Shown here: positions 1-64,000 of the stretch, piece by piece
How positions within the stretch are numbered: position 1 is the stretch's first letter
Layout: each line of letters starts with the position of its first letter
DNA from: a virus
Length of the DNA stretch: 64,000 nt
Reading direction: 5' to 3' (one strand)
Virus record (IMG/VR): IMGVR_UViG_3300013005_000031
Location: 20,013 to 84,012 of that record
Notes under the pieces: generated by a model
Told to the model about the DNA's origin: nothing
The model's database searches: none
Seen by the model: only the letters and a program-made list of their open reading frames with translations
Translations under genes and position numbers: made by a program

Positions 1-3000
1 TCATTTCTAAACATAGTCATGAATAGATCTATCTTTCCTTCACCTAATAGTTTTCTTGATACTTTTCTAAATACTTGTGAATTCTGAATAATATAGTCAC
101 TAATTACCTTGTTATATCTAAATTTAAACAAAGGTCTAATTACAGCTAGAGATAAAGGACCATTAAAGAAAGAGCTAATAACAGAGTCATTAAGCATTCC
201 TTTTAACAAATCTTTGCTAATTTTAGTTTCATTAGCTAATTCTTCTATAGCAGATTCTGATAATTCTATTTCTGACCCAGTTGTCTTTGTAGATGTATCA
301 GGATTAGAAGATAGCTTTAATGATGTAAGCCCGGTGATTTGTTCTTCTATCTCTATATAATGTAAGAACATTGCTTTTGCAAGATCAGCTTCATTAGCAG
401 AAAGTTTACCTTCATTCTTAGAGAAATTTTCAATAAGAGTTAGCATCTCCCGTTCAGTGAAAGATTTATCTTTTCTACCTTCTAAGTATTTCTCAGCTAA
501 TTCAACACCTTTTTCATATATGTTTTTTGATTTTGCAGAACTTGATAGTTCTCTTGTATTAAAATACTTTTCAATAACTCTACTTGCAGCTTGTTTAGCT
601 ACTATAGCTGGATTATCTGGTTTATTATTTAATACTTCAGCATATGTAGAATTAGCAAGAGTTTTTTGTTTTATGTATTCTCTAACTAGAGGATTAGATA
701 CAAAATATATTGCTTCTTTGACAGGTACACCTGTTTTTAATAAATACATTAATGTTGGTGCAGTCTCATAATTACCTTGAATAAAGAAAATCCAAGGATC
801 TTTTTCAACATCCACCCAACCATTTATTAATTGCGCTAAAATATCTGCTACCTTATATTCATTTTCCACATCAAACATGTTAGACATTGAGATAAAGTCC
901 TCACCATCTACATTTAATTTATGATGTCTTAGCCACAAGTGTGCATCTCTCTCCTCTATATTTTTACCAACAATGTGCATGTATTTATTAGGCATGTATG
1001 CACCCAAGCTATTAAAGATTACATTAAAAGTATTTTCAATAGCACCCAATCCTAATGTTCTCTTACCTACAATGTTAGACTCATGTTTGTATACATTATA
1101 CAATGATTCTAAAACTCTAGTAGGGCTAATAATCTTTTTAGTTGCATTATCTGGATCTATATTTGGATCCGTCATTTTATTAGCATATGGATTATATTTC
1201 ATTACATACTGTGATAGTTCAGCAGCAATAGGCTCTAAAATATAATTACTATTAGGAGTGATTAAAGACACATAGTTATCTGGTAATTCCAGAATTTCTT
1301 TCATGTTATATATAAGATCATTTTCTACACCTGCTTTTTGCTCTTCAAATAACATTTCTATTTCACCGGTAGATAAACCTGCAGCTTTTAATCTATTGTA
1401 TTCAGCTTTGAATTCATTATAGCTATTAAACTGTGCTTTTTTTACTGTACCATCAGAATTTAAATTTGTCATGAAGGTTGTAAGTTTATCAATATCAAAG
1501 TCAGCTCCTGATTTAGCTACAATCTCAGCTGGTGGAATGATAATATTACCTGCTTGTGGAGGAAGGAAATGATATACTTCAGCAAATTCTGCAGAGTTTA
1601 GACCCTGTACTGGAATCCTAACTCCTACTAATGTTATTGCTCTTCTGTTAGCTTCATTATTTGCATTCAACCAAGCTTCATCTTTAATTTTTTCATTCAA
1701 TCTCATGAGTGAATTGTCCATGTCTAGAACACCATCTGATAAATATACTCCAATGGTTTCCCCATTTCCATAATCTAAACTAAAAAGCTTATAATAGTCT
1801 CCCTGTATAGCTATCATTACTTTCATAGCTGCAGTATAACCATTTGCTTTTTTATGAAATGTAGGTAAGAAGTTAGTTCCTACATATTTTTTAATTACAG
1901 CATCTCTCTCTGCTTTAGTTTTAGTAGATAAAGTTTTTGATATATCAGCATATTGATTGAAAAAGCCAGAAGACATTTGTACCAATGCTTCTCCTTTTAC
2001 TTTTTGCTTAATAACTTTTTTGTTAATAATTGATAAAAGTAATTTTTCAATTTTAGCAGATTCTGGATGAAAAGATAAATCATTTACAAGAGAGTTATCA
2101 CTTTCATATACATCTATAAAATCTATAAGGTCATCACTTAATATATCATCTTTTTCTAGATTAGCTCTAATTACACTTGTAAGTTTTTCCATACTAGCAT
2201 TGGCAGTTGGAAGGTATTCTCCATCTACCTCTTCATATCCAAGTTGATTTAATAGTTGTAACTTATGAAGATTAGTTAAAAACTCTACATTTTTTATGTA
2301 GTCATTAACTCTTCTTATAACTTCTTTATCTTTAGATATGATTTCACCATTCTCATATAATCCTTCAAGGATCATCTTTCTAATCTGTGTAGAAAATATA
2401 GTTACTTCTTTAAATGAGGAGTTAATCTCTGTCTGATTTTTAAGGAATTCTGCAAAGATGGTGTTCTCTGTAAATTTAACATTTTGATTAAAAGATCCAT
2501 CTTCATTAAAGACTTCATCACCAGTTCCAATGTGTCCAATCTTAGATCCTGTTTCAAATGTAACATAATCTACTTGTTGCTCCATCATTTTCATATGTAG
2601 GTCATATAATTCAGAACCTTCTTTTGCAACTCCTGGAACTAATGGTGCAAGTGAGAACTTGTGGAATGATGTTACAGGTAAACCGGTTGATTGTATATTA
2701 CCAAAGTACTGTAATTTGTAAGGAGGGAAAAACTGTATGGCATCTTCTAGAGTAATGTTTTCTCCTCTTGATACTTTCTTATAAAGATCTTCTTGCTCAT
2801 CTGACCATTTACCTTCTAACCATTTAAGATTTCTATAAGCTTCAAAAGTTATATAACCTTGACCATCAGCTACTTTCATTTGTTTGTATTCTTTTAATAC
2901 TTTTTCTGCAAGAGCTTTAGCTTTAACTGCGTCACCATATCTTTCAGTATATGTTTTAGTTAATTCTTTTAAATACTCTGGATAGTATTTAGAATCTTTT

Positions 3001-6000
3001 TTAAGTTCTTTCATGATGGCAGTTTTCAATGTACCATCATATTGTCTATACTTTATTTTATCTTTTGTTCTTGTATTGTTTAAGTAATCAATATATCTTT
3101 TTGGAAGCATATTGTTTACAAACTGCATAGCTAAAGCATCAGCTCTAAAACCTAGACCACCAGAACCTAAACCAGCATTTCTTTTATGAAACTCTTCTTT
3201 CTTATGATTGTATTGTGCTAAATCACCATATGCAAGAATAACAGTTTCATATTTATGAATAAAAGAATTATATGTATATGCCTTAGTTAAAATTTCATTT
3301 ACATCTTCTCCTTTCTTAGCAAATTCTGCTGCTAAAGATGCATCTACATATTCATTTTCCTCAAGCCTTTCATAGTTTTCTTGAGTCATTAGATTAAAAT
3401 ATTTAATTATATCTCTCTCTACTTCATCTCTTAGTGTTACATTATCATTTAATATTTCCATCATGTCAAAGTCTGCCTGTTTATTATCTACAGCATCTTG
3501 AATAATGTCATATAGTTTTTCTTGAGTGTCTTTAGTAAGGATATCATCAAATAAAGTAAATGCCTCTCCAGCAAATACCTTTCTACCTAATTTATCAGTA
3601 ACTTCATTATTGTAGCCAGTATATCTTTTAAATTTCTCTATGTCATTTTTAAATCTAAAAATTCTAAGAGACTCTCCAGATAAGTAACCCATCATTATTT
3701 TAGCTCCTTCCAATTCTCCAACACCCCCTTGAGCAAATGCATTGATGTCAATGTATAAGTTTTTACTTTCTTTTGCTTTTCCAGGATATGTAATAATTGA
3801 AGTTTTTTTATCAACAGTAAGACCCATTGCCATATTCTTAGAAGCATGTCTCATAAACTCCTCTACACCATTCAACAACATTGTATGGAACTCTTGTAAG
3901 AACTTACCTACTCCATCCATAGAAGCTGTGTTACTTCCTGTGGTATCATCTTGTTCTTTACTGATAAACTGTGTACCTGTAATATTCTGAAGAAGTAATT
4001 TTGCATTCTTTCTCTTTTTGCCATATTGCTCTGGCTTTTTTGGATTTCTCTTCATATAGAATACACTATTAAGCAATTGAGAAAAACCTACTTGCGTATT
4101 ATTTTCTTTAGCTAACCAGTGCATTTGTTTAAACAAAGGAGAAGTAGTTAACTCTTGGTAAGTTTCAGCTTTATTAATAGCTGTAATTACACGAGTTATT
4201 GTGTTATCCACAAAGTGTTCCCATACTCTATTTCTTTCTGCATTAAGTACACTAAAATTAGAAAAGCCATCTGAAAATTCATTTTGAATTTCTGCCAATA
4301 TTCTTATTCTATTTTGTACATCATAACCCTGTTCTTTGTCCTTACGCAGTTTTATATTTATACCTTCTGCTAAGTACTTTAAAGGATTTCTTCTAAATTC
4401 ATCTTTAAGAAATTCATCATTAGATTGATTAACAACCTTCAATGCATCTAGCATTATATCTAATCCAAACTCAGTAGAAAAGTTTAAAGACTTATTATAG
4501 ACAATATTATATATTGCAGGACTAGATAAGTCCAGTTCTATACCTAATGCTTTTAAAAATTCAACAGAATCTCTAGCAGTCATTACTGTTCTTTTACTAA
4601 ATCTTTCTACAATTTTATTTAACTTTAGTAAATTATTATTTGAACCAACTTCTTTTTCAACGTATTTATTTATACTTGGATCAGCCATTATAAAGTTTGT
4701 TTCCCATTCACCGGTAACTGCATAAACATCCATACTAGCTTTAGAAAGTTTTGTTTTAAACTTCTTATCACCTTCTTTGTCTATGTTTAACTGAACGTAT
4801 CTAATTCTTGGTTTTTTAAGATCTTGCCAAAAATTAGTTTCTACTCTATACTCAATTGGACTTTTATAACCTCCACCTTCAACATCAACATGTACTGTTT
4901 GAGGTAAGAGCTGCATTAATTGCTGGAACTCTGGAAAGTTTTCTACATTATCAGCCAATCTTTGGTACATCTCATATATATCATATGAACCTTCTAAGAT
5001 CTTAGCAAGTCTCTTCCACATGATATCTACACTTTCTAACTTAGGAATACCAAAGAAATCTTTTTCATACTGAATATTACCTTCCTCATCTTTAACAACT
5101 TCACCCTTAACATTTTTTTGAACTCTAAAAATTCCTGATAAAAGCATTAAGGTTTCTTCACTAGCCAGTTCTTTAGATGAGAAAGTATTACCACTTGCAT
5201 CTTTAAATTGTTTTGAAGCCTCAATTGATGTTGTGTCTTCTATTTCATTATAAGATTCTTTAAGGGCTGTAAACCTAGATTTCTTTAAGTGATATGCAAC
5301 AACACCTGTTTGTTGTTTACCCTCAATAGATAGTTTTATATCACCATAGTTAGTTATGATTTTAGATACAAGATCTATAATATTTTTTAGTTTAGCTTCT
5401 TGTGCCGCTAAATCAATATTTACAGTCTCAGATTCTAAGTTCTTTAAAGCTACTTGCTTATATTCATCAACATAATATTCTTGTAACTCTAAAAACTTAT
5501 CATATATATTTTCATATAAAGCAGCTCTATTTTTTAAATTCTTAGTAGTTTTTAAAAATCCAGTTGTGGTATTAGCTTGAACATTAAAGTTTTGAAATTC
5601 AGCAGCAGCTAAAGCATCTATTGTATTTTTAATTGTTAGACTTTCATCTGCAGTAAATGTTACTACATTTTTGTTAGCCTTAATTGCTTGGATATTTCTA
5701 TCACCTCTGTTTAGTTTAGTAAATCTAACATTCTGAGTTGATGCATTTAAACTTTGGAATAAACCTTTTTTAATTGCTTGTTCTGGTTTGTTAGTTCTAA
5801 GAACATCAAACATCTCTCTTACTCTAGGAATGTCTCTTGGGCGGGTCATGTCTTTTCTAGTTATCCCACCATAAGCCCATCTTAAGAAAGAAGCTATGCG
5901 TTCAAATAGTTTAGCAAGAAATGTTGGAAGAGATTCTTTAAACTTCTCAGACTTCATATATGATCTAAAGTCTTCTGCTATGTCTTCTTCTATATCAAAT

Positions 6001-8807
6001 GCATCAGCATCTTTCCACTTATTTACTTTTTGAGCTTCAGCATACAATGCTTCTTTTTCTTCAAGAGTTAAGAACAACTGTGAAAAAGCATGCCATGCCT
6101 CATGGTAAATGTCCACGTTAGTACCACCTTTCCAAAGAGTAATACTTGCATTTTCAAAAGTAGCAACAGCATCTGAGTTAGCTAATTCAGTAAGCCTCAT
6201 TAAAAGCTTTATTTGAGTTTCATTATCAATTTTTACTTGTGATAAAAATGAATTATTCCACCAGTCAAGAGCTTTGTCTTTTGTTTTCTTAGTAGTAAAG
6301 AATTTATCTAAAAAAGTATTTAACTCTTGTTTTCTTGATAGATAAGAACTTTTCCCGGGTTTTCTTAAGATATTAGATATAGTATTTTGAGCTGCAATAA
6401 TATCTTGTTTTGTTGCTTTTTGCGGTTTAGTCTCTGGGACAACTTCTGTTATAACAATGTCAGCATCCTCAACTTTATTTCTTCTGTTGATTAAATCTGC
6501 AAGAACATCTACATGAGATCTATATTTTTCACCAGATTTCTTATAGTAAATAAATGTTACATCATCTAGCCAACCTTTTTGAATTGAGTCTAAGATCCAT
6601 TTTCTTCTTTTTTGCTCTACATTTTTATGCTTCTTACCTGTTAACCAGTCTTCATAATTCTGTACTGCAGTCTCTATATCATCAACAACCTTAACACCCT
6701 TATTTAAATTATCTTTTTGTGTAGACCATGGGTTACCAAAATGTTCTTGAAAAGGAACCATTGGTGTTAAACCTCTTGCAGGTCTCATACCCCATGTACC
6801 TTTTCCATCATTAAAGGCATCTTTGGCTACTTGATAATTATTAAAATTTTTAACTTGTGCCTTTGGTTCTGACGGAGCACTCTTTTTAGTTTTTTTATTA
6901 TCTGGATTAACCTCTTTTGGAGGACCAACTTCATATAACTTTTGACCAGGTACTAATATATCAGGAATATTAAATGTCAAATATGCATTTAACCCAGAGA
7001 AGTATTTAGATGTTTCTTCTGGATACTCAATAAGAACACTGTCTTTAATAAAGTCTAAGTAATCTTCTTGTACTTCTTCTAGTTTACCCTTTTCATTTAT
7101 AATATAATCGGTAAATTCTTTACCCATTAGCTTATCAACTAGATTTAAAGATGCACTATATACTTTCTTTGGACCTTTTTGTTTTGCATAAATTTCCCAG
7201 TTTGTCCGTGCTTCTAATAGATGTTTATATATCAACTCTCTTGTTTCAGGTGTATATAAAACATCTTGTTCTATTGGGTCTTCTCCTTTAATTTTTATTT
7301 CTAAAATAGCTTGACCATCTTCATCAGTAGTTTCTTTAACAGTTATACCATCTGGATTTGTATCTTCACCTTTAGTTGGTTTGTTATTAATAAAGTTTTC
7401 AAAAAATACTCTTCTTTGAAATGGTGTTAACTCACGACCATTTAATTTAGCTGTAGTAGTTAGTATATCTGCAATATGTCCAGCTAATTGATCAGATATA
7501 TTATCTCTTTGTAAAACCAATGTTTGATCTATTGTTACACCAGGTCTATTACTTGAAAGTTTAATAGAATATCTACCACTCTGCAATAATTGCAACTGTA
7601 TGTCATCTATATTTAAATCTGTTTTACTAATTGGTATTGGCTTAACATCTTCATTTACTAGTCCAAATGACCCACCATTTATTGTAAGATACACTGGCTC
7701 ATCTGATGACTCAACACTTTCTCTTAACTTAAGTAGCTTATTGAATAGAGTAGTTTGTTTTAGTTTTATTTCTAAAGTTTCTACTGCAATAAGTTCTGGA
7801 GTTATTTTTTTAATAATTCCTGCTTCTTTTCTTTGTTTAAGTGCTGTTTCAGCTGCTTCTTGTGCAGGAACCAAAGAAGTTTTTTTACCGTAGGCTCCTT
7901 GTAAATATAATTTACCATCCTCTACTACAGGTTTTCTAAGCCATTGATATACTCTTCTTCCACCACCTTGTCTATTGATTGTACCATCTTCATTAAAGTA
8001 TACCTCATTACCTTCTGTATCTGAAATAACAGCAACTACACCAGCAACATTTGGATTTTTACTTTGATACTCCATGTCTGATTGTGTAAACATCTGTGGA
8101 TCAGCATTTTTAACCTGCATCACTTTAAGTACTAATGAAACAGGATTGTCTTCTCCATATAGTATCTCATCACTATTCTCTGGCGTTTGTCTTGCCATGT
8201 ATACTATATCTCTAATTACTTCACCAAACATTTTCTTTTCTGGATCCTTTTCATTTTTTGGTTTATTTGAATTAGGATCCACTCTATATGCACCTTGTCC
8301 GGTAGTTCCATTTGGATAAACAACTTTTGCACTGTACTCTGCAGCACTCCATCCAGAATGGTTGTAAGGTTTTGTGTCATCTATTTCTTCTGATGATTCA
8401 CTTTCTAAAGCTTTATTAACTTCTTTTGTTGCTGCTTTTTTTGTTTTAATAGTTGGTTTAACAAGAACTTCAACCTTTTTAATGTCAGCAAATTCATTAG
8501 CAAGCGTTGGAATATCAATGAATAACTGTGTATTTGTTTTAAGAATATAGTCTCTAGCTTTTGGTCTTGCAGCAACTAACGCAAAGATTTGAGGAATAGC
8601 TTGAGCAAAATACAGTGCTTTCTCTTTTTTATCTTCTTCTGACTCAAATCCTTCATTAGGCATATTATTTAGTTCTTTATAGAACTGTTTCATAATTGCT
8701 TTTATGTCAATAGGATTTTTATTTTTACCAGATATTCTATCTGCTATTTCACCATATACATAAGCATATACAAATTCTACTGCAGGTCCATTTAATTCAC
8801 AAGCCAT
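1..8807 (-). CDS. Giant virion RNA polymerase of crAss-like phage type, partial (C-terminus beyond window)
   Basis: Open reading frame of at least 2935 codons that starts with ATG at 8807 and has no stop before the window edge. Residues 2436-2440 read DFDID inside SGADFDIDKL, preceded by a PxQGLNSAE stretch and a PP-rich loop. This is the double-psi barrel DxDxD metal site of the single-chain, QDE-1-like RNA polymerases of crAss-like phages (family knowledge: phi14:2 gp66 is packaged in the virion and transcribes early genes). Residues 902-906 read HEAWH, a zincin-type metal motif, followed about 40 residues later by an acidic EEDIAEDF stretch that could give the third ligand. The first 400 residues and the lysine-rich middle are unassigned. 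It starts one base after the stop of the 2413-residue gene, so the two are probably co-translated. The RNA polymerase call is firm; protease activity is inference. Confidence 0.9.
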   Translation of the reverse strand, partial: MACELNGPAVEFVYAYVYGEIADRISGKNKNPIDIKAIMKQFYKELNNMPNEGFESEEDKKEKALYFAQAIPQIFALVAARPKARDYILKTNTQLFIDIPTLANEFADIKKVEVLVKPTIKTKKAATKEVNKALESESSEEIDDTKPYNHSGWSAAEYSAKVVYPNGTTGQGAYRVDPNSNKPKNEKDPEKKMFGEVIRDIVYMARQTPENSDEILYGEDNPVSLVLKVMQVKNADPQMFTQSDMEYQSKNPNVAGVVAVISDTEGNEVYFNEDGTINRQGGGRRVYQWLRKPVVEDGKLYLQGAYGKKTSLVPAQEAAETALKQRKEAGIIKKITPELIAVETLEIKLKQTTLFNKLLKLRESVESSDEPVYLTINGGSFGLVNEDVKPIPISKTDLNIDDIQLQLLQSGRYSIKLSSNRPGVTIDQTLVLQRDNISDQLAGHIADILTTTAKLNGRELTPFQRRVFFENFINNKPTKGEDTNPDGITVKETTDEDGQAILEIKIKGEDPIEQDVLYTPETRELIYKHLLEARTNWEIYAKQKGPKKVYSASLNLVDKLMGKEFTDYIINEKGKLEEVQEDYLDFIKDSVLIEYPEETSKYFSGLNAYLTFNIPDILVPGQKLYEVGPPKEVNPDNKKTKKSAPSEPKAQVKNFNNYQVAKDAFNDGKGTWGMRPARGLTPMVPFQEHFGNPWSTQKDNLNKGVKVVDDIETAVQNYEDWLTGKKHKNVEQKRRKWILDSIQKGWLDDVTFIYYKKSGEKYRSHVDVLADLINRRNKVEDADIVITEVVPETKPQKATKQDIIAAQNTISNILRKPGKSSYLSRKQELNTFLDKFFTTKKTKDKALDWWNNSFLSQVKIDNETQIKLLMRLTELANSDAVATFENASITLWKGGTNVDIYHEAWHAFSQLFLTLEEKEALYAEAQKVNKWKDADAFDIEEDIAEDFRSYMKSEKFKESLPTFLAKLFERIASFLRWAYGGITRKDMTRPRDIPRVREMFDVLRTNKPEQAIKKGLFQSLNASTQNVRFTKLNRGDRNIQAIKANKNVVTFTADESLTIKNTIDALAAAEFQNFNVQANTTTGFLKTTKNLKNRAALYENIYDKFLELQEYYVDEYKQVALKNLESETVNIDLAAQEAKLKNIIDLVSKIITNYGDIKLSIEGKQQTGVVAYHLKKSRFTALKESYNEIEDTTSIEASKQFKDASGNTFSSKELASEETLMLLSGIFRVQKNVKGEVVKDEEGNIQYEKDFFGIPKLESVDIMWKRLAKILEGSYDIYEMYQRLADNVENFPEFQQLMQLLPQTVHVDVEGGGYKSPIEYRVETNFWQDLKKPRIRYVQLNIDKEGDKKFKTKLSKASMDVYAVTGEWETNFIMADPSINKYVEKEVGSNNNLLKLNKIVERFSKRTVMTARDSVEFLKALGIELDLSSPAIYNIVYNKSLNFSTEFGLDIMLDALKVVNQSNDEFLKDEFRRNPLKYLAEGINIKLRKDKEQGYDVQNRIRILAEIQNEFSDGFSNFSVLNAERNRVWEHFVDNTITRVITAINKAETYQELTTSPLFKQMHWLAKENNTQVGFSQLLNSVFYMKRNPKKPEQYGKKRKNAKLLLQNITGTQFISKEQDDTTGSNTASMDGVGKFLQEFHTMLLNGVEEFMRHASKNMAMGLTVDKKTSIITYPGKAKESKNLYIDINAFAQGGVGELEGAKIMMGYLSGESLRIFRFKNDIEKFKRYTGYNNEVTDKLGRKVFAGEAFTLFDDILTKDTQEKLYDIIQDAVDNKQADFDMMEILNDNVTLRDEVERDIIKYFNLMTQENYERLEENEYVDASLAAEFAKKGEDVNEILTKAYTYNSFIHKYETVILAYGDLAQYNHKKEEFHKRNAGLGSGGLGFRADALAMQFVNNMLPKRYIDYLNNTRTKDKIKYRQYDGTLKTAIMKELKKDSKYYPEYLKELTKTYTERYGDAVKAKALAEKVLKEYKQMKVADGQGYITFEAYRNLKWLEGKWSDEQEDLYKKVSRGENITLEDAIQFFPPYKLQYFGNIQSTGLPVTSFHKFSLAPLVPGVAKEGSELYDLHMKMMEQQVDYVTFETGSKIGHIGTGDEVFNEDGSFNQNVKFTENTIFAEFLKNQTEINSSFKEVTIFSTQIRKMILEGLYENGEIISKDKEVIRRVNDYIKNVEFLTNLHKLQLLNQLGYEEVDGEYLPTANASMEKLTSVIRANLEKDDILSDDLIDFIDVYESDNSLVNDLSFHPESAKIEKLLLSIINKKVIKQKVKGEALVQMSSGFFNQYADISKTLSTKTKAERDAVIKKYVGTNFLPTFHKKANGYTAAMKVMIAIQGDYYKLFSLDYGNGETIGVYLSDGVLDMDNSLMRLNEKIKDEAWLNANNEANRRAITLVGVRIPVQGLNSAEFAEVYHFLPPQAGNIIIPPAEIVAKSGADFDIDKLTTFMTNLNSDGTVKKAQFNSYNEFKAEYNRLKAAGLSTGEIEMLFEEQKAGVENDLIYNMKEILELPDNYVSLITPNSNYILEPIAAELSQYVMKYNPYANKMTDPNIDPDNATKKIISPTRVLESLYNVYKHESNIVGKRTLGLGAIENTFNVIFNSLGAYMPNKYMHIVGKNIEERDAHLWLRHHKLNVDGEDFISMSNMFDVENEYKVADILAQLINGWVDVEKDPWIFFIQGNYETAPTLMYLLKTGVPVKEAIYFVSNPLVREYIKQKTLANSTYAEVLNNKPDNPAIVAKQAASRVIEKYFNTRELSSSAKSKNIYEKGVELAEKYLEGRKDKSFTEREMLTLIENFSKNEGKLSANEADLAKAMFLHYIEIEEQITGLTSLKLSSNPDTSTKTTGSEIELSESAIEELANETKISKDLLKGMLNDSVISSFFNGPLSLAVIRPLFKFRYNKVISDYIIQNSQVFRKVSRKLLGEGKIDLFMTMFRN

Positions 8808-8808
8808 C

Positions 8809-11800
8809 TTAACACTTATTAAAAATATTTTTTACATTTTCCATTCTTTCTTCAGGTGTCAAGTTTTCACTTTCAACCTCAATTTTTTCTAAAGCATCAG
8901 GATCTTTAGATAAATTAGTTATGTTAGCTTCTGTACCTTTCACATTCTCCTTTGTTTGTGGAGTAACTGTCATTTCTTCAACAGGTTTAGTTTCATCACT
9001 TGGTCTCATAAAATTTTCTTTTACTTCTTGTTCAGTAAAGTTATAACTTTTCTTCCTTATAGGACTAAATAGTTGTACGGTTCTTGCTTCTAAATCTACA
9101 CTTTGAACAATAAATGTTTGGTTTATTTTTTTAAATGCTCCAACTGGTTCTGAATTAAGTAGTATTTCACCTTCTGCTAGATTTTCTAATACTGCATTAT
9201 TCTCAACATTCTGCAATCTTTCATTGTAAACTTCATCTACAATTTCAGAGTATGGACCTTCTTTTGTTTGTCCAAAAACAAACTTTAGTACAGCATTAGT
9301 AAAAGTCATTTCTAAATCATCTGTTGACTCATCAAAGAAATCTTCTACTTCAGCTCTAATCTCATCTCTTTCACTATCTTCAGTAGGTTGAGTAGATGTA
9401 GAACCTAAGCTTATGCCTTGGATCCTTTGTCTTGCGTCTTGGATGCTCTTCTCAAGATCTTCTCTTGATATTGTTTGTCTAGAAACTCCCTCTGTTGTTG
9501 CTCCGGCAGGCTTCTGAACAGAAGGTACATTTGTGCCCTGCTGTACTTTTGTTCTGGCTTCAAACTCTTTTCTTGAGGTTTTTGTGATTTTTCCATTTTT
9601 GAAAAATTTAATTGCTGTTAAATTATTAAGTATTTCATTTACTGCTGCTATTGTATTATCTACAGGAACAGTAGATCTTTCTTCGTTGGCTAATCTATTT
9701 TGATATTCTTCTAATTTAATAATTAATTCAACACCCCACTCTTCAATTTCTTTTTGTTTGGTAGGAGTGAGATTATCAATTTTTCCATCAAATAAATCTT
9801 CAATATCTTTTGTAGTGCCATGCTCAGATAGAATTTTATCTATCTCTTTTGTAACTGACTCTGACTCAGACAGTTGTGCAATTAAATTAACTTGGTCTTC
9901 TCTATCTGTAGGTAGACTAGCAGGAACTTGTTTTTGAAATCTGTTAGGTAGTCTGTTTAATGCAAAGATTAAATCATCAGCATTCCCACCTCTTCTTGTA
10001 CGTTTTTGATTTTTATTAACTAGATCAGTCTTTAAACTGTTTAACCTATTTAATTCAAATGTTTTTTTACGGATCTCACGCTCAATGTTTTTATTAGCAC
10101 CTTCTTTCTTTTGTTTTTGTAAATCAGATATCTCTTTATTGATTTTATTAATCTTCTCTTGTGTTTCATCTATCTCCTTATCATTTGTATAATAAGATAA
10201 TGAAACTATAGCACCTGCACTATCTCTATTTATAGTATACTTGATTCCATTAATCTCTGCTGTTCTCTCATTTTTATCTAAGAATCTAGCATTAATGGTG
10301 GTTGAGTTAATTTGGGTAACTTGACCTAATGTTTCTACCTGAGCAATAGGAGATAGTCCAACAGAAACAATATTTACATTACCATCCTTAATATTTTTAC
10401 CTGAAACATTTATATCAAGTAGTGATAGTACACCATCTTCTTCTATTTCTACAGAGAAGCCACCATCTAAATTAGTTACAAGTGTACCAATCTTTCCTTG
10501 ATACATTACCTTTTGATTTAAAAACTCATTAAGGGTTTGTTTTTTAGGATCACTTACTTGAATTGCATCCTCTGGTACTTGTTCTTCTTCAGATTCAGCT
10601 TCTGGTAAAGCTTCAATAGTTTCTGGACCTGTTCTTTGAAAACCAAATTTCTCCATGGTAGCATCATCAAGTGGTTCTAAAATAATAAACATACCATTTT
10701 CACTAAGCTTATTATTTTTAGAAAGATCAGCTGTTGGACGCTTAAGTTTTTTAATATAACCATCCATGGTTACTTCCATCTCAATTGGAAATAAAAGAAT
10801 TGATGAATCTAGACCACTCATGTTGTATATACTATTGCGGTATACACTTAGCTGAGCTCTAAAGTAAGTCTTTTTATTTCCTTTATTTTTAACCTTGTTA
10901 CCTTCTTTATCAGTTAGTTCCTTCCCATCTTTTTTTAATGCATATGGTGCACCTAAATTTCTCCAGGTTTTTTCCTGTGCTGCTTTAAGATCCACAATAG
11001 CAAGATTACCTTCTGCATCTATTAAAAGAAGATCTAGTTCTCCAGTAACACCTCTACCATCTCTTGCGTTTCTATCAAAAACTTTTACATTACCAGAAAA
11101 TAATTGGAATCCTCCATCTATCATGTTTCTTCTAAACCTAGTGGCTTGACCTGTAACAGGATTAAATAGAAAATCATAAGCTTCTTTAGACATTATATCA
11201 GAGATCTTAGTGTTTACACCTCTTATACTGATTGTTGAATCATATGGTATTTGCATAAAGCCACCTGCAGGATTCAGTGTTAGAAACTCTCTAACTAATG
11301 CATCAATGTTAGTACCGGCAAAACTAGTTTCTTCAAATGCATATTTACTAATTTGTCTTTCTAAGTTTTCTATACTTTGATCAGTCATTAGGCTTTCCTT
11401 AATACCTGCAATTTTCTTATCAGATTTAAACTGAGGATAGCTTGTTCTAATATTAGTTAAGAATGCATCTATTCTTTCTTCAAGTGAACCTATTGGATTA
11501 TCAAGTACTACTTCTCTAAATAAGTTTTGAATACTGTTATCCTCAAGCTTATTAAATATGAATGGTGGTTTTTCTTCAATTTCTTGTTCAATTTGTGAAG
11601 CAACTTCTGTAGCTCTTTCAGGTCTAGGATCTGTAGGTTTTGCATCTTTAAATCTTCTAGATTCAAACCCTTCCTCATCCACAACAACTTCTAGTTCATT
11701 CTGTCTATTGAATATTGTTTTTTCCAATCTTTCAATTACTTCTTGAGCTATTGGTTTTAGCTTATATGTTTTCTCTTTGTTTTCTATATAGGAAGCAATG

Positions 11801-14800
11801 GATTTCATATCTTCCTTGATATTTTTTATATCTTCAGGTGTAAGAGCTATTGTTTTACCTGAATCAGTTGTTAGCTGTTTAGTTTTTACAGCTTTTTCAT
11901 ATAATAAATATAGATCTGTTAAATTTTTTAAAGGTGTAGAAGGTTCAATAACCTCATTGCCATAAAGTAAAGTTGGTGGTGTAACACCTGTTGTAGAATT
12001 CTTTATAGCTTGTTCCTTAATCTTATTATTGTAGTTACTAATAATTTCTGAAGCCTCATCTTGATCTTCTTGCCATCTTTGTTTTAATGAGTTGTATTTG
12101 TCTGGATCATTTTGTTTTATAGAAAGATCTTCTTTTAATCTATCAACTAAGAAAACATCAAAAGCATCTGTTAGCTGATCCCGCAACTCTTCTGGAAGTT
12201 CTTCAAATGAATCATCAACAGAGTATGTCTTAACATCAGTTGGATTACCTCCAGCTTCTAAGAAATCTAATTTAGCTTCTTTTACTAACTCTTCAAATTC
12301 TGCATTAATTTCTCTTAACTCTTGTTGGTACTTTGTCCATTCTTCTGTTTGTTCAACATCTACAAAATCAGATGGAGTATAGTTATTAATAAAATCTTGT
12401 TGCTCTTTAATTAAATCAAGTAGTAAAGGTTTTATAGCCAAATAGAATCCTGCATTTTCAACAGCTGTATTGACATCAGTAACTTCTGCATCTATCTCTA
12501 AGATTTTATCACGCAATTCTGCAATGTCAGCATCATTTTTTGGATCATCAAGAATAATATTTGTAGCTTCTATAAGTTGCTCATTGGTCATCTCTTCTCT
12601 AAGGATAAGATCTGATGCAATTCTTTGTATATTATTTAAAGATTCTAACCTTTCTAAAATAGCTTCATACTCTGCCAATCTAGCTTGATATACATTTAAA
12701 TCTTCTCCAGAAGCTTCTGATGCTTCTTTAGCTAACTTTCTTAATTCAGCTTCTGTAGTATCATATTTACTTTTTAATGCTTCATCAAACTTTTGTCTTG
12801 CCTGATCTATTTTTCTATCTCTGTCTTCTGTAATATCATCTATTATTCCTTTTAACTTTTCAGAATCTGTTTCAGGTTCTCCAGCTGGTTTTACAGCTTC
12901 TAGTTCTGCAGCCTTTTCAAATAATTTATAATAGTCATCATAAAGCAAACTGCCTTTATTTATAATAGAGTTATTTTTTACATCAATAAAATATTCTGGT
13001 TCATACATTGGATCTTCTGTCCACTTAGCAAACTCTTCTAAGTCAACAAAAATTCCTTGATCTGCAAGTTCATTTATTAATGCATTTCTTTCAATATTTG
13101 TAATCTCAGAATTTACAATGTCTTTAATAATATTTTTTCTATTGTAATACAAATTTCTCATCCACTGAAAATTTCTAAGTAGATGATCATGAAAATCATT
13201 TGGATTAGATAAGATATTAATTAAAGGTACAATTTGGTTTTTCTCATGCTTAAGTATATGTGTATCAAGAAGATCATCAAAAAGACCATCCATACCTTTG
13301 TCCATAGCATCTATCTGACGTTGTACCTCTACTTTTTCATCATTATCTTTAGATAATCCTAAAAGTAAATTTTTAAATGCGTCTTTGTATTCTATAAACT
13401 CATTAGATTTACCTTGATCATACTGCTCTATTAACTTATCAAAGGTCTGTAAACTTAATTGTTCTTTTGTAAGACCAGGATTTGCTTTTAGAATAGCCTC
13501 AGATAAAGAAGATAATTTTGTCTTTGTAATAAACGCATTTAAAATTGCATCTTGCTTCTCTTTAAAATTAGAATACAATGCTAATTGCTCTTTCTTTTTA
13601 TTTATTTCAGCTGCAGCAGTAGGTACATTAGTTTGTTCTAATGTCTCTATCTCTGTTTTCATCATTTCTATTTCTTTCTGTAGTCTTCCCGGATCAGTGA
13701 GTCCAGCAAATTCAGCAAAGTTAGAGTTCTTGATTGATGAAATAGATGCAAGTTTTTTATAGAGTTTATCTAATCTTCCTGCAGCATCATCATAGGCTCC
13801 TTGTAAGAAAACAAAATTAAATAGTGATTGCATGTAAGCACTATTATAAATCTTAGCCATCTTATATTTATAACTATCTTTCTCATAGTCATCTAGATTA
13901 GCTAAAAATTTCATCTTTTCTTTTGCCTGATTATATCTGTATGATATCTTCTTAGCACTTTCTATAGATTCATTAAAGTTTTCTATTGCTTGTGCCCCTT
14001 GACCAGGTTGTAAATCCCATGCTTCTTCAATGTCTTGAGGTGTTGCTTGTTTATATTTCTCATAGTGATTTATAAACATATCAAAAGTTCCTCTTTGCAA
14101 AGAACTAATTACAGCAGTTTGAAATGCAGTAAACCTATCATCTTTAATTTCCTTAGTACTTTTCTCATCTGGATTAGAAACAGTATTGTATAGTAAAGAC
14201 TGTGTAGCATAGTTTGTCATTCTTGGATCAAAGAATAAATCACTATTCTTCCACATGGTATTCATGTGCTCTACAACAGATTCTGCTTCAGCCTCTCTTT
14301 CTTCTATGTATGTTTTATACTTCTCACTTTTATTAAAGTAATCATTATAGCCCATTGTCATAAAGCTTTTAACTTTACTTGGTGCTTGAAGAATACTTCC
14401 CATTAAGAAACCAGAAAGAAATGTTTCTGCTCCTTGACCACTAAACTGTTTATTTATAGCATCACTTATCAAACCTGTTGCATACATAAAGTTCTTTGCA
14501 GCAGGATTTTTATAAGTGTCTACATAATAGTTTTGTGTAGCTTCTTGTAAAACATCTTGTAATGATTCTTGTACACCTTCTACTACATTAGCTTTAAAGT
14601 AATTCAAACCTAGTTTACCATATGAAGCTGGTCTACCTAAAGATTTTATTGCATTTACTATACCAATCTTTTCTTTTGAAAATGTTGATTTAGCAATATT
14701 TTTTCCAGGTTGGAATACCAATTGGTACTCTTTATTTAAATCTCCAAGGACTGTTCCAAATCCAAATTTAGGAGCACCCTTTATAAAACTAGCATTTGTT

Positions 14801-16050
14801 AGTGATGGGAATACAAGTTTATTACTATAAAATATTAATGCAGTATTGTTTAGCGTATTCCAAAAAGAACCTTTTGCAGCTTCTTTCATCATATTCTCTT
14901 GCTCATATAATGATGGTGCTCTACCTTCATTCTCAGGATCTTGCATAAAGTTGTTGTACAATTTATCATATGTCTGATACTTTGTAAAACCACCTTCTAG
15001 CTTTCCTTCTGATAATGCTAAGTTCATTACCATCATGTCATGCCATAAAGCCCCTGCACTTTTAGATGCTCTTGCTAAGTCATTAATATTATTTATATTA
15101 ACGTCCATTAGAGCAGCTTTAGTATTAGCTAATGGATTAGCAAAATCTAAAAAGTTTTTACCAGCAGATTGAAATAGTTCTTTAGCTTTATATATTTGAC
15201 TATAGTCTTGCATTGACTGTGCAAGTTTAGTAACTCCTTTAGCTGATTGATACATTGACTTTGGTAAAGAAGCTAGTCTATTAAAGAATTTACCAGCACC
15301 AAATGCAGCTCCCCCAGCTATATTACCAGGTGTAGCACCTCCAGCCACACCTTCAATGAGTACAGATTCTAGAACACCTTCTAGTAAAATACCCATAGAA
15401 TAAGATGCAGATGTCAACAAGTTAACTGCAAAACCACCCAAGCCACCTTTGCTTGACTGCCCAATTGCATTGTAGTATTCATAGTCTTTTGCACTTTGTT
15501 TATCTGCATAAAATAAACCATCCCCATCTATTACACTTTTGTAAGCATTAATAGGGTCCATAAATCCTTTAGACAACATTGGCCATGCTGCATGATTCCA
15601 AAATCTTGATAAGTCATCACCAAAAGTTGTATTTTGATTAAACCAAGCTTCATTATTAATAAGTGGATTAAATCCTATCTTATTAAATGTCTCTTGTCCA
15701 TAACCTTTATATCTATCTCTAAATGTATTCTTTGGTGAACTATCATATCCATAAGCATAACCATAAGTATTTCTATCTTGATAGTTATTGATCTTACTCA
15801 TGGTCTCATCAAACAATGCCTTACCTGCTGCAGCTGGATCATTCAGCACATTTTGTTTAACCTGTGATGGGTAATAACTAGGAGACACACCAGTTACATT
15901 ATCCTTAATGGAATATATAGGATTTATTACAGGATTAGGTGCATTAAAATTAAATGCAGTAGGTTCTGGTTGATTTATTTTTGCAGGATCTAAAAAATCA
16001 CTTTTTGCTGCAAGTTCATCCATAGGATTATTTGGTGTATTCTCTGCCAT
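8809..16050 (-). CDS. Giant cargo-type virion protein (2413 aa) with PD-(D/E)XK nuclease signature
   Basis: ATG at 16050, stop at 8809. The N-terminal 300 residues look like crassvirus internal cargo proteins and include a Gly/Ala-rich hydrophobic stretch around residues 205-255 that could insert in a membrane. Residues about 700-1550 are charged and strongly helical or coiled-coil. Residues about 1640-1740 carry a RecB/Cas4-like nuclease signature: E1671-L-D1673 (in TGELD), D1687-L-K1689 (in IVDLKA) and Q1733-x3-Y1737 (QLSVY). A small beta-rich, SH3-like-looking segment follows near residue 1880, then more acidic helical sequence. It is the direct upstream neighbour of the RNA polymerase gene and is preceded by the 1052-residue cargo-type gene with a 4-base gap, so it probably travels inside the particle. 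The nuclease is supported by motif spacing only; target and activity are unknown. Confidence 0.8.
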   Translation of the reverse strand: MAENTPNNPMDELAAKSDFLDPAKINQPEPTAFNFNAPNPVINPIYSIKDNVTGVSPSYYPSQVKQNVLNDPAAAGKALFDETMSKINNYQDRNTYGYAYGYDSSPKNTFRDRYKGYGQETFNKIGFNPLINNEAWFNQNTTFGDDLSRFWNHAAWPMLSKGFMDPINAYKSVIDGDGLFYADKQSAKDYEYYNAIGQSSKGGLGGFAVNLLTSASYSMGILLEGVLESVLIEGVAGGATPGNIAGGAAFGAGKFFNRLASLPKSMYQSAKGVTKLAQSMQDYSQIYKAKELFQSAGKNFLDFANPLANTKAALMDVNINNINDLARASKSAGALWHDMMVMNLALSEGKLEGGFTKYQTYDKLYNNFMQDPENEGRAPSLYEQENMMKEAAKGSFWNTLNNTALIFYSNKLVFPSLTNASFIKGAPKFGFGTVLGDLNKEYQLVFQPGKNIAKSTFSKEKIGIVNAIKSLGRPASYGKLGLNYFKANVVEGVQESLQDVLQEATQNYYVDTYKNPAAKNFMYATGLISDAINKQFSGQGAETFLSGFLMGSILQAPSKVKSFMTMGYNDYFNKSEKYKTYIEEREAEAESVVEHMNTMWKNSDLFFDPRMTNYATQSLLYNTVSNPDEKSTKEIKDDRFTAFQTAVISSLQRGTFDMFINHYEKYKQATPQDIEEAWDLQPGQGAQAIENFNESIESAKKISYRYNQAKEKMKFLANLDDYEKDSYKYKMAKIYNSAYMQSLFNFVFLQGAYDDAAGRLDKLYKKLASISSIKNSNFAEFAGLTDPGRLQKEIEMMKTEIETLEQTNVPTAAAEINKKKEQLALYSNFKEKQDAILNAFITKTKLSSLSEAILKANPGLTKEQLSLQTFDKLIEQYDQGKSNEFIEYKDAFKNLLLGLSKDNDEKVEVQRQIDAMDKGMDGLFDDLLDTHILKHEKNQIVPLINILSNPNDFHDHLLRNFQWMRNLYYNRKNIIKDIVNSEITNIERNALINELADQGIFVDLEEFAKWTEDPMYEPEYFIDVKNNSIINKGSLLYDDYYKLFEKAAELEAVKPAGEPETDSEKLKGIIDDITEDRDRKIDQARQKFDEALKSKYDTTEAELRKLAKEASEASGEDLNVYQARLAEYEAILERLESLNNIQRIASDLILREEMTNEQLIEATNIILDDPKNDADIAELRDKILEIDAEVTDVNTAVENAGFYLAIKPLLLDLIKEQQDFINNYTPSDFVDVEQTEEWTKYQQELREINAEFEELVKEAKLDFLEAGGNPTDVKTYSVDDSFEELPEELRDQLTDAFDVFLVDRLKEDLSIKQNDPDKYNSLKQRWQEDQDEASEIISNYNNKIKEQAIKNSTTGVTPPTLLYGNEVIEPSTPLKNLTDLYLLYEKAVKTKQLTTDSGKTIALTPEDIKNIKEDMKSIASYIENKEKTYKLKPIAQEVIERLEKTIFNRQNELEVVVDEEGFESRRFKDAKPTDPRPERATEVASQIEQEIEEKPPFIFNKLEDNSIQNLFREVVLDNPIGSLEERIDAFLTNIRTSYPQFKSDKKIAGIKESLMTDQSIENLERQISKYAFEETSFAGTNIDALVREFLTLNPAGGFMQIPYDSTISIRGVNTKISDIMSKEAYDFLFNPVTGQATRFRRNMIDGGFQLFSGNVKVFDRNARDGRGVTGELDLLLIDAEGNLAIVDLKAAQEKTWRNLGAPYALKKDGKELTDKEGNKVKNKGNKKTYFRAQLSVYRNSIYNMSGLDSSILLFPIEMEVTMDGYIKKLKRPTADLSKNNKLSENGMFIILEPLDDATMEKFGFQRTGPETIEALPEAESEEEQVPEDAIQVSDPKKQTLNEFLNQKVMYQGKIGTLVTNLDGGFSVEIEEDGVLSLLDINVSGKNIKDGNVNIVSVGLSPIAQVETLGQVTQINSTTINARFLDKNERTAEINGIKYTINRDSAGAIVSLSYYTNDKEIDETQEKINKINKEISDLQKQKKEGANKNIEREIRKKTFELNRLNSLKTDLVNKNQKRTRRGGNADDLIFALNRLPNRFQKQVPASLPTDREDQVNLIAQLSESESVTKEIDKILSEHGTTKDIEDLFDGKIDNLTPTKQKEIEEWGVELIIKLEEYQNRLANEERSTVPVDNTIAAVNEILNNLTAIKFFKNGKITKTSRKEFEARTKVQQGTNVPSVQKPAGATTEGVSRQTISREDLEKSIQDARQRIQGISLGSTSTQPTEDSERDEIRAEVEDFFDESTDDLEMTFTNAVLKFVFGQTKEGPYSEIVDEVYNERLQNVENNAVLENLAEGEILLNSEPVGAFKKINQTFIVQSVDLEARTVQLFSPIRKKSYNFTEQEVKENFMRPSDETKPVEEMTVTPQTKENVKGTEANITNLSKDPDALEKIEVESENLTPEERMENVKNIFNKC

Positions 16051-16054
16051 AGTA

Positions 16055-19000
16055 CTAGTATTTCCAAAGTGGATCGTTAGGGTTTATACCAAAATTCTTA
16101 ATTGCATTTTCAATAGCTTTTGTATTGTTTGTTTGATAGAAGTATTTAAACATTTGTTGATTATACTCATTTTGTTTTGCAAGTAAGTTCCAAGCATCAC
16201 CTTCAATGTCATCTATTTTTTGTCCACTTCTTTTATTCATGTCCATAAATTGCTCATACTCTATTGCATTACCATCTCTGTCCATAATTCTAGTAACTAT
16301 TTTAGCACCATAGTCAACACCCGGAACTCCATTTATTTTTGATAAAGTATACTTACCAGAATTTTGAGGATGAGTATATTTAATATCTTGGTTACTTAAT
16401 ACAATTTCAGTTGCTGTTGGAGTAGAAGCATTCCAAAGTTTATGCGTCCAATATTGATGTGGTGCAACTACAGTAAGTCCTTTCTGAATAATTCTATCTT
16501 GTGCTCTTGCCAAATCAGCAGCTTCATAATCCCCCTCTAAAGATTTCATTACTTCTTCTACAACTGTTCTTGGAATATTAAATGTTGTAGAACCTAGTTT
16601 ATTATTTTCTCTAGCTACTCTTGAAGTTGATAAAAAGAAATCTGGCATATCAGCTTTCCCCATTTTAGAGTATAATGTGCTTAAGAAAGATCTTGCTAAG
16701 TCATCATTTAATCCATCTCCCTCACCTTCAGCTGGTAGATCATTTGAAAAGGCAAAATTAAAATCAGCTCCTTGTGGTAAATTTAATGCATCTCTGATAG
16801 CTTGAAGTGCTGCTTGATGACCAAAGTCTCCACCAAAATCTGAATCTACTTTAACAGTTTGATTTTGAGAAGCTATTGCTACTTTGTCTCCACCTCTAGA
16901 AATTGTTTGAACAAATGAATGCAATCCTTTTTCTGGATCATTATTAGATGCTAATTCTACATATGACTTATCTAAAATGTCATTAATCCAAGAAGCTTCT
17001 ACATTAACTCTATTACCTGTAGCTGCATCATATATTGCTTCAGCTCCATATATACCAGGTATATATTCCCACCAGCTTCTATTTCTATTACTTTGAGTAT
17101 TTTTTACAAATGATACTCCAAGATCTCCATTGATAGCTCTATTTAATTCTTCTGAATTACTTCTAACAGCATCCCAGTCATAGCCACTTGCAACATATTC
17201 ATTCATTACTCTATTAACAGCTCTGTCTATTTGCTCATTACTAATATTATAACCGTCTTCTTTTAATTTGTCAGCACTGAACTTTAAGTTTTCTGTAAAT
17301 GCTTGTTTTATTTTTTTAGCATTATTAGCTCTTGTAATTTCCATTGCCTCATGGCTTCTTCCTAATGTTTCTAAATCATAGATTGATTTATCATTTACCA
17401 TTTGGTCAGCAATTTGATTACCATTATGTCTAGCAGACCATTGTTTCATATACTGATTTAAATGGTATATGTCTCCAAATTTAGTAACATTCTTAACAAA
17501 TTTATCTTTGTCACCTTTACTATACTCACTATATATTTCATTCCAAATCTGTTTTGCTTTATTTTGATTTGGATATTTTTTACCTTGAGCAATAATTTTA
17601 TCAATAGTAGGATCATTAGATCTAAAGTGATTTAAAACCTGACCCAACTGAGCAGATGTTAATTGTGAACCATTATCACCATTAACCAAATCATTAATAT
17701 AAGTCATCATGGAATTTATTCCCTGACCAGCTTTTTCATTAATTACTTCATCAAGTACTTGTTGGTTTAGTTTATCAAACTGAATTCCTTCTGATGTTTG
17801 ACCAGACTCATCTTTTTTACCATGAAAAATTAAATCAAATCCAGAATTTTGTGGGTTCATCTCAAATGTACCATCTGCTTTATAGTATGCTCTTCCTTTA
17901 GCAACCATAGCTTCTTGGTATTTAGTCTGGCGTTTTAATCTTTCTGCTTCTTCTTGTTCTTCTAATTTATATCTGTGAGATTTAACTAATCTTGCATCAG
18001 CAGCAGATTCTCTAAATTTAGCTATAGCAACTGCATCTGGTTTATATTCTATCTCATAATTACTATATGCATATGAACCAGCAGCACTATTTATATCTGT
18101 TCCTGCAGAATAAGATGCCATAGCAGCATCAACTTTTAATCTAGCTAACTCTATATTATTCATTATATCGTCAGATTGAGCTGGCACTACTGCAGAACCA
18201 ACAGCAGGATTCAATTGACTATTTAATTCAGAGGTGTGTTTTTCTACAGCATCAGACACACCTATCATCTCATTTAATCTTTCAGAATAACTTTTTTGCA
18301 TTGGATTTACATTACCAGTTGCAACTTGTCTTTGTAAATTAGCTTGTAAGTTTTGAGAAGTATTTAAATCATCTTTGGCTTTTGCATCTTGTTGAGCTGT
18401 CATGTTTTTTAACCAATCATATTTACCTTTTAAATATTCTTTTTCAGCTTCAAGTTTATTACCTCCAAATTTTTCTGCATTCTGATTTGCATAGTCCATT
18501 CTTTCAACAAATGCTTTTTCTTTATAGAACTTTTGCATGTCAGGTCTATTTGCATATTGTGCCCAAAAGATTTGTTGAAGTCCAGGCATTAGCTGTTCTC
18601 CATTTTTCTTTCTTACCATATACATACCATCAGGTGTTTGTGTCACCATACCTATATCATACTTTTTAGCAAAGTCCATATATTCTGTAATGACATCTAC
18701 TTTAGGTGTATATTGTGCATCAGCCATACTTAATGTCTCATCAAGAGTTGCATCCTTAAACATCTGTCTTCTATACTCAAGACCTCTAACACCTTCATCC
18801 CAATACTTTGCAGCTTGTTTTGGATCTGGAGAATTTAATAATGCTTGTGCATTAGAATATGTATTTTTCCAGTTCTTTGTATATGCCATATCTTTAATAA
18901 GATATTTGTCTTCATAAAATGGTCTGAAGACTTGCATAGCTTGATTAACATTTTGTTCTAAAGAAAGATCTAACCCTGAAACTCTTTTAAGATTAAAGTC

Positions 19001-19213
19001 AATTTGTTTTAATAACTCATCTTTCTTTTTAATATTTTGATCATGCGTAAGGTCTGCACCATATAGTTGACCATATAGATTATTTAATGCATTCCAGTTA
19101 GTATCATACTGGGTCTGTTTTGTTTGTAACAGATTTGCATAGAAATTTAAATCAGGCTGAAAAGGCTGATAATCTGGTATGTAATCTGTGACTCCTTGTA
19201 AGTACGTTGCCAT
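16055..19213 (-). CDS. Cargo-type internal virion protein, 1052 aa
   Basis: Starts ATG at 19213, stop at 16055. The N-terminus (YLQGVTDYIPDYQPFQPD followed by NFYANLL) and the helical first 200 residues (QNVNQAMQVFRPFYEDK) recall a conserved cargo/internal protein of crAss-like and related environmental phages. No enzymatic motif seen. Mostly helical and Asn/Gln/Lys-rich, with few cysteines, in contrast to the tail genes further upstream. A basic and aromatic stretch near residue 690 (NRNRSWWEYIPGIYGAEAIYD) could touch membrane or another cargo chain. The gene lies between the 1119-residue and 2413-residue giants in the same orientation. The start context TTTACACTATG is identical to that of the 1119-residue gene. 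Role as a packaged or ejected protein is inference from position and resemblance. Confidence 0.7.
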   Translation of the reverse strand: MATYLQGVTDYIPDYQPFQPDLNFYANLLQTKQTQYDTNWNALNNLYGQLYGADLTHDQNIKKKDELLKQIDFNLKRVSGLDLSLEQNVNQAMQVFRPFYEDKYLIKDMAYTKNWKNTYSNAQALLNSPDPKQAAKYWDEGVRGLEYRRQMFKDATLDETLSMADAQYTPKVDVITEYMDFAKKYDIGMVTQTPDGMYMVRKKNGEQLMPGLQQIFWAQYANRPDMQKFYKEKAFVERMDYANQNAEKFGGNKLEAEKEYLKGKYDWLKNMTAQQDAKAKDDLNTSQNLQANLQRQVATGNVNPMQKSYSERLNEMIGVSDAVEKHTSELNSQLNPAVGSAVVPAQSDDIMNNIELARLKVDAAMASYSAGTDINSAAGSYAYSNYEIEYKPDAVAIAKFRESAADARLVKSHRYKLEEQEEAERLKRQTKYQEAMVAKGRAYYKADGTFEMNPQNSGFDLIFHGKKDESGQTSEGIQFDKLNQQVLDEVINEKAGQGINSMMTYINDLVNGDNGSQLTSAQLGQVLNHFRSNDPTIDKIIAQGKKYPNQNKAKQIWNEIYSEYSKGDKDKFVKNVTKFGDIYHLNQYMKQWSARHNGNQIADQMVNDKSIYDLETLGRSHEAMEITRANNAKKIKQAFTENLKFSADKLKEDGYNISNEQIDRAVNRVMNEYVASGYDWDAVRSNSEELNRAINGDLGVSFVKNTQSNRNRSWWEYIPGIYGAEAIYDAATGNRVNVEASWINDILDKSYVELASNNDPEKGLHSFVQTISRGGDKVAIASQNQTVKVDSDFGGDFGHQAALQAIRDALNLPQGADFNFAFSNDLPAEGEGDGLNDDLARSFLSTLYSKMGKADMPDFFLSTSRVARENNKLGSTTFNIPRTVVEEVMKSLEGDYEAADLARAQDRIIQKGLTVVAPHQYWTHKLWNASTPTATEIVLSNQDIKYTHPQNSGKYTLSKINGVPGVDYGAKIVTRIMDRDGNAIEYEQFMDMNKRSGQKIDDIEGDAWNLLAKQNEYNQQMFKYFYQTNNTKAIENAIKNFGINPNDPLWKY

Positions 19214-19243
19214 AGTGTAAAACTATTAAAATTTTTTAAGTTT

Positions 19244-19262
19244 ATTAAACATATAAAGTTTA
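19244..19262 (-). repeat. Second copy of the 19-base repeat, at the 3' end of the 1119-residue gene
   Basis: Minus strand TAAACTTTATATGTTTAAT, one mismatch to the copy at 26441-26459, also beginning with the stop codon. Inverted symmetry TAAAC/GTTTA is kept. Found only in these two intergenic gaps of the cargo region as far as I could see. Confidence 0.6.
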
Positions 19263-22200
19263 GTCCATAAATGGAAACCATGAATTAATATAAATATATC
19301 CTGGGTTATTTATTGCTCCTCCTTTCTTTTTCTGTCCTTGATACATTCCCATACCAATTTTAGAATTAGCTCCTGTACTTGCAGATGTAGTAGTTGTAGC
19401 TGAAGCTTTAGCACAATCTCTTAATAATGCTTCACTCATGCCAGGATTATTTTTCTTACATTCATCATATGCCTTTTGCCATGAATTAGTATTAGAACCG
19501 GCACTTGGATTAGGAGTTTTTTCAGTTGGATTAAAATCCATTCTACCACCTACTCCTGGAGACACTTTATAATTAGGATACATTTGGTTTAATGCATCTG
19601 TCTGCCATCTATTAGTAATAGCATTAGTATAGTAGTTTCTCAAGTTATTTCTCATTGCTAACTTAGCATTATCAAACTGTTGATTAGCAACAGTATTCTG
19701 ATCATATAATCTTTGTGCATTAGCTTGTTTCAACATGCTTTCTTGGTTAGCAATGTCAGTACCTTTTAACTCAAATTGATTTGCTATATTAACATTAGCA
19801 TTGTTATACTTAGAAAGTACATCCGCAGCATTCTTAGCAGCTTGACCTTGTACACTTGCAGACCTTGCAGACAATGCTTGTGGTCCAGCAAATTGAGCCA
19901 TACCCTGTGTTTGGATATTAGCTTGTTCTGCATTAGCAGCAAGTTCTCTTGTAGGATCTAAAAATGCTGGTCTTGGTTTTTGTAACTCACCTGCAGGAGC
20001 CCATGGCATATATTTTTTAACACCCATTAAATCTCCAAAAGCACCAGTAGTTTTGATTGTATCTTGTAACCACCATTCAGCAGGAGGACCTGGGACATCT
20101 ACATCCATATCTTCCTCACAAGGAGGACAAGTACCATCTGCATTTCTAGGTTGAGTTATCTCAGTTTGATTACCTTGCTCATCTACTTTTATACAAGGAC
20201 ATGGATTTTGTTCAGGTGGATTTTTACAAAGATCTGGATTACATTTATTTGTATTTGGATCTAATCTACCATAGTTTGGTTTAGTAGCATCATCACATTG
20301 ACATTGTACTGCAGGTGGTGGAGTATCAAATTGCATTTCTTCTAACATAGCTGCAGCCACATGCTCCATGGTAGTATTACCGGTGGTTGATTTAGAAACA
20401 GGATAAAAATCATCAATAGGAGATATCATGGCATTACCAGCTAGATGAGGGTAAAGATTTAAACTACTAGTTTCATCAGCAACACCAGATTGAAGTTCTC
20501 CTAAAAAGTTTCTTAGTTCATATATTTCATCATCATTATAAATTTTACCTTTAACATTATTTGACATTTGAGCATAGCCGTGAAAAGTAGCTTGTTGCAA
20601 TGCTCTATCTTTACCATCAACTTCAAAAGGGACATTTAATCCTTTAGCTATATCAGAAACATTTTCTCCACCATATGTATTTTTCATATATGTCTGTGCG
20701 GCTTGTAAATCTGCTTTAGATTTAATTAGAGTATCTCCAGTTGGATCTCTAGGATCACTTACTCTAGCTCCCTCTGCAATTAAAGAAGCAACTCCTTTAT
20801 AATTTTTACCACCAACTGTATAATCTTCCCATGGTGCAAATCCTCTTCCTGTATCTTTATATAATTGCCCATCAATTGATTTTGCTTGAAACAGTAAGTT
20901 TCTTTTTTGATGAGCTAAAAAAGCATCAATAACTTGTTTCTTATCTGGCAATGTATAGCCTCTTTGTGTCCAGTTTCTACTAGCTACACTAGGATTTGTT
21001 TTACCTCTAAAATGCTTTTCTTCATTTAAAGAATTTATAGTTTCATCAAAAAGTTTTTGTGAAACAGTAGAGTTAGGATCTTTAAGAGATTGCTCAAGTA
21101 AATAATATTCCGCAGCTGCAGTTTTTGCTATATCTGTACTTCCCCATTGACTCATATCAAGAGTGCCTGTATCAGTAGGAGCAGATCTTTTATAACCAGT
21201 AAAGGTTTTTGACTGACCTGATGCATCAATTACCTTAATCTCATCTGTTGACTTTTGATCTTGTTTTTCTTTATAAGCTTTATTAATTGCTCTTTCATAT
21301 TCAGCATCAGTTGCATAATCTGATCTTTTTATTGTCCACCCATTACCAGCTTTTATTAAAGGTTTAGTTCTACCTTGATAATTTTGTGACATACCAGTTC
21401 CCATAGGCATACCATAGTCTGCTTCTGGGATTTCTTCTTCATATTCTGGTTCATCATAAAATGGCATATCATAACCTCCCATTTGCATACCATACATAGC
21501 CATTGGTGGTCCTTGTGGTTCTTCTGCACCACCTTGCATTTGCTGAATAACTTGTTGTATAAGACCAACAGCTTGTTCTTGAGGAACACCTAACTGAGTA
21601 AAGATCTGTACAATAACTTCTGGAGGAAGTTGATTTTGTAATAAACTCATTACAACCTCTTGAGGTTCTGCACCTTGTTGTAATGCAGCTCCTATTTCCT
21701 GAACAATCTCCATCATCTGATCTCCACCTTGCTCTTCTGCCATCATCTCTGGTGGAACTTGTTCCATACCTTCTTCAGCTCTTCTTAATCTTCTGTGAGG
21801 ATAACCACCATGCATCATCATTCCTTCTGGTGCTGGTTGTTGCATTTGCTCTTCAGGTTGAGCTACAGGTTGTCCTTGATTTAATTCTTGAGCTTGTTCT
21901 GCAGAATATTCATCTTGCATAGTTTCATCAGCATTTTCTTGTTGCTGATACTTTGCTTCTATCTGAGATTTAAGATCTACTATTTCTTTTTTAGGTGCAA
22001 TCTGTTCTTCTGTAATTCCTTTAGCTTGCATACAAGGTTTAGCAACTGCAGGTATACCTTGAGGGAAACCTTTCTTTGCTTCTTGTGCAAGAGCTAGACA
22101 GCCTAATTTAATTACAAATTTTTTGATCATTAACTCAGCAGATTCTCTATCTAATTTATCTGAGTCAGGATCTTCTAATATTTTTCTATACTTCTGTATA

Positions 22201-22619
22201 TCATATTGTTTTGCAAGTTGTGCTGGTGTATATGCTTTATTTGTTCCTGCCTTACCAAACATATCTAGTATCTCAGGATCTTTTATCTTCATACCTCTAG
22301 TATCACTAAAGATAAAAGTGTCATCAGGAAGGTTTAATGGTACACCACCTGAATGGTGTCTTGGTCCTTTAATAATTTGATGCTCTGGCATCCCATCACC
22401 ATTGATGTCTCCATATACTGTTTCTCCACCTTCTGCTTCTAGATTAGCCTCATCTCTTGGTACAGCTGTAATATATTTACTTTCCCTAAGCTTAGGCTTT
22501 CCTATATAGGCATTATAATCTGCACCACCCATTGCTGGTACATCATTAGCTAATGCTCCTTGAACTTGGTATCCAGTTCTTGCTTTAGGTACTTTTTTAA
22601 TTCTTACTTTTCTTAACAT
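19260..22619 (-). CDS. Giant structural or cargo protein, 1119 aa, with EF-hand-like loop
   Basis: ATG at 22619, stop at 19260. The basic N-terminus (VRIKKVPKARTG) resembles the starts of the 1506- and 1256-residue proteins. Residues 55-170 (EAEGGETVYGDINGDGMPEH, then RHHSGGVPLNLPDDTFIFSD and KIKDPEI) form a block I recognise from other environmental and crAss-like phages without a known function. Residues 71-82 fit a calcium-binding DxNxDG loop. Residues 200-420 are low complexity (Gln, Glu, Met, Pro, Gly). Around residues 770-850 lies a cysteine cluster (CQC, CNPDLC, CPC, CPPC) that may bind metal or form disulfides. The C-terminal third is Asn/Gln/Ala-rich and helical. Probably a virion cargo protein; no catalytic motif recognised. 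Confidence 0.7.
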   Translation of the reverse strand: MLRKVRIKKVPKARTGYQVQGALANDVPAMGGADYNAYIGKPKLRESKYITAVPRDEANLEAEGGETVYGDINGDGMPEHQIIKGPRHHSGGVPLNLPDDTFIFSDTRGMKIKDPEILDMFGKAGTNKAYTPAQLAKQYDIQKYRKILEDPDSDKLDRESAELMIKKFVIKLGCLALAQEAKKGFPQGIPAVAKPCMQAKGITEEQIAPKKEIVDLKSQIEAKYQQQENADETMQDEYSAEQAQELNQGQPVAQPEEQMQQPAPEGMMMHGGYPHRRLRRAEEGMEQVPPEMMAEEQGGDQMMEIVQEIGAALQQGAEPQEVVMSLLQNQLPPEVIVQIFTQLGVPQEQAVGLIQQVIQQMQGGAEEPQGPPMAMYGMQMGGYDMPFYDEPEYEEEIPEADYGMPMGTGMSQNYQGRTKPLIKAGNGWTIKRSDYATDAEYERAINKAYKEKQDQKSTDEIKVIDASGQSKTFTGYKRSAPTDTGTLDMSQWGSTDIAKTAAAEYYLLEQSLKDPNSTVSQKLFDETINSLNEEKHFRGKTNPSVASRNWTQRGYTLPDKKQVIDAFLAHQKRNLLFQAKSIDGQLYKDTGRGFAPWEDYTVGGKNYKGVASLIAEGARVSDPRDPTGDTLIKSKADLQAAQTYMKNTYGGENVSDIAKGLNVPFEVDGKDRALQQATFHGYAQMSNNVKGKIYNDDEIYELRNFLGELQSGVADETSSLNLYPHLAGNAMISPIDDFYPVSKSTTGNTTMEHVAAAMLEEMQFDTPPPAVQCQCDDATKPNYGRLDPNTNKCNPDLCKNPPEQNPCPCIKVDEQGNQTEITQPRNADGTCPPCEEDMDVDVPGPPAEWWLQDTIKTTGAFGDLMGVKKYMPWAPAGELQKPRPAFLDPTRELAANAEQANIQTQGMAQFAGPQALSARSASVQGQAAKNAADVLSKYNNANVNIANQFELKGTDIANQESMLKQANAQRLYDQNTVANQQFDNAKLAMRNNLRNYYTNAITNRWQTDALNQMYPNYKVSPGVGGRMDFNPTEKTPNPSAGSNTNSWQKAYDECKKNNPGMSEALLRDCAKASATTTTSASTGANSKIGMGMYQGQKKKGGAINNPGYIYINSWFPFMD

Positions 22620-22627
22620 AGTGTAAA

Positions 22628-25600
22628 TTATAAATATTCTATTTCACCACCTCTTGCCAGATAATCTTGGATTTCTTCATCTGTCATGTATATTTCTTCA
22701 TCATTATATGGATCTGCAAACCCACCATATTCCATATAACCACCATATTTAGATACTCCTGGATAGTTACCAAATGTAGAAAGGCTGTTTCTGTCATTGC
22801 CTTGTTGAGGTCCAAATGTACCCATATTTTGTGCCATATCTTGTTGTTGTCCTGCATATGGAGCATTAGTAATGGGTACTTGATTAAATAAATTAGTTGC
22901 TTGATATGTAGTAGCAAGGCTTCTTGGATTATTCTGTAAGTTATTAATCATTCCAGAAGTAAAATTAACACCAGTATTAAAAGCATTATTAAAAGCTTCT
23001 CCGTCCATTTGAGTTACTTTTCTATATTGAGTTGGATCATAATAGTTTGTATCATTAGGTTTCTCATCAGAGTTAACATAAAATTGTTCTGGTGATGCTG
23101 GTGGTGTAATTGCATCTGGTGCTTTACTTATTGGATTTCCATTTTCATCAAAACCCATTGTTGTACCTTCTGGGGCATCAATATTAATATCAGAAGTATT
23201 AAATGAACCAGACATCCAATCAGTATTTTTTGGACCACCAGTATTATATTTAGGTTGTAGGAATGCACCAAAAGGTAAGCTTCTTGACAAAAACTGTTGC
23301 ATACCATAAGAATTAAATCCACGGTCACCTTTACCAGCATCTCTTGCTAACAACATTGGTAGTACTCTATATCTATCTTCTTTTCCAAACTGTCTTAAAT
23401 TCTTTCTGCTATATGGATTATCACGTCTACTAATCTTTGGTTGATCAGTAAGGTAACTTCTAAATATAGGATTTATTGGAATCAATGTATTTGCCAAACT
23501 AGATCTTCCTCTTACAACTTTAGGATTAAGTTTATATTGCATAATAGGTACACACTGATTATATGTCTTACTCCATATAGTTCCAGGAGGGCAGTTGTGG
23601 AAGGTTTCAACTATATCATCATTATTTGGATTTACTTCAAAAGTGTTTTGATCCAATGCTGGTGACATCTTATCTGCAATGTATTGTCCACCAGATCCTC
23701 CAGGAGGCATTGTTATACCACCACCTGCTTCTGGCAAACTGTATGGTTCATAAAAAGCTGGATCTTCATCACCACCATAGATAAATCTAGTAAGTGGATT
23801 TTCTACATCCATATTTACATAACCACCCATTTCACCAAACTGAGGTTGTTGGATCATTTGATTGTCTTGAGGTTGTTGCTGTTGGTTATTACCCATGAAA
23901 ATATTCATAAGTTGAGGATCACCTGATTTTTGAACAGCAGTATAAAGGTCTTCAGTTACAATTTTGTCTGCTTGAGTTTTTAGTTTAGTAACAAAATTAT
24001 TTTTCTTTTCAGAAACTTTACCATTATCCATCCTGTTACCTTTTCCTAATTCTCCACCAGGTGCAAACTTAGACATTACATTTTTAACAAACTGTTTTTT
24101 CTGAGCTCCTCCTCTTTTAAAATTATCTGGTAATGGTGTTGCCCATCCTTTATCATGGATTGTATCTCCATTTTGAATAAGCATACTATCTTTATCAAAA
24201 CTAGATCTTGTAACTCCAAAATTAGGGTCATTACCAACTCTACCAGCTCCTTGGAAATTTATATTACTTCCAGGTACCAACTGTTCCATTCCCCTATCAT
24301 AAATAAAATCTTTATCTGGTTCTTGTAAAAACTGGTTGTATCCTAAATATCCTAAACCACCAAGAATTCCAGCTGTTTTTAAAAAGCCTAATCCTGTTTT
24401 GTAATTACGATCTTTTAATAAACTATAGTCTGCATACTGAGCACCAAAAGGTTGATCTCCAAAAGTCATTCCACCAGGAGCTTGTGGTCCTATTTCTCTT
24501 TGCCTTCCAAGATATTGTGTTTTAACATTTGAAGCATTAGGATAAAACTTACTTCTTTCAGCAAACCTTGGATATGTAAATGGAAGAGACATTGGAGAAA
24601 AGACCATTGGTTTTCCTATCATGTTCCAAGCAGTATTCCAACCAGAAACTGGTTCTTTTTTTAAAGGACTTTCAGAAATTATTTGAGGATACTTACTTAA
24701 ATCAAGTCCCGGGAATTTAGAAGTAAAAGGAAATCTATATGGAGAGTTATACCAATTTAACTGGTTACCCATATAATAGTTTTTATCAACTATCTCTAAA
24801 GGTAACTTTGTTTTTGGGTCTAGTATCTCTTTTGTTTTAGGATCTATAATAATTTCATCCTTTAACTTTATAGAACTTTTACCATAACCTTTTAATCTTG
24901 TTGGAACTTCTGAAAGAATTTCTACTTTAAATAGTCCATTTTCATCTTTAGTAAATTTAAGTTTACCATTGTTTTGTTTATGGATACTTAAAAAATCTAA
25001 CTCAGGAGCAATTGACTCTGGCATTCCCACACCACCAAGAAGAGCACCTAATGATTGTATATCTATTTCTGTAGGTTTCTTCTTTTTAGAAAGCATATTA
25101 AATTCCTCTGTGCTCTTTAATAAAAAGTCTGCAAGTGCTGGATCTAAATTAAAACCTAAACCTGTACTGTATGTATTATCTGCATTTTTTTGTAATACTG
25201 ATGGCTCATACTTATCATTTTCTATAAGTGCATTTATATCAGTAATAATTTTTGTAGTGGTAGTAGAAGGTGCTACTTGCTCTCTCCATTTCTCTCTCCA
25301 GTTTTGTGGTCTTACTGTATTTAAAACGGTTCCTAAGTTTTCTACTCTTGTACCAAAAAACCCTCTATCAGATAATGGATTTCTTTTAGCAAAGAAGTTT
25401 TGATAGTTCTGCCATGTTGATGGAGTAACTGCAGATTCTTGTGGTGTTACAGTTCTCTGAGGTCCTACACTTTCTACAGGAGCTACTGTAGGTTCTACAG
25501 GTTCAACTACAGTTTCTCTTGTTTCAGGTTTTGCTGGAGTTTTAGCTTTTCTTCCACGCTTACCTTTTCCAGGACCTGGACCACCACCAGCAAATTTGTT

Positions 25601-26398
25601 TAAACCACCATACTTATTAGCTGGTAATAAATCTTGTGGTACACTACCTTCATCAGCAACTGGTCTATAGCTACCTAAGTAATAACTAAGGTCTGGTGTT
25701 TGTGGAAAATTTTGTGCACCTGGAGTAAACTTAATTAGTCTACTTAAATCAAATGGTATTTCTTCTTCAGCAGATAGTTTTCCCGGATTACTATATTGAT
25801 CTATAACAGCATCTTGTGGTGAATCAGCATCTGCAAAATAATTTGTATAATCATCTTCATATTCTCCACCATCATCATAATAACCACCATATTGAAATGC
25901 TCCTTCTTGTGCATATTGTTCTGAGCCAGAATCTAAATGTTGCATACCATCATACCCACTTGGCATATCTGATTCAGCTAATGCTATATCTTCATCATCA
26001 TTAGTATTTGTTGGAGCTGGTTTAGGTGTTGGTTGTGGAGCTGGACCAGCAGCTTGAGGATTGGTTCCTTGTGCAGTATCTTCCTCTTCCTCTTCTTCTA
26101 AATATGCTGGATCTTTATAACCTTTTTGAGCAAGCACAGTCATTACTCTATTGATCATTGCAAATGCCATCTTTTGCTCTATACCATATTTGGTAACTAA
26201 AGTTTCAAAAATAGTATTTGGATCTGCGCCATCTCTTAAACTTGCATATGTATCATTCATGATAACTTTTAATCTTTCTTGCACTTGCAATCCTTGACTG
26301 GCTTTTGGTAAAGCTTTGTTTAAGAAATTAGCTGTCTTGTTGTAGTACCCTGGTTTTTCACCGGGACCAGCCTTTCTTATTCTAACAGATTTTTTCAT
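22628..26398 (-). CDS. Giant virion protein with repeated GG motifs and terminal YxxxGG module, 1256 aa
   Basis: ATG at 26398, stop at 22628. A basic N-terminus (KKSVRIRKAGPGEKPG) runs into LPKASQG at residues 30-36. The next 250 residues are acidic and rich in Tyr, Gly and Pro with many double glycines (YGG, DDGG, KYGG, AGGG). Residues about 340-640 look globular but are unrecognised. Residues 750-1000 contain more [KR]xGG motifs and a CPPG-x8-C loop (GTIWSKTYNQC). The protein ends at TDEEIQDYLARGGEIEYL, matching a module that closes the 1506-residue protein and occurs inside the 1741-residue protein. An AT-rich box (TTTAGTATATTTAATA) precedes the start, so transcription may begin here. No enzyme motif found; virion or cargo protein by context. 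Confidence 0.65.
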   Translation of the reverse strand: MKKSVRIRKAGPGEKPGYYNKTANFLNKALPKASQGLQVQERLKVIMNDTYASLRDGADPNTIFETLVTKYGIEQKMAFAMINRVMTVLAQKGYKDPAYLEEEEEEDTAQGTNPQAAGPAPQPTPKPAPTNTNDDEDIALAESDMPSGYDGMQHLDSGSEQYAQEGAFQYGGYYDDGGEYEDDYTNYFADADSPQDAVIDQYSNPGKLSAEEEIPFDLSRLIKFTPGAQNFPQTPDLSYYLGSYRPVADEGSVPQDLLPANKYGGLNKFAGGGPGPGKGKRGRKAKTPAKPETRETVVEPVEPTVAPVESVGPQRTVTPQESAVTPSTWQNYQNFFAKRNPLSDRGFFGTRVENLGTVLNTVRPQNWREKWREQVAPSTTTTKIITDINALIENDKYEPSVLQKNADNTYSTGLGFNLDPALADFLLKSTEEFNMLSKKKKPTEIDIQSLGALLGGVGMPESIAPELDFLSIHKQNNGKLKFTKDENGLFKVEILSEVPTRLKGYGKSSIKLKDEIIIDPKTKEILDPKTKLPLEIVDKNYYMGNQLNWYNSPYRFPFTSKFPGLDLSKYPQIISESPLKKEPVSGWNTAWNMIGKPMVFSPMSLPFTYPRFAERSKFYPNASNVKTQYLGRQREIGPQAPGGMTFGDQPFGAQYADYSLLKDRNYKTGLGFLKTAGILGGLGYLGYNQFLQEPDKDFIYDRGMEQLVPGSNINFQGAGRVGNDPNFGVTRSSFDKDSMLIQNGDTIHDKGWATPLPDNFKRGGAQKKQFVKNVMSKFAPGGELGKGNRMDNGKVSEKKNNFVTKLKTQADKIVTEDLYTAVQKSGDPQLMNIFMGNNQQQQPQDNQMIQQPQFGEMGGYVNMDVENPLTRFIYGGDEDPAFYEPYSLPEAGGGITMPPGGSGGQYIADKMSPALDQNTFEVNPNNDDIVETFHNCPPGTIWSKTYNQCVPIMQYKLNPKVVRGRSSLANTLIPINPIFRSYLTDQPKISRRDNPYSRKNLRQFGKEDRYRVLPMLLARDAGKGDRGFNSYGMQQFLSRSLPFGAFLQPKYNTGGPKNTDWMSGSFNTSDINIDAPEGTTMGFDENGNPISKAPDAITPPASPEQFYVNSDEKPNDTNYYDPTQYRKVTQMDGEAFNNAFNTGVNFTSGMINNLQNNPRSLATTYQATNLFNQVPITNAPYAGQQQDMAQNMGTFGPQQGNDRNSLSTFGNYPGVSKYGGYMEYGGFADPYNDEEIYMTDEEIQDYLARGGEIEYL

Positions 26399-26409
26399 AT
26401 AGCATGTTA

Positions 26410-26430
26410 TATATTAAATATACTAAATTT
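26410..26430 (-). promoter_or_regulatory. Candidate promoter box upstream of the 1256-residue gene
   Basis: Minus strand reads AAATTTAGTATATTTAATAT, the same AT-rich box as before four other genes. It lies 12-32 bases before the ATG in a 58-base gap, just after the shared 19-base repeat. Confidence 0.35.
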
Positions 26431-26440
26431 TAATTTATTC

Positions 26441-26459
26441 ATTAAACTTATAAAGTTTA
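26441..26459 (-). repeat. 19-base repeat with inverted symmetry at the 3' end of the 1506-residue gene
   Basis: Minus strand TAAACTTTATAAGTTTAAT, beginning with the stop codon. It contains the perfect inverted repeat AAACTT-TAT-AAGTTT. A second copy differing by one base sits at 19244-19262 at the same place after the 1119-residue gene. It could be an RNA processing or weak termination element. Confidence 0.6.
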
Positions 26460-29400
26460 CTCATCTTCTATAATGTATCCACCTTTGATATACTTATCTA
26501 TTTCTTTTTGAGTAAGTTTTGTAGACACATATCCACCTTCTTTATAAGCTTCTATTATACCTTCTCCTTTACTGTAAGATTCTGGTACTTCTAATCTTAG
26601 CCACTCATTTCCAAATTGATCTGTTTCAGGAACAGCACCAGATTTACCAAATAATTTAATGTAATGTTTTTTATAATCATTATAAATACCAGATGCTTTA
26701 TCATTACCTTGTATTCGTGTAGATAATTCTGCAGTAGGTATATAAAGATATTTCTTCCCTTGATCAGCAGCATATTGTAACATCTCTTGTATTAATCTTT
26801 TTTCAGTAGATTTTTTATTGGTCATTAAAACTCTTTTTTGTTGTAAGTTTCTTTTAATGACATCAGCTGCTTCACCAGCAAATTGTTCCATATGAGATCC
26901 TGGTTTAAATTGAACATTTGGAGAAAAGTAATTACCAGTTGAATGTTGTTCAAATTCTTGCAAGTATCCTTCTAAATCAAATTCTTCACTACCATCTTTT
27001 CTATATCTTCTTTTCATTTTAGAAAACTGCTCAGCAGCATCTGATTGAATTCCTGATGCATAGAGTGCATCAGGTTGATACGCGTTTTCATAAACATGAA
27101 CATGTGCTAATGTATCATTTGCATTACCATGTTCTTTTGATCCATAACCAAATTGATCTACATTACTAAATTGAATAGTTCTTGGATTTGTAAGTTGAAA
27201 ATCTGCAAAAGTATCTTTGTTAGCTAAATAAGCTTCTTGTTTTTTATTGATAATAGCTAAATTATTTTCAAAGCTTTGTTCAAGTTCTTTAAGATATTCT
27301 GCATCTACATATTTTGAAACACCAGAATTAGTTGTAATAGTAGATTCTCCTTTTTCAAGAGCAGATTTTACTTTTTCAATTTTTTCATTTGAGCTGTAAA
27401 TTAAATTACGTTTTAAAAGATCTAATCCAGTAGCATATTTATCAATTGCATGTACTACATTAGCATTCATTCTATTATCCCCTTGTTGGTACTTTGACCA
27501 TAATTTTCTAAAAGGATCCGGATATATAAAATTTAAACCATAAGTAGAATTAGGAGCTTCCCTGTAATCACCTATTTCTGGATCAAATATATCTTTACCA
27601 AATAAACTACCTTCTTCAAAAGCAAAAGGAACTTCTGTTTTATTTAATGCTGGAATAGCTTGTTGTACACTTCCTAATAATTCTTTAGCATCCATGTGTA
27701 AAACATTGGAATCTAATCCTTGCCACAAATCTGGATTATTAAATAATGATTCTATAACTTCATCTCCCCCTGCTGTTTTACGTAAAATACTGAGAGCTTG
27801 TTCAAAATTTATTTTACCTGTCTTAGGATTAATAGCTTTGTATAAAGGACTTTGAGGATTAGCTGTTACATTTAAATTTAATCCTGTAGGGGGAGTAACA
27901 GTTTCATAAATAAATGCATCTATATTAGTTGGTTCACCAGTCATAGTTTTATATTCTTCTGGAAACCCCATTGACAGTTGTTGTCCTTGTGTAGGTTTTC
28001 CTAATACTTCTGTGCTTTGAGTATTTGGAAAAACAAGTTGAGGTTCTACAGTTGGTGCTGCTTCTCTAATTATAGGATTAGGTTCAAAAATTAATGGTAA
28101 TTCAGGAGCTTTAATAATATTTTCTTTTTCTCTTTCTTTTTCTTTACCAAATCTTTTTTCTTTAACACCTTTACCAAGACTTGCTTTAGGTAATTCTCCT
28201 CCAGACTTCAATCCTTTATTATAATACATTCTATCAACAACTGTAGGATCCATTTTAAATGGCTTTAAGTAGTATCTTGCATCTCTAAGATTCTTATAAC
28301 CATGCTTGCCTATCATTAGACCCATTCCAAGAGGAAGTATATTTTCATTTACTTGTTTTTCGTTTCCTGTTTGAAGTCCTTCATAAATATTTTTTCCTGC
28401 TTCAATTGCAAAACCAGGATTATCAGGATTTAAGTTAAATGCATCTACTCCAAATTTAGTTAATAGTGCATTACCCGGTGTTGCAAGATTCCTTGCTATT
28501 TGATACTGTGGTAATTTAGAAACAATAGGTGCTGCTTTAGATAACTTTGGTAAAAGTCTAGCTCCCGACAATGCCTGTAAAGTTTTTGAATAAGGTGCTG
28601 CAGCAAAGAATGCATTTAAAGCAACATCTCCAGTATTAATTTCTGGATTATCGTTTACATAATTTTGATAAGCAGTGCTTCCTGTTTGAGCAGCCCAGTG
28701 AAATGGACTAAATAAATTTATAGCCTGATCAATAGGTTTTTGGAATTCCATAGATTTATTATAAAACAGTTGTCTTCCACCTGGACCAAATGCTTGTGTC
28801 CAAGCATCTGCTTCACTTTCTGTCATTTGATCTGTCATTGTACCAACCACAGGATCTTGCCATTGTCCAGAAGTCCACTTTTCTAAAGTATTCTTTGGTT
28901 GGTTTACAAAACTACCTAATTGATCCAATCCAAAATAAACAGGATTCATATTATTCTGAAATTTATTCTGAAGGAATTTAGCATCTTCTAGTTCTTTTTT
29001 AGCTTTATCTCTATATTCATTTATAGCTTGATTTTTATATGTTTCTCCAAATAAAGTTTGAGCATAAGATGGTTGTGCGCGATACTGTTGTAAAAAGTTT
29101 TGTGCTTCAGGAGAGCCTAGAAAATTTTCAAAGGTTCCATATTGCTCTACTAAATTTGAACCCCTATACTCATCAGTATTCTGAGCATTAACTTCTGTAG
29201 GTAAAATATTATTTAAAAAAGCATTCTGCAAATAAGTTTTTGCTTCTTGATCTATTGTTTGTTTTTTCTGATTAAGAAATTTATCTGGATCTTTATATGA
29301 TGTTATATCTCTATTACCACTTAATTTTCCAAGTGATATATCTGTTCCCTCAACTTTAAATTTTAATTTATTTACTTTATTATTAAACTCTTCTAGAATT

Positions 29401-30977
29401 TTAGCTTTTTGTTTTTGGACAGACTCTGGGTCATTAGAAACATCATAGTATGCTTTTATATTAGCTGGGTTTACATCTATCCCCATATCTATTTCTGTTA
29501 AAGCATTCATCTGTTTAACAGCATCATTATATGCTTCTGCATACTCAGGGGTTACTTTATCTGAGATAGGATTAATTGGATCTAAACTACCTGACCAATT
29601 TGATCCAGATACTTTATCAAATAATAGATTATTTAATCCTAAGTAATTAGCTTGTGTATTATTTATATTATCTTCCTTTTCTACATTGTTGAAATAGGAA
29701 TTAATAGTTGTTTCATAGTTTTTAAGTATGCTTTCTTCTGTATCTTGTTTTTTTCTATTTGGAAATCTAGTAGTAAAGATACTTATGTCACTATTATTAA
29801 TAGTTGCTCTACCATAATCATCAGTTTTAAATAAACTTTTGTCTACTGGTTTCCAATCAAAGTTCCAAGTAAATTGATTTTTATAATCATTCTTAAAATT
29901 AGAATTATCATTAAGAACTGAAAAATTATCATTGTTCCATTGGTTTCTGCTAGTGTATTGAAAGATATTTCCTTTTGTATCTTTTTTATACATTACCCCA
30001 TTGTCATCAGTAAAATATACATCTGCATTTAATTGCTTATCAATAAGCTCACTTACATCTTTAAAGTTTTGATCTACACCTTTTTTAGTACCCCAACCTT
30101 CTTTTTCCAATTCTTTTCTGGCATCTTCTGCAGACATTCCAGATTTTATTTTTTTTAGAAGTTCCTTTGATACATTCTTGTTATAATCATTATCAGCCAT
30201 TGCAATAAAACTTCCAAACTCATTTTGAATTTGTTTAGAATCTAAACCATGATACTTTTTAAATTCATTAGGTCTAACACCTTGATCATATATTAGACCT
30301 AATATAACAGGTCTTGGATAAAAATTAACTTTCCCATCTGATCCTTTTTCAAAATAATATTCCTCAAACTGATCAATTATTGGTTGAATCTGTTGATTAA
30401 ACACATCTTCAGAATATGAAAAAATTGGTTCAAGTTTTTTATGTTTATTTCCTTTCTTTAATGCATCTTTAGTATATTGCTCCCATTTTACATTAAAATT
30501 TTGTTGGTTTTGCCCAGATTTTTCTTCTTGTTTTAATTGTTCTATTTCTTGTATTTTTTGAAATATAGCTACACGTTCATCAGCATTAGCCTCATCTACT
30601 CTAATTTTTAAAAGACGAACTGTAAACTCATCTATACACTCTCCCTTATATGGCACTTTTCCAGGAGGACAATCTTCAGGCTGTAATGTTTCATATAACC
30701 CATCTTCTGTTTCTAGTTGAGGAGCATATACCTTGTTATATAAACGATCAATGTTTTCATTATATGTTGGTTCTTGTTGATATACAGGATCTACATTATA
30801 TAAGTCAGGTTGATTAACTAATTGGTTATTATTAGTTAAGTTAGCCACTGATGCTGGATTATTGTTTATTGGTCCAACAGGAGAATCCCAATTAGATATT
30901 GGAACTTGAGTTTTTAATTTTCTCTTAGACCCTCCATTTCTTAATTTAGGAACTTTAATAATTTTATACTTTGCCAT
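26457..30977 (-). CDS. Giant virion protein with IQSD-type phage module, 1506 aa
   Basis: ATG at 30977, overlapping the stop of the 1741-residue gene by one base (TAATG). The N-terminus is basic (AKYKIIKVPKLRNGGSKRK). A small cysteine loop lies at residues 103-114 (CPPGKVPYKGEC). The first 700 residues are helical, Asn/Lys-rich and unrecognised; residues 780-900 are more hydrophobic (ALNAFFAAAPYSKTLQALSG). A linker with SGGELPKASLGKG follows near residue 925. Residues about 1055-1440 resemble a module seen in large virion or polyvalent proteins of many phages: a helical start, AHVHVYE, then GIQSD, a helix, and YIPTAELSTRIQG near 1412. Its function is not known to me. The protein ends with LTQKEIDKYIKGGYIIEDE. 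Cargo or structural role is inferred from position. Confidence 0.7.
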   Translation of the reverse strand: MAKYKIIKVPKLRNGGSKRKLKTQVPISNWDSPVGPINNNPASVANLTNNNQLVNQPDLYNVDPVYQQEPTYNENIDRLYNKVYAPQLETEDGLYETLQPEDCPPGKVPYKGECIDEFTVRLLKIRVDEANADERVAIFQKIQEIEQLKQEEKSGQNQQNFNVKWEQYTKDALKKGNKHKKLEPIFSYSEDVFNQQIQPIIDQFEEYYFEKGSDGKVNFYPRPVILGLIYDQGVRPNEFKKYHGLDSKQIQNEFGSFIAMADNDYNKNVSKELLKKIKSGMSAEDARKELEKEGWGTKKGVDQNFKDVSELIDKQLNADVYFTDDNGVMYKKDTKGNIFQYTSRNQWNNDNFSVLNDNSNFKNDYKNQFTWNFDWKPVDKSLFKTDDYGRATINNSDISIFTTRFPNRKKQDTEESILKNYETTINSYFNNVEKEDNINNTQANYLGLNNLLFDKVSGSNWSGSLDPINPISDKVTPEYAEAYNDAVKQMNALTEIDMGIDVNPANIKAYYDVSNDPESVQKQKAKILEEFNNKVNKLKFKVEGTDISLGKLSGNRDITSYKDPDKFLNQKKQTIDQEAKTYLQNAFLNNILPTEVNAQNTDEYRGSNLVEQYGTFENFLGSPEAQNFLQQYRAQPSYAQTLFGETYKNQAINEYRDKAKKELEDAKFLQNKFQNNMNPVYFGLDQLGSFVNQPKNTLEKWTSGQWQDPVVGTMTDQMTESEADAWTQAFGPGGRQLFYNKSMEFQKPIDQAINLFSPFHWAAQTGSTAYQNYVNDNPEINTGDVALNAFFAAAPYSKTLQALSGARLLPKLSKAAPIVSKLPQYQIARNLATPGNALLTKFGVDAFNLNPDNPGFAIEAGKNIYEGLQTGNEKQVNENILPLGMGLMIGKHGYKNLRDARYYLKPFKMDPTVVDRMYYNKGLKSGGELPKASLGKGVKEKRFGKEKEREKENIIKAPELPLIFEPNPIIREAAPTVEPQLVFPNTQSTEVLGKPTQGQQLSMGFPEEYKTMTGEPTNIDAFIYETVTPPTGLNLNVTANPQSPLYKAINPKTGKINFEQALSILRKTAGGDEVIESLFNNPDLWQGLDSNVLHMDAKELLGSVQQAIPALNKTEVPFAFEEGSLFGKDIFDPEIGDYREAPNSTYGLNFIYPDPFRKLWSKYQQGDNRMNANVVHAIDKYATGLDLLKRNLIYSSNEKIEKVKSALEKGESTITTNSGVSKYVDAEYLKELEQSFENNLAIINKKQEAYLANKDTFADFQLTNPRTIQFSNVDQFGYGSKEHGNANDTLAHVHVYENAYQPDALYASGIQSDAAEQFSKMKRRYRKDGSEEFDLEGYLQEFEQHSTGNYFSPNVQFKPGSHMEQFAGEAADVIKRNLQQKRVLMTNKKSTEKRLIQEMLQYAADQGKKYLYIPTAELSTRIQGNDKASGIYNDYKKHYIKLFGKSGAVPETDQFGNEWLRLEVPESYSKGEGIIEAYKEGGYVSTKLTQKEIDKYIKGGYIIEDE

Positions 30978-33900
30978 TACTTTACTTCTTCAAGTTTATA
31001 ACCTAATCTTTCTAATTCTTCTTTAGAGAGATCATCTAATTCTATTTCATCCCCCACTTCATATTCAAATGCTCCACCGTATTGTTTAAAGATAATAGGA
31101 TTTTCTTGTGTTAAAACCATAGGCTTACCAAATGCATCCATAGCATCTACCATCCAAGGACTAAGATTTTTTTCATAACTATATTTGTCCATATATGCTT
31201 TACGATTAAATCCCCAAAGATCACGTGCTACTGTAGAAAATTTATCTTTTGATAATCTTTTCAAAAAGTTCATGTGACCTTGTATATCATCATATGGATT
31301 AATAGGATTTCTTCTCAAGTGAAAACCAAATGGTAACTCTCCTTCTTTTGTTGTATTAGCATTAACTTGAAATGGAATAGTCTCTTGACCATATTGATCA
31401 AATAAATAATTTAAATTATCTTTAATAAGCCCTTCAAATTCAGATGGTGAATATGGTGATGCATCAACAAGTTTAAGTTTTCCAGTGGTAGGGTCATAAA
31501 ATGTTTTAAATTCATCACTAGTAAGTAAATTATCATTTTTATATCCTTGCATTAGATCTACTAAAGGACCAGATGTTTTACTTTCATCTGGTATGTTTGC
31601 TAATAAACTTTTTATTGAAAGATCTTCCCCTCCTTTTATTTCAGAAAATAACTCATAAGCTTTTAATGGACCATACCAATCTATTGCTTGTTGTAATCCA
31701 GCATCACTTTCAAAGTCATAAAATGTTGGCTCAAAACCTGTTTCATCACCAAAGAAATAATTTCTATTTAAATCTCTCTTACCTTCACCATAAAGTTGTC
31801 TAATATGTTCAGGAACTGTTTGTCCATGCATCACACCTGTACCAAAATAACTTGCAGGATATTTTTCTGAGCCTTTTATTGCATTTATTATATCTGTATC
31901 ATATCTTCCTGCGCGGTGGCTTTGTGATGCAATATCATAACCTATTTCTTTTGCTAAAAGACTAAAAGGATTATAATTAGATCTTGTAAATTTCTTTATG
32001 TTCTTTTCCCATCCAGTTGGTAGTTTATCAATTAACCCTGGTACTTTTTCAGCTATTTTTATAAGGCCGCTACCAGATTTTGGTGGCCATCCACCCTCTT
32101 TTCTTGTTAATGTAGGTACAGAAATATCTTCTACTATATATCCACCTTTAACATATTTGTCTATATCTTTTTTAGATAATGTTAATTCAATTGATCCACC
32201 ATCTTTAAAAGACATATTATCAAATAAATGCTTACCTCTTTTATCTGTATAGACAGCAGGCTGTTTTAATTTTTGACATCTACATTTTGGACATGGTCTT
32301 TCATAACCTTCTGGACAATCTCCTCTACCTAGAATTGTACCATTAGGATTTACTTGAAGTTCTGGTGGGTTAACTTCAAAATTGTTTTCTGTAGGTGTGT
32401 CTTCCTGTGGAGTATCACCTGTGTATTCTTCATCATAGTCTTGATCATATGCATAATCATTGTATGTTTTTTTTCTTTTAATAGCAGGTAGATTTAGATC
32501 CTTTAATTTATCTATAGCACCTTCAATTGGAACTGTATATCTTACATTACCATATGGTTTAAGTGTTATAGGAATATTATCTCCCATAGTGTCTTTACCA
32601 CCATAATCTAATCTAAGTCCTCCGGTAAAAGAAGCTACCCCAGGAAAGTCTTTAAATGGTTTTATTTGAACTGTACCTTCTGGACTTAGGAAAGATATAT
32701 CATATCTAGGCTCATCAGTTTTATTAATAACACCTTGAGCAGTTTTTGTTCCTTGCTCTATATCATTTGCATATGCATTTAATATATTTTGTGTTTGGAT
32801 GTCATTATATTCAGGCCGTTGTCTAAGTGCAAAATTTAATACATTTAACTTAGGTATAAAAGCCATATCTCCCTGCCTTGTTAAACCTTTATCAAAATAT
32901 CTTTGAGGTGATATTTTTGCATTGTTTTTTCTTCTACCAAAAACACCCATCAGACCAAGATCTGCTGTACCATAAAATCCAGGTTCAGGTGCATACCCAA
33001 CATTTAAAGATCCGTATCCTGTAAAAGGTCCACTAGAAGAATCTCCAAATGCATTACCAAAAACATCCCAACCTACATTTGCTGTAAGTGGAATTCCTTT
33101 TTTATACAAAGGTTTTGCTCCTGCTAGATTTTTTGCAGCATTATATTGATTTATAATAGTTTGATTTAATTCAGAAACAGGAGTCCCTGTATAATTTGAT
33201 ACATCTTGTAAATATTGTTGATACTTTGGATTATTTTCACCTCCCAAAGCAGGATCATAGTAACTACTAAACAATCCTTCTTGAGGTACAAAATTTAAAG
33301 TCCGGTTTGTTAAACTTTGTGCATCAGTATTGTAAGGTCTACCTAAAGTAAAAGATAAAGGATTGGCAGATAGATCTGCTTTTTTAAATAGATTAGGTGT
33401 AGTATATGTTAAACTATAATTTGGATTTCTATTAAAGTCTGAAGCTTGACCATAAGCAGATCTATAGTCAAATGGTGTAAATGTTAAAGATCTATCTTTT
33501 CCAGTACCTGGTAAACCAAATGAAGCTTTTGGTAAATCTTTTTTCTTTGCTCCACCATTTTTACTATATTGAATAGTATCATCAGTTTCATTATCATTTT
33601 TAGAAATGTTGTTTAACATCCATTTTATATCTTTATCAGAATAAGTTTTTCTAAGTTCATTTAATGGCTTAGAATATAATAACTTTTTATCTAACTGTTT
33701 AAATTGTCTTCCTGTTATTTTCTTATTAAAAGGATCATAAATATTTTGTTCATCCGCACCAAATTGTATTTCTCTCAATCTTGATCTAACTTCACTTCCT
33801 TTATTACTTAATAAATAATTATTCCAATCATCAAATTTATTTTGTTCATATATATCTCTTGGTATTTCTTCTTCACCCATGTATTCATCTTCTAACTTAC

Positions 33901-36202
33901 TTTGTGAGTTTTTATACCAAGCCATTTCATCTTTACCATATTGACTATTTTTCCAATTTAATGGAACTCTATATTGCATTGCTAATTGATCATTATATGG
34001 AATAAGTCTATCTAATTCACCAGCTGGTCTATCAGAAGAATGACTAATCTCATGAACTAACATTTGTTTATTTCCAGGAAAAGATTGATGTATTGAAACA
34101 TTACCTGTATTACTATCAGATATTCCCCATGGGGAAAAGCCATATAAATCCTCAATCAATTTTACATTAGGATTTGTTTTATCAAAATCAATATCTAGTG
34201 CTGGGATAGTTTGTATATTTTTTTTTCTTAAATCTTTTATTTCTTTAAAAAGTTTTTGAGCATCTGAATCTGTTCTAGTTGATAATTTTGATGATTTCAT
34301 AAGCATTTTATCATGCATTGGAGAATCATGCCATTTATTTATCCAGGATAATGCTTTAGAAAAATCTGAACCTAATGGACTAACACTTACTTCTGGTTCA
34401 ATTTGCATGTTTGTTGCAACATCTGGATTTTCTAATAAGTATTGTGGATCAAGAGGTGCAAGTTTTCTATCAACTGGAACACAAGTTTCTCCATTCCAAT
34501 AGTGATATGGTGGACATTCCTCTTGTAAATTTTCTCCACCATCAAAAAATTTAGATAATCCTCCATACTTAAATGCTCTACCTTCTGCTTGTTTTTTCTT
34601 TGATTGCTCATACTGTTCAAGCCAAGTATCTAAATTTTTATCATACTCCTCATATTCTTTTTTATACTTCTGTTGATTCATTAAATCTCTTAAAGAAGCT
34701 GCTCCTCTAAATTCCATTTCAGAGCCAGTTGCATTGCCATAGTCTAATTCTCCAGGAACAAAGTTACCTTCTTCATCTTCATAACCTTCAAAATAATTTT
34801 TATCATAGCCTGTAGCTTTCTGTACTATTCTAGGAATTAACCTTGTTTTGTTTCTTTTACCTAGAGCAACATGTCCTTTACTATCTAATACACCTTTATC
34901 AAATAAAGCAGCAATTTTATTTTGTGGCAACTTAACATCTAGACTTAATCTATCAGCTGTGTATGGATCTAATGTATATTGTGGAGCTTCAATAGAATCT
35001 GGAAGAGAATAGTCATGTACCTGTAATTCTCCTAGATCTTTATTTTCTAATAAAGGAGGATCAATGATTGGTAATTCTATTGGTTCTACTTTTATATCCT
35101 CATAGATTGGATTTATAGTTTTAACATACTCACATTTTTTTCCAGTAACAGGAACTGTTTCTTCATCTGTCCCAACTAATTTTTTTCCAGAAGGTGCTTT
35201 CTTCGGTACATTATTTATAATAGTTGTTTTTGGTACACAAGGTTTAGGAGGGTTTTGAGATATTACAGGTTTTATAGGCTTTTTGTATTTAAATACTCTC
35301 CATGGTTGATTTCCTTGATAATGTGTAAATACTTTAACAGGACTAATATTTTGATAAGGATTTCCTGGCAATGCCCATGATCCAAATCCCTGATTCCTAC
35401 CTTGAAATTTACTTATTGCTGCAGATGGTATTTTATATTGTGGATTTTTTAAAACATTCATGAATTGATTATATGAATTATATAATGCTAAACTATCATT
35501 ATATGCTTGCATACGTTCTTTATGAGAAAGACCATTTTGTGCTTTGATCAACTCTCCACCATCTGCATAATACTTTGCATTAGGATCAAAGATTTTATTT
35601 TTTCTTGATTTAGGTTTAGAGAATAATGGATTTTGTGCAAAGAACTTATTGGTAGCTTCAAGGCTTCTAGAGTATGCTTTTGAGTTTTTCTTATTAGGAA
35701 TTTTAGGTCTCTTAGCAGAACCTCCCTTTTTAAAATTATCTGGACTTTCTAAGTCTTTAATATTATGATTATAATAGTTAGATGTTAGTTCTTCTCCAGG
35801 ATTTATATTTCTTTTAGCTAACATCAATATATGATCTCCATTATCTACTTCATATATATTTGGACTTTCACTATGATTGTAATAACCTCCTAGTTCTACA
35901 GATGGAAATGGTGCTTGATATTGCTCCCCATTTTTTGTAAAACTTTTTCTAATATGAGAAACACCTATGACATCATCTTTAGCAATTGGCTCTTGACTAA
36001 ATATACCTTTACCTTGTATTTTAGATGGGCCAACACTTAATGATTTAAATACAGGAGCATTGACACCATTCTCAGCACTTATTACATTATCACTTTTTTT
36101 ACTACCAGTTGTGTTGTTTGTATAAGCTTTGTTATACTTAGTAGCTGGTTTAGATTTATTTAAATTTCTAATTGCGTCTATTATTACTTTCTTATTGTAC
36201 AT
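30977..36202 (-). CDS. Giant multidomain virion protein: SET-like domain, zincin motif, beta-rich region, 1741 aa
   Basis: ATG at 36202, overlapping the stop of the 1827-residue gene by one base. Residues 53-148 read as a SET-like lysine methyltransferase domain: GKG at 64-66 (IQGKGIFS), NHSESPN at 109-115 and GEELTSNYY at 136-144. Then come linkers with KKGG and ADGG motifs and a CPPYHYWNGETC loop near residue 565. Residues 714-721 read MLVHEISH, an HExxH zinc-peptidase motif, with EVRSRL about 85 residues later as a possible third ligand. Residues about 900-1230 alternate hydrophobic and polar residues with many Gly and aromatics, like a beta-barrel. LTLSKKDIDKYVKGG at 1340-1354 looks like an ancestral protein end, followed by an unrecognised 390-residue domain ending in a similar tail. 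Individual motifs are visible; activities are inference. Confidence 0.75.
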   Translation of the reverse strand: MYNKKVIIDAIRNLNKSKPATKYNKAYTNNTTGSKKSDNVISAENGVNAPVFKSLSVGPSKIQGKGIFSQEPIAKDDVIGVSHIRKSFTKNGEQYQAPFPSVELGGYYNHSESPNIYEVDNGDHILMLAKRNINPGEELTSNYYNHNIKDLESPDNFKKGGSAKRPKIPNKKNSKAYSRSLEATNKFFAQNPLFSKPKSRKNKIFDPNAKYYADGGELIKAQNGLSHKERMQAYNDSLALYNSYNQFMNVLKNPQYKIPSAAISKFQGRNQGFGSWALPGNPYQNISPVKVFTHYQGNQPWRVFKYKKPIKPVISQNPPKPCVPKTTIINNVPKKAPSGKKLVGTDEETVPVTGKKCEYVKTINPIYEDIKVEPIELPIIDPPLLENKDLGELQVHDYSLPDSIEAPQYTLDPYTADRLSLDVKLPQNKIAALFDKGVLDSKGHVALGKRNKTRLIPRIVQKATGYDKNYFEGYEDEEGNFVPGELDYGNATGSEMEFRGAASLRDLMNQQKYKKEYEEYDKNLDTWLEQYEQSKKKQAEGRAFKYGGLSKFFDGGENLQEECPPYHYWNGETCVPVDRKLAPLDPQYLLENPDVATNMQIEPEVSVSPLGSDFSKALSWINKWHDSPMHDKMLMKSSKLSTRTDSDAQKLFKEIKDLRKKNIQTIPALDIDFDKTNPNVKLIEDLYGFSPWGISDSNTGNVSIHQSFPGNKQMLVHEISHSSDRPAGELDRLIPYNDQLAMQYRVPLNWKNSQYGKDEMAWYKNSQSKLEDEYMGEEEIPRDIYEQNKFDDWNNYLLSNKGSEVRSRLREIQFGADEQNIYDPFNKKITGRQFKQLDKKLLYSKPLNELRKTYSDKDIKWMLNNISKNDNETDDTIQYSKNGGAKKKDLPKASFGLPGTGKDRSLTFTPFDYRSAYGQASDFNRNPNYSLTYTTPNLFKKADLSANPLSFTLGRPYNTDAQSLTNRTLNFVPQEGLFSSYYDPALGGENNPKYQQYLQDVSNYTGTPVSELNQTIINQYNAAKNLAGAKPLYKKGIPLTANVGWDVFGNAFGDSSSGPFTGYGSLNVGYAPEPGFYGTADLGLMGVFGRRKNNAKISPQRYFDKGLTRQGDMAFIPKLNVLNFALRQRPEYNDIQTQNILNAYANDIEQGTKTAQGVINKTDEPRYDISFLSPEGTVQIKPFKDFPGVASFTGGLRLDYGGKDTMGDNIPITLKPYGNVRYTVPIEGAIDKLKDLNLPAIKRKKTYNDYAYDQDYDEEYTGDTPQEDTPTENNFEVNPPELQVNPNGTILGRGDCPEGYERPCPKCRCQKLKQPAVYTDKRGKHLFDNMSFKDGGSIELTLSKKDIDKYVKGGYIVEDISVPTLTRKEGGWPPKSGSGLIKIAEKVPGLIDKLPTGWEKNIKKFTRSNYNPFSLLAKEIGYDIASQSHRAGRYDTDIINAIKGSEKYPASYFGTGVMHGQTVPEHIRQLYGEGKRDLNRNYFFGDETGFEPTFYDFESDAGLQQAIDWYGPLKAYELFSEIKGGEDLSIKSLLANIPDESKTSGPLVDLMQGYKNDNLLTSDEFKTFYDPTTGKLKLVDASPYSPSEFEGLIKDNLNYLFDQYGQETIPFQVNANTTKEGELPFGFHLRRNPINPYDDIQGHMNFLKRLSKDKFSTVARDLWGFNRKAYMDKYSYEKNLSPWMVDAMDAFGKPMVLTQENPIIFKQYGGAFEYEVGDEIELDDLSKEELERLGYKLEEVK

Positions 36203-39200
36203 TACCTAAATGAATTTAAAGTTTTGTAATTGCTGAATTTCAATATCATGTTTATGTCATTACATTGATTTCTTTTTAAATTTAAGAAATTTAAGTAATG
36301 TCTGAATTTTTTTCTTTGTAATTCAGATTTATTATAATCCATGTTATTTGGATTTAATATTCTAGTGTATCCATCTGCTGCTGTTACCCAAGTATTTTCT
36401 GAAGCATAGTTACCTTGAAGTATAGTAGTTCCTGGAATTAAAGGTCCAGTAGGAGGATAGTTAGAATTAATTGGAAACTCATCTCTATCTCTTGTTATAT
36501 CCCAAAACTGATTGAATCTATATTTCTGTTCTTCTTTAGCAAATAGAATATCATAAGATGATAAGTTAGCACCTAACTTAGGATACTGTAATGATAGTAT
36601 AACATCATTCTTTGGATATAGATTTAGATTTAAATATCCGGAAACTTGTTCTGTATTATAAACAACAGCAGTATCAAAATTATAATCTAACACATGATGC
36701 TGGTCTATACAACTTCCTGAGTTTCTTCTATAACATTCCAATGCATACTCTACTGATCTTGTAGTCATTACTGCCTGACCTGTTACAATTGGGAATTCAA
36801 TCTCCCAACCAAACTGTTGACCATAGAAGTTACAGAAGTCATCACAGATATAATTATGTTTCCAGAAACCATTTTCCTTAGTACTTAAAAATATATCTTT
36901 TGTTGGTAATAATAAATCTGGATGCCAGTCATGGAAACTGATCCAGAATTTAGATTTAGGATCAAAGCTTAATGTCCAAGATGCATTTTCAAATAAGAAT
37001 GGGTCACCTAATAAAAATCTAGAGTTTTGATTATTATCTAAAATAAAAGCATCACCTGTACCATCAGGATTTATTGGAATATATTCTACTCTTCCTTTAT
37101 ATAGATCTTTTAATTTATAATCTTTCTTAGCAAAGTATAAAATGTTACTAGAGCTGTCATATGTTGATTGACATCCAATTCCTGCAACAGGATTATCCTG
37201 CCAAGGATAGCTAGGGAAATCTTCTGTTAATTGATATGGCATATATAAAATAAACCACCACTTTAATCCTGCCTGAGATATTTCTTCTAGTCCTTGACCA
37301 AATGTAAATACTCGTCCTTGGTTTTGAGACATATAGTATATACCCAATGGAGTTGATATAACAGATAGTCTGTTTTGTGATGAACCATATTCATATGCCT
37401 TATCTGCATTAGATACAGATTGTTGTGGCTGAGAAAATAATCCACCATCCCCAATAGTAATCTTAGTATTTAAATCTGTCTCAAGTGTATCTACACCTTG
37501 ATACATTAAAGGACTTTCATTTTTAAATGTAATGAATATACCTGATTTGTTAATTGACTTAACTCCAGAGATTTGCCCTTTAAATTCTTTATAGTTATTT
37601 ATAAGGTATATTGACCAGCTATCTTTTATTGCTTCATCTTGCTGAGGCAATGAATAAATAATCCTATCCGGTAAGTATGTATAACATAACTTAGATACTG
37701 CAGGATTATAGTATCTTGATTGTATGCTACCTGCTGAAAAATACTGGTTGTAAAGTTTTGACACACTCAATGAGTAATCATATATGTACTCACTAAGTTT
37801 ACCCATTATTGCTGGGTTCATGTCAAACATAGCAATATAATCTGTGTATCTATATGGATCATAATGCTTACCACCTTCTGCTATACTTTGTTTTCTAAAA
37901 TCTACAAGTACATCTGATTCTACAAAGAAATCTCTGATGCCAGAATTTGCTAAATAGAAGTATGCATTTCTTACAGAAAATAAACCTTCATACTTACCCA
38001 CACCTTGTGTAGTGTCTGTTGCATAATCATAATATCTATTTGAATTAACATAATAATCCATATTATAAAATGCAGTTGGCACAGGTCCTGTACCAGGAAC
38101 AGAAGGTCCACTGATGTTTATTAATTCTGATAGATATCCAACATCATAATTTATACTGTTTACTTTAAATCTTGCATTTGGAATCATAGAATATAAATAG
38201 TAGTTATATTCAAAACCATCTGGCTGATCATATAACCAATTGTAAAAGAACATCATGTTGTTCTTCTCAGTGTATCTATTTATATATGTATCTCCCCCAA
38301 ATACAATTGGTGTTCTTTGTATAGTTTTAAACTGATATGTTATTTGGTCTATTGGACATGTCCATGGAATAGGTTGTAAGTTATAATCAGATAATTTTTG
38401 TTCACAAGAAGTTACAGCAATTTGATATTCACTACCTAGTTGACCATATTGATTTCTAACTCTGTATTTTAATGCTCCATAATGACTTGCAATAGGTAAA
38501 CTAAAAGATGTATCAAAGTTTTCAAAAGTTGGTAGGGTAGAGTTAATAAATGCTGAATCAGAAGAATTTTGTACAACAGTTCCTAATGTAACTAATGATT
38601 TATCTCTTATACCTGTAGTAATTAAATTAGGGCCAATGCTTACTCCATCAGGATATGCTAAATTGTAATAAGGTCCAGATTTAGTACGAACAGTTATTAT
38701 ATCTGATCTTTTTAAATTATTAATTACATAACTAAAATACTGACCAAACTGATTTTGATACTTAGGAACATTTTGCAAATTATCTCTAACGTAAAAATTA
38801 TCTTCAATTGAAAATCTTTTTAACTCAGACTGACCAATTTTTATCATGTTACCATAATACCCATGTGCAACAGACTGAAGTGCATATTGTCTATATGGTG
38901 TTATAGCATAAAATATTCTTAGTGTTGCTTCCGCACCTTCTGAAAAATAATATGAAATTTGATTTAATCCTCCAATTGCTCTAGTAATTGGATCAAGATA
39001 AGCATAGCTTGGCATTTCTACTAAACCTTGTTGAACAATTGGTGTTAATCCTGTAGCTCCACTTGTAGCATTTAGTGTGTTTATAAATAAATTTTGAGCT
39101 TGAGCATAAGATGTATCAGGGTAACCATTTGGACCAATAGGACCTGGATTAATCATAATTAATGCATCAAGAAAAGCATTACCACTTGAATAATAGTTGT

Positions 39201-41685
39201 CTAAAAAGTTTTGATAGATACTTACAGGAGAAGTTGCTGGTGTTGGTAGTGTAGTTAGTGCTGTAAGTGCTGCAATTTGAGATGCATCGGTATTTCCAGA
39301 AATTAATCTTTGTAAGGTAGCATTTAAATCTGGTTGATTAATTGTTCTCTTACCTAATAAAGATACTAAAGCTTCAGCTACTCCAACTACTATCATAGCA
39401 GCAACTACAGCATCACTTAACAATTTAAATTGTGGATGGTCACTAGGATTTTGAAAATTTAAATCTGCATAACCATTTAATGTTCCATATAACTTAAACT
39501 CAGATGTTGATAGATATGGTGATCTAAACATTGTATCTGGTGAATGAAATGTAAAAATATCTGTAGGTATAGTTTGATTGTAAAGTACAGTTACCGGAGG
39601 AATAATTTCTTCATTTTTAATATATGGATCATTATATAAAAAATTATGATCTGATGGGTTTAAAGAAGCTCCTATTGGAACAATTGTATTAAATGGGTAA
39701 TTTGCATAGAGCCCGGTTTTATTTTGTGCAAGTGCACTTTTATTTTCATAGCTTCTAAAATTATTAACCATCCCTTTGGCAATAATTGTTTTATTACCTT
39801 CTCTAGATCCTCTTAAAATTTCATAACCAACAATACCTGGAATATCATTACCATCTTGATCCTTTGGCAATATAATATTTTCAAATACTACTCCCATAAT
39901 TCTTATGTAGAATTCATCCCCTGAAGTAGTACTGTTTGGATTTGGTCTAAAGTGCACAGCATCTGTAGATGCATTGTTATTAATAAAATTTTCTGGGAAT
40001 CTATGATGCCTAATATTTTTACCACATAGATCAAAAGCACCTTCAGTTTGTCCAACTTGCACTTGTGCTGCAGGACCAGTCCAACAATAATAACTAGAAT
40101 TCCATATGTCAGGTCTTTTTTCTGGATATGTTTCATCTGATTGCCAATATCCCATTTCTCCAATAGCAAGTAAAGTACCTCCATCTGGTAATACCCATTG
40201 ACCATTTACAAGTGTTGCTCCCGGAAGAGTTGCTGGGTATAACAATTGTGTTGCTGTATTATATACTTCAAATACACTGTCATCTGTTGCTAATGCATTT
40301 TGATCATGAGTTACTAAAAAATTATCTGCCTCATTCATTACTATTCCACCAGGTATTTGAAAGTTCCTAGGAGCTCTTCCTGGAATATGATAAGAAGCAG
40401 ATTTATCTCCAGTGTCATATACCCATCTTATGTAAAAGGTATATACTTCATCTCTAAGATAATTTGTTTTATTGCCACCCTTTATATAATAATCAGCTGG
40501 ATATTCAACACTAGCCCATCTTGCTTGAATCATATTTGCAAGTGGTTGATAATTAAAATCAAATCTAGATCTTGGACCAACTCTTAAAAGATAATTATTT
40601 ACATCTGTCATTTGATCAGATGTTTCATATACTGGAGTTGTAATAGGTAATTGCTCTAATGGAATTTTTACAAGACTAGGGTTAATTAAATCTAATTCTA
40701 TTCTAGAAGTTTTAGTTGAGTAAAATCCAATTTGATAACCTACTGTTTGTTGATTTACAGTAGCAACAAGAACTAAAACAAACTCATCAAAGTTTTCAGA
40801 ATCTGCATCTACAGTTAATGTTAATGAACCTTCTATATCTCTAACATTATAAATAAATTGATTATTACTTTGTGAAAAGAAATCTGTAACTCTTTGACCT
40901 TTTATTGTATATGCTATTAGTGCAAAGTAAGTTCCATTAGATAATGTTCCACCAGATTGTCCCAATGTTAAGTTAAGACATGGTGTTTCCATCAATCTAG
41001 CTAATCTTGTTTTTGGACAATCTAATCTATTAATATTATTACAAAATTCACATGGTGTTGCTGGTGTACATTTTTCTTCCCAATGAACTCCTGGCCATAA
41101 GAAAGTTGTATCAACTCCATTAGAATAATAATTCATTGTTGCTGATGTGCCACCTAGCCATGAGTAATCTGGAGTTGGCCAAGTTCTAGGGTCACCAATA
41201 TTTAAAAATCTATCAGGATTAAATCCATCAGCCCAGTATACTTGCCAAGAACAATCTTCTTTTTCTCTTGATGATCCAGATATAAGATATCTTTTGTCAA
41301 AGTTTAAACAAGGGTCCTGAACTATCTCTCTATATTTACATACATCTTCTTCTAATAATCCTATTTCTGATGTAATTCTTTTACCTGTATTATCATGTCC
41401 TGCAGTAAAAACAACCCACTTGTCAGAATATAAATAAATAGCACCGATGATATATTTTTTAGTTACAGTAAGAGGCATTGATGTTCCTGTTGCTGAGCAC
41501 AAGAAATTTGATGTCTCATTTGATAATGTTCCTATGTCACCTTCAATTGTATTGTTTACAGCATTTACTGCATGCGTCCACATACCCTCTGACACAAATG
41601 AAGGGTCAGAGTCTTTATTTAAACCTTTAATAAAAGAGCTTGTGGTGACCTTACCAGTTTCTTGTAAACCTTGTTTCTTTGCCAT
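36202..41685 (-). CDS. Tail muzzle/stabilization-type protein, 1827 aa
   Basis: ATG at 41685, stop at 36202. The N-terminus (SSFIKGLNKDSDPSFVSEGMWTHAVNAV, where SxxxGLNxDxxP is the recognisable core) and the following beta-rich blocks (IGAIYLYSDKWVVFTAG; DEVYTFYIRWVYDTG) match the long stabilization or muzzle protein of crAss-like phages, which forms the distal end of the short tail barrel. The sequence is almost entirely beta-type, with many aromatics, Asn and Pro, and has a cysteine cluster near residues 205-235 (CTPATPCEFCNN, then CPKTR). It follows three probable connector/ring genes and precedes the cargo genes, the order expected for this family. No enzyme motif seen. Identification rests on resemblance and position. 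Confidence 0.75.
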   Translation of the reverse strand: MAKKQGLQETGKVTTSSFIKGLNKDSDPSFVSEGMWTHAVNAVNNTIEGDIGTLSNETSNFLCSATGTSMPLTVTKKYIIGAIYLYSDKWVVFTAGHDNTGKRITSEIGLLEEDVCKYREIVQDPCLNFDKRYLISGSSREKEDCSWQVYWADGFNPDRFLNIGDPRTWPTPDYSWLGGTSATMNYYSNGVDTTFLWPGVHWEEKCTPATPCEFCNNINRLDCPKTRLARLMETPCLNLTLGQSGGTLSNGTYFALIAYTIKGQRVTDFFSQSNNQFIYNVRDIEGSLTLTVDADSENFDEFVLVLVATVNQQTVGYQIGFYSTKTSRIELDLINPSLVKIPLEQLPITTPVYETSDQMTDVNNYLLRVGPRSRFDFNYQPLANMIQARWASVEYPADYYIKGGNKTNYLRDEVYTFYIRWVYDTGDKSASYHIPGRAPRNFQIPGGIVMNEADNFLVTHDQNALATDDSVFEVYNTATQLLYPATLPGATLVNGQWVLPDGGTLLAIGEMGYWQSDETYPEKRPDIWNSSYYCWTGPAAQVQVGQTEGAFDLCGKNIRHHRFPENFINNNASTDAVHFRPNPNSTTSGDEFYIRIMGVVFENIILPKDQDGNDIPGIVGYEILRGSREGNKTIIAKGMVNNFRSYENKSALAQNKTGLYANYPFNTIVPIGASLNPSDHNFLYNDPYIKNEEIIPPVTVLYNQTIPTDIFTFHSPDTMFRSPYLSTSEFKLYGTLNGYADLNFQNPSDHPQFKLLSDAVVAAMIVVGVAEALVSLLGKRTINQPDLNATLQRLISGNTDASQIAALTALTTLPTPATSPVSIYQNFLDNYYSSGNAFLDALIMINPGPIGPNGYPDTSYAQAQNLFINTLNATSGATGLTPIVQQGLVEMPSYAYLDPITRAIGGLNQISYYFSEGAEATLRIFYAITPYRQYALQSVAHGYYGNMIKIGQSELKRFSIEDNFYVRDNLQNVPKYQNQFGQYFSYVINNLKRSDIITVRTKSGPYYNLAYPDGVSIGPNLITTGIRDKSLVTLGTVVQNSSDSAFINSTLPTFENFDTSFSLPIASHYGALKYRVRNQYGQLGSEYQIAVTSCEQKLSDYNLQPIPWTCPIDQITYQFKTIQRTPIVFGGDTYINRYTEKNNMMFFYNWLYDQPDGFEYNYYLYSMIPNARFKVNSINYDVGYLSELINISGPSVPGTGPVPTAFYNMDYYVNSNRYYDYATDTTQGVGKYEGLFSVRNAYFYLANSGIRDFFVESDVLVDFRKQSIAEGGKHYDPYRYTDYIAMFDMNPAIMGKLSEYIYDYSLSVSKLYNQYFSAGSIQSRYYNPAVSKLCYTYLPDRIIYSLPQQDEAIKDSWSIYLINNYKEFKGQISGVKSINKSGIFITFKNESPLMYQGVDTLETDLNTKITIGDGGLFSQPQQSVSNADKAYEYGSSQNRLSVISTPLGIYYMSQNQGRVFTFGQGLEEISQAGLKWWFILYMPYQLTEDFPSYPWQDNPVAGIGCQSTYDSSSNILYFAKKDYKLKDLYKGRVEYIPINPDGTGDAFILDNNQNSRFLLGDPFLFENASWTLSFDPKSKFWISFHDWHPDLLLPTKDIFLSTKENGFWKHNYICDDFCNFYGQQFGWEIEFPIVTGQAVMTTRSVEYALECYRRNSGSCIDQHHVLDYNFDTAVVYNTEQVSGYLNLNLYPKNDVILSLQYPKLGANLSSYDILFAKEEQKYRFNQFWDITRDRDEFPINSNYPPTGPLIPGTTILQGNYASENTWVTAADGYTRILNPNNMDYNKSELQRKKFRHYLNFLNLKRNQCNDINMILKFSNYKTLNSFR

Positions 41686-41687
41686 AA

Positions 41688-42734
41688 TTATACAACTTGA
41701 ATGCTTCTTGCGTTTCTATAATAAGGATTGTTAGGTGAATAACTTTGGAACATTGTATAATACTTACCATACATAGCTTTTCTGTTTGTCCACCACATTT
41801 TTTCCATCTCTTTAAAGTTTGGTGTGTTAACTAAACTGAGTGCTTGATTTCTTGCAGTCTTAAGTCTTTGTTCTATCAATTGCATTCTTTGTGCAACATC
41901 TTCACCATTTAAATATAAGTTTTCAAAGATCCTTGACTTTAGTGCATACTCATAATATTCATTTAAAAGATCATGATCTGGAACCATTAAATTCCCTTGG
42001 TCATCTTCCATTTGACCTTGATAGTTTAAATAAACTTTTCCTGTTTCAAATGTTGTAAATAAAAATCCTCCTTTAATCCAACCTTGATTGTTTGTGTTGT
42101 AATAAAGATTTGGGCAGTCACATTCTATTTCTTGACTTGCCTTCATTCTTAATGGAATTAAATCAGTATACACTCTTGTTGTTCCTGTATTGTTCATTAC
42201 TTGAACTAGTTCCCATTTCTCCCCTTTACAGTTCATAAATACTCTTGGAGCAATACAAGTATTACCATAAGGATTTAATGGATCATAAGCTGTAGGTATT
42301 GGGTCTACTATAGGATGATTAAGGTCACATGCTGCAGTTTGATTACATGGATGAGAGTTACATGTTCTACAGTTCACTGTTGGTGGAGCACATACATCTA
42401 TAGTAGATGGTACTTCTTGATAAGGTACTTCTACTATTGTTGTTCCACCTGAAGCTGCATCATACCCTAGACGCTCTACATAGTTACCACAAATAAATGC
42501 AAAATTAAATGTGTAAAAATCATCAGGCAGTTTAACTTTATTGTGACATACATCTAGTATGATTTCTTTTTGCTGATTGATTCTTAAACCTAAATCATAG
42601 TTTATTTTTTTGGTAAGTTTAATAAGCTGTTGTGGCTCTATTAAATTTTCTAAAGCAAAAGTATTTAAGTCAACTGTTACATCTTCTAACAATTGGTCAA
42701 ATGTTCTGTATCTAAGAGTATAATTAAAATCCAT
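41688..42734 (-). CDS. Probable tail ring/connector protein, 348 aa
   Basis: ATG at 42734, exactly overlapping the last base of the stop of the preceding 221-residue gene, which suggests translational coupling. The N-terminus (YTLRYRTFDQLLEDVTVDL and QLIKLTKKINYDLGL) is helical and followed by a beta-rich core. A cysteine-rich insertion lies near residues 115-160 (CAPPTVNCRTCNSHPC), and the C-terminus is a long basic helix region ending in YYRNARSIQVV. Lying directly upstream of the muzzle-type gene, it is a good candidate for one of the ring proteins that build the crassvirus tail barrel. No direct motif proves this. The Cys cluster is unusual for a ring protein and may be a metal-binding or disulfide-closed surface loop. 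Confidence 0.55.
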   Translation of the reverse strand: MDFNYTLRYRTFDQLLEDVTVDLNTFALENLIEPQQLIKLTKKINYDLGLRINQQKEIILDVCHNKVKLPDDFYTFNFAFICGNYVERLGYDAASGGTTIVEVPYQEVPSTIDVCAPPTVNCRTCNSHPCNQTAACDLNHPIVDPIPTAYDPLNPYGNTCIAPRVFMNCKGEKWELVQVMNNTGTTRVYTDLIPLRMKASQEIECDCPNLYYNTNNQGWIKGGFLFTTFETGKVYLNYQGQMEDDQGNLMVPDHDLLNEYYEYALKSRIFENLYLNGEDVAQRMQLIEQRLKTARNQALSLVNTPNFKEMEKMWWTNRKAMYGKYYTMFQSYSPNNPYYRNARSIQVV

Positions 42735-43399
42735 TATCTAAGAGTGTTTTGACCATCATCAGCACCATCTGAAGGTACTTGCATAGTCATGGTTAATTCT
42801 TTAATTACAAATTGCTCTACTTCAGAAAATAAATATTCTGGAATATTCAGTTGTTTATCTTGAGCTATTTCACATTGTTCTTTATCATTGCAAGGATCAG
42901 TAACTCCGTCAAATACTGCCTCTACTTTAATTGCTTCCCAATCAATATTAGGTGCATATAAGTAACCATTTAAATACCAGAAATACTTTCTAGTGTTATA
43001 TTTAAATGTTGTTGTTTTAGTCATAGAAACCCAAGTACCTGGATCTGTTCTAAACATTTCTATACTACCATCTATTGAAGACACTGTACGTATAATAGGT
43101 CCCATTGCACCATTGAGAATAGTTGGAAGCTTTTCTTTTGATCTTTTAAAGTAACATCCTGAATAAACTCCAAAACAACCAGCCTCTACCTTATCTACAT
43201 CAATAAGCTCTACATAGGGAAGAACTTGAAAGATTGAACTAATCTTCATTAACCTAAACTGGTTGTCTTCTCTCTTCATAAGAGTTTGACCATACTTTAG
43301 CAATGAGCTATAAATTACCCTATCAGTTAAGAACGGATCTTCCTTAACTGCTTTTAGAGTATTTCTAACTCTTGATATTGCTTCTCCAATAGTTGTCAT
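42734..43399 (-). CDS. Probable tail ring/connector protein, 221 aa
   Basis: ATG at 43399, overlapping the end of the upstream 193-residue gene by 4 bases. The protein starts with a helix (TTIGEAISRVRNTLKAVKEDPFLTDR, of which EAISRVRNTLK is characteristic), then alternates beta strands and loops, as in head-to-tail connector or tail-tubular ring proteins of short-tailed phages. The closing helix EVEQFVIKELTMTMQ is also typical of such proteins. In crAss-like phages a set of ring proteins of about 200-260 residues is encoded near the muzzle gene, which fits here. Function is inferred from position, size and fold-like pattern; no catalytic motif is present. Confidence 0.6.
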   Translation of the reverse strand: MTTIGEAISRVRNTLKAVKEDPFLTDRVIYSSLLKYGQTLMKREDNQFRLMKISSIFQVLPYVELIDVDKVEAGCFGVYSGCYFKRSKEKLPTILNGAMGPIIRTVSSIDGSIEMFRTDPGTWVSMTKTTTFKYNTRKYFWYLNGYLYAPNIDWEAIKVEAVFDGVTDPCNDKEQCEIAQDKQLNIPEYLFSEVEQFVIKELTMTMQVPSDGADDGQNTLR

Positions 43400-43977
43400 A
43401 GTTCAAATTCATTATAGTTTTCTAATTTTTTCTTATCAGCACTAATAAGATAATCTGCATAAAGTTTTCCAGTATATAGCTTATCTATTTTAGCTGTGGG
43501 TAAAACCTGCAAATAAATATTCCAGTTTTCTGTATATGCTTTTGCTACTGCTCTTTTAAATTCTCTGCATGCAGTAAATCCCCAAAATTCTCTATTCTTC
43601 ATTTTGTGTTTAGGAGCATAGTTTGAAAAAAATATTTTAGCAAGTTTACCATCTGTTTCCCAGTTTTTATTTGTTACCGCAACACCATACTTATTAGACT
43701 TAGCAAAATCAATATTATCTTTCTTACTTGTTTGACATGTTCCAATAAATAACCATCCCACCTGCTCTGGTAACAATACTCCATCTCTTGTATCAATAAC
43801 TGTCTGATATAAAATTTGATTAAATCTTTTAATGATCTTTCTCAAATCTTTATCATCCATGTTTTTATACTTAGGATGTTTCTTTTTAAAACTTTCAAAG
43901 AACTCTTTGTTCATTGTTGTGTGCACGTCAGGTCTATACCTGGGAGCAGTAAGATCTGGCTTTTTAAATTCCTTCAT
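43396..43977 (-). CDS. Conserved phage structural protein of unknown role, 193 aa
   Basis: ATG at 43977, first gene after the terminator at about 44.05 kb and preceded by an AT-rich TTTAGTATATTAAA box, so probably the first gene of a transcription unit that runs into the connector, muzzle and cargo genes. The sequence is basic with an N-terminal helical segment (MDDKDLRKIIKRFNQILYQ) and a short beta part (LLPEQVGWLFIGTC) ending in basic residues. I recall similar proteins between tail genes in Bacteroidota phages but know no function. It could be a small tail-assembly or nucleic-acid-binding protein (crAss-like phages encode an IHF-like protein in this region, but the match is not clear). Confidence 0.6.
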   Translation of the reverse strand: MKEFKKPDLTAPRYRPDVHTTMNKEFFESFKKKHPKYKNMDDKDLRKIIKRFNQILYQTVIDTRDGVLLPEQVGWLFIGTCQTSKKDNIDFAKSNKYGVAVTNKNWETDGKLAKIFFSNYAPKHKMKNREFWGFTACREFKRAVAKAYTENWNIYLQVLPTAKIDKLYTGKLYADYLISADKKKLENYNEFEL

Positions 43978-43983
43978 ACTATA

Positions 43984-44003
43984 CTATTTAATATACTAAA
44001 AAA
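43984..44003 (-). promoter_or_regulatory. Candidate promoter box upstream of the ring/muzzle/cargo unit
   Basis: On the minus strand this reads TTTTTTAGTATATTAAATAG. It lies 7-26 bases before the ATG of the 193-residue gene and just downstream of the hairpin terminator. Four other gene starts carry similar boxes. A Bacteroidota-like TATATTTG element lies a little further upstream. AT-rich sequence makes chance matches possible. Confidence 0.35.
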
Positions 44004-44036
44004 TAATGACTTTAACAAATATAGGAATAAAAGCAA

Positions 44037-44058
44037 AACCCCCGCTAGTGCAGGGGTT
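44037..44058 (-). terminator. Rho-independent terminator after the fibre gene cluster
   Basis: GC-rich stem AACCCC/GGGGTT with a loop of about ten bases in otherwise AT-rich DNA. In the minus-strand direction it is followed by a T-rich stretch (TTTTGCTTTTATT). It lies just after the stop of the 81-residue gene and before the 193-residue gene, separating the fibre genes from the connector/muzzle/cargo genes. Confidence 0.8.
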
Positions 44059-44100
44059 CTACCCGTTGTTACAGAAACCAACAAACTGCAACTTTATATT

Positions 44101-44346
44101 TTAACAGAAGTAAGCAACAATTAACTGTAGTGCTTCTGCCATATTTGTATTAGTAGGTACAACAACCTCTAAACCACAAAGAATTGGATCTCCTGTGTAT
44201 ACTACACATTCTGCATCAAAAACTTCAGAACATGTTAAAGGTGTTGGGCATCCTGCTGGAGTTGGACATGGTGCAGGAGATACTAGAGCAGTATCTGAAC
44301 ATCCGCATTTTTTACATCCACAAGAAGTACAAGTATTATGAGCCAT
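44101..44346 (-). CDS. Small cysteine-rich protein, 81 aa
   Basis: ATG at 44346, stop at 44101. The first 18 residues hold a dense Cys cluster (CTSCGCKKCGCSD) that could bind zinc or iron. The second half (CVVYTGDPILCGLEVVVPTN, then NMAEALQLIVAYFC) resembles the start of the 566-residue putative fibre protein directly upstream (CVIWQGPDIPCIKLCTGD), which suggests a shared attachment module. The gene lies at the end of the fibre cluster, 11 bases after the 566-residue gene, and is followed by a terminator. Function unknown; perhaps a fibre adaptor or cap. Confidence 0.6.
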   Translation of the reverse strand: MAHNTCTSCGCKKCGCSDTALVSPAPCPTPAGCPTPLTCSEVFDAECVVYTGDPILCGLEVVVPTNTNMAEALQLIVAYFC

Positions 44347-44357
44347 AGTTTAATTTA

Positions 44358-46058
44358 TTAAGGACAAACAATTGGTGTTGGTATATCAGTAGTACAAGGA
44401 TCTATATATGCAACTAAGCCATCAAGTTGAATTCTAAATCCAGCAACTTGTTGCTCATCATTTGCATTGCAAGCAAAAGGATACGTTAGTGCTGCATTAT
44501 ATTCCATATCTAGTGCAATAGTTCCAGCTGCAGCATTACTATTCACATTAGTATTAGCATTATTAAATGATGGAACATAGTCTCCCAATCTAACATGTGA
44601 TACAATATAATTTAAATGTGAAGTGTTAAGACCACCTGATCCCGAAAAGGCATTTTGTTCAGCATTTTTAGGAAGAGAAAGGGTTAGTATTTTATTTGCA
44701 GTAATTGAAATATTAAACAATCCAGATAAAATACTACTTGTTACTGGAGAAGCATCAACTTGTATTGGTCTTGCTCCAATTAAAAAATTAGTTGAATATG
44801 TATTATCAAATACCTCACCTGCACCCATAATAGAAGCTGGTATAACTGAGTTACCTTGATTAAATGTAACTGAACCAGCAGCTGATGTAACTACTGATCC
44901 TGCTCCAACAGAAGCTGGTGTAACAGTAGTAGAAAGATAGTAAGTATCTACAGCAGGTGCAAAACCATAGTTCCATCCTAAAACAGAACCAGTTCCATCA
45001 TCAATTGGAATAACTAGAAGTCCTCTAAAGTGTACAACATTACCAATTCTTCTTGCTTGTGGTACAAGAGTTGATCCAGTAGTTCCTGAGTAATATCCAA
45101 ATCCATCAAGATCTACCCAACCTGTATCTAATAGTTTTGCAGAAAAAGTATGTGCAGGTCCACTAGATACAGTTAATTGTATTGTTGATGTTGTATCTCC
45201 GGTAAAGGTTAATGATGTTAAATAGTTATAAATATCACAAACAGTAATCCATAAATTAGTAATTGCATCTGCTACTGTTGTTGGTGTGTTTACCCAACTA
45301 CCTAAGTATTCAGTTGCAAATGGAACTGGAGGATTTGTTAGTGTTACTGATGTATTTGCAATACACTGACTTAATACAGAACTTGCAATTGCTGAAGGTA
45401 ATCCTGTTGATGTCAATAATGCACAATAACCATAAGTATTATCATTTACTAATGCATTAAGAACAATATCAATTGTATATGTATTTCCTGCAATTACTGT
45501 TGGATTAGATAATGTACAGTCTACTGAAATTGATGGAGTAGTAAATGATGGAGGAGGAGCACTTTCTAATGCTGTAACTCTAATATTTAAATTATCTAGT
45601 TGAGTATTAATAAGAGTTATCTGATCAACAATAGAACAAATTTTAGCACCCATTGCTTGAGCATATTCAGCAATAGTCATTACAGTTGTTGTACCAATAA
45701 CAAAACATGGAGCAATAGAAACAAGAGTATCTGCACCTGTTGATTTAGGTACAGATCCTGGTGTTGCAGCTTCTGCTGCATTTACTGCTTCAAGATCACA
45801 AATTCTTCCAATTAAAAACTGAATTAACTCTTGAATATTTTGAGGCTTACAACTTGCTAAATCAAAACAAGATAAGTCATAACCATTAACATCCAAAAGA
45901 TCCATGATGTTACAAAGCTCCATACCAAGCTTGTAAACTACATTAGATACTGTATCTCCCGTACAAAGTTTAATACATGGAATATCTGGACCTTGCCAAA
46001 TCACACAGTTACTTGAGATTGGGCTACATGGACTGTTATCTAAATTTATAGGTTTCAT
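44358..46058 (-). CDS. Putative tail fibre or surface adhesin, 566 aa
   Basis: ATG at 46058, stop at 44358. The N-terminal 110 residues carry cysteine pairs (NCVIWQGPDIPC, CSIVDQI) and short helices that may trimerise or anchor it. Residues 170-330 are Ser/Thr/Val-rich beta repeats, and the C-terminal 240 residues are a beta-rich tail-fibre-like domain (GWVDLDGFGYYSG, RRIGNVVHFRGLLVIPI) of the type that often contacts the receptor. It sits between the 735-residue repeat protein and the 81-residue Cys protein. Fibre role is inferred from composition and place. Confidence 0.6.
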   Translation of the reverse strand: MKPINLDNSPCSPISSNCVIWQGPDIPCIKLCTGDTVSNVVYKLGMELCNIMDLLDVNGYDLSCFDLASCKPQNIQELIQFLIGRICDLEAVNAAEAATPGSVPKSTGADTLVSIAPCFVIGTTTVMTIAEYAQAMGAKICSIVDQITLINTQLDNLNIRVTALESAPPPSFTTPSISVDCTLSNPTVIAGNTYTIDIVLNALVNDNTYGYCALLTSTGLPSAIASSVLSQCIANTSVTLTNPPVPFATEYLGSWVNTPTTVADAITNLWITVCDIYNYLTSLTFTGDTTSTIQLTVSSGPAHTFSAKLLDTGWVDLDGFGYYSGTTGSTLVPQARRIGNVVHFRGLLVIPIDDGTGSVLGWNYGFAPAVDTYYLSTTVTPASVGAGSVVTSAAGSVTFNQGNSVIPASIMGAGEVFDNTYSTNFLIGARPIQVDASPVTSSILSGLFNISITANKILTLSLPKNAEQNAFSGSGGLNTSHLNYIVSHVRLGDYVPSFNNANTNVNSNAAAGTIALDMEYNAALTYPFACNANDEQQVAGFRIQLDGLVAYIDPCTTDIPTPIVCP

Positions 46059-46060
46059 AT

Positions 46061-46076
46061 CTATAATATACTAATT
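46061..46076 (-). promoter_or_regulatory. Candidate promoter box upstream of the 566-residue fibre gene
   Basis: Minus strand reads AATTAGTATATTATAG, ending 3 bases before the ATG codon. It matches the TTTAGTATATTAAA-type box found before four other genes. It is very close to the start codon, so a role in translation or coincidence is also possible. Confidence 0.25.
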
Positions 46077-46077
46077 A

Positions 46078-48285
46078 TTATTGAGAATTACAAGGAATAG
46101 TTGCAGTACACCCACAAGATGATTGTCCGCATGATGGTGTATTTGGACAACAAGGATTTACCACAGTACATTCATAGTCTGGATCTCTAAGTGCATCCAA
46201 ATCTATAAGTTCCTTTTTGATTAACCATTTGTCAGTATCTTCTGGACAACAATCTGATATACCATATCTTAAATAGAGTACTTGTTTGTAATATACTTCT
46301 GCAGACTTACAAGATATTTTTTCATATTTTGCTGTAGTACATGCTGGTGTATTATATCCTGGTTGTACACTTCTTCTTGGATAAACAATTGCTGGACATT
46401 CCCAAACATCAGTTGATGTTTCCGTACAATTACCAAAGGTTTCTATATAGTCTGTTTCAGGATAATATTGTGCCCATGCGCGTATGCAGAATCTTTCAGA
46501 AGTTTCACCAGCTACAAGTGTAAATATTTGCAATCCAAGTTCACAATCATAGTATTGATATTCTTTAGTTGTAGTGCTATCATTTCTAACTGTTGTACAA
46601 ATACAAGGGAATGTAAGTAAACATTCTTCACAGTCATTATATTCTACTTCTGGAATTACTATACCAGCATTTGTAGCCAATGGTGTTGTAGCTACTGACC
46701 AACAAGTTTCAGGACAATAGAGTATTTTAATTACATCTCCTACATATTGACTAAGATCTGTATAAGTAATAATTGGATCTTTATATCCTGTACAATCTGT
46801 AAGCAAGTAATAATCCCTTGCACATTCTATACAATCTATATATGCTACATCTACAGTTATAGGTACGTCAGATGGTATGTCTTCTATTTCTTCTACATAC
46901 CAACATCCAGGACAATCTAATCTAGTAATTACTTGACCAACATAAGCACTTAAATCTGTACTAGTATAAACTATAAGTGTTTGATTATCACAATTAGTTA
47001 GTTTATATTTTGGTGCATTTTGACATGTGGGACAGTCTTCATATGATTGTAACACAGTTACATCTATTGCACAATCACATTCTGCAGTATCTGCAACTTC
47101 CCAACAAGTACCAGGATAACCATCAAGTACTACAATTTTACCTAAAATTGCATATGGACTTAATGAAGGCTTAGTAGCATATATTGGATCTAAGATTCCA
47201 GCACAGTCTGTTAAAACAAAACACTCTGGTGGACAGCTCCATTCTCCAGTAGTTAAATCATTTTCACATGGTCCACTGCTAGTTACTACAGGAATATTTG
47301 GTGTTGGTCCTGGAATTACTGGATATATTTGTGAACATATTTGTAATTCCGGAAGAGTTAATGGTATACTTTCAATTTCTCCTGTTTCACAATTAAGATA
47401 AAATACAGCTTTAGCCTCCCCTATAATAGTATAACAAGTACATTCACAATTACATTCTTGACCAATTACCTCTACTTCTACAGCATCTGCACAAGTTCCG
47501 GCTGTTGTTAATTGAACATAAAAACATCCTAATGATGGTTCCCCAATTAAATTTATTTCTACAAACTCTCCTATATAGTCCTCAAGATCAGTGTATGTAT
47601 TAAATGGAGGAATAGTACCGTCACATGAGTATAATCTATAACAAGGAACATCACATCCTGGACATACTGTTGTATCATTACAATCTAATGCTTCTGTGTA
47701 ATTAGCTGTACTATTAGCTGGTACATCTGGAAGATTACCATAATAAGTAGGATCTTGTGTAGTAGCATTAGCTACTGTATAACAAGTATTTGTTTCTAAT
47801 CCTTGATATGGAGCACCTGTATATAAATATGTTCCCGGTGCTATGCTAACAAAAGCTATTTTACCGGGACCAAATGAAAGAACTTCTAGTGTACAGCAAT
47901 TTGTAAACTCATAGTATCTAAAACTTGTAAGGCAAGGTTCTGCTGCATTAAATTCTATCTCTGCTTCAGTACAAAGAATTACATTATTAATATCTGTGTT
48001 ATCATAAAATGCTGCAGTTACTATACATCCATTAGCACCATTAGAAATTAAATTATTAAGTGTATATGATATTGTAACTACTGCATTATCTGGAAATGGT
48101 CCTGTTGCAACAAAATTAGATCCACCACCACAGGTAGTTCCAAAAACTACATAACCATCTGTTCCAGAATTTAATTGTCCAGGAGGATTTATTATTGATA
48201 TTTGACCAGTAATAGAATATAACCCAGTAAGTGGGTCACATGCTGATACTATTGCCGTAAATGAACCTGGAACAACTACACACAT
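46078..48285 (-). CDS. Cysteine-rich repeat protein, putative tail adhesin, 735 aa
   Basis: ATG at 48285, overlapping the stop of the 52-residue zinc-ribbon gene (TAATG). I count 58 cysteines (about 8%), extraordinary for a phage protein. It holds at least four copies of a roughly 60-residue repeat near residues 215, 355, 427 and 492, with the pattern YxLTxC, then tDLsxYvG near the middle, then C[WF]xV, and a degenerate copy near residue 124. Between repeats 1 and 2 is a different Cys-rich segment (ECNCECTCYTI). The C-terminus is Cys-rich (CCPNTPSCGQSSCGC). Repeats of this kind occur in surface proteins of Bacteroidota phages as far as I recall. It lies among fibre genes, so an extended cell-binding fibre is likely; the function is not proven. 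Confidence 0.65.
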   Translation of the reverse strand: MCVVVPGSFTAIVSACDPLTGLYSITGQISIINPPGQLNSGTDGYVVFGTTCGGGSNFVATGPFPDNAVVTISYTLNNLISNGANGCIVTAAFYDNTDINNVILCTEAEIEFNAAEPCLTSFRYYEFTNCCTLEVLSFGPGKIAFVSIAPGTYLYTGAPYQGLETNTCYTVANATTQDPTYYGNLPDVPANSTANYTEALDCNDTTVCPGCDVPCYRLYSCDGTIPPFNTYTDLEDYIGEFVEINLIGEPSLGCFYVQLTTAGTCADAVEVEVIGQECNCECTCYTIIGEAKAVFYLNCETGEIESIPLTLPELQICSQIYPVIPGPTPNIPVVTSSGPCENDLTTGEWSCPPECFVLTDCAGILDPIYATKPSLSPYAILGKIVVLDGYPGTCWEVADTAECDCAIDVTVLQSYEDCPTCQNAPKYKLTNCDNQTLIVYTSTDLSAYVGQVITRLDCPGCWYVEEIEDIPSDVPITVDVAYIDCIECARDYYLLTDCTGYKDPIITYTDLSQYVGDVIKILYCPETCWSVATTPLATNAGIVIPEVEYNDCEECLLTFPCICTTVRNDSTTTKEYQYYDCELGLQIFTLVAGETSERFCIRAWAQYYPETDYIETFGNCTETSTDVWECPAIVYPRRSVQPGYNTPACTTAKYEKISCKSAEVYYKQVLYLRYGISDCCPEDTDKWLIKKELIDLDALRDPDYECTVVNPCCPNTPSCGQSSCGCTATIPCNSQ
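46600..47720 (-). repeat. Tandem Cys-rich protein repeats inside the 735-residue protein
   Basis: Four coding repeats (residues about 215-280, 355-420, 427-488, 492-555) with shared pattern Y-x-L-x-x-C, DLSxYVG and C-W-x-V. Spacing is 140, 72 and 65 residues, so the last three are nearly adjacent. They probably expanded by duplication. Confidence 0.7.
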
Positions 48286-48443
48286 TATTTAATAAATTTT
48301 TGTAAATTATCGTTGGGCTTATTAACTTTTAATTTTGCTTCATATTTTGCTAAACAATTAGCACAAACTTGTTGACCATCAGATGCTTTTCTTTTCTGAC
48401 ATCCACAAGATAATTTTGATTTGCAATTTCCACATACTGACAT
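48285..48443 (-). CDS. Small zinc-ribbon-like protein, 52 aa
   Basis: ATG at 48443, TAA overlapping the ATG of the 735-residue gene. The translation begins MSVCGNCKSKLSCGCQKRK and continues with VCANC, giving Cys at positions 4, 7, 13, 15, 27 and 30. CxxC pairs flank a basic loop, as in zinc ribbons, and the C-terminus is lysine-rich. It is the only plausible gene in the gap between the 189- and 735-residue genes and its stop/start overlap implies coupling to the adhesin gene. It may bind metal or nucleic acid, or help disulfide or metal loading of the Cys-rich fibres; this is speculation. Confidence 0.7.
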   Translation of the reverse strand: MSVCGNCKSKLSCGCQKRKASDGQQVCANCLAKYEAKLKVNKPNDNLQKFIK

Positions 48444-48464
48444 AACTATTGGTTTTTATTTGGT

Positions 48465-49034
48465 TTAACAATTTGTACAAGACATTTTATTTAAAAGTTT
48501 AAGGGCATAATTGTATAAGCTCATACCTTTCTGTGGCTCAAGACAAAACTCTACCTTAGACTTTGCTGCTTGAAGATACATAAATATTAATCTAAGTTCT
48601 TCAAGTTTTTGTTGAATTTTATATGGGGGATCACATGCTGCAACATCTATATCACAAAGAATTTTGTAATACTTATTTAGTGCAGCTGTCATTCTCATAT
48701 GATTATACTCTACATATACAGTGTCATTTGGGGACACACTGTATTTTATAATATATATACCGTCTGGTAAATTAAAATACTTAGTACCGCATTCTGTAGT
48801 TTGTAATTGTAAATCACATGCAGTTAAAGTTATGTGACCTGTATTAACAAAATTAGTCATTGCAGTTCCTTCTATCTGGTTAGAATAACCAAATCCCGGT
48901 ACTGTAACATTTAGTGTAGGGCATACTATTGGAATAGCAGGATCTGCTGTCTGATATACACTTGTGTCAAGTATCTTAAGAATGCATTCATTCATTACTT
49001 GAGGCACCTCTAAACTTAATACATGATTTGCCAT
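48465..49034 (-). CDS. Probable tail structural protein, 189 aa
   Basis: ATG at 49034, stop at 48465. A mixed protein with a beta-rich first half (LNVTVPGFGYSN; ITLTACDLQLQTTECG), a YFNLPDGIYIIKYSVSPND segment and a helical second half ending in CTNC. The Cys-rich composition matches its neighbours. It follows the terminator at about 49.07 kb and is followed by the 52-residue zinc-ribbon gene. I recall similar proteins in tail regions of Bacteroidota phages without a known function; an adaptor between tail and fibres is plausible. Confidence 0.5.
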   Translation of the reverse strand: MANHVLSLEVPQVMNECILKILDTSVYQTADPAIPIVCPTLNVTVPGFGYSNQIEGTAMTNFVNTGHITLTACDLQLQTTECGTKYFNLPDGIYIIKYSVSPNDTVYVEYNHMRMTAALNKYYKILCDIDVAACDPPYKIQQKLEELRLIFMYLQAAKSKVEFCLEPQKGMSLYNYALKLLNKMSCTNC

Positions 49035-49050
49035 AACTTTATTTTAAAAA

Positions 49051-49086
49051 TAAAGGGAGAGGAGTATAAACTCTCTCTCCCCTTTA
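49051..49086 (-). terminator. Rho-independent terminator after the 554-residue gene
   Basis: Long inverted repeat (AAAGGGAGAG/CTCTCCCCTTT-type stem with a small bulge, loop around TATAAA). On the minus strand it is followed by TTTATTTTT. It lies 23 bases after the stop of the 554-residue gene. Confidence 0.85.
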
Positions 49087-49108
49087 TCTATTTATTAACC
49101 TTTAATTC

Positions 49109-50773
49109 TTAGATTCCACACTGAGCTGGAAGAGCTGGGAATGCAATTGCTAAGCAATTTGAAAGACAAGCAAATGTCTCAATGTTACAGTCATTATCAC
49201 AGTTTGTTAACCATGTGGTTACTGCAGCTTCAAATGCTGTAGCGGTAGTAGAATCAGTAAAGATAACTTCTAATAGGTATTGATCATTGTCAAATGTACC
49301 AGTTGGATTATTAAATCTTGGAACACTATGTTGCAAGTAATCTCTATAGTAGAGTGCTTGTCTGTTGATAGCATTTACAATTTGGTTACCTTGAGTGATC
49401 TCCCGGATTCTGAAATCAGAAGAGAAGAAATTTTGTCTGTAAGACTCAGAAAGAATAATATCTCTAAGAACTGACTCACCAAGACCCATTGCTTGAGATC
49501 CTAAACACTCATTAACTACACAAAGACCTGTAAATTCACATGGATCACCATTTAAGTCTACTTCACTTACATGTAAATCAACTGGTTGTTTCTCATAGAA
49601 GTCAGAAATTTGGAAAGTACAATCTCCAAATCTAGTATCTACATAAGCACCATTAAGGATCAAACCTGCACAAGCATTAGTTGTGTGTCCTGGAGATACA
49701 TAATTATCCCAAGTATCAGCACCTTCAGCAGCTAAGAAAGTAGCATCTGTTCCTGGAGCATACCAAATAACACCAGTCTCATCTTGAATAGCAATCTGAA
49801 TGAATGGAGATACAATTGGAGAGTTTAACAAGTCATTAGCCCAAAGGATCATTACTTCAGTAGAATCTACTGGAGTTGGAGCAATAGTTCCTGCAGGACA
49901 ACAACCAGTATAAGCAGTTGCAGTATAGTATGCATTGTGATTTAAGAATCTCAAAGCTGGAGAACCTTTAACATCTAAACGAAGATTATAAGTCTCACCA
50001 CATAAAAACTCTTTACAACAATTTGTTCCAGGGATAACTGGATCAATTGCAGGAGTAACAAATACAATAGTGTATACAGCAAGAGTACCAGGTGTTCCAG
50101 AAGGAGAATTAATTGTTACAGTATCACCAACTTCATAACCCTTACCAAGACTTGCAATTCCTGTTACAGTTGGTACACCAGCAGCAATTGTAATAAACAA
50201 TGTAAGACCAGTACCAGTACCTGATGTAGTTACTGTATCAACAACTACAGCTGTTGCAGAGTTAGGTGCATATCCAACACCTGGAGTAGTAACAGAACCA
50301 GTTGTTACACCACCACCTAAACTAGAATAAGTAGAACCAACGTGTACTACATTGTTAGATGGAGGACAAGAATCTACACCATAAAATCTAGATACATATC
50401 TAGGATTGATTAATTTAGATTTGTTAGTCTCTTGGTATCCACCTAAGAACGGACTAATTTTGTCCTCACAGTAGATTGCAGAACCTACTAAGTAAAGTGG
50501 ACAACATGTAGTTAAATCTCCAGTAGATACAGAAACCATATTTTTTGTAAATAATCCAACATAATTGTTAGAGTAATTACCTTGTGAAATAGTTGCTGCT
50601 GCAGCCAACTGATTCATAACAATAGTTGGTAAAAGAGAAGATGCAGTACTCAAAAATCCACCAACTGCTGTTGCTGGACCAAGAGATGCACCAGCTGGAT
50701 TTGTAGCTGTTATGGTAATATCATCACCAGTAGCTAAAAACGTTTTCTTAAACGCATGATTAAAATAAGCCAT
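49109..50773 (-). CDS. Probable major surface or tail structural protein, 554 aa
   Basis: ATG at 50773, stop at 49109. It has its own candidate promoter region (66-base AT-rich leader) and its own terminator, the layout expected for a highly expressed virion protein. Residues 1-140 are mixed; residues about 165-240 form a Gly/Thr/Val-rich insert with GVGYAPNS and GKGYEVGDTVTI, a beta-type domain common in phage surface proteins. Several cysteine pairs follow (NCCKEFLC, GCCPAG, CDNDC). The C-terminal helical part (ESVLRDIILSESYRQN) looks like an assembly interface. Could be a head decoration, tail-tube or sheath-like protein; the sequence does not settle which. Confidence 0.55.
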   Translation of the reverse strand: MAYFNHAFKKTFLATGDDITITATNPAGASLGPATAVGGFLSTASSLLPTIVMNQLAAAATISQGNYSNNYVGLFTKNMVSVSTGDLTTCCPLYLVGSAIYCEDKISPFLGGYQETNKSKLINPRYVSRFYGVDSCPPSNNVVHVGSTYSSLGGGVTTGSVTTPGVGYAPNSATAVVVDTVTTSGTGTGLTLFITIAAGVPTVTGIASLGKGYEVGDTVTINSPSGTPGTLAVYTIVFVTPAIDPVIPGTNCCKEFLCGETYNLRLDVKGSPALRFLNHNAYYTATAYTGCCPAGTIAPTPVDSTEVMILWANDLLNSPIVSPFIQIAIQDETGVIWYAPGTDATFLAAEGADTWDNYVSPGHTTNACAGLILNGAYVDTRFGDCTFQISDFYEKQPVDLHVSEVDLNGDPCEFTGLCVVNECLGSQAMGLGESVLRDIILSESYRQNFFSSDFRIREITQGNQIVNAINRQALYYRDYLQHSVPRFNNPTGTFDNDQYLLEVIFTDSTTATAFEAAVTTWLTNCDNDCNIETFACLSNCLAIAFPALPAQCGI

Positions 50774-50799
50774 TTTTTTAAATTTTAGTTAAACATAAA

Positions 50800-50822
50800 T
50801 ATATATTATAATATAGTAAAAA
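50800..50822 (-). promoter_or_regulatory. Candidate promoter box upstream of the 554-residue gene
   Basis: Minus strand reads TTTTTACTATATTATAATATA and is similar to the TTTAGTATATTAAA box of four other genes, with C for G at one position. It lies 27-49 bases before the ATG. Confidence 0.4.
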
Positions 50823-50839
50823 TATTTCTAACTCCAAAA

Positions 50840-51298
50840 TTATTTTAAGAAAAGTAATTTATACTTTCCAGAGTTAATAGTATCTTTTACTGTATCTAAT
50901 GAGTTTACAATTTCTGAATAAGGCATTTTAGCTTGTAAGGTATTTATCATTTGATACATATCTCTTAGGTAAGCAATACCTTCTTCAACTGTATTTAAAG
51001 TTCTTGGTGCAGATTCTTTGTAATCAAGAAGTTTTTCTGAAGCACCTTGATATCCTTCTGCAAGATCATCTGCATGACCAGGAAGAGCATCATATAATTC
51101 ATTCAATGCTTTGTGTGCAGCATATGATCCTGCACCTTTTACTTTTAAGTGTAGTTTGTGAATACTAGTTGCAGCATTCATTAATTCTGATACACAAGCT
51201 GCAGTCATTGTATCACAATTAGCTGATCCAGCAGAAGGCGCACTTGAGTAAGATGCTGATGTCATTGCATCTCTTTTTAACATTCTAGGTTTTTCCAT
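50840..51298 (-). CDS. Dps/ferritin-like four-helix protein, 152 aa
   Basis: ATG at 51298, stop at 50840. The helical sequence SIHKLHLKVKGAGSYAAHKAL followed by GHADDLAEGYQG resembles Dps/ferritin-like proteins (and the phage DUF5856-type family). The ferroxidase ligands of Dps are spaced H-x11-H-x14-D-x3-E; here H50, H62, D77 and E81 keep exactly that spacing, though the additional Asp four residues after the second His is Asn66. The first 35 residues are Ser/Ala-rich and probably flexible. The gene is between a connector-type gene and the 554-residue structural gene. It may be a virion component, or protect or condense DNA; iron oxidation is a testable inference. Confidence 0.7.
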   Translation of the reverse strand: MEKPRMLKRDAMTSASYSSAPSAGSANCDTMTAACVSELMNAATSIHKLHLKVKGAGSYAAHKALNELYDALPGHADDLAEGYQGASEKLLDYKESAPRTLNTVEEGIAYLRDMYQMINTLQAKMPYSEIVNSLDTVKDTINSGKYKLLFLK

Positions 51299-51301
51299 TT
51301 T

Positions 51302-52003
51302 TTAGTTGTTTCTTTCTGCAGTTTCTTGTGCTCTAGAGAACTGGTTTCCAGATTCTATATCTCCAGCTAAAATACTTACTGCTTCATCAATTAGTAATTC
51401 TATTATATCATCTTTAAATTCACATTCTACATTTACTGTAGATTGAACTCCTGTATAAGGATCTGTGCAACCTTGAATTTGTATCTTTCTAGGTTGTCTA
51501 TAGTATGTAAGTTCTACCTCTGGGATGTTAAATTCACCATTAGTGTAGATATTAATACTGTCATTTATTAAAGTAGCAAATGTTTCTGCCCACTCAAAGC
51601 TTGGTTTTTTTAATGCGTCTCTAAGAAGTATAGATACATTACCTTCTTCTGCAAGATATATTACCATTCTTCTTTTATTACAACAATCTCTTTGAGCAAA
51701 TACATCTACTCTTTTCCACTGTAGATAATTTCCGGGAATACTTAAAAAAGAATAATCCCCTTTATCTGTTAAATTAGTTATAGTAGTTTTATTAAGAAGA
51801 ACTTGTAAGTCATCTTTTCTCCGGGTAGATTGCTCATCACCTTCTTTTACTACATTGATACCATGAAGCTGTCTTCTAGCCCATTCTACTTGAGCCTTAT
51901 TAAAAGACTCAACTACTTGCCAGCAGGTTATGTTATCATAATCCTGACTATCAAGCTTATTCAGCCTTTGTTTCATCTTTATGGTAATAGTACTATTTAA
52001 CAT
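51302..52003 (-). CDS. Probable head-tail connector/ring protein, 233 aa
   Basis: ATG at 52003, stop at 51302. An N-terminal helix (KQRLNKLDSQDYDNITCWQ, VVESFNKAQVEWAR) leads to a beta-rich middle (YSFLSIPGNYLQWKRVDV; VELTYYRQPRKIQIQG) and a final helix (IIELLIDEAVSILAGDIES). This helix-beta-helix layout with a terminal LxxxAxxxLxGDxE-like helix is typical of small head-tail adaptor or ring proteins in tailed phages. It follows the capsid genes and the small basic gene cluster. Assigned by pattern and context only. Confidence 0.6.
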   Translation of the reverse strand: MLNSTITIKMKQRLNKLDSQDYDNITCWQVVESFNKAQVEWARRQLHGINVVKEGDEQSTRRKDDLQVLLNKTTITNLTDKGDYSFLSIPGNYLQWKRVDVFAQRDCCNKRRMVIYLAEEGNVSILLRDALKKPSFEWAETFATLINDSINIYTNGEFNIPEVELTYYRQPRKIQIQGCTDPYTGVQSTVNVECEFKDDIIELLIDEAVSILAGDIESGNQFSRAQETAERNN

Positions 52004-52006
52004 TTT

Positions 52007-52618
52007 TTATTTTCTTTTTCTTTTATTAGAGCCACCTCTCTTATATAACTTCATTCCAGCTCCTGTATCCTTATCTACAGCAGCATTTTCAGACCTTCTC
52101 AGTGCACTATTTACATCAATATCTTGATCATTCCAATTAATATTTTTTCCCTCATATTTAACAGTTCCATTTTTACCCGTTAAATTTCCATATTCTTTAT
52201 TTCTTTTTTGAACAAATTCATCACTTGATCTTGCCAAATTTTCAAGTCTTTCTCTTGCTGCTTGTTGTTTTTGAAGTTTAGTATACCCTTTGGCATTTGG
52301 ATCAGGATTATAATAACCTCTTCCTGGCATTTGTTTTGATCCACTATCTTCAGATAAGAATGGACCATTCCAAGAATCTTTTGTTGTTAATGGATATTGT
52401 TTATCCATATATTTTGAATCTTCTTCATTCAAAGGACCTTGATATACATTTCTAATACCTCTTTCTTGTAAAGTTGGTATACCATATAAACCACCACCAT
52501 TATCTTTTTTAGGTAATGACTTCTTATACTTAGACATTTCTCCACCAGCTTTCTTAATAGCAGCAGCTTTAAGATTATTAAAGTGAGTAAGTGGATTTAC
52601 TTTATTATTTTTTTTCAT
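52007..52618 (-). CDS. Basic protein with GG and LPK motifs, 203 aa
   Basis: ATG at 52618, stop at 52007. The N-terminal module (NPLTHFNNLKAAAIKKAGG, then YKKSLPKKDNGGG) is one I recall from small proteins of many environmental phages: a basic helix with KKAGG followed by SLPK and a double glycine. The rest is Asn/Asp/Gly-rich without recognised domain and ends in KLYKRGGSNKRKRK. It shares the LPK and [KR]xGG signals with the giant cargo proteins. Probably a virion protein; function unknown. Confidence 0.6.
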   Translation of the reverse strand: MKKNNKVNPLTHFNNLKAAAIKKAGGEMSKYKKSLPKKDNGGGLYGIPTLQERGIRNVYQGPLNEEDSKYMDKQYPLTTKDSWNGPFLSEDSGSKQMPGRGYYNPDPNAKGYTKLQKQQAARERLENLARSSDEFVQKRNKEYGNLTGKNGTVKYEGKNINWNDQDIDVNSALRRSENAAVDKDTGAGMKLYKRGGSNKRKRK

Positions 52619-52620
52619 GA

Positions 52621-52977
52621 TTATTTATTTTTAGCCATTTTTTTAAATGTTCTAGCAAGAGCTTTTCTCTTAGGTGTACATGTAGGTTTAGACATAGGAG
52701 TACAGTAACCTTTATGTTTAGGGTTTACTGCTTTTTGAATCCACTTCTTATCTGTTGCTCCACCTTTTTTAGCTTTATAGATTTGTGGTTCTTTAGCCAT
52801 TGGTGGTTCATCAATTTGAATTGATGGTTTATTAACACCTCTCAATACTCCTTTAAGTGTTCTTGTTTCTTTAACACTTTCAGGTGAGCCATATCTTTTT
52901 TTAACTACTGTTTTGTAGTTACCATCTGGAGAATAAAACTTTTGTTTTGCTTCTCTTGGACTTTTTTTATCAGGCAT
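52621..52977 (-). CDS. Small basic protein with CTPM/TCTPKRKA motif, 118 aa
   Basis: ATG at 52977, stop at 52621. The C-terminus (NPKHKGYCTPMSKPTCTPKRKALARTFKK without the final residues) is a motif that recurs in small phage proteins and in some large eukaryotic virus proteins, from memory, always near basic ends. An AKKGG motif precedes it. The N-terminal part is basic and polar. The family is known to me only as conserved and uncharacterised; nucleic-acid binding or packaging with DNA is plausible from its charge. Confidence 0.6.
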   Translation of the reverse strand: MPDKKSPREAKQKFYSPDGNYKTVVKKRYGSPESVKETRTLKGVLRGVNKPSIQIDEPPMAKEPQIYKAKKGGATDKKWIQKAVNPKHKGYCTPMSKPTCTPKRKALARTFKKMAKNK

Positions 52978-53022
52978 GACTTTACTTTTTTACTTTACCT
53001 TTTCCTCTACAGCTACACATGA

Positions 53023-53373
53023 TTATTTCTTTTTACGTGCATTTTTCTTAGCTCCAGCAATTCTATCTGCAGCAGTAGCTTTATCATATGGAGGAGCTAA
53101 AGCAGCAAACTTTTTAATAGCACCACCTGATTTAAATTTTCTATCACCACAACTACCATCGGGCATTCTCACATTACCACCTTTACAAATAGGTAATGAT
53201 GAACTACCACCTTTCTTCATCATCATAGGACCAGTAGTACCACTCATAGCAACACCATTTTTATTAATGATATCTTTTAATGTAGCAGCTCCACCACTTT
53301 TCATTTTCTTTATTGGTTTTGTTGCAGCACCACCAGATTTCATTTTACCACAACCCATTTTACAAGTTTTCAT
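53023..53373 (-). CDS. Small basic repeat protein with five GG motifs, 116 aa
   Basis: ATG at 53373, stop at 53023. The sequence contains MKSGGAATKPIKKMKSGGAAT, then KKGGSSS, CKGGN and FKSGGAIKK: five [KR]xGG-type motifs in 116 residues, two of them in an exact MKSGGAAT repeat. Cys residues are at the N-terminus (KTCKMGCGKM) and in the middle. It is strongly basic, with no recognised fold. It sits in the small-gene cluster downstream of the capsid module. The repeated motif could be a processing or binding signal. Confidence 0.6.
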   Translation of the reverse strand: MKTCKMGCGKMKSGGAATKPIKKMKSGGAATLKDIINKNGVAMSGTTGPMMMKKGGSSSLPICKGGNVRMPDGSCGDRKFKSGGAIKKFAALAPPYDKATAADRIAGAKKNARKKK

Positions 53374-53389
53374 AATTACATATATTAAA

Positions 53390-53671
53390 TTAACAATTCC
53401 ACTTTCTTAAAGACTTATTGATTCTAGAGTTAGGATCATTAGCTGTCTTTGAGCTTGTTAGTTTTTTCTTCATTCCTGACATTCTTGCACAGAAACTTTT
53501 ACGTCTTCCTGCAGCTTCACTTCCAGGTTTTAGTTTAGATGGTTTAGTAGTTACAGCTGTCTTAAGTTTACTACCAGGATTAGCTGCTCTATAACTAGCC
53601 ACTCCTTTAGCATTAAGACCTCCTTCTGGGTTCTTACCTGCTTTTCTTTGCCATGCGGGTGACTTTGCCAT
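53390..53671 (-). CDS. Small basic DUF6321-like protein, 93 aa
   Basis: ATG at 53671, stop at 53390; it overlaps the end of the 87-residue gene by 38 bases in another frame. The sequence has PAWQRKAGKNPEGGLNAKG, YRAANPGSKLKTAVTT, GRRKSFCARMSGMK and a terminal SLRKWNC, the recognised pattern of a small domain (DUF6321-type, from memory) found in marine and environmental phages and some giant viruses. Its function is not established. The very basic composition suggests it binds nucleic acid or acidic virion surfaces. Confidence 0.75.
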   Translation of the reverse strand: MAKSPAWQRKAGKNPEGGLNAKGVASYRAANPGSKLKTAVTTKPSKLKPGSEAAGRRKSFCARMSGMKKKLTSSKTANDPNSRINKSLRKWNC

Positions 53672-53897
53672 CTTTTTTCTTTTTAGGATAAGGATTTTCT
53701 CTATGCCATTTCTTTGTTGCTGCTATACCTTGTTTAATAGTCTTTGCTCCTGACTTTTCTGTTAGATCAATAGTGTCCCACTTTCCTTTGTCTTTAGTAG
53801 GATGATTAACCATAATATTGCCTACTTTTCCTTCTCCTTTTTTAGTAGTCTTTTTATAGATCTTATGTTTCTCTCCACCAGCAGTTACTCTTGCCAT
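53634..53897 (-). CDS. Small basic phage protein, 87 aa
   Basis: ATG at 53897, stop at 53634. The sequence is lysine-rich (YKKTTKKGEGKVGN; PYPKKKKDGKVTRMAKKSR) with a central block (GNIMVNHPTKDKGKWDTIDLTEK) that looks like a small beta or helix fold and that I recall from other environmental phages as uncharacterised. It overlaps the downstream 93-residue gene by 38 bases, so these two are probably translated together. DNA-binding is possible from charge only. Confidence 0.6.
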   Translation of the reverse strand: MARVTAGGEKHKIYKKTTKKGEGKVGNIMVNHPTKDKGKWDTIDLTEKSGAKTIKQGIAATKKWHRENPYPKKKKDGKVTRMAKKSR

Positions 53898-53899
53898 GA

Positions 53900-54136
53900 T
53901 TAAAACTTTTTACCAGCTGCAATACTATTAAACTCTTTAGCTTTTTCTGCTGCTAATTTCTTAACATCATTCATAAGCTTTGCATTCTTCTGAATTTCAG
54001 AAGCTCTTTGTAATGTAGACATAGCAGATTCAATTTCCCATTTTCTTTGTTCTGCTTTACCACCTCCAAAAATAGAAATACCAACTGAAGAACTTTTCTT
54101 AGCTGGTGTTGATTTAGTTGTTTTCTTAATTGCCAT
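53900..54136 (-). CDS. Small basic helical protein, 78 aa
   Basis: ATG at 54136, stop at 53900. After a basic N-terminus (AIKKTTKSTPAKKSS) a VGISIFGGGKAEQ segment is followed by a long amphipathic helix (WEIESAMSTLQRASEIQKN and MNDVKKLAAEKAKEFN). It may form a coiled coil or bind DNA. It lies in a tightly packed run of small genes with gaps of two bases. No family recognised. Confidence 0.55.
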   Translation of the reverse strand: MAIKKTTKSTPAKKSSSVGISIFGGGKAEQRKWEIESAMSTLQRASEIQKNAKLMNDVKKLAAEKAKEFNSIAAGKKF

Positions 54137-54138
54137 AA

Positions 54139-54477
54139 CTATACTTTTTTAACTCTACTTCCCATTCCTACTCTTGATTTCTCAGCTTTCTTAGCAGCTA
54201 GTTTAGAAGGAGTTAGTTCATACTTTGTTTTAGGTGTATCCTTAGATACTCTTTTTGTAGGCCGGCAGTATTCATTTTTACCACCGGCACCACAAGCTTT
54301 TCCTGATTTAGTATCTTGCCATTTCTCAGCTTGCCATCTTTTTAGTTCTGCACCTTTCTCAGTCTTTCTTACTTGACCTTTACCTTTACGGCATTTGGCA
54401 ATAGCTTGAGAAGCTCTAGCAGAAGGGAACACAGCATACCGTGCTTTTACACTATGATAGCAAGAATCTTTAGGCAT
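54139..54477 (-). CDS. Small basic protein with DUF5872-like pattern, 112 aa
   Basis: ATG at 54477, stop at 54139. The sequence YHSVKARYAVFPSARASQAIAKC followed by RKGKG fits a pattern I recall from DUF5872-type small phage and virus proteins (KxxxxVWPSAYASGAxxxCRK), and CGAGGKNEYCRPTKRVS adds a Cys pair around GG. It is highly basic. It is translated two bases after the 70-residue gene and lies next to a DUF6321-like gene, a combination I recall from other environmental phages. Function unknown. Confidence 0.65.
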   Translation of the reverse strand: MPKDSCYHSVKARYAVFPSARASQAIAKCRKGKGQVRKTEKGAELKRWQAEKWQDTKSGKACGAGGKNEYCRPTKRVSKDTPKTKYELTPSKLAAKKAEKSRVGMGSRVKKV

Positions 54478-54479
54478 TA

Positions 54480-54692
54480 CTATTTCTTTTTAGCACCACC
54501 TCTTTTCATCATGCCTGGTTTCATAGACATGCCATTCTTAGCTTTTGGAGTAACAATAGCTTTAGGATTTAAGCCAACTGTAGTTCCTTTAGATCCAGGA
54601 GTTTTATCAACTAAAATTTTAGCATTAGAGTTTGCCATACCACCTGTTTTCATCATTGTTTTGCCATACATGGCTTTACCCATTTTTTTCAT
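54480..54692 (-). CDS. Small basic GG-motif protein, 70 aa
   Basis: ATG at 54692, stop at 54480. It contains MKTGGMANSN and ends with MMKRGGAKKK, the same [KR]xGG signal as other cluster members and the giant virion proteins. Gly, Lys and Met-rich; no domain recognised. It follows the 341-residue gene by 12 bases and starts the cluster of eight small genes. Confidence 0.5.
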   Translation of the reverse strand: MKKMGKAMYGKTMMKTGGMANSNAKILVDKTPGSKGTTVGLNPKAIVTPKAKNGMSMKPGMMKRGGAKKK

Positions 54693-54704
54693 TTTATTTT
54701 AATT

Positions 54705-55730
54705 TTATGTGTTCCAATATCTTTCACAAGATGTAATTAAATCTTTAAGAATATCCTCATTTAAAGGATTCTTTAAATACTCTATTACATCTGATACATT
54801 TCTACCAAGTAAGCTGTTAGACTTAGAATGATAAATATGACCATCTGCTTTATTAATAATATACTTAAAAAATACGGAATCTCTAACAACTGATTTAATT
54901 TTTAGTGTCTCCATATCCATATTTACTGCATCAATGAAAGTTTTGCATGCTCTTTCTTTGTTGCTTTCTCCACCATCACCATTTATGTATAAGTCCATAT
55001 TTTCATAAATGACATCATTTGGAGTAGATTTTCTATACTGTGTGCTATTAATATCTACTACTTTAGCAACATAGAATAGTTTTGTACTGTTCTTGTCATA
55101 TAACTTCTGTAATTCAGAAAGTGCTTTATTACGCATTTTCTTGTACTCAGTTCTAACCATTACAGTTTCTTCTTCTTTATCTAAATAAAACTTTGGTGGT
55201 TTAGATTTTGATCTTGCATCTTCATAGCTTTTTGCTACAATAGAAAAACCTCCAGCCTCAATAGCATAAAGTCTAACTCTATCAAAAGGATCTTTTGGAT
55301 CAAGATAAACTGGCTCATTACCACATTTAATATCTATCTTATTCCAGAAGTCTTTGTTATTTGGAGTAAGTAATTTTACTTTATTCCAAAAATCTTTATC
55401 ATCAATATCAATAACATTTGCTGCTAGTTCTCTTTCTAGTTCAGCAATTGCTGTTCTGATTTCTTTAATCTTAGCTGCTTTTTGTTCATCAGGTAACATT
55501 TTAATCTCAGGTGCAAATTCATTTAAACCTGTGATATATCTAATTACCCCATTAACTTCCAAACAAGCTAATTGTTCATGGTGTTTAACTCCATCAAACA
55601 ATACTTGGTCATAAGTTTCAAGCCCCATGTTAGAAGCATTTTTATCAAAGAACGGTCTAATAGCAATAGCTGTTTTTCTTGCGGTGGCAGCTTTGTTAAT
55701 TTCCACCATTGTAAATTCTGAATTTTCCAT
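54705..55730 (-). CDS. Conserved phage protein of unknown function, 341 aa
   Basis: ATG at 55730, stop at 54705. It follows the capsid gene after a terminator, so it probably has its own promoter or is expressed by read-through. The sequence is soluble and mixed helix/strand, with a coiled-coil-like segment (QKAAKIKEIRTAIAELEREL), a repeated KDFWNKxxx motif (DDKDFWNKVKLL and NKDFWNKIDIKCG) at residues about 110-135, and a C-terminal domain with HIYHSKSNSLLGRN. I do not recognise a family. It could be a minor capsid or assembly protein. It shares the 12-base upstream sequence TAAAACCAACAA with the scaffold gene. Confidence 0.6.
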   Translation of the reverse strand: MENSEFTMVEINKAATARKTAIAIRPFFDKNASNMGLETYDQVLFDGVKHHEQLACLEVNGVIRYITGLNEFAPEIKMLPDEQKAAKIKEIRTAIAELERELAANVIDIDDKDFWNKVKLLTPNNKDFWNKIDIKCGNEPVYLDPKDPFDRVRLYAIEAGGFSIVAKSYEDARSKSKPPKFYLDKEEETVMVRTEYKKMRNKALSELQKLYDKNSTKLFYVAKVVDINSTQYRKSTPNDVIYENMDLYINGDGGESNKERACKTFIDAVNMDMETLKIKSVVRDSVFFKYIINKADGHIYHSKSNSLLGRNVSDVIEYLKNPLNEDILKDLITSCERYWNT

Positions 55731-55766
55731 TTTTTTGTTGGTTTTAAATTTTAAAAAATAAGTAAA

Positions 55767-55792
55767 AAGAGGGAGCTTTTACACTCCCTCTT
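55767..55792 (-). terminator. Rho-independent terminator after the major capsid gene
   Basis: Perfect nine-base stem AAGAGGGAG/CTCCCTCTT with an eight-base loop, followed on the minus strand by TTTACTTATTTTTT. It lies 14 bases after the stop of the capsid gene and probably ends most capsid transcripts. Confidence 0.9.
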
Positions 55793-55805
55793 ATACTTTG
55801 ATCTA

Positions 55806-57422
55806 TTATAGAGAGCCACCAGTAACTGGGTTTCTCATAACAATTTTCAAGACTTTAGTTGGATCTTTAACCCAAATAGCTGGCATTGTTTGAGACATCA
55901 TTACACGGTAACCATTGAATTGTCCAGAAGACTGGAACCCTTGAGTTCTACCCATGTAGTCCATAGTACCATTTTGATACCACCACTTCAATTGGTTGTC
56001 CCAAGAAAGTTTCAATAAGAAGATATTATCATTAGTGTTATCAGTGATATCAAAGATAATGAATGAGTAAGAAGATAATGGGAAACCATCAATGATTGGG
56101 TTCTCAATATCATTTGTATGAACATTGTCAAATGCTGGGTTAAGAACAAACTTAACATTTGCCAAGAATGGAATTACATATGAAGTATAAGCAAATCCAA
56201 AGTTCAAGTCCATACCTTTACCAGTGATAGCACCAATATCAGCAGCCTGAATTAATAAACCTGATGCAATAGCTTCTTGTCTAATGGCCTCATTAACCAT
56301 TCTCATTCCACCCATACCAGTTTGTACAACCAATGATCTTTTTGGATCTGGTCCTTGGAACTCAACCTTACCATTGAAGAAGTTATAGATTTCTCCACGG
56401 AATAAGTCAAGAGTAAAGTTATTTTTGTTGTATACTCTTTTGAACGCATTGTTCAACTGTTGCCAAAGTCCAGTAGAAAGTCTGATGTCATCTGGTCCAT
56501 CTTGCTTAACTCTACCACCTTGTCCCCACATTAAGTAAGTCTCAATGTCACTTGCAATTTTAGTTAAGTGAGCAGCTTCCATTTGAGTTAAGAAAGTTCT
56601 AGAAAGATCTCCATTATCAAATGCTTTTTTAACTTTATCCTTACCTAAAACTTTTACCATATCTTCTAAAGATGTGATAGAAGGATCATTAGTAGCACCA
56701 AAGTTTCTCCAGATCTCAGTTACAGGAACTGTACCATCTGCATTCATACCACCTTTGATCATTAAATCTGCTCTTGAAGAAACTGAATAATGTACGTGAG
56801 CTTCAGCACCACCAACAAAGTTGTAGTACTCACGGAAACCAGTTCTTGTAGTGATGTCAGAGAATCTTTCACCATACTCACCTCTTGCAGAACCTTTTCT
56901 AAAGAATCTAGTTCCATTGTTTAAGTATGAGTTATCCAAGAATTTAGTGTTGTCATTGTTCACAAGTTGAACTGTGTAAACATAACCATCACCTAATGGA
57001 AGAATATCTTCATCTGTAATGTACATCTCAACCCCATTATATTTGTCATAAGTGATGATATCACCATGTCCAAACTCTCTGCGGCTTAATTTAATTCTAA
57101 AGGTTGTTCCATCAATACCTTTGAAAGTATTAAGTGGTTCAATATCCTCAAGAATGTATGGAAGATCTGTAGAGACAGGAGTCTGCCACTTATACTCTCC
57201 ACGAGCATTATCTACCATAATTACATTTTTCCCACCAAAACTTGACATTTGGTAAAGAGGCATTTCTACCTTTTGAGACATAGCCCAAAGGTCAACTGGA
57301 CCTAAATCCATAGGTTCAGCATCTTTTAGCATGTTTACCAAGTGGTAAGAATCCACATGGGAACTTGCATTGTAAGCGGTATCCCGAAGGAATATACCAT
57401 TGTTTAAAATTGGAGTTGCCAT
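55806..57422 (-). CDS. Major capsid protein, 538 aa (crAss-like, HK97 fold expected)
   Basis: ATG at 57422, stop at 55806. Length and pattern fit crAss-like major capsid proteins: N-terminus with DTAYNASSHVDSYHL, then PVDLWAMSQKVEMP, YKWQTPVSTDLPYILEDIEP, HVHYSVSSRADLMIKGG, and a C-terminal half with beta blocks (GFPLSSYSFIIFDITDN; WWYQNGTMDYMGRTQGF). It is preceded by the scaffold-like gene and followed by a strong terminator, the usual layout for the most abundant virion protein. The HK97 fold is family knowledge and not visible directly. Confidence 0.9.
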   Translation of the reverse strand: MATPILNNGIFLRDTAYNASSHVDSYHLVNMLKDAEPMDLGPVDLWAMSQKVEMPLYQMSSFGGKNVIMVDNARGEYKWQTPVSTDLPYILEDIEPLNTFKGIDGTTFRIKLSRREFGHGDIITYDKYNGVEMYITDEDILPLGDGYVYTVQLVNNDNTKFLDNSYLNNGTRFFRKGSARGEYGERFSDITTRTGFREYYNFVGGAEAHVHYSVSSRADLMIKGGMNADGTVPVTEIWRNFGATNDPSITSLEDMVKVLGKDKVKKAFDNGDLSRTFLTQMEAAHLTKIASDIETYLMWGQGGRVKQDGPDDIRLSTGLWQQLNNAFKRVYNKNNFTLDLFRGEIYNFFNGKVEFQGPDPKRSLVVQTGMGGMRMVNEAIRQEAIASGLLIQAADIGAITGKGMDLNFGFAYTSYVIPFLANVKFVLNPAFDNVHTNDIENPIIDGFPLSSYSFIIFDITDNTNDNIFLLKLSWDNQLKWWYQNGTMDYMGRTQGFQSSGQFNGYRVMMSQTMPAIWVKDPTKVLKIVMRNPVTGGSL

Positions 57423-57451
57423 TTTTTATATTTGTTTTATTTGTTACTTAA

Positions 57452-58705
57452 TTAAAATCTTTTAAATAGATTATTTTTTGTTAATTTTTTAGGTTGTGAA
57501 GGAGCAGATGGTCTTCTTGGTTGTTCATCATATTGTGAATTTGTAGATGATGTTAACCTTCTAGACTGTTCAGTTTTTAATTGCTTAACTACTTTTTCAG
57601 TTGCTTGCTTGCTACCTTGTTCTTTAACTCTGTTTTTATATCCATTTGGATCTGCCAATAACCAAAGTGCTTCAGCAATTAGGTCATGTCTTGGCTCTAC
57701 AAACTGGTACTTCTCTAATAAGTGTCCAAGTAAGTTTGTAGGTTTACCAGAAATAGATGGATAATTAGGTTGAACTAATCCGGAGAACAACAAGCTTTGT
57801 ATTTTTTTATCTAATTTAATTCCTCCAATAGCTCCTGCAGATAATGTATTGTATACATTTTCCTGGTATGCTTTGGCTTGCTCAGCTTGTAATTGTTTTC
57901 TTTCTTCTTGTTCTTCAAGTTGTTGCTGTACAATTTCAGCTTGCATTGCATCAAGCTTAGGTTTAAATTGATTTGCTTTTTGCTCAAGTCTGTTTAAATC
58001 TTTCCAGTCTTGGATTTCTTCTTCAATCTCTTCAGGAGTACCAAATTGAGTAGCATGTAAATACTGTCTTGCAATTTCTGCTTGATCATATTCATCTGAT
58101 GGATCAAGTTGTCTCATCTCTTCTACATGAGCAAGAGTTCTAAACAGTCCTTTAAGATCAGTACCACCATCAGCAACATATTTAGCTGCAACTTGAAGTT
58201 CTTCTGGCAATGCCTCAAAGAATTCTCTTGGTGTATCTCTTCTAACTTGTTCTTCTCTTTCTTGAAAATTTGCTTCAAATAGTTCACGGAAATCTTTTGT
58301 TGTGTATTCTTCTAATGGTTTATCATCTTCAAAAGGAATAAGTGTTCCTTCATCTATCATCTTAATAGCTAGATCATACAAACCTGATTTATCTACTTTT
58401 GGTCTTCCTTTATTACCTGCATCTTCTTCCTGTGTGATAAGTTCATTAAGCTCATTGATTGTACTTTCAATCTCTTCTGGCTTAACATCTTCCTCATCTT
58501 TTTTTTCAGAGTCAGTTTTTTTGTCAAAGAACGATGTATCTACACTTTCCTTAGAAAACATAGATTTTGGTTTCTCTTCTTCTGCTGGGAGCATTACACT
58601 TTCTGCCCCAGGCATTCCAAAGATTTCATCAATATTTACATCCACTTGTCCTACCGCTGTAGAATCTTCTACCTGATTATCAGGATTTTCAATGTTTTCA
58701 CTCAT
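57452..58705 (-). CDS. Scaffold-like capsid assembly protein, 417 aa
   Basis: ATG at 58705, stop at 57452. An acidic N-terminal half (EEEKPKSMFSKESVD, KKDEEDVKPEEIESTINELN), a long helical coiled-coil centre around residues 240-290 (EIVQQQLEEQEERKQLQAEQ) and a basic C-terminus (KKLTKNNLFKRF) are typical of phage scaffolding proteins. Its place between portal and capsid genes agrees. Preceded by an 88-base AT-rich gap with a candidate promoter box. No protease motif seen, so scaffold removal must occur otherwise. Confidence 0.75.
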   Translation of the reverse strand: MSENIENPDNQVEDSTAVGQVDVNIDEIFGMPGAESVMLPAEEEKPKSMFSKESVDTSFFDKKTDSEKKDEEDVKPEEIESTINELNELITQEEDAGNKGRPKVDKSGLYDLAIKMIDEGTLIPFEDDKPLEEYTTKDFRELFEANFQEREEQVRRDTPREFFEALPEELQVAAKYVADGGTDLKGLFRTLAHVEEMRQLDPSDEYDQAEIARQYLHATQFGTPEEIEEEIQDWKDLNRLEQKANQFKPKLDAMQAEIVQQQLEEQEERKQLQAEQAKAYQENVYNTLSAGAIGGIKLDKKIQSLLFSGLVQPNYPSISGKPTNLLGHLLEKYQFVEPRHDLIAEALWLLADPNGYKNRVKEQGSKQATEKVVKQLKTEQSRRLTSSTNSQYDEQPRRPSAPSQPKKLTKNNLFKRF

Positions 58706-58720
58706 CTTGTTGGTTTTATG

Positions 58721-58740
58721 TTATACTTTAATATACAGAA
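58721..58740 (-). promoter_or_regulatory. Candidate promoter box upstream of the scaffold and capsid genes
   Basis: Minus strand reads TTCTGTATATTAAAGTATAA, sharing GTATATTAAA with boxes before other units. It lies in the 88-base gap between portal and scaffold genes, a likely place for a capsid promoter. Confidence 0.4.
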
Positions 58741-58793
58741 TAAACTTCAAAAATTTAATCTTCTAGAAAAAAATACTGTAATATATAGCTAAG

Positions 58794-61538
58794 TTATTTT
58801 TCTTTCTTTGGATTGCCATCATATTTGTTTTTGTTTTCCTGTGCAATTTGTAGTTGTTTCTCTGCAATTTCCCTTTCTGTCTGAAGTCTTTCTCTTTCTA
58901 TCTGGTTCTTCTGGTTCTCAATAGTCATTCTATTTACTTCTTTTTCTCTTTGAAGTCCAGTTTGTTCTTGATACTGTTCAGTCTCTCTAATATCTTTCAT
59001 TGCATCTCTATAGTCAGACATTTGATTTTGATCAACATCTGCCGTAGCTCCATAACCTGCAGCTCTAATTTCAGCAACCAAGATATCTCTTTGTCTGTTT
59101 TTCTCATTTTCAGCAGCAACAGAATCAATCTTCATTTGCTCAATCTCTTGTTGTTTTTGAAGTTGTTCTTGTTGCATTTGCTGTTGCTGTTGCATTTCTT
59201 GTTGTTTCTGCTGTTGTTGTTTTTGTTCAGAATCCTTAAGAACAACATTAAGAGCAGCAATAGAGTCTGACTGAACAACTTTACCTAGATCAAAAATAGA
59301 TGCGCCTGTAGTATTATTTTGAATTGCCATTTGCTTTAACTGCTCAAGAATAGCTCTATGATTTGCATTAGTACTAATAGCAATATTAAGATCTCTAAGT
59401 AAAAGATCAGTACCGTTAATTTCAAAGTTTACTTTCTCATCTGCAGAAGTAATATAAGTTAATCTAGCAGATGGTTTAGTAGAATGATAGTATTGAGCTA
59501 AGTCAGTTCTCATCTGATGCACCCTAGGCATTAGATAATCACAATGCTGAATAAAGAATATTTCTGTTTGAGCATAAGATGCTTGCATTGCCTGTTCTAC
59601 TCCGGTAGCAGTTGATTGAGATAATTGTTGCCCCATTCTTTGAGGGTTAACTCCAATTACTTCATATGCTTGTTGTTTAAAGTAGTTAGCTAAATTTATC
59701 CTAGACATTAATCTATTTGTTTGTTCTAGATCTAGTTTTTGGAAGTGTTGGAAGTTTAATGCATTCTCTGTATTTGTGATAGATGTATCTAAAGGAAGAA
59801 TCTGGAAATTCTTCATTGCTACATAAGCTTTAGCATAATTACCTTTACCCCAATCTTCACCTAATGAATGTCTTGGTAAAGAGTTTTGATCAAGCATGAT
59901 TACTGTACCAAGCTCATCAATTAATATATCTGCAATCTGATTGTTTACAATGTTATATCCAATCTGGTATGGCTTCATTAAGTCAATAAGTGCAGTAGAC
60001 TTAGTATTTCTATCTGAGAATACAGATCCTTCTACAGGAAGTTTACATCCATATAAATTAGAATCTCCTTTAAACTGAAACTTAAGTGGGCCAATGTGGT
60101 TTCTATTTACACCAATATAGATAGGTGAGAATCCACCTGGGTTATTCATACCCCAGAATGAAGGTACATTTGGTCCTATTTTTACTCCACCCCATACCTC
60201 ATTAATCCAGATCCAATCTATATGCTCTCCAAAAAGTAAATTATCTTTTGTTTTATTTTTAAAGAGTCTAGTATCATATATTGGTTTATCTGTTATCTTA
60301 TAGTCTTCTGTAACTATATCATTACTTACTTCACCTTCTTCTGTGATCTTTACAAGATGTCCAACTTTTCTTTGTGACTTCCAGTATGCTTGAGTTACTC
60401 TAAGTAAGTATGCCGTACCTTGATCATAGTAATCTTCACCCTGAGAAAGTATCTGAGTAACAACATCTGCTCCATCTAATACATTACCAGACATGAAAGA
60501 TGTGTATTGTCTATATGCAAGAGATGGCATATTAGTATTCCATTCATGTGTTTTTGTACCATCATAGAATGAACCATCATTTTGTAGACCCCCAATATTA
60601 TATCCAGCAGATCTAATTGGATATACAGACTCTAGAGCCTCATGTTGTTCTGTAGTAAGTAAGTGTCCAAATTTATCAATTACATCTGACACAGTGTACA
60701 TATCTGTTTTACCTACCCAGTTTCCTTGTGAGGTATATCTAACATCTGGAGACTTGTGATAGAATGTTAAAAGTGGATTCCATAATTCTACATCATAGTC
60801 ATCTTCCATCATGTGAAAATGCCAGAACTCTCTATCAGTAATAAGCATATCTCTAAATGCTCTTTCCTCAAGTTCATCCATTCTAAATCTTTCTACATCT
60901 ACTTTATGCTGATGTTCTGCCCACTGCTCTACCATTGAACGGTAATCTTTTTTGAAAAACTGTTCAATCTCTGGTAAAGTTTTTAAATTTTCAGGCTGTA
61001 GTTGTTTTGTGGCTTCTTCTGAATTTGGATCTAAACCTTGTTCAAGCATAGCTGCTAACATTTTAGTTGCAGCATCTGCCATTAAAGTTTGCTCAACCAT
61101 TCCTCTTTTTTGCTCAAGCATCTCATTGTAAGAGAAATCATCAATGGCTCTATAGGTAAGTCTAGTAGATCTTTTAGCAAATTCAGCTACTAGTACATTA
61201 ACAACATTGGGTATAATAGGATAAAACTTTAGTTCAAGGGCTGATACATCTTCTTTGGTTAATACCTCTATAATATCTTTATACTCATTATCCTCTTCAA
61301 AAATATAGTCAGATCTATCAATTACCCCTTTTGCAAGTTTATAGTTTTTTAGTAACCGTCTAGCATTTCTTCTTATTTGTTTTAATCCTTGCCATTCTAA
61401 CCAGTCTAAGTTCCAGGCAGCCCATTCTTCAGTTTTATCTTTTTTAGGTAAAAACTGTAATGGTTGGGTAATACTACCTAATCTATTCTGTTCTGTTTTA
61501 GCTCCTTTCTTAAGTTGTAATGCGTTATATACTTGCAT
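58794..61538 (-). CDS. Portal protein, 914 aa
   Basis: ATG at 61538, stop at 58794, 6 bases after TerL. The region of residues 40-760 shows the mixed alpha/beta layout of portal proteins (WAAWNLDWLEWQGLKQIRRN at the start; later NYFKQQAYEVIGVNPQRMG and QSTATGVEQAMQASYAQTE, which resemble portal stem and wing helices). The C-terminus (residues 770-914) is a Gln-rich coiled coil with near-pure Q/K/E stretches, probably the barrel or a tail that reaches into the capsid. Length fits crAss-like portals. It forms the DNA channel at one capsid vertex and binds TerL during packaging. Confidence 0.9.
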   Translation of the reverse strand: MQVYNALQLKKGAKTEQNRLGSITQPLQFLPKKDKTEEWAAWNLDWLEWQGLKQIRRNARRLLKNYKLAKGVIDRSDYIFEEDNEYKDIIEVLTKEDVSALELKFYPIIPNVVNVLVAEFAKRSTRLTYRAIDDFSYNEMLEQKRGMVEQTLMADAATKMLAAMLEQGLDPNSEEATKQLQPENLKTLPEIEQFFKKDYRSMVEQWAEHQHKVDVERFRMDELEERAFRDMLITDREFWHFHMMEDDYDVELWNPLLTFYHKSPDVRYTSQGNWVGKTDMYTVSDVIDKFGHLLTTEQHEALESVYPIRSAGYNIGGLQNDGSFYDGTKTHEWNTNMPSLAYRQYTSFMSGNVLDGADVVTQILSQGEDYYDQGTAYLLRVTQAYWKSQRKVGHLVKITEEGEVSNDIVTEDYKITDKPIYDTRLFKNKTKDNLLFGEHIDWIWINEVWGGVKIGPNVPSFWGMNNPGGFSPIYIGVNRNHIGPLKFQFKGDSNLYGCKLPVEGSVFSDRNTKSTALIDLMKPYQIGYNIVNNQIADILIDELGTVIMLDQNSLPRHSLGEDWGKGNYAKAYVAMKNFQILPLDTSITNTENALNFQHFQKLDLEQTNRLMSRINLANYFKQQAYEVIGVNPQRMGQQLSQSTATGVEQAMQASYAQTEIFFIQHCDYLMPRVHQMRTDLAQYYHSTKPSARLTYITSADEKVNFEINGTDLLLRDLNIAISTNANHRAILEQLKQMAIQNNTTGASIFDLGKVVQSDSIAALNVVLKDSEQKQQQQKQQEMQQQQQMQQEQLQKQQEIEQMKIDSVAAENEKNRQRDILVAEIRAAGYGATADVDQNQMSDYRDAMKDIRETEQYQEQTGLQREKEVNRMTIENQKNQIERERLQTEREIAEKQLQIAQENKNKYDGNPKKEK

Positions 61539-61544
61539 AACCTA

Positions 61545-63743
61545 TTATTTAATATTTTTAAATGCAGATCTTTTAAACCCTCCACTACTGTTCATCATTT
61601 TATTCCCCATATGTTTAAACGGACTCTTATTTAATTTAAACAAATTTTCTGACTTTTGCAAGTTTTTAGCAGCATCATCCATTATTGCTCTTCTTAAATA
61701 ACCTCTGTTAGATTGTTGTATTTTCATGAACCCAACCAATGCTGCAAAAGAAACCAGTCTATCCACGTTTACACCTTCTGAGTATTCTCTCATCTCTTTG
61801 ATTAACATTGGATCAGGAATTCTTTCTATACCATAAACTGTTTTTACTACAGTACCATCTGGTTTTACTTCTTGATCTAATTCTTCTTTAGTATATTCTA
61901 TAGCATAGCTTAGTAAGTGTGCTTTAAATAATGTACCGGTATTTTTCCATCCATATTCTTGAAACACATTGTTGTTAGAACCTAAGTCTTTTAGAAACAT
62001 AATCTGACTTTTTGGAACTAAATACCTTTGCTTTCTTCTTTGGATCATGTACTGTATAAACAATGAGATATTATTTTCTACTAGTGCCCAAGCATTATAC
62101 CACTCTATTATAAGTTCTAATTGTTTATGTGTTTGATTAATATCATCATATCTACCACACCAAGCTGCTACTATTTTATCTTGTTCTATATATGTCTCTA
62201 TCTCAGTACCTGTATGTCTTGCTACTTGTACTGGAGCTTTCATTATATATATGGAACATAGTGATTCTGAGGTAGTTGTCTTTCCTTCACCAACAGGGTC
62301 AATAGATGCATAATACTGTCCAAATTGTGGATCTGCAATAGGTCTTTCCCAAACAACTAGACATCCAGTTTTATCTTCTGTCTTCTTATTAACTGGGAAT
62401 TCCATGATAGGCCTTTTGTTACTTTTTGTAACTATAGCTTTTCCTTCTGCATCTGCAGAAATATCTAAGAACTCATAAGCATATTCTTTTTCTTCTATTC
62501 TTCTTTCCTGTGCAGCAAGAAGATGTGGTGGGAATACAGATACTGTTCTATGGGCAAATGCCTCTCTAATATTTCTAGGATGCTGAGAGATTCTTAACTG
62601 ATAATCTTCTGGGGCAAGTTCTTCCTTCCACTGTTTAAACTGTTTGTCCAATGCTTCTAATGCATCTTCTACAAGTGAATTACCATAATCATCTATGTGT
62701 GGAGGCATAGACCATTGCTCAGGAATAAACAAACCTGAGAGACCTGTTGTTCCTTTCTCATCTATTAGATCTGTTTCCACTGCATAGATATCTTTAGATG
62801 TAGGATTTAAGATCATGTCCTTAAGTGGAAGACATTGTGATAAATCACCCACAGATCCTGCAGCTATAAATACTCCTGTAGTAAGTAAACCAGATCTCAT
62901 TGCTGGTCTCATGTACTCATATGTATGGTCCATCTTAGGTGCAATCCCAGCTTCTTCATGAAAGAAGTATTTAACTGGACCCCCTACACCATTTGTTGGA
63001 TCTTTCTCAAATGACATGCCTTGCATTGTACCTTTAAGACCAACTTCATTTTTTCTATCTCCTTTTCTTACTTCAATCTTCTGTTGCCACATCATTACTT
63101 TATGTGGAGTCATTGGCCTATACCATGCAGTATGCTCATTTAAGAAAGCAGCATATTCATCTAAGAACTTCCAAGAACCTTTCTCATTTATATAATCTTT
63201 AAGACTTGCTCCTATTTTCAGAGTAACCCCAGCTTCAAACCAAATCTGGTTTAATAGCTTAGCCATGTGAAAATAAGAAGAAGCTATCTGTCTTTTTTTA
63301 AGAATAGCTACATGCTTATAGTTGAGCTCTGCCAATAGTTCATAGAGGGCCATGTGATATTGGGCATCCCTGATTTTAGCAAAGTCAAAGATTTGTTGTT
63401 CCTTATCAAATATTGGTAAGAAATTGAGCCACATATAGTAATCTCTTGTAAGATACCAAGTGTTTTCTCCTGACTTGTAAATAACTCCTCTTCTACATCT
63501 AAGCTTTTGTTCATCCCAGTAATTGATGAAGTCTTTGGACTTAAATGGAGAGTCGCAGTAATATCCATTTCCTCTAAAGGTTCTTGATTCAGAATTAAAT
63601 AATAAGCTAGTTTCATCAAAATTATATTTACCAGGTTCTTTAAAAATGTCTCTTATAAATGTAGCAAAGTCTTCTCTTGAAGAAAAGTCTGTAACAGTCC
63701 AAGTTCCATTGTCATAGGTTGGTATGTTTTCAAATATCTCCAT
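61545..63743 (-). CDS. terL: Terminase large subunit, 732 aa
   Basis: ATG at 63743 overlapping the stop of the preceding gene (TAATG). ATPase half: a deviating Walker A-like KKRQIASSY at residues 149-157 and Walker B VKYFFHEEAG at 257-266 with E263/E264. Nuclease half: acidic triad candidates D482 (SIDPVGEG), E556 (ALVENN) and D661 (NVDRLVSF), the RNase H-like layout of TerL enzymes. The C-terminus is basic (KSPFKHMGNKMM). It packages DNA into the prohead through the portal encoded next to it. The missing classical GKS in Walker A is common in crAss-like and other TerL variants. Confidence 0.92.
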   Translation of the reverse strand: MEIFENIPTYDNGTWTVTDFSSREDFATFIRDIFKEPGKYNFDETSLLFNSESRTFRGNGYYCDSPFKSKDFINYWDEQKLRCRRGVIYKSGENTWYLTRDYYMWLNFLPIFDKEQQIFDFAKIRDAQYHMALYELLAELNYKHVAILKKRQIASSYFHMAKLLNQIWFEAGVTLKIGASLKDYINEKGSWKFLDEYAAFLNEHTAWYRPMTPHKVMMWQQKIEVRKGDRKNEVGLKGTMQGMSFEKDPTNGVGGPVKYFFHEEAGIAPKMDHTYEYMRPAMRSGLLTTGVFIAAGSVGDLSQCLPLKDMILNPTSKDIYAVETDLIDEKGTTGLSGLFIPEQWSMPPHIDDYGNSLVEDALEALDKQFKQWKEELAPEDYQLRISQHPRNIREAFAHRTVSVFPPHLLAAQERRIEEKEYAYEFLDISADAEGKAIVTKSNKRPIMEFPVNKKTEDKTGCLVVWERPIADPQFGQYYASIDPVGEGKTTTSESLCSIYIMKAPVQVARHTGTEIETYIEQDKIVAAWCGRYDDINQTHKQLELIIEWYNAWALVENNISLFIQYMIQRRKQRYLVPKSQIMFLKDLGSNNNVFQEYGWKNTGTLFKAHLLSYAIEYTKEELDQEVKPDGTVVKTVYGIERIPDPMLIKEMREYSEGVNVDRLVSFAALVGFMKIQQSNRGYLRRAIMDDAAKNLQKSENLFKLNKSPFKHMGNKMMNSSGGFKRSAFKNIK

Positions 63744-64000
63744 TACTGATCATATGCCATTCCAATACCACCTCTTACTCTACTAGATTGTTCCTCTTGT
63801 AGATCTTTGTATGCACCTTTAAATGATGCTCTAATTGCCTCATAGTTCTTAGCAGCATTTACTAAAGCTGTAATATTACCATCCCGCCCGTGTGTGATAG
63901 GTGTAGTTTCCATATATCTACCTAATCTATCTAACATGGATGCAATACCTTTGTATGCTCTGGATGTAGGTGTTTCATACATTCTCTGGCAAAACTGTAA
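63743..64000 (-). CDS. 3' part of a small protein upstream of terL, partial
   Basis: The frame is open to the window edge; an ATG at 63982 would give 79 residues, but the six codons before it are also open (ending FCQR) and I recall longer homologues, so the true start is probably outside. The visible part (YKGIASMLDRLGRYMETTPI, then GRDGNITALVNAAKNYEAIR and a VRGGIGMAYDQ tail) is helical and soluble. Its stop overlaps the terL start, so translation is coupled. A small-terminase-subunit-like role is possible by position but not shown. Confidence 0.65.
   Translation of the reverse strand, partial: LQFCQRMYETPTSRAYKGIASMLDRLGRYMETTPITHGRDGNITALVNAAKNYEAIRASFKGAYKDLQEEQSSRVRGGIGMAYDQ

Follow-up and report, generated by a model that had tools for sequence, protein, structure and literature searches.

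Computational evidence for recurrent replacement of a Dps-like DUF5856 protein by classical ferritin in one gene slot behind a phage tail ring-type gene

Ferritin-superfamily proteins in phages and the locus analysed

Encapsulins are HK97-fold shells that carry ferritin-superfamily cargo by means of a short terminal peptide. Encapsulated ferritins have been described (PMC5012862). Dps-like and ferritin-like genes of phages were known before this work, but they are scattered and mostly unassigned. In gut phages, Dps-like genes were described as protective enzymes (PMC8008677). Two other crassviruses carry Dps-like proteins: crAss001 gp7, annotated as 'putative DpsA' and encoded among tRNA genes outside the tail block, and cr108_1 gp_22597, encoded between capsid and tail genes. 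The text of the crAss001 virion atlas makes no mention of Dps or ferritin. Mass spectrometry of virions of the Vi01-like phage Sajous1 revealed a 'ferritin', gp217 (PMC10892097). Family DUF5856 (phrog_858) includes T4 RI.-1 and phiR1-37 g280, the latter annotated as a phage structural protein. The phrog_858 label 'starvation-inducible transcriptional regulator' (e.g. T4 rI.-1, L268:1320-1706) is probably a transferred Dps name, and no regulator function was found for phrog_858 relatives in the papers examined. Dps-like phage relatives, such as T4 RI.-1, crAss001 gp7 and the virion 'ferritin' of Vi01-like phages, were thus already known, and the stronger result of the present analysis is the exchange of proteins in one slot. 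In a limited search of open papers, no description was found of a slot behind a ring gene in which Dps-like and ferritin proteins alternate.

The window, a stretch of 64,000 nucleotides, is part of an 84,012-base IMG/VR virus record. Matches to crassvirus families were obtained for its capsid, portal, ring 1 and muzzle proteins, and the virus is therefore classified from its predicted proteins as a crAss-like phage. In a DNA-level comparison no phage record was matched by the virus, and among isolates and named records Leptolyngbya phage Lbo-JY46 has the most similar capsid (28% identity). An earlier note on this DNA had placed a Dps-like gene in a virion gene cluster; the gene does sit within the tail/capsid block, between the capsid and muzzle genes, and begins 3 bases past a ring-type gene. 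The genes concerned are:

58794..61538 (-): portal protein; matches crAss001 portal gp20 structures, 2.6e-23
55806..57422 (-): major capsid protein; Crass_capsid PF23898, 1.8e-31
51302..52003 (-): crassvirus tail ring-type gene, upstream of the Dps-like ORF; phrog_29507 virion structural protein, 2.6e-12
50840..51298 (-): DUF5856 Dps-like protein, 152 aa, stop codon included; PF19174, phrog_858, AlphaFold bundle, dN/dS
49109..50773 (-): downstream gene, 554 aa, no assigned function; next gene in 78 loci and placed behind the slot in almost all relatives
41688..42734 (-): tail ring protein 1; CrAss_Ring_1 PF24228, 5e-11
36202..41685 (-): muzzle protein; crAss_MUZ PF25731, 5.8e-30

For the ring-type gene at 51302..52003, the match to CrAss_Ring_3_4 was weak and sub-threshold (0.053). 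The capsid-to-ring interval (52007-54692, -) holds a series of small, mostly very basic Lys/Gly-rich ORFs, among them DUF6321 (53390-53671) and DUF5872 (54139-54477).

Ligands, family and predicted fold of the Dps-like protein

The earlier note had recognized the spacing of the Dps iron site in H50-x11-H62-x14-D77-x3-E81, with Asn66 in place of the additional Dps aspartate. Both observations were borne out in the 152-aa ORF at 50840-51298 (-). N66 corresponds to the fifth Dps ligand position and replaces the middle Asp of the full Dps set H-x11-H-x3-D-x10-D-x3-E, which is therefore incomplete. The motif H-x11-H-x14-D-x3-E was found once among the window ORFs of 50 aa or more (35,798 aa in total) and arose in 38 of 200,000 shuffles of the protein, that is, with a chance of approximately 2e-4 from composition alone. 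As judged from the aligned sequences, conservation of the ligands among relatives is far stronger support for the motif than these shuffle odds. H50, H62, D77, E81 and G85 were invariant in 192 distinct relatives; H47 (191/192) and D135 (190/192) are further signature residues, omitted by the earlier note. Position 66 varies freely (N 79, Q 63, G 24, R 23, E 2, A 1), so that Asn instead of Asp is ordinary for DUF5856; the matching residue of T4 RI.-1, read from its sequence, is Asp. The H-x11-H spacing is not general either, and many DUF5856 relatives have a shorter loop, H-x8-H. Among crass-clade relatives dN/dS was 0.02-0.29, which indicates purifying selection.

The protein is a member of DUF5856 (PF19174: 7e-15, 56.3 bits, gathering cut-off 34.6), as are all 72 aligned relatives, and matched phrog_858 with 2.2e-21. 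By contrast, the Ferritin family PF00210 gave 0.0057 and 17 bits, below the gathering cut-off of 24.5, and three Dps models scored far below their cut-offs (NF006975, 16.2 against 114 bits; NF052461, 17.8 against 300; NF041388, 13.9 against 170). Thus, the earlier description as Dps-like holds for the fold and four of the five ferroxidase ligands at Dps spacing, but not for the family, which is DUF5856, nor for the fifth ligand, which is absent. The HxxH of the window protein occurs also in NAP of Helicobacter pylori and in Listeria-type Dps, and a long N-terminal tail is common to Dps, including that of Escherichia coli, and the window protein. Compared with bacterial ferritin of the FtnA type, with which it shares a superfamily, its ligand pattern is of the Dps and not of the ferritin type. 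With T4 RI.-1 and phiR1-37 g280 it has in common a score above the family cut-off and the invariant H, H, H, D, E, G and D columns; unlike other DUF5856 proteins, its clade has a longer basic tail, a fixed place behind the ring gene, Asn66, and H-x11-H where many others have H-x8-H. The proteins crAss001 gp7 and cr108_1 gp_22597 match DUF5856 weakly and differ from the window protein by an Asp at the fifth-ligand position and by having no HxxH, as read from their sequences.

Sequence searches of the PDB pointed in the same direction. The best matches of the single protein were Dps proteins (E approximately 0.003), and with a 72-sequence profile H. pylori NAP was matched at 5.3e-5, most matches being Dps. 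When DUF5856 was compared directly, profile against profile, with E. coli Dps or with an alignment of six Dps proteins, only the core from HxxH to E81 was covered (P approximately 0.004-0.008). Helix D is unreliable in this alignment and hence no role is claimed for D135.

AlphaFold, run with the 72-sequence alignment, predicted a four-helix bundle with a mean pLDDT of 89 and 94-98 in the core. The predicted elements are:

51218..51298 (-): N-terminal tail, residues 1-27 (MEKPRMLKR... plus linker); low pLDDT; basic tag common to slot ferritins
51143..51217 (-): helix A, residues 28-52; H47 (51158-51160), H50 (51149-51151)
51038..51127 (-): helix B, residues 58-87; H62 (51113-51115), N66 (51101-51103), D77 (51068-51070), E81 (51056-51058)
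50927..50989 (-): helix C, residues 104-124
50849..50917 (-): helix D, residues 128-150; near-invariant D135 (50894-50896)

The best 50 PDB fold matches of the model were all Dps or ferritin with a probability of 1.00; their TM-scores to the query were mostly 0.5-0.7 and their E-values modest (0.005-0.02). A fold other than a four-helix bundle had been named as an outcome that would speak against the Dps reading, and the Dps/ferritin-type bundle that AlphaFold returned agrees with that reading. Computation thus shows a four-helix Dps/ferritin fold for the DUF5856 protein at the level of a predicted model. Residues 88-103 of the model form no helix, so that the short BC-loop helix of Dps appears to be absent, a point of low weight in a prediction. 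In Dps, the ligands come together across a two-fold axis. With H62 close to the beginning of helix B and D77/E81 towards its end, the ligands of the window protein could likewise meet only between chains.

Relatives are numerous: searches yielded 253 candidate stretches with the window protein and at least 596 with one podovirus member. The cellular genomes searched contained no relative of the window protein. In a first alignment of the whole DUF5856 family, no segment was sufficiently conserved to be used for scanning a collection. DUF5856 is absent from Lbo-JY46, the nearest crass-like isolate by capsid, and from phi14:2, Fpv1, csAssE-Sib, cr7_1, phi17:2, cr55_1, cr130_1 and ProJPt-Bp1, and is hence not a crassvirus core gene. 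In two podovirus groups it lies right behind the head-tail adaptor (phrog_332, 16/16 loci, L172-L187) or the portal gene (phrog_156, 56 loci, L188-L267). The idea that DUF5856 is always linked to virion genes was rejected, since a P19250A-type group and T4-like phages carry the gene elsewhere.

Because T4 RI.-1 clearly belongs to DUF5856 (5.1e-34) and its gene adjoins rI, the lysis-timing function proposed for it has to be considered for the window protein. According to the account of Golec et al. 2010 in PMC6832632, over-expression of T4 RI.-1 slightly extends lysis inhibition. This effect is small and comes from over-expression, however, rI and rI.1, the T4 neighbours, do not lie near the window gene, and RaK2 has a homolog yet lacks the T holin and RI (PMC3622015). 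A lysis-timing accessory is therefore extremely improbable here.

The slot behind the ring gene

Relatives were re-fetched by the capsid gene, which gave 35 loci with enough downstream sequence. DUF5856 directly followed the ring gene in 34 of them. The exception, L325, encodes in this slot a classical ferritin of 204 aa (L325:15043-15654; PF00210 1.6e-24, 86.9 bits against a cut-off of 24.5; PDB ferritin 1.7e-22), which starts MEAKPRSLKRP, while the window protein starts MEKPRMLKR. A search with this ferritin yielded 57 loci, and in 38 ferritin stood directly after the ring gene (slot ferritin loci: L325; L377-L397, L400-L403, L405-L415, L417, L424). Three of these (L390, L391 and L396) have the slot ferritin and then DUF5856 in tandem. 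Viewed from DUF5856, the ring-type gene precedes it in 79/80 loci fetched by DUF5856 and in 34/34 fetched by the capsid protein. In a broader sample of 69 assessable loci fetched by the ring gene, the slot held DUF5856 in 47 cases and ferritin in 8, and was empty in 14. Slot content was ignored in choosing the capsid- and ring-fetched samples, and each is biased towards its own query. In view of the empty slots, an essential slot protein was rejected; the slot is accessory.

One relative has neither DUF5856 nor ferritin and encodes in the slot a low-complexity protein rich in Lys and Arg (L459:4233-4973, MPNPRKRADRITARQEVN...). When cellular genomes were searched with the slot ferritin, one match was obtained, a ferritin with 66% identity on a 5.5-kb contig of a Tissierellales MAG (L518), possibly a phage contig binned with that MAG.

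In a ring-protein tree of 110 sequences, 11-12 changes between ferritin and DUF5856 were counted by parsimony, at least 5 of which are forced by well-supported branches. A FastTree ring tree that included empty slots (147 sequences) gave 25 changes, at least 11 of them for ferritin; the trees behind both counts are of short proteins and have many weakly supported branches. The clearest and most direct case of slot replacement is the pair L393 (ferritin) and L301 (DUF5856), whose ring genes are 91% and following genes 89% identical and whose slot genes are unrelated. Taken together, the computation shows recurrent replacement of DUF5856 by classical ferritin in one slot, which is very likely selected for ferritin-type metal chemistry, probably for iron handling. 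At one fixed locus of an abundant phage clade, two folds with shared chemistry were switched while the neighbours and often the tag were kept. The swap is natural evidence that ferritin-type iron chemistry, and not a particular structure, is under selection, and it suggests a likely metal function for DUF5856, the family of T4 RI.-1.

These data bear on whether the ferritin fold was repurposed as a structural accessory of tail or capsid, the metal site merely stabilizing the dimer interface. That the gene lies beside a ring or portal gene in three phage groups unrelated to one another, and that one ferroxidase ligand has been lost, would fit such a part. On the other hand, the 14 empty slots have otherwise intact flanks, the slot is also filled by classical ferritins retaining their own ferroxidase-type residues, and folds that assemble differently can hardly exchange a structural interface. 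One would expect a structural part to be indispensable and tied to one fold family, which favours an accessory iron-binding protein and makes the structural role unlikely. A link between Dps dodecamers and dodecameric tail rings was dropped because the symmetries differ.

Within the first 20 residues, a [PR].LKR-type motif was present in 92/112 DUF5856 proteins and 15/30 ferritins of the slot. Outside the slot it was found in 0/131 DUF5856 proteins and 0/16 ferritins, and the other ORFs encoded at the same loci gave 0/2,431. As the pattern was defined after viewing the sequences, the evidence lies in this contrast and not in the absolute rate, and half of the slot ferritins do not have the tag in its strict form. 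By this comparison of predicted proteins, many members of both fold types carry a basic N-terminal tag that is specific to the slot. The stop of the ring gene and the start codon of the slot gene are separated by a median distance of 4-5 bases, and 5'-end recombination, rather than function, may have preserved the tag. The tag codons vary mildly, in AT-rich DNA, and this variation makes selection on the amino acids likely.

In a wider interpretation, the crassvirus particle would be an encapsulin-like iron compartment, whose HK97-fold capsid or tail loads interchangeable ferritin-superfamily cargo by a recognized N-terminal tag. In contrast to encapsulin, the phage is filled with DNA, the tag is N-terminal and basic, and packaging is putative. 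We consider this interpretation speculative and rather doubtful.

Possible role of the slot proteins

Common to DUF5856 and the slot ferritins are ferritin-superfamily metal chemistry and the tag, which favours an iron-binding, probably ferroxidase, role. We see about an even chance that the window protein, a phage-specific Dps-like DUF5856 member in an accessory ferritin slot found in a large clade of crAss-like phages, serves as a putative iron-oxidizing virion cargo docked by its tag. The slot protein would be produced late, together with the tail proteins. Its chains may pair across a two-fold axis as in Dps, H50/H62 of one chain meeting D77/E81 of the other, and Fe(II) would be bound and oxidized at this inter-chain site, possibly with peroxide. 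The tag would dock the protein to the particle or to packaged DNA, and as accessory cargo it might keep iron and peroxide off the genome and the redox-sensitive virion. Alternatively, it may act on iron as infection starts.

Packaging of the putative cargo in the virion is favoured. The phiR1-37 annotation, the Sajous1 'ferritin' and the adjacency to portal or adaptor genes in podoviruses provide indirect support for virion association, while T4 rI.-1 and the P19250A-type copies outside structural genes count against it. Vi01 encodes a DUF5856 protein and has no PF00210 match, and we infer that gp217 of Sajous1 is the DUF5856 protein. These phages differ from the virus studied here in being contractile-tailed Ackermannviridae with no ring-gene slot or tag.

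The same copies outside virion genes, like crAss001 gp7 among tRNA genes, would be expected if the slot protein were a cytosolic Dps or ferritin, co-transcribed with tail genes but never packaged, which stores iron and removes peroxide in the host, its basic tail binding phage DNA in the way that host DNA is bound by the tail of E. coli Dps. Such a function was proposed for gut-phage DPS and Mn-catalase (PMC8008677), and the evidence from fold, ligands and swap also fits it. It leaves unexplained the constant place directly behind the tail ring gene in this clade and the slot-specific tag common to two fold families, and phiR1-37 g280 is annotated as structural. A cytosolic protein is a possible explanation, to which we give limited credence.

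Tail-borne iron has also been proposed to mimic a siderophore-iron complex and thereby exploit host iron-uptake receptors. This 'Ferrojan horse' idea (Bonnain et al. 2016) was applied to Vi01-like phages with a ferritin-like protein in their preparations (PMC10892097), and the slot does lie within the tail operon. However, Vi01-like phages infected tonB and feoB mutants as well as the wild type (PMC10892097), and a ferritin core is internal and not displayed, making this mechanism very unlikely for the slot proteins. The slot makes testable the old question of whether phage particles carry iron proteins, for which virion cargo is the reading we favour.

Two further features of the window lie beyond the muzzle gene. 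The 1,741-aa ORF that follows it (30977-36202, -) has a SET domain close to the N-terminus (residues 66-143, PF00856 1.9e-8), which is unexpected in a giant crassvirus protein near the muzzle gene. The region 8809-30977 (-) contains five very large ORFs of 1,052-2,413 aa with no match to Pfam or PHROGs, 8809-16050 having been compared with PHROGs only and the other four with Pfam only; they are possibly ejected cargo or polymerase proteins.
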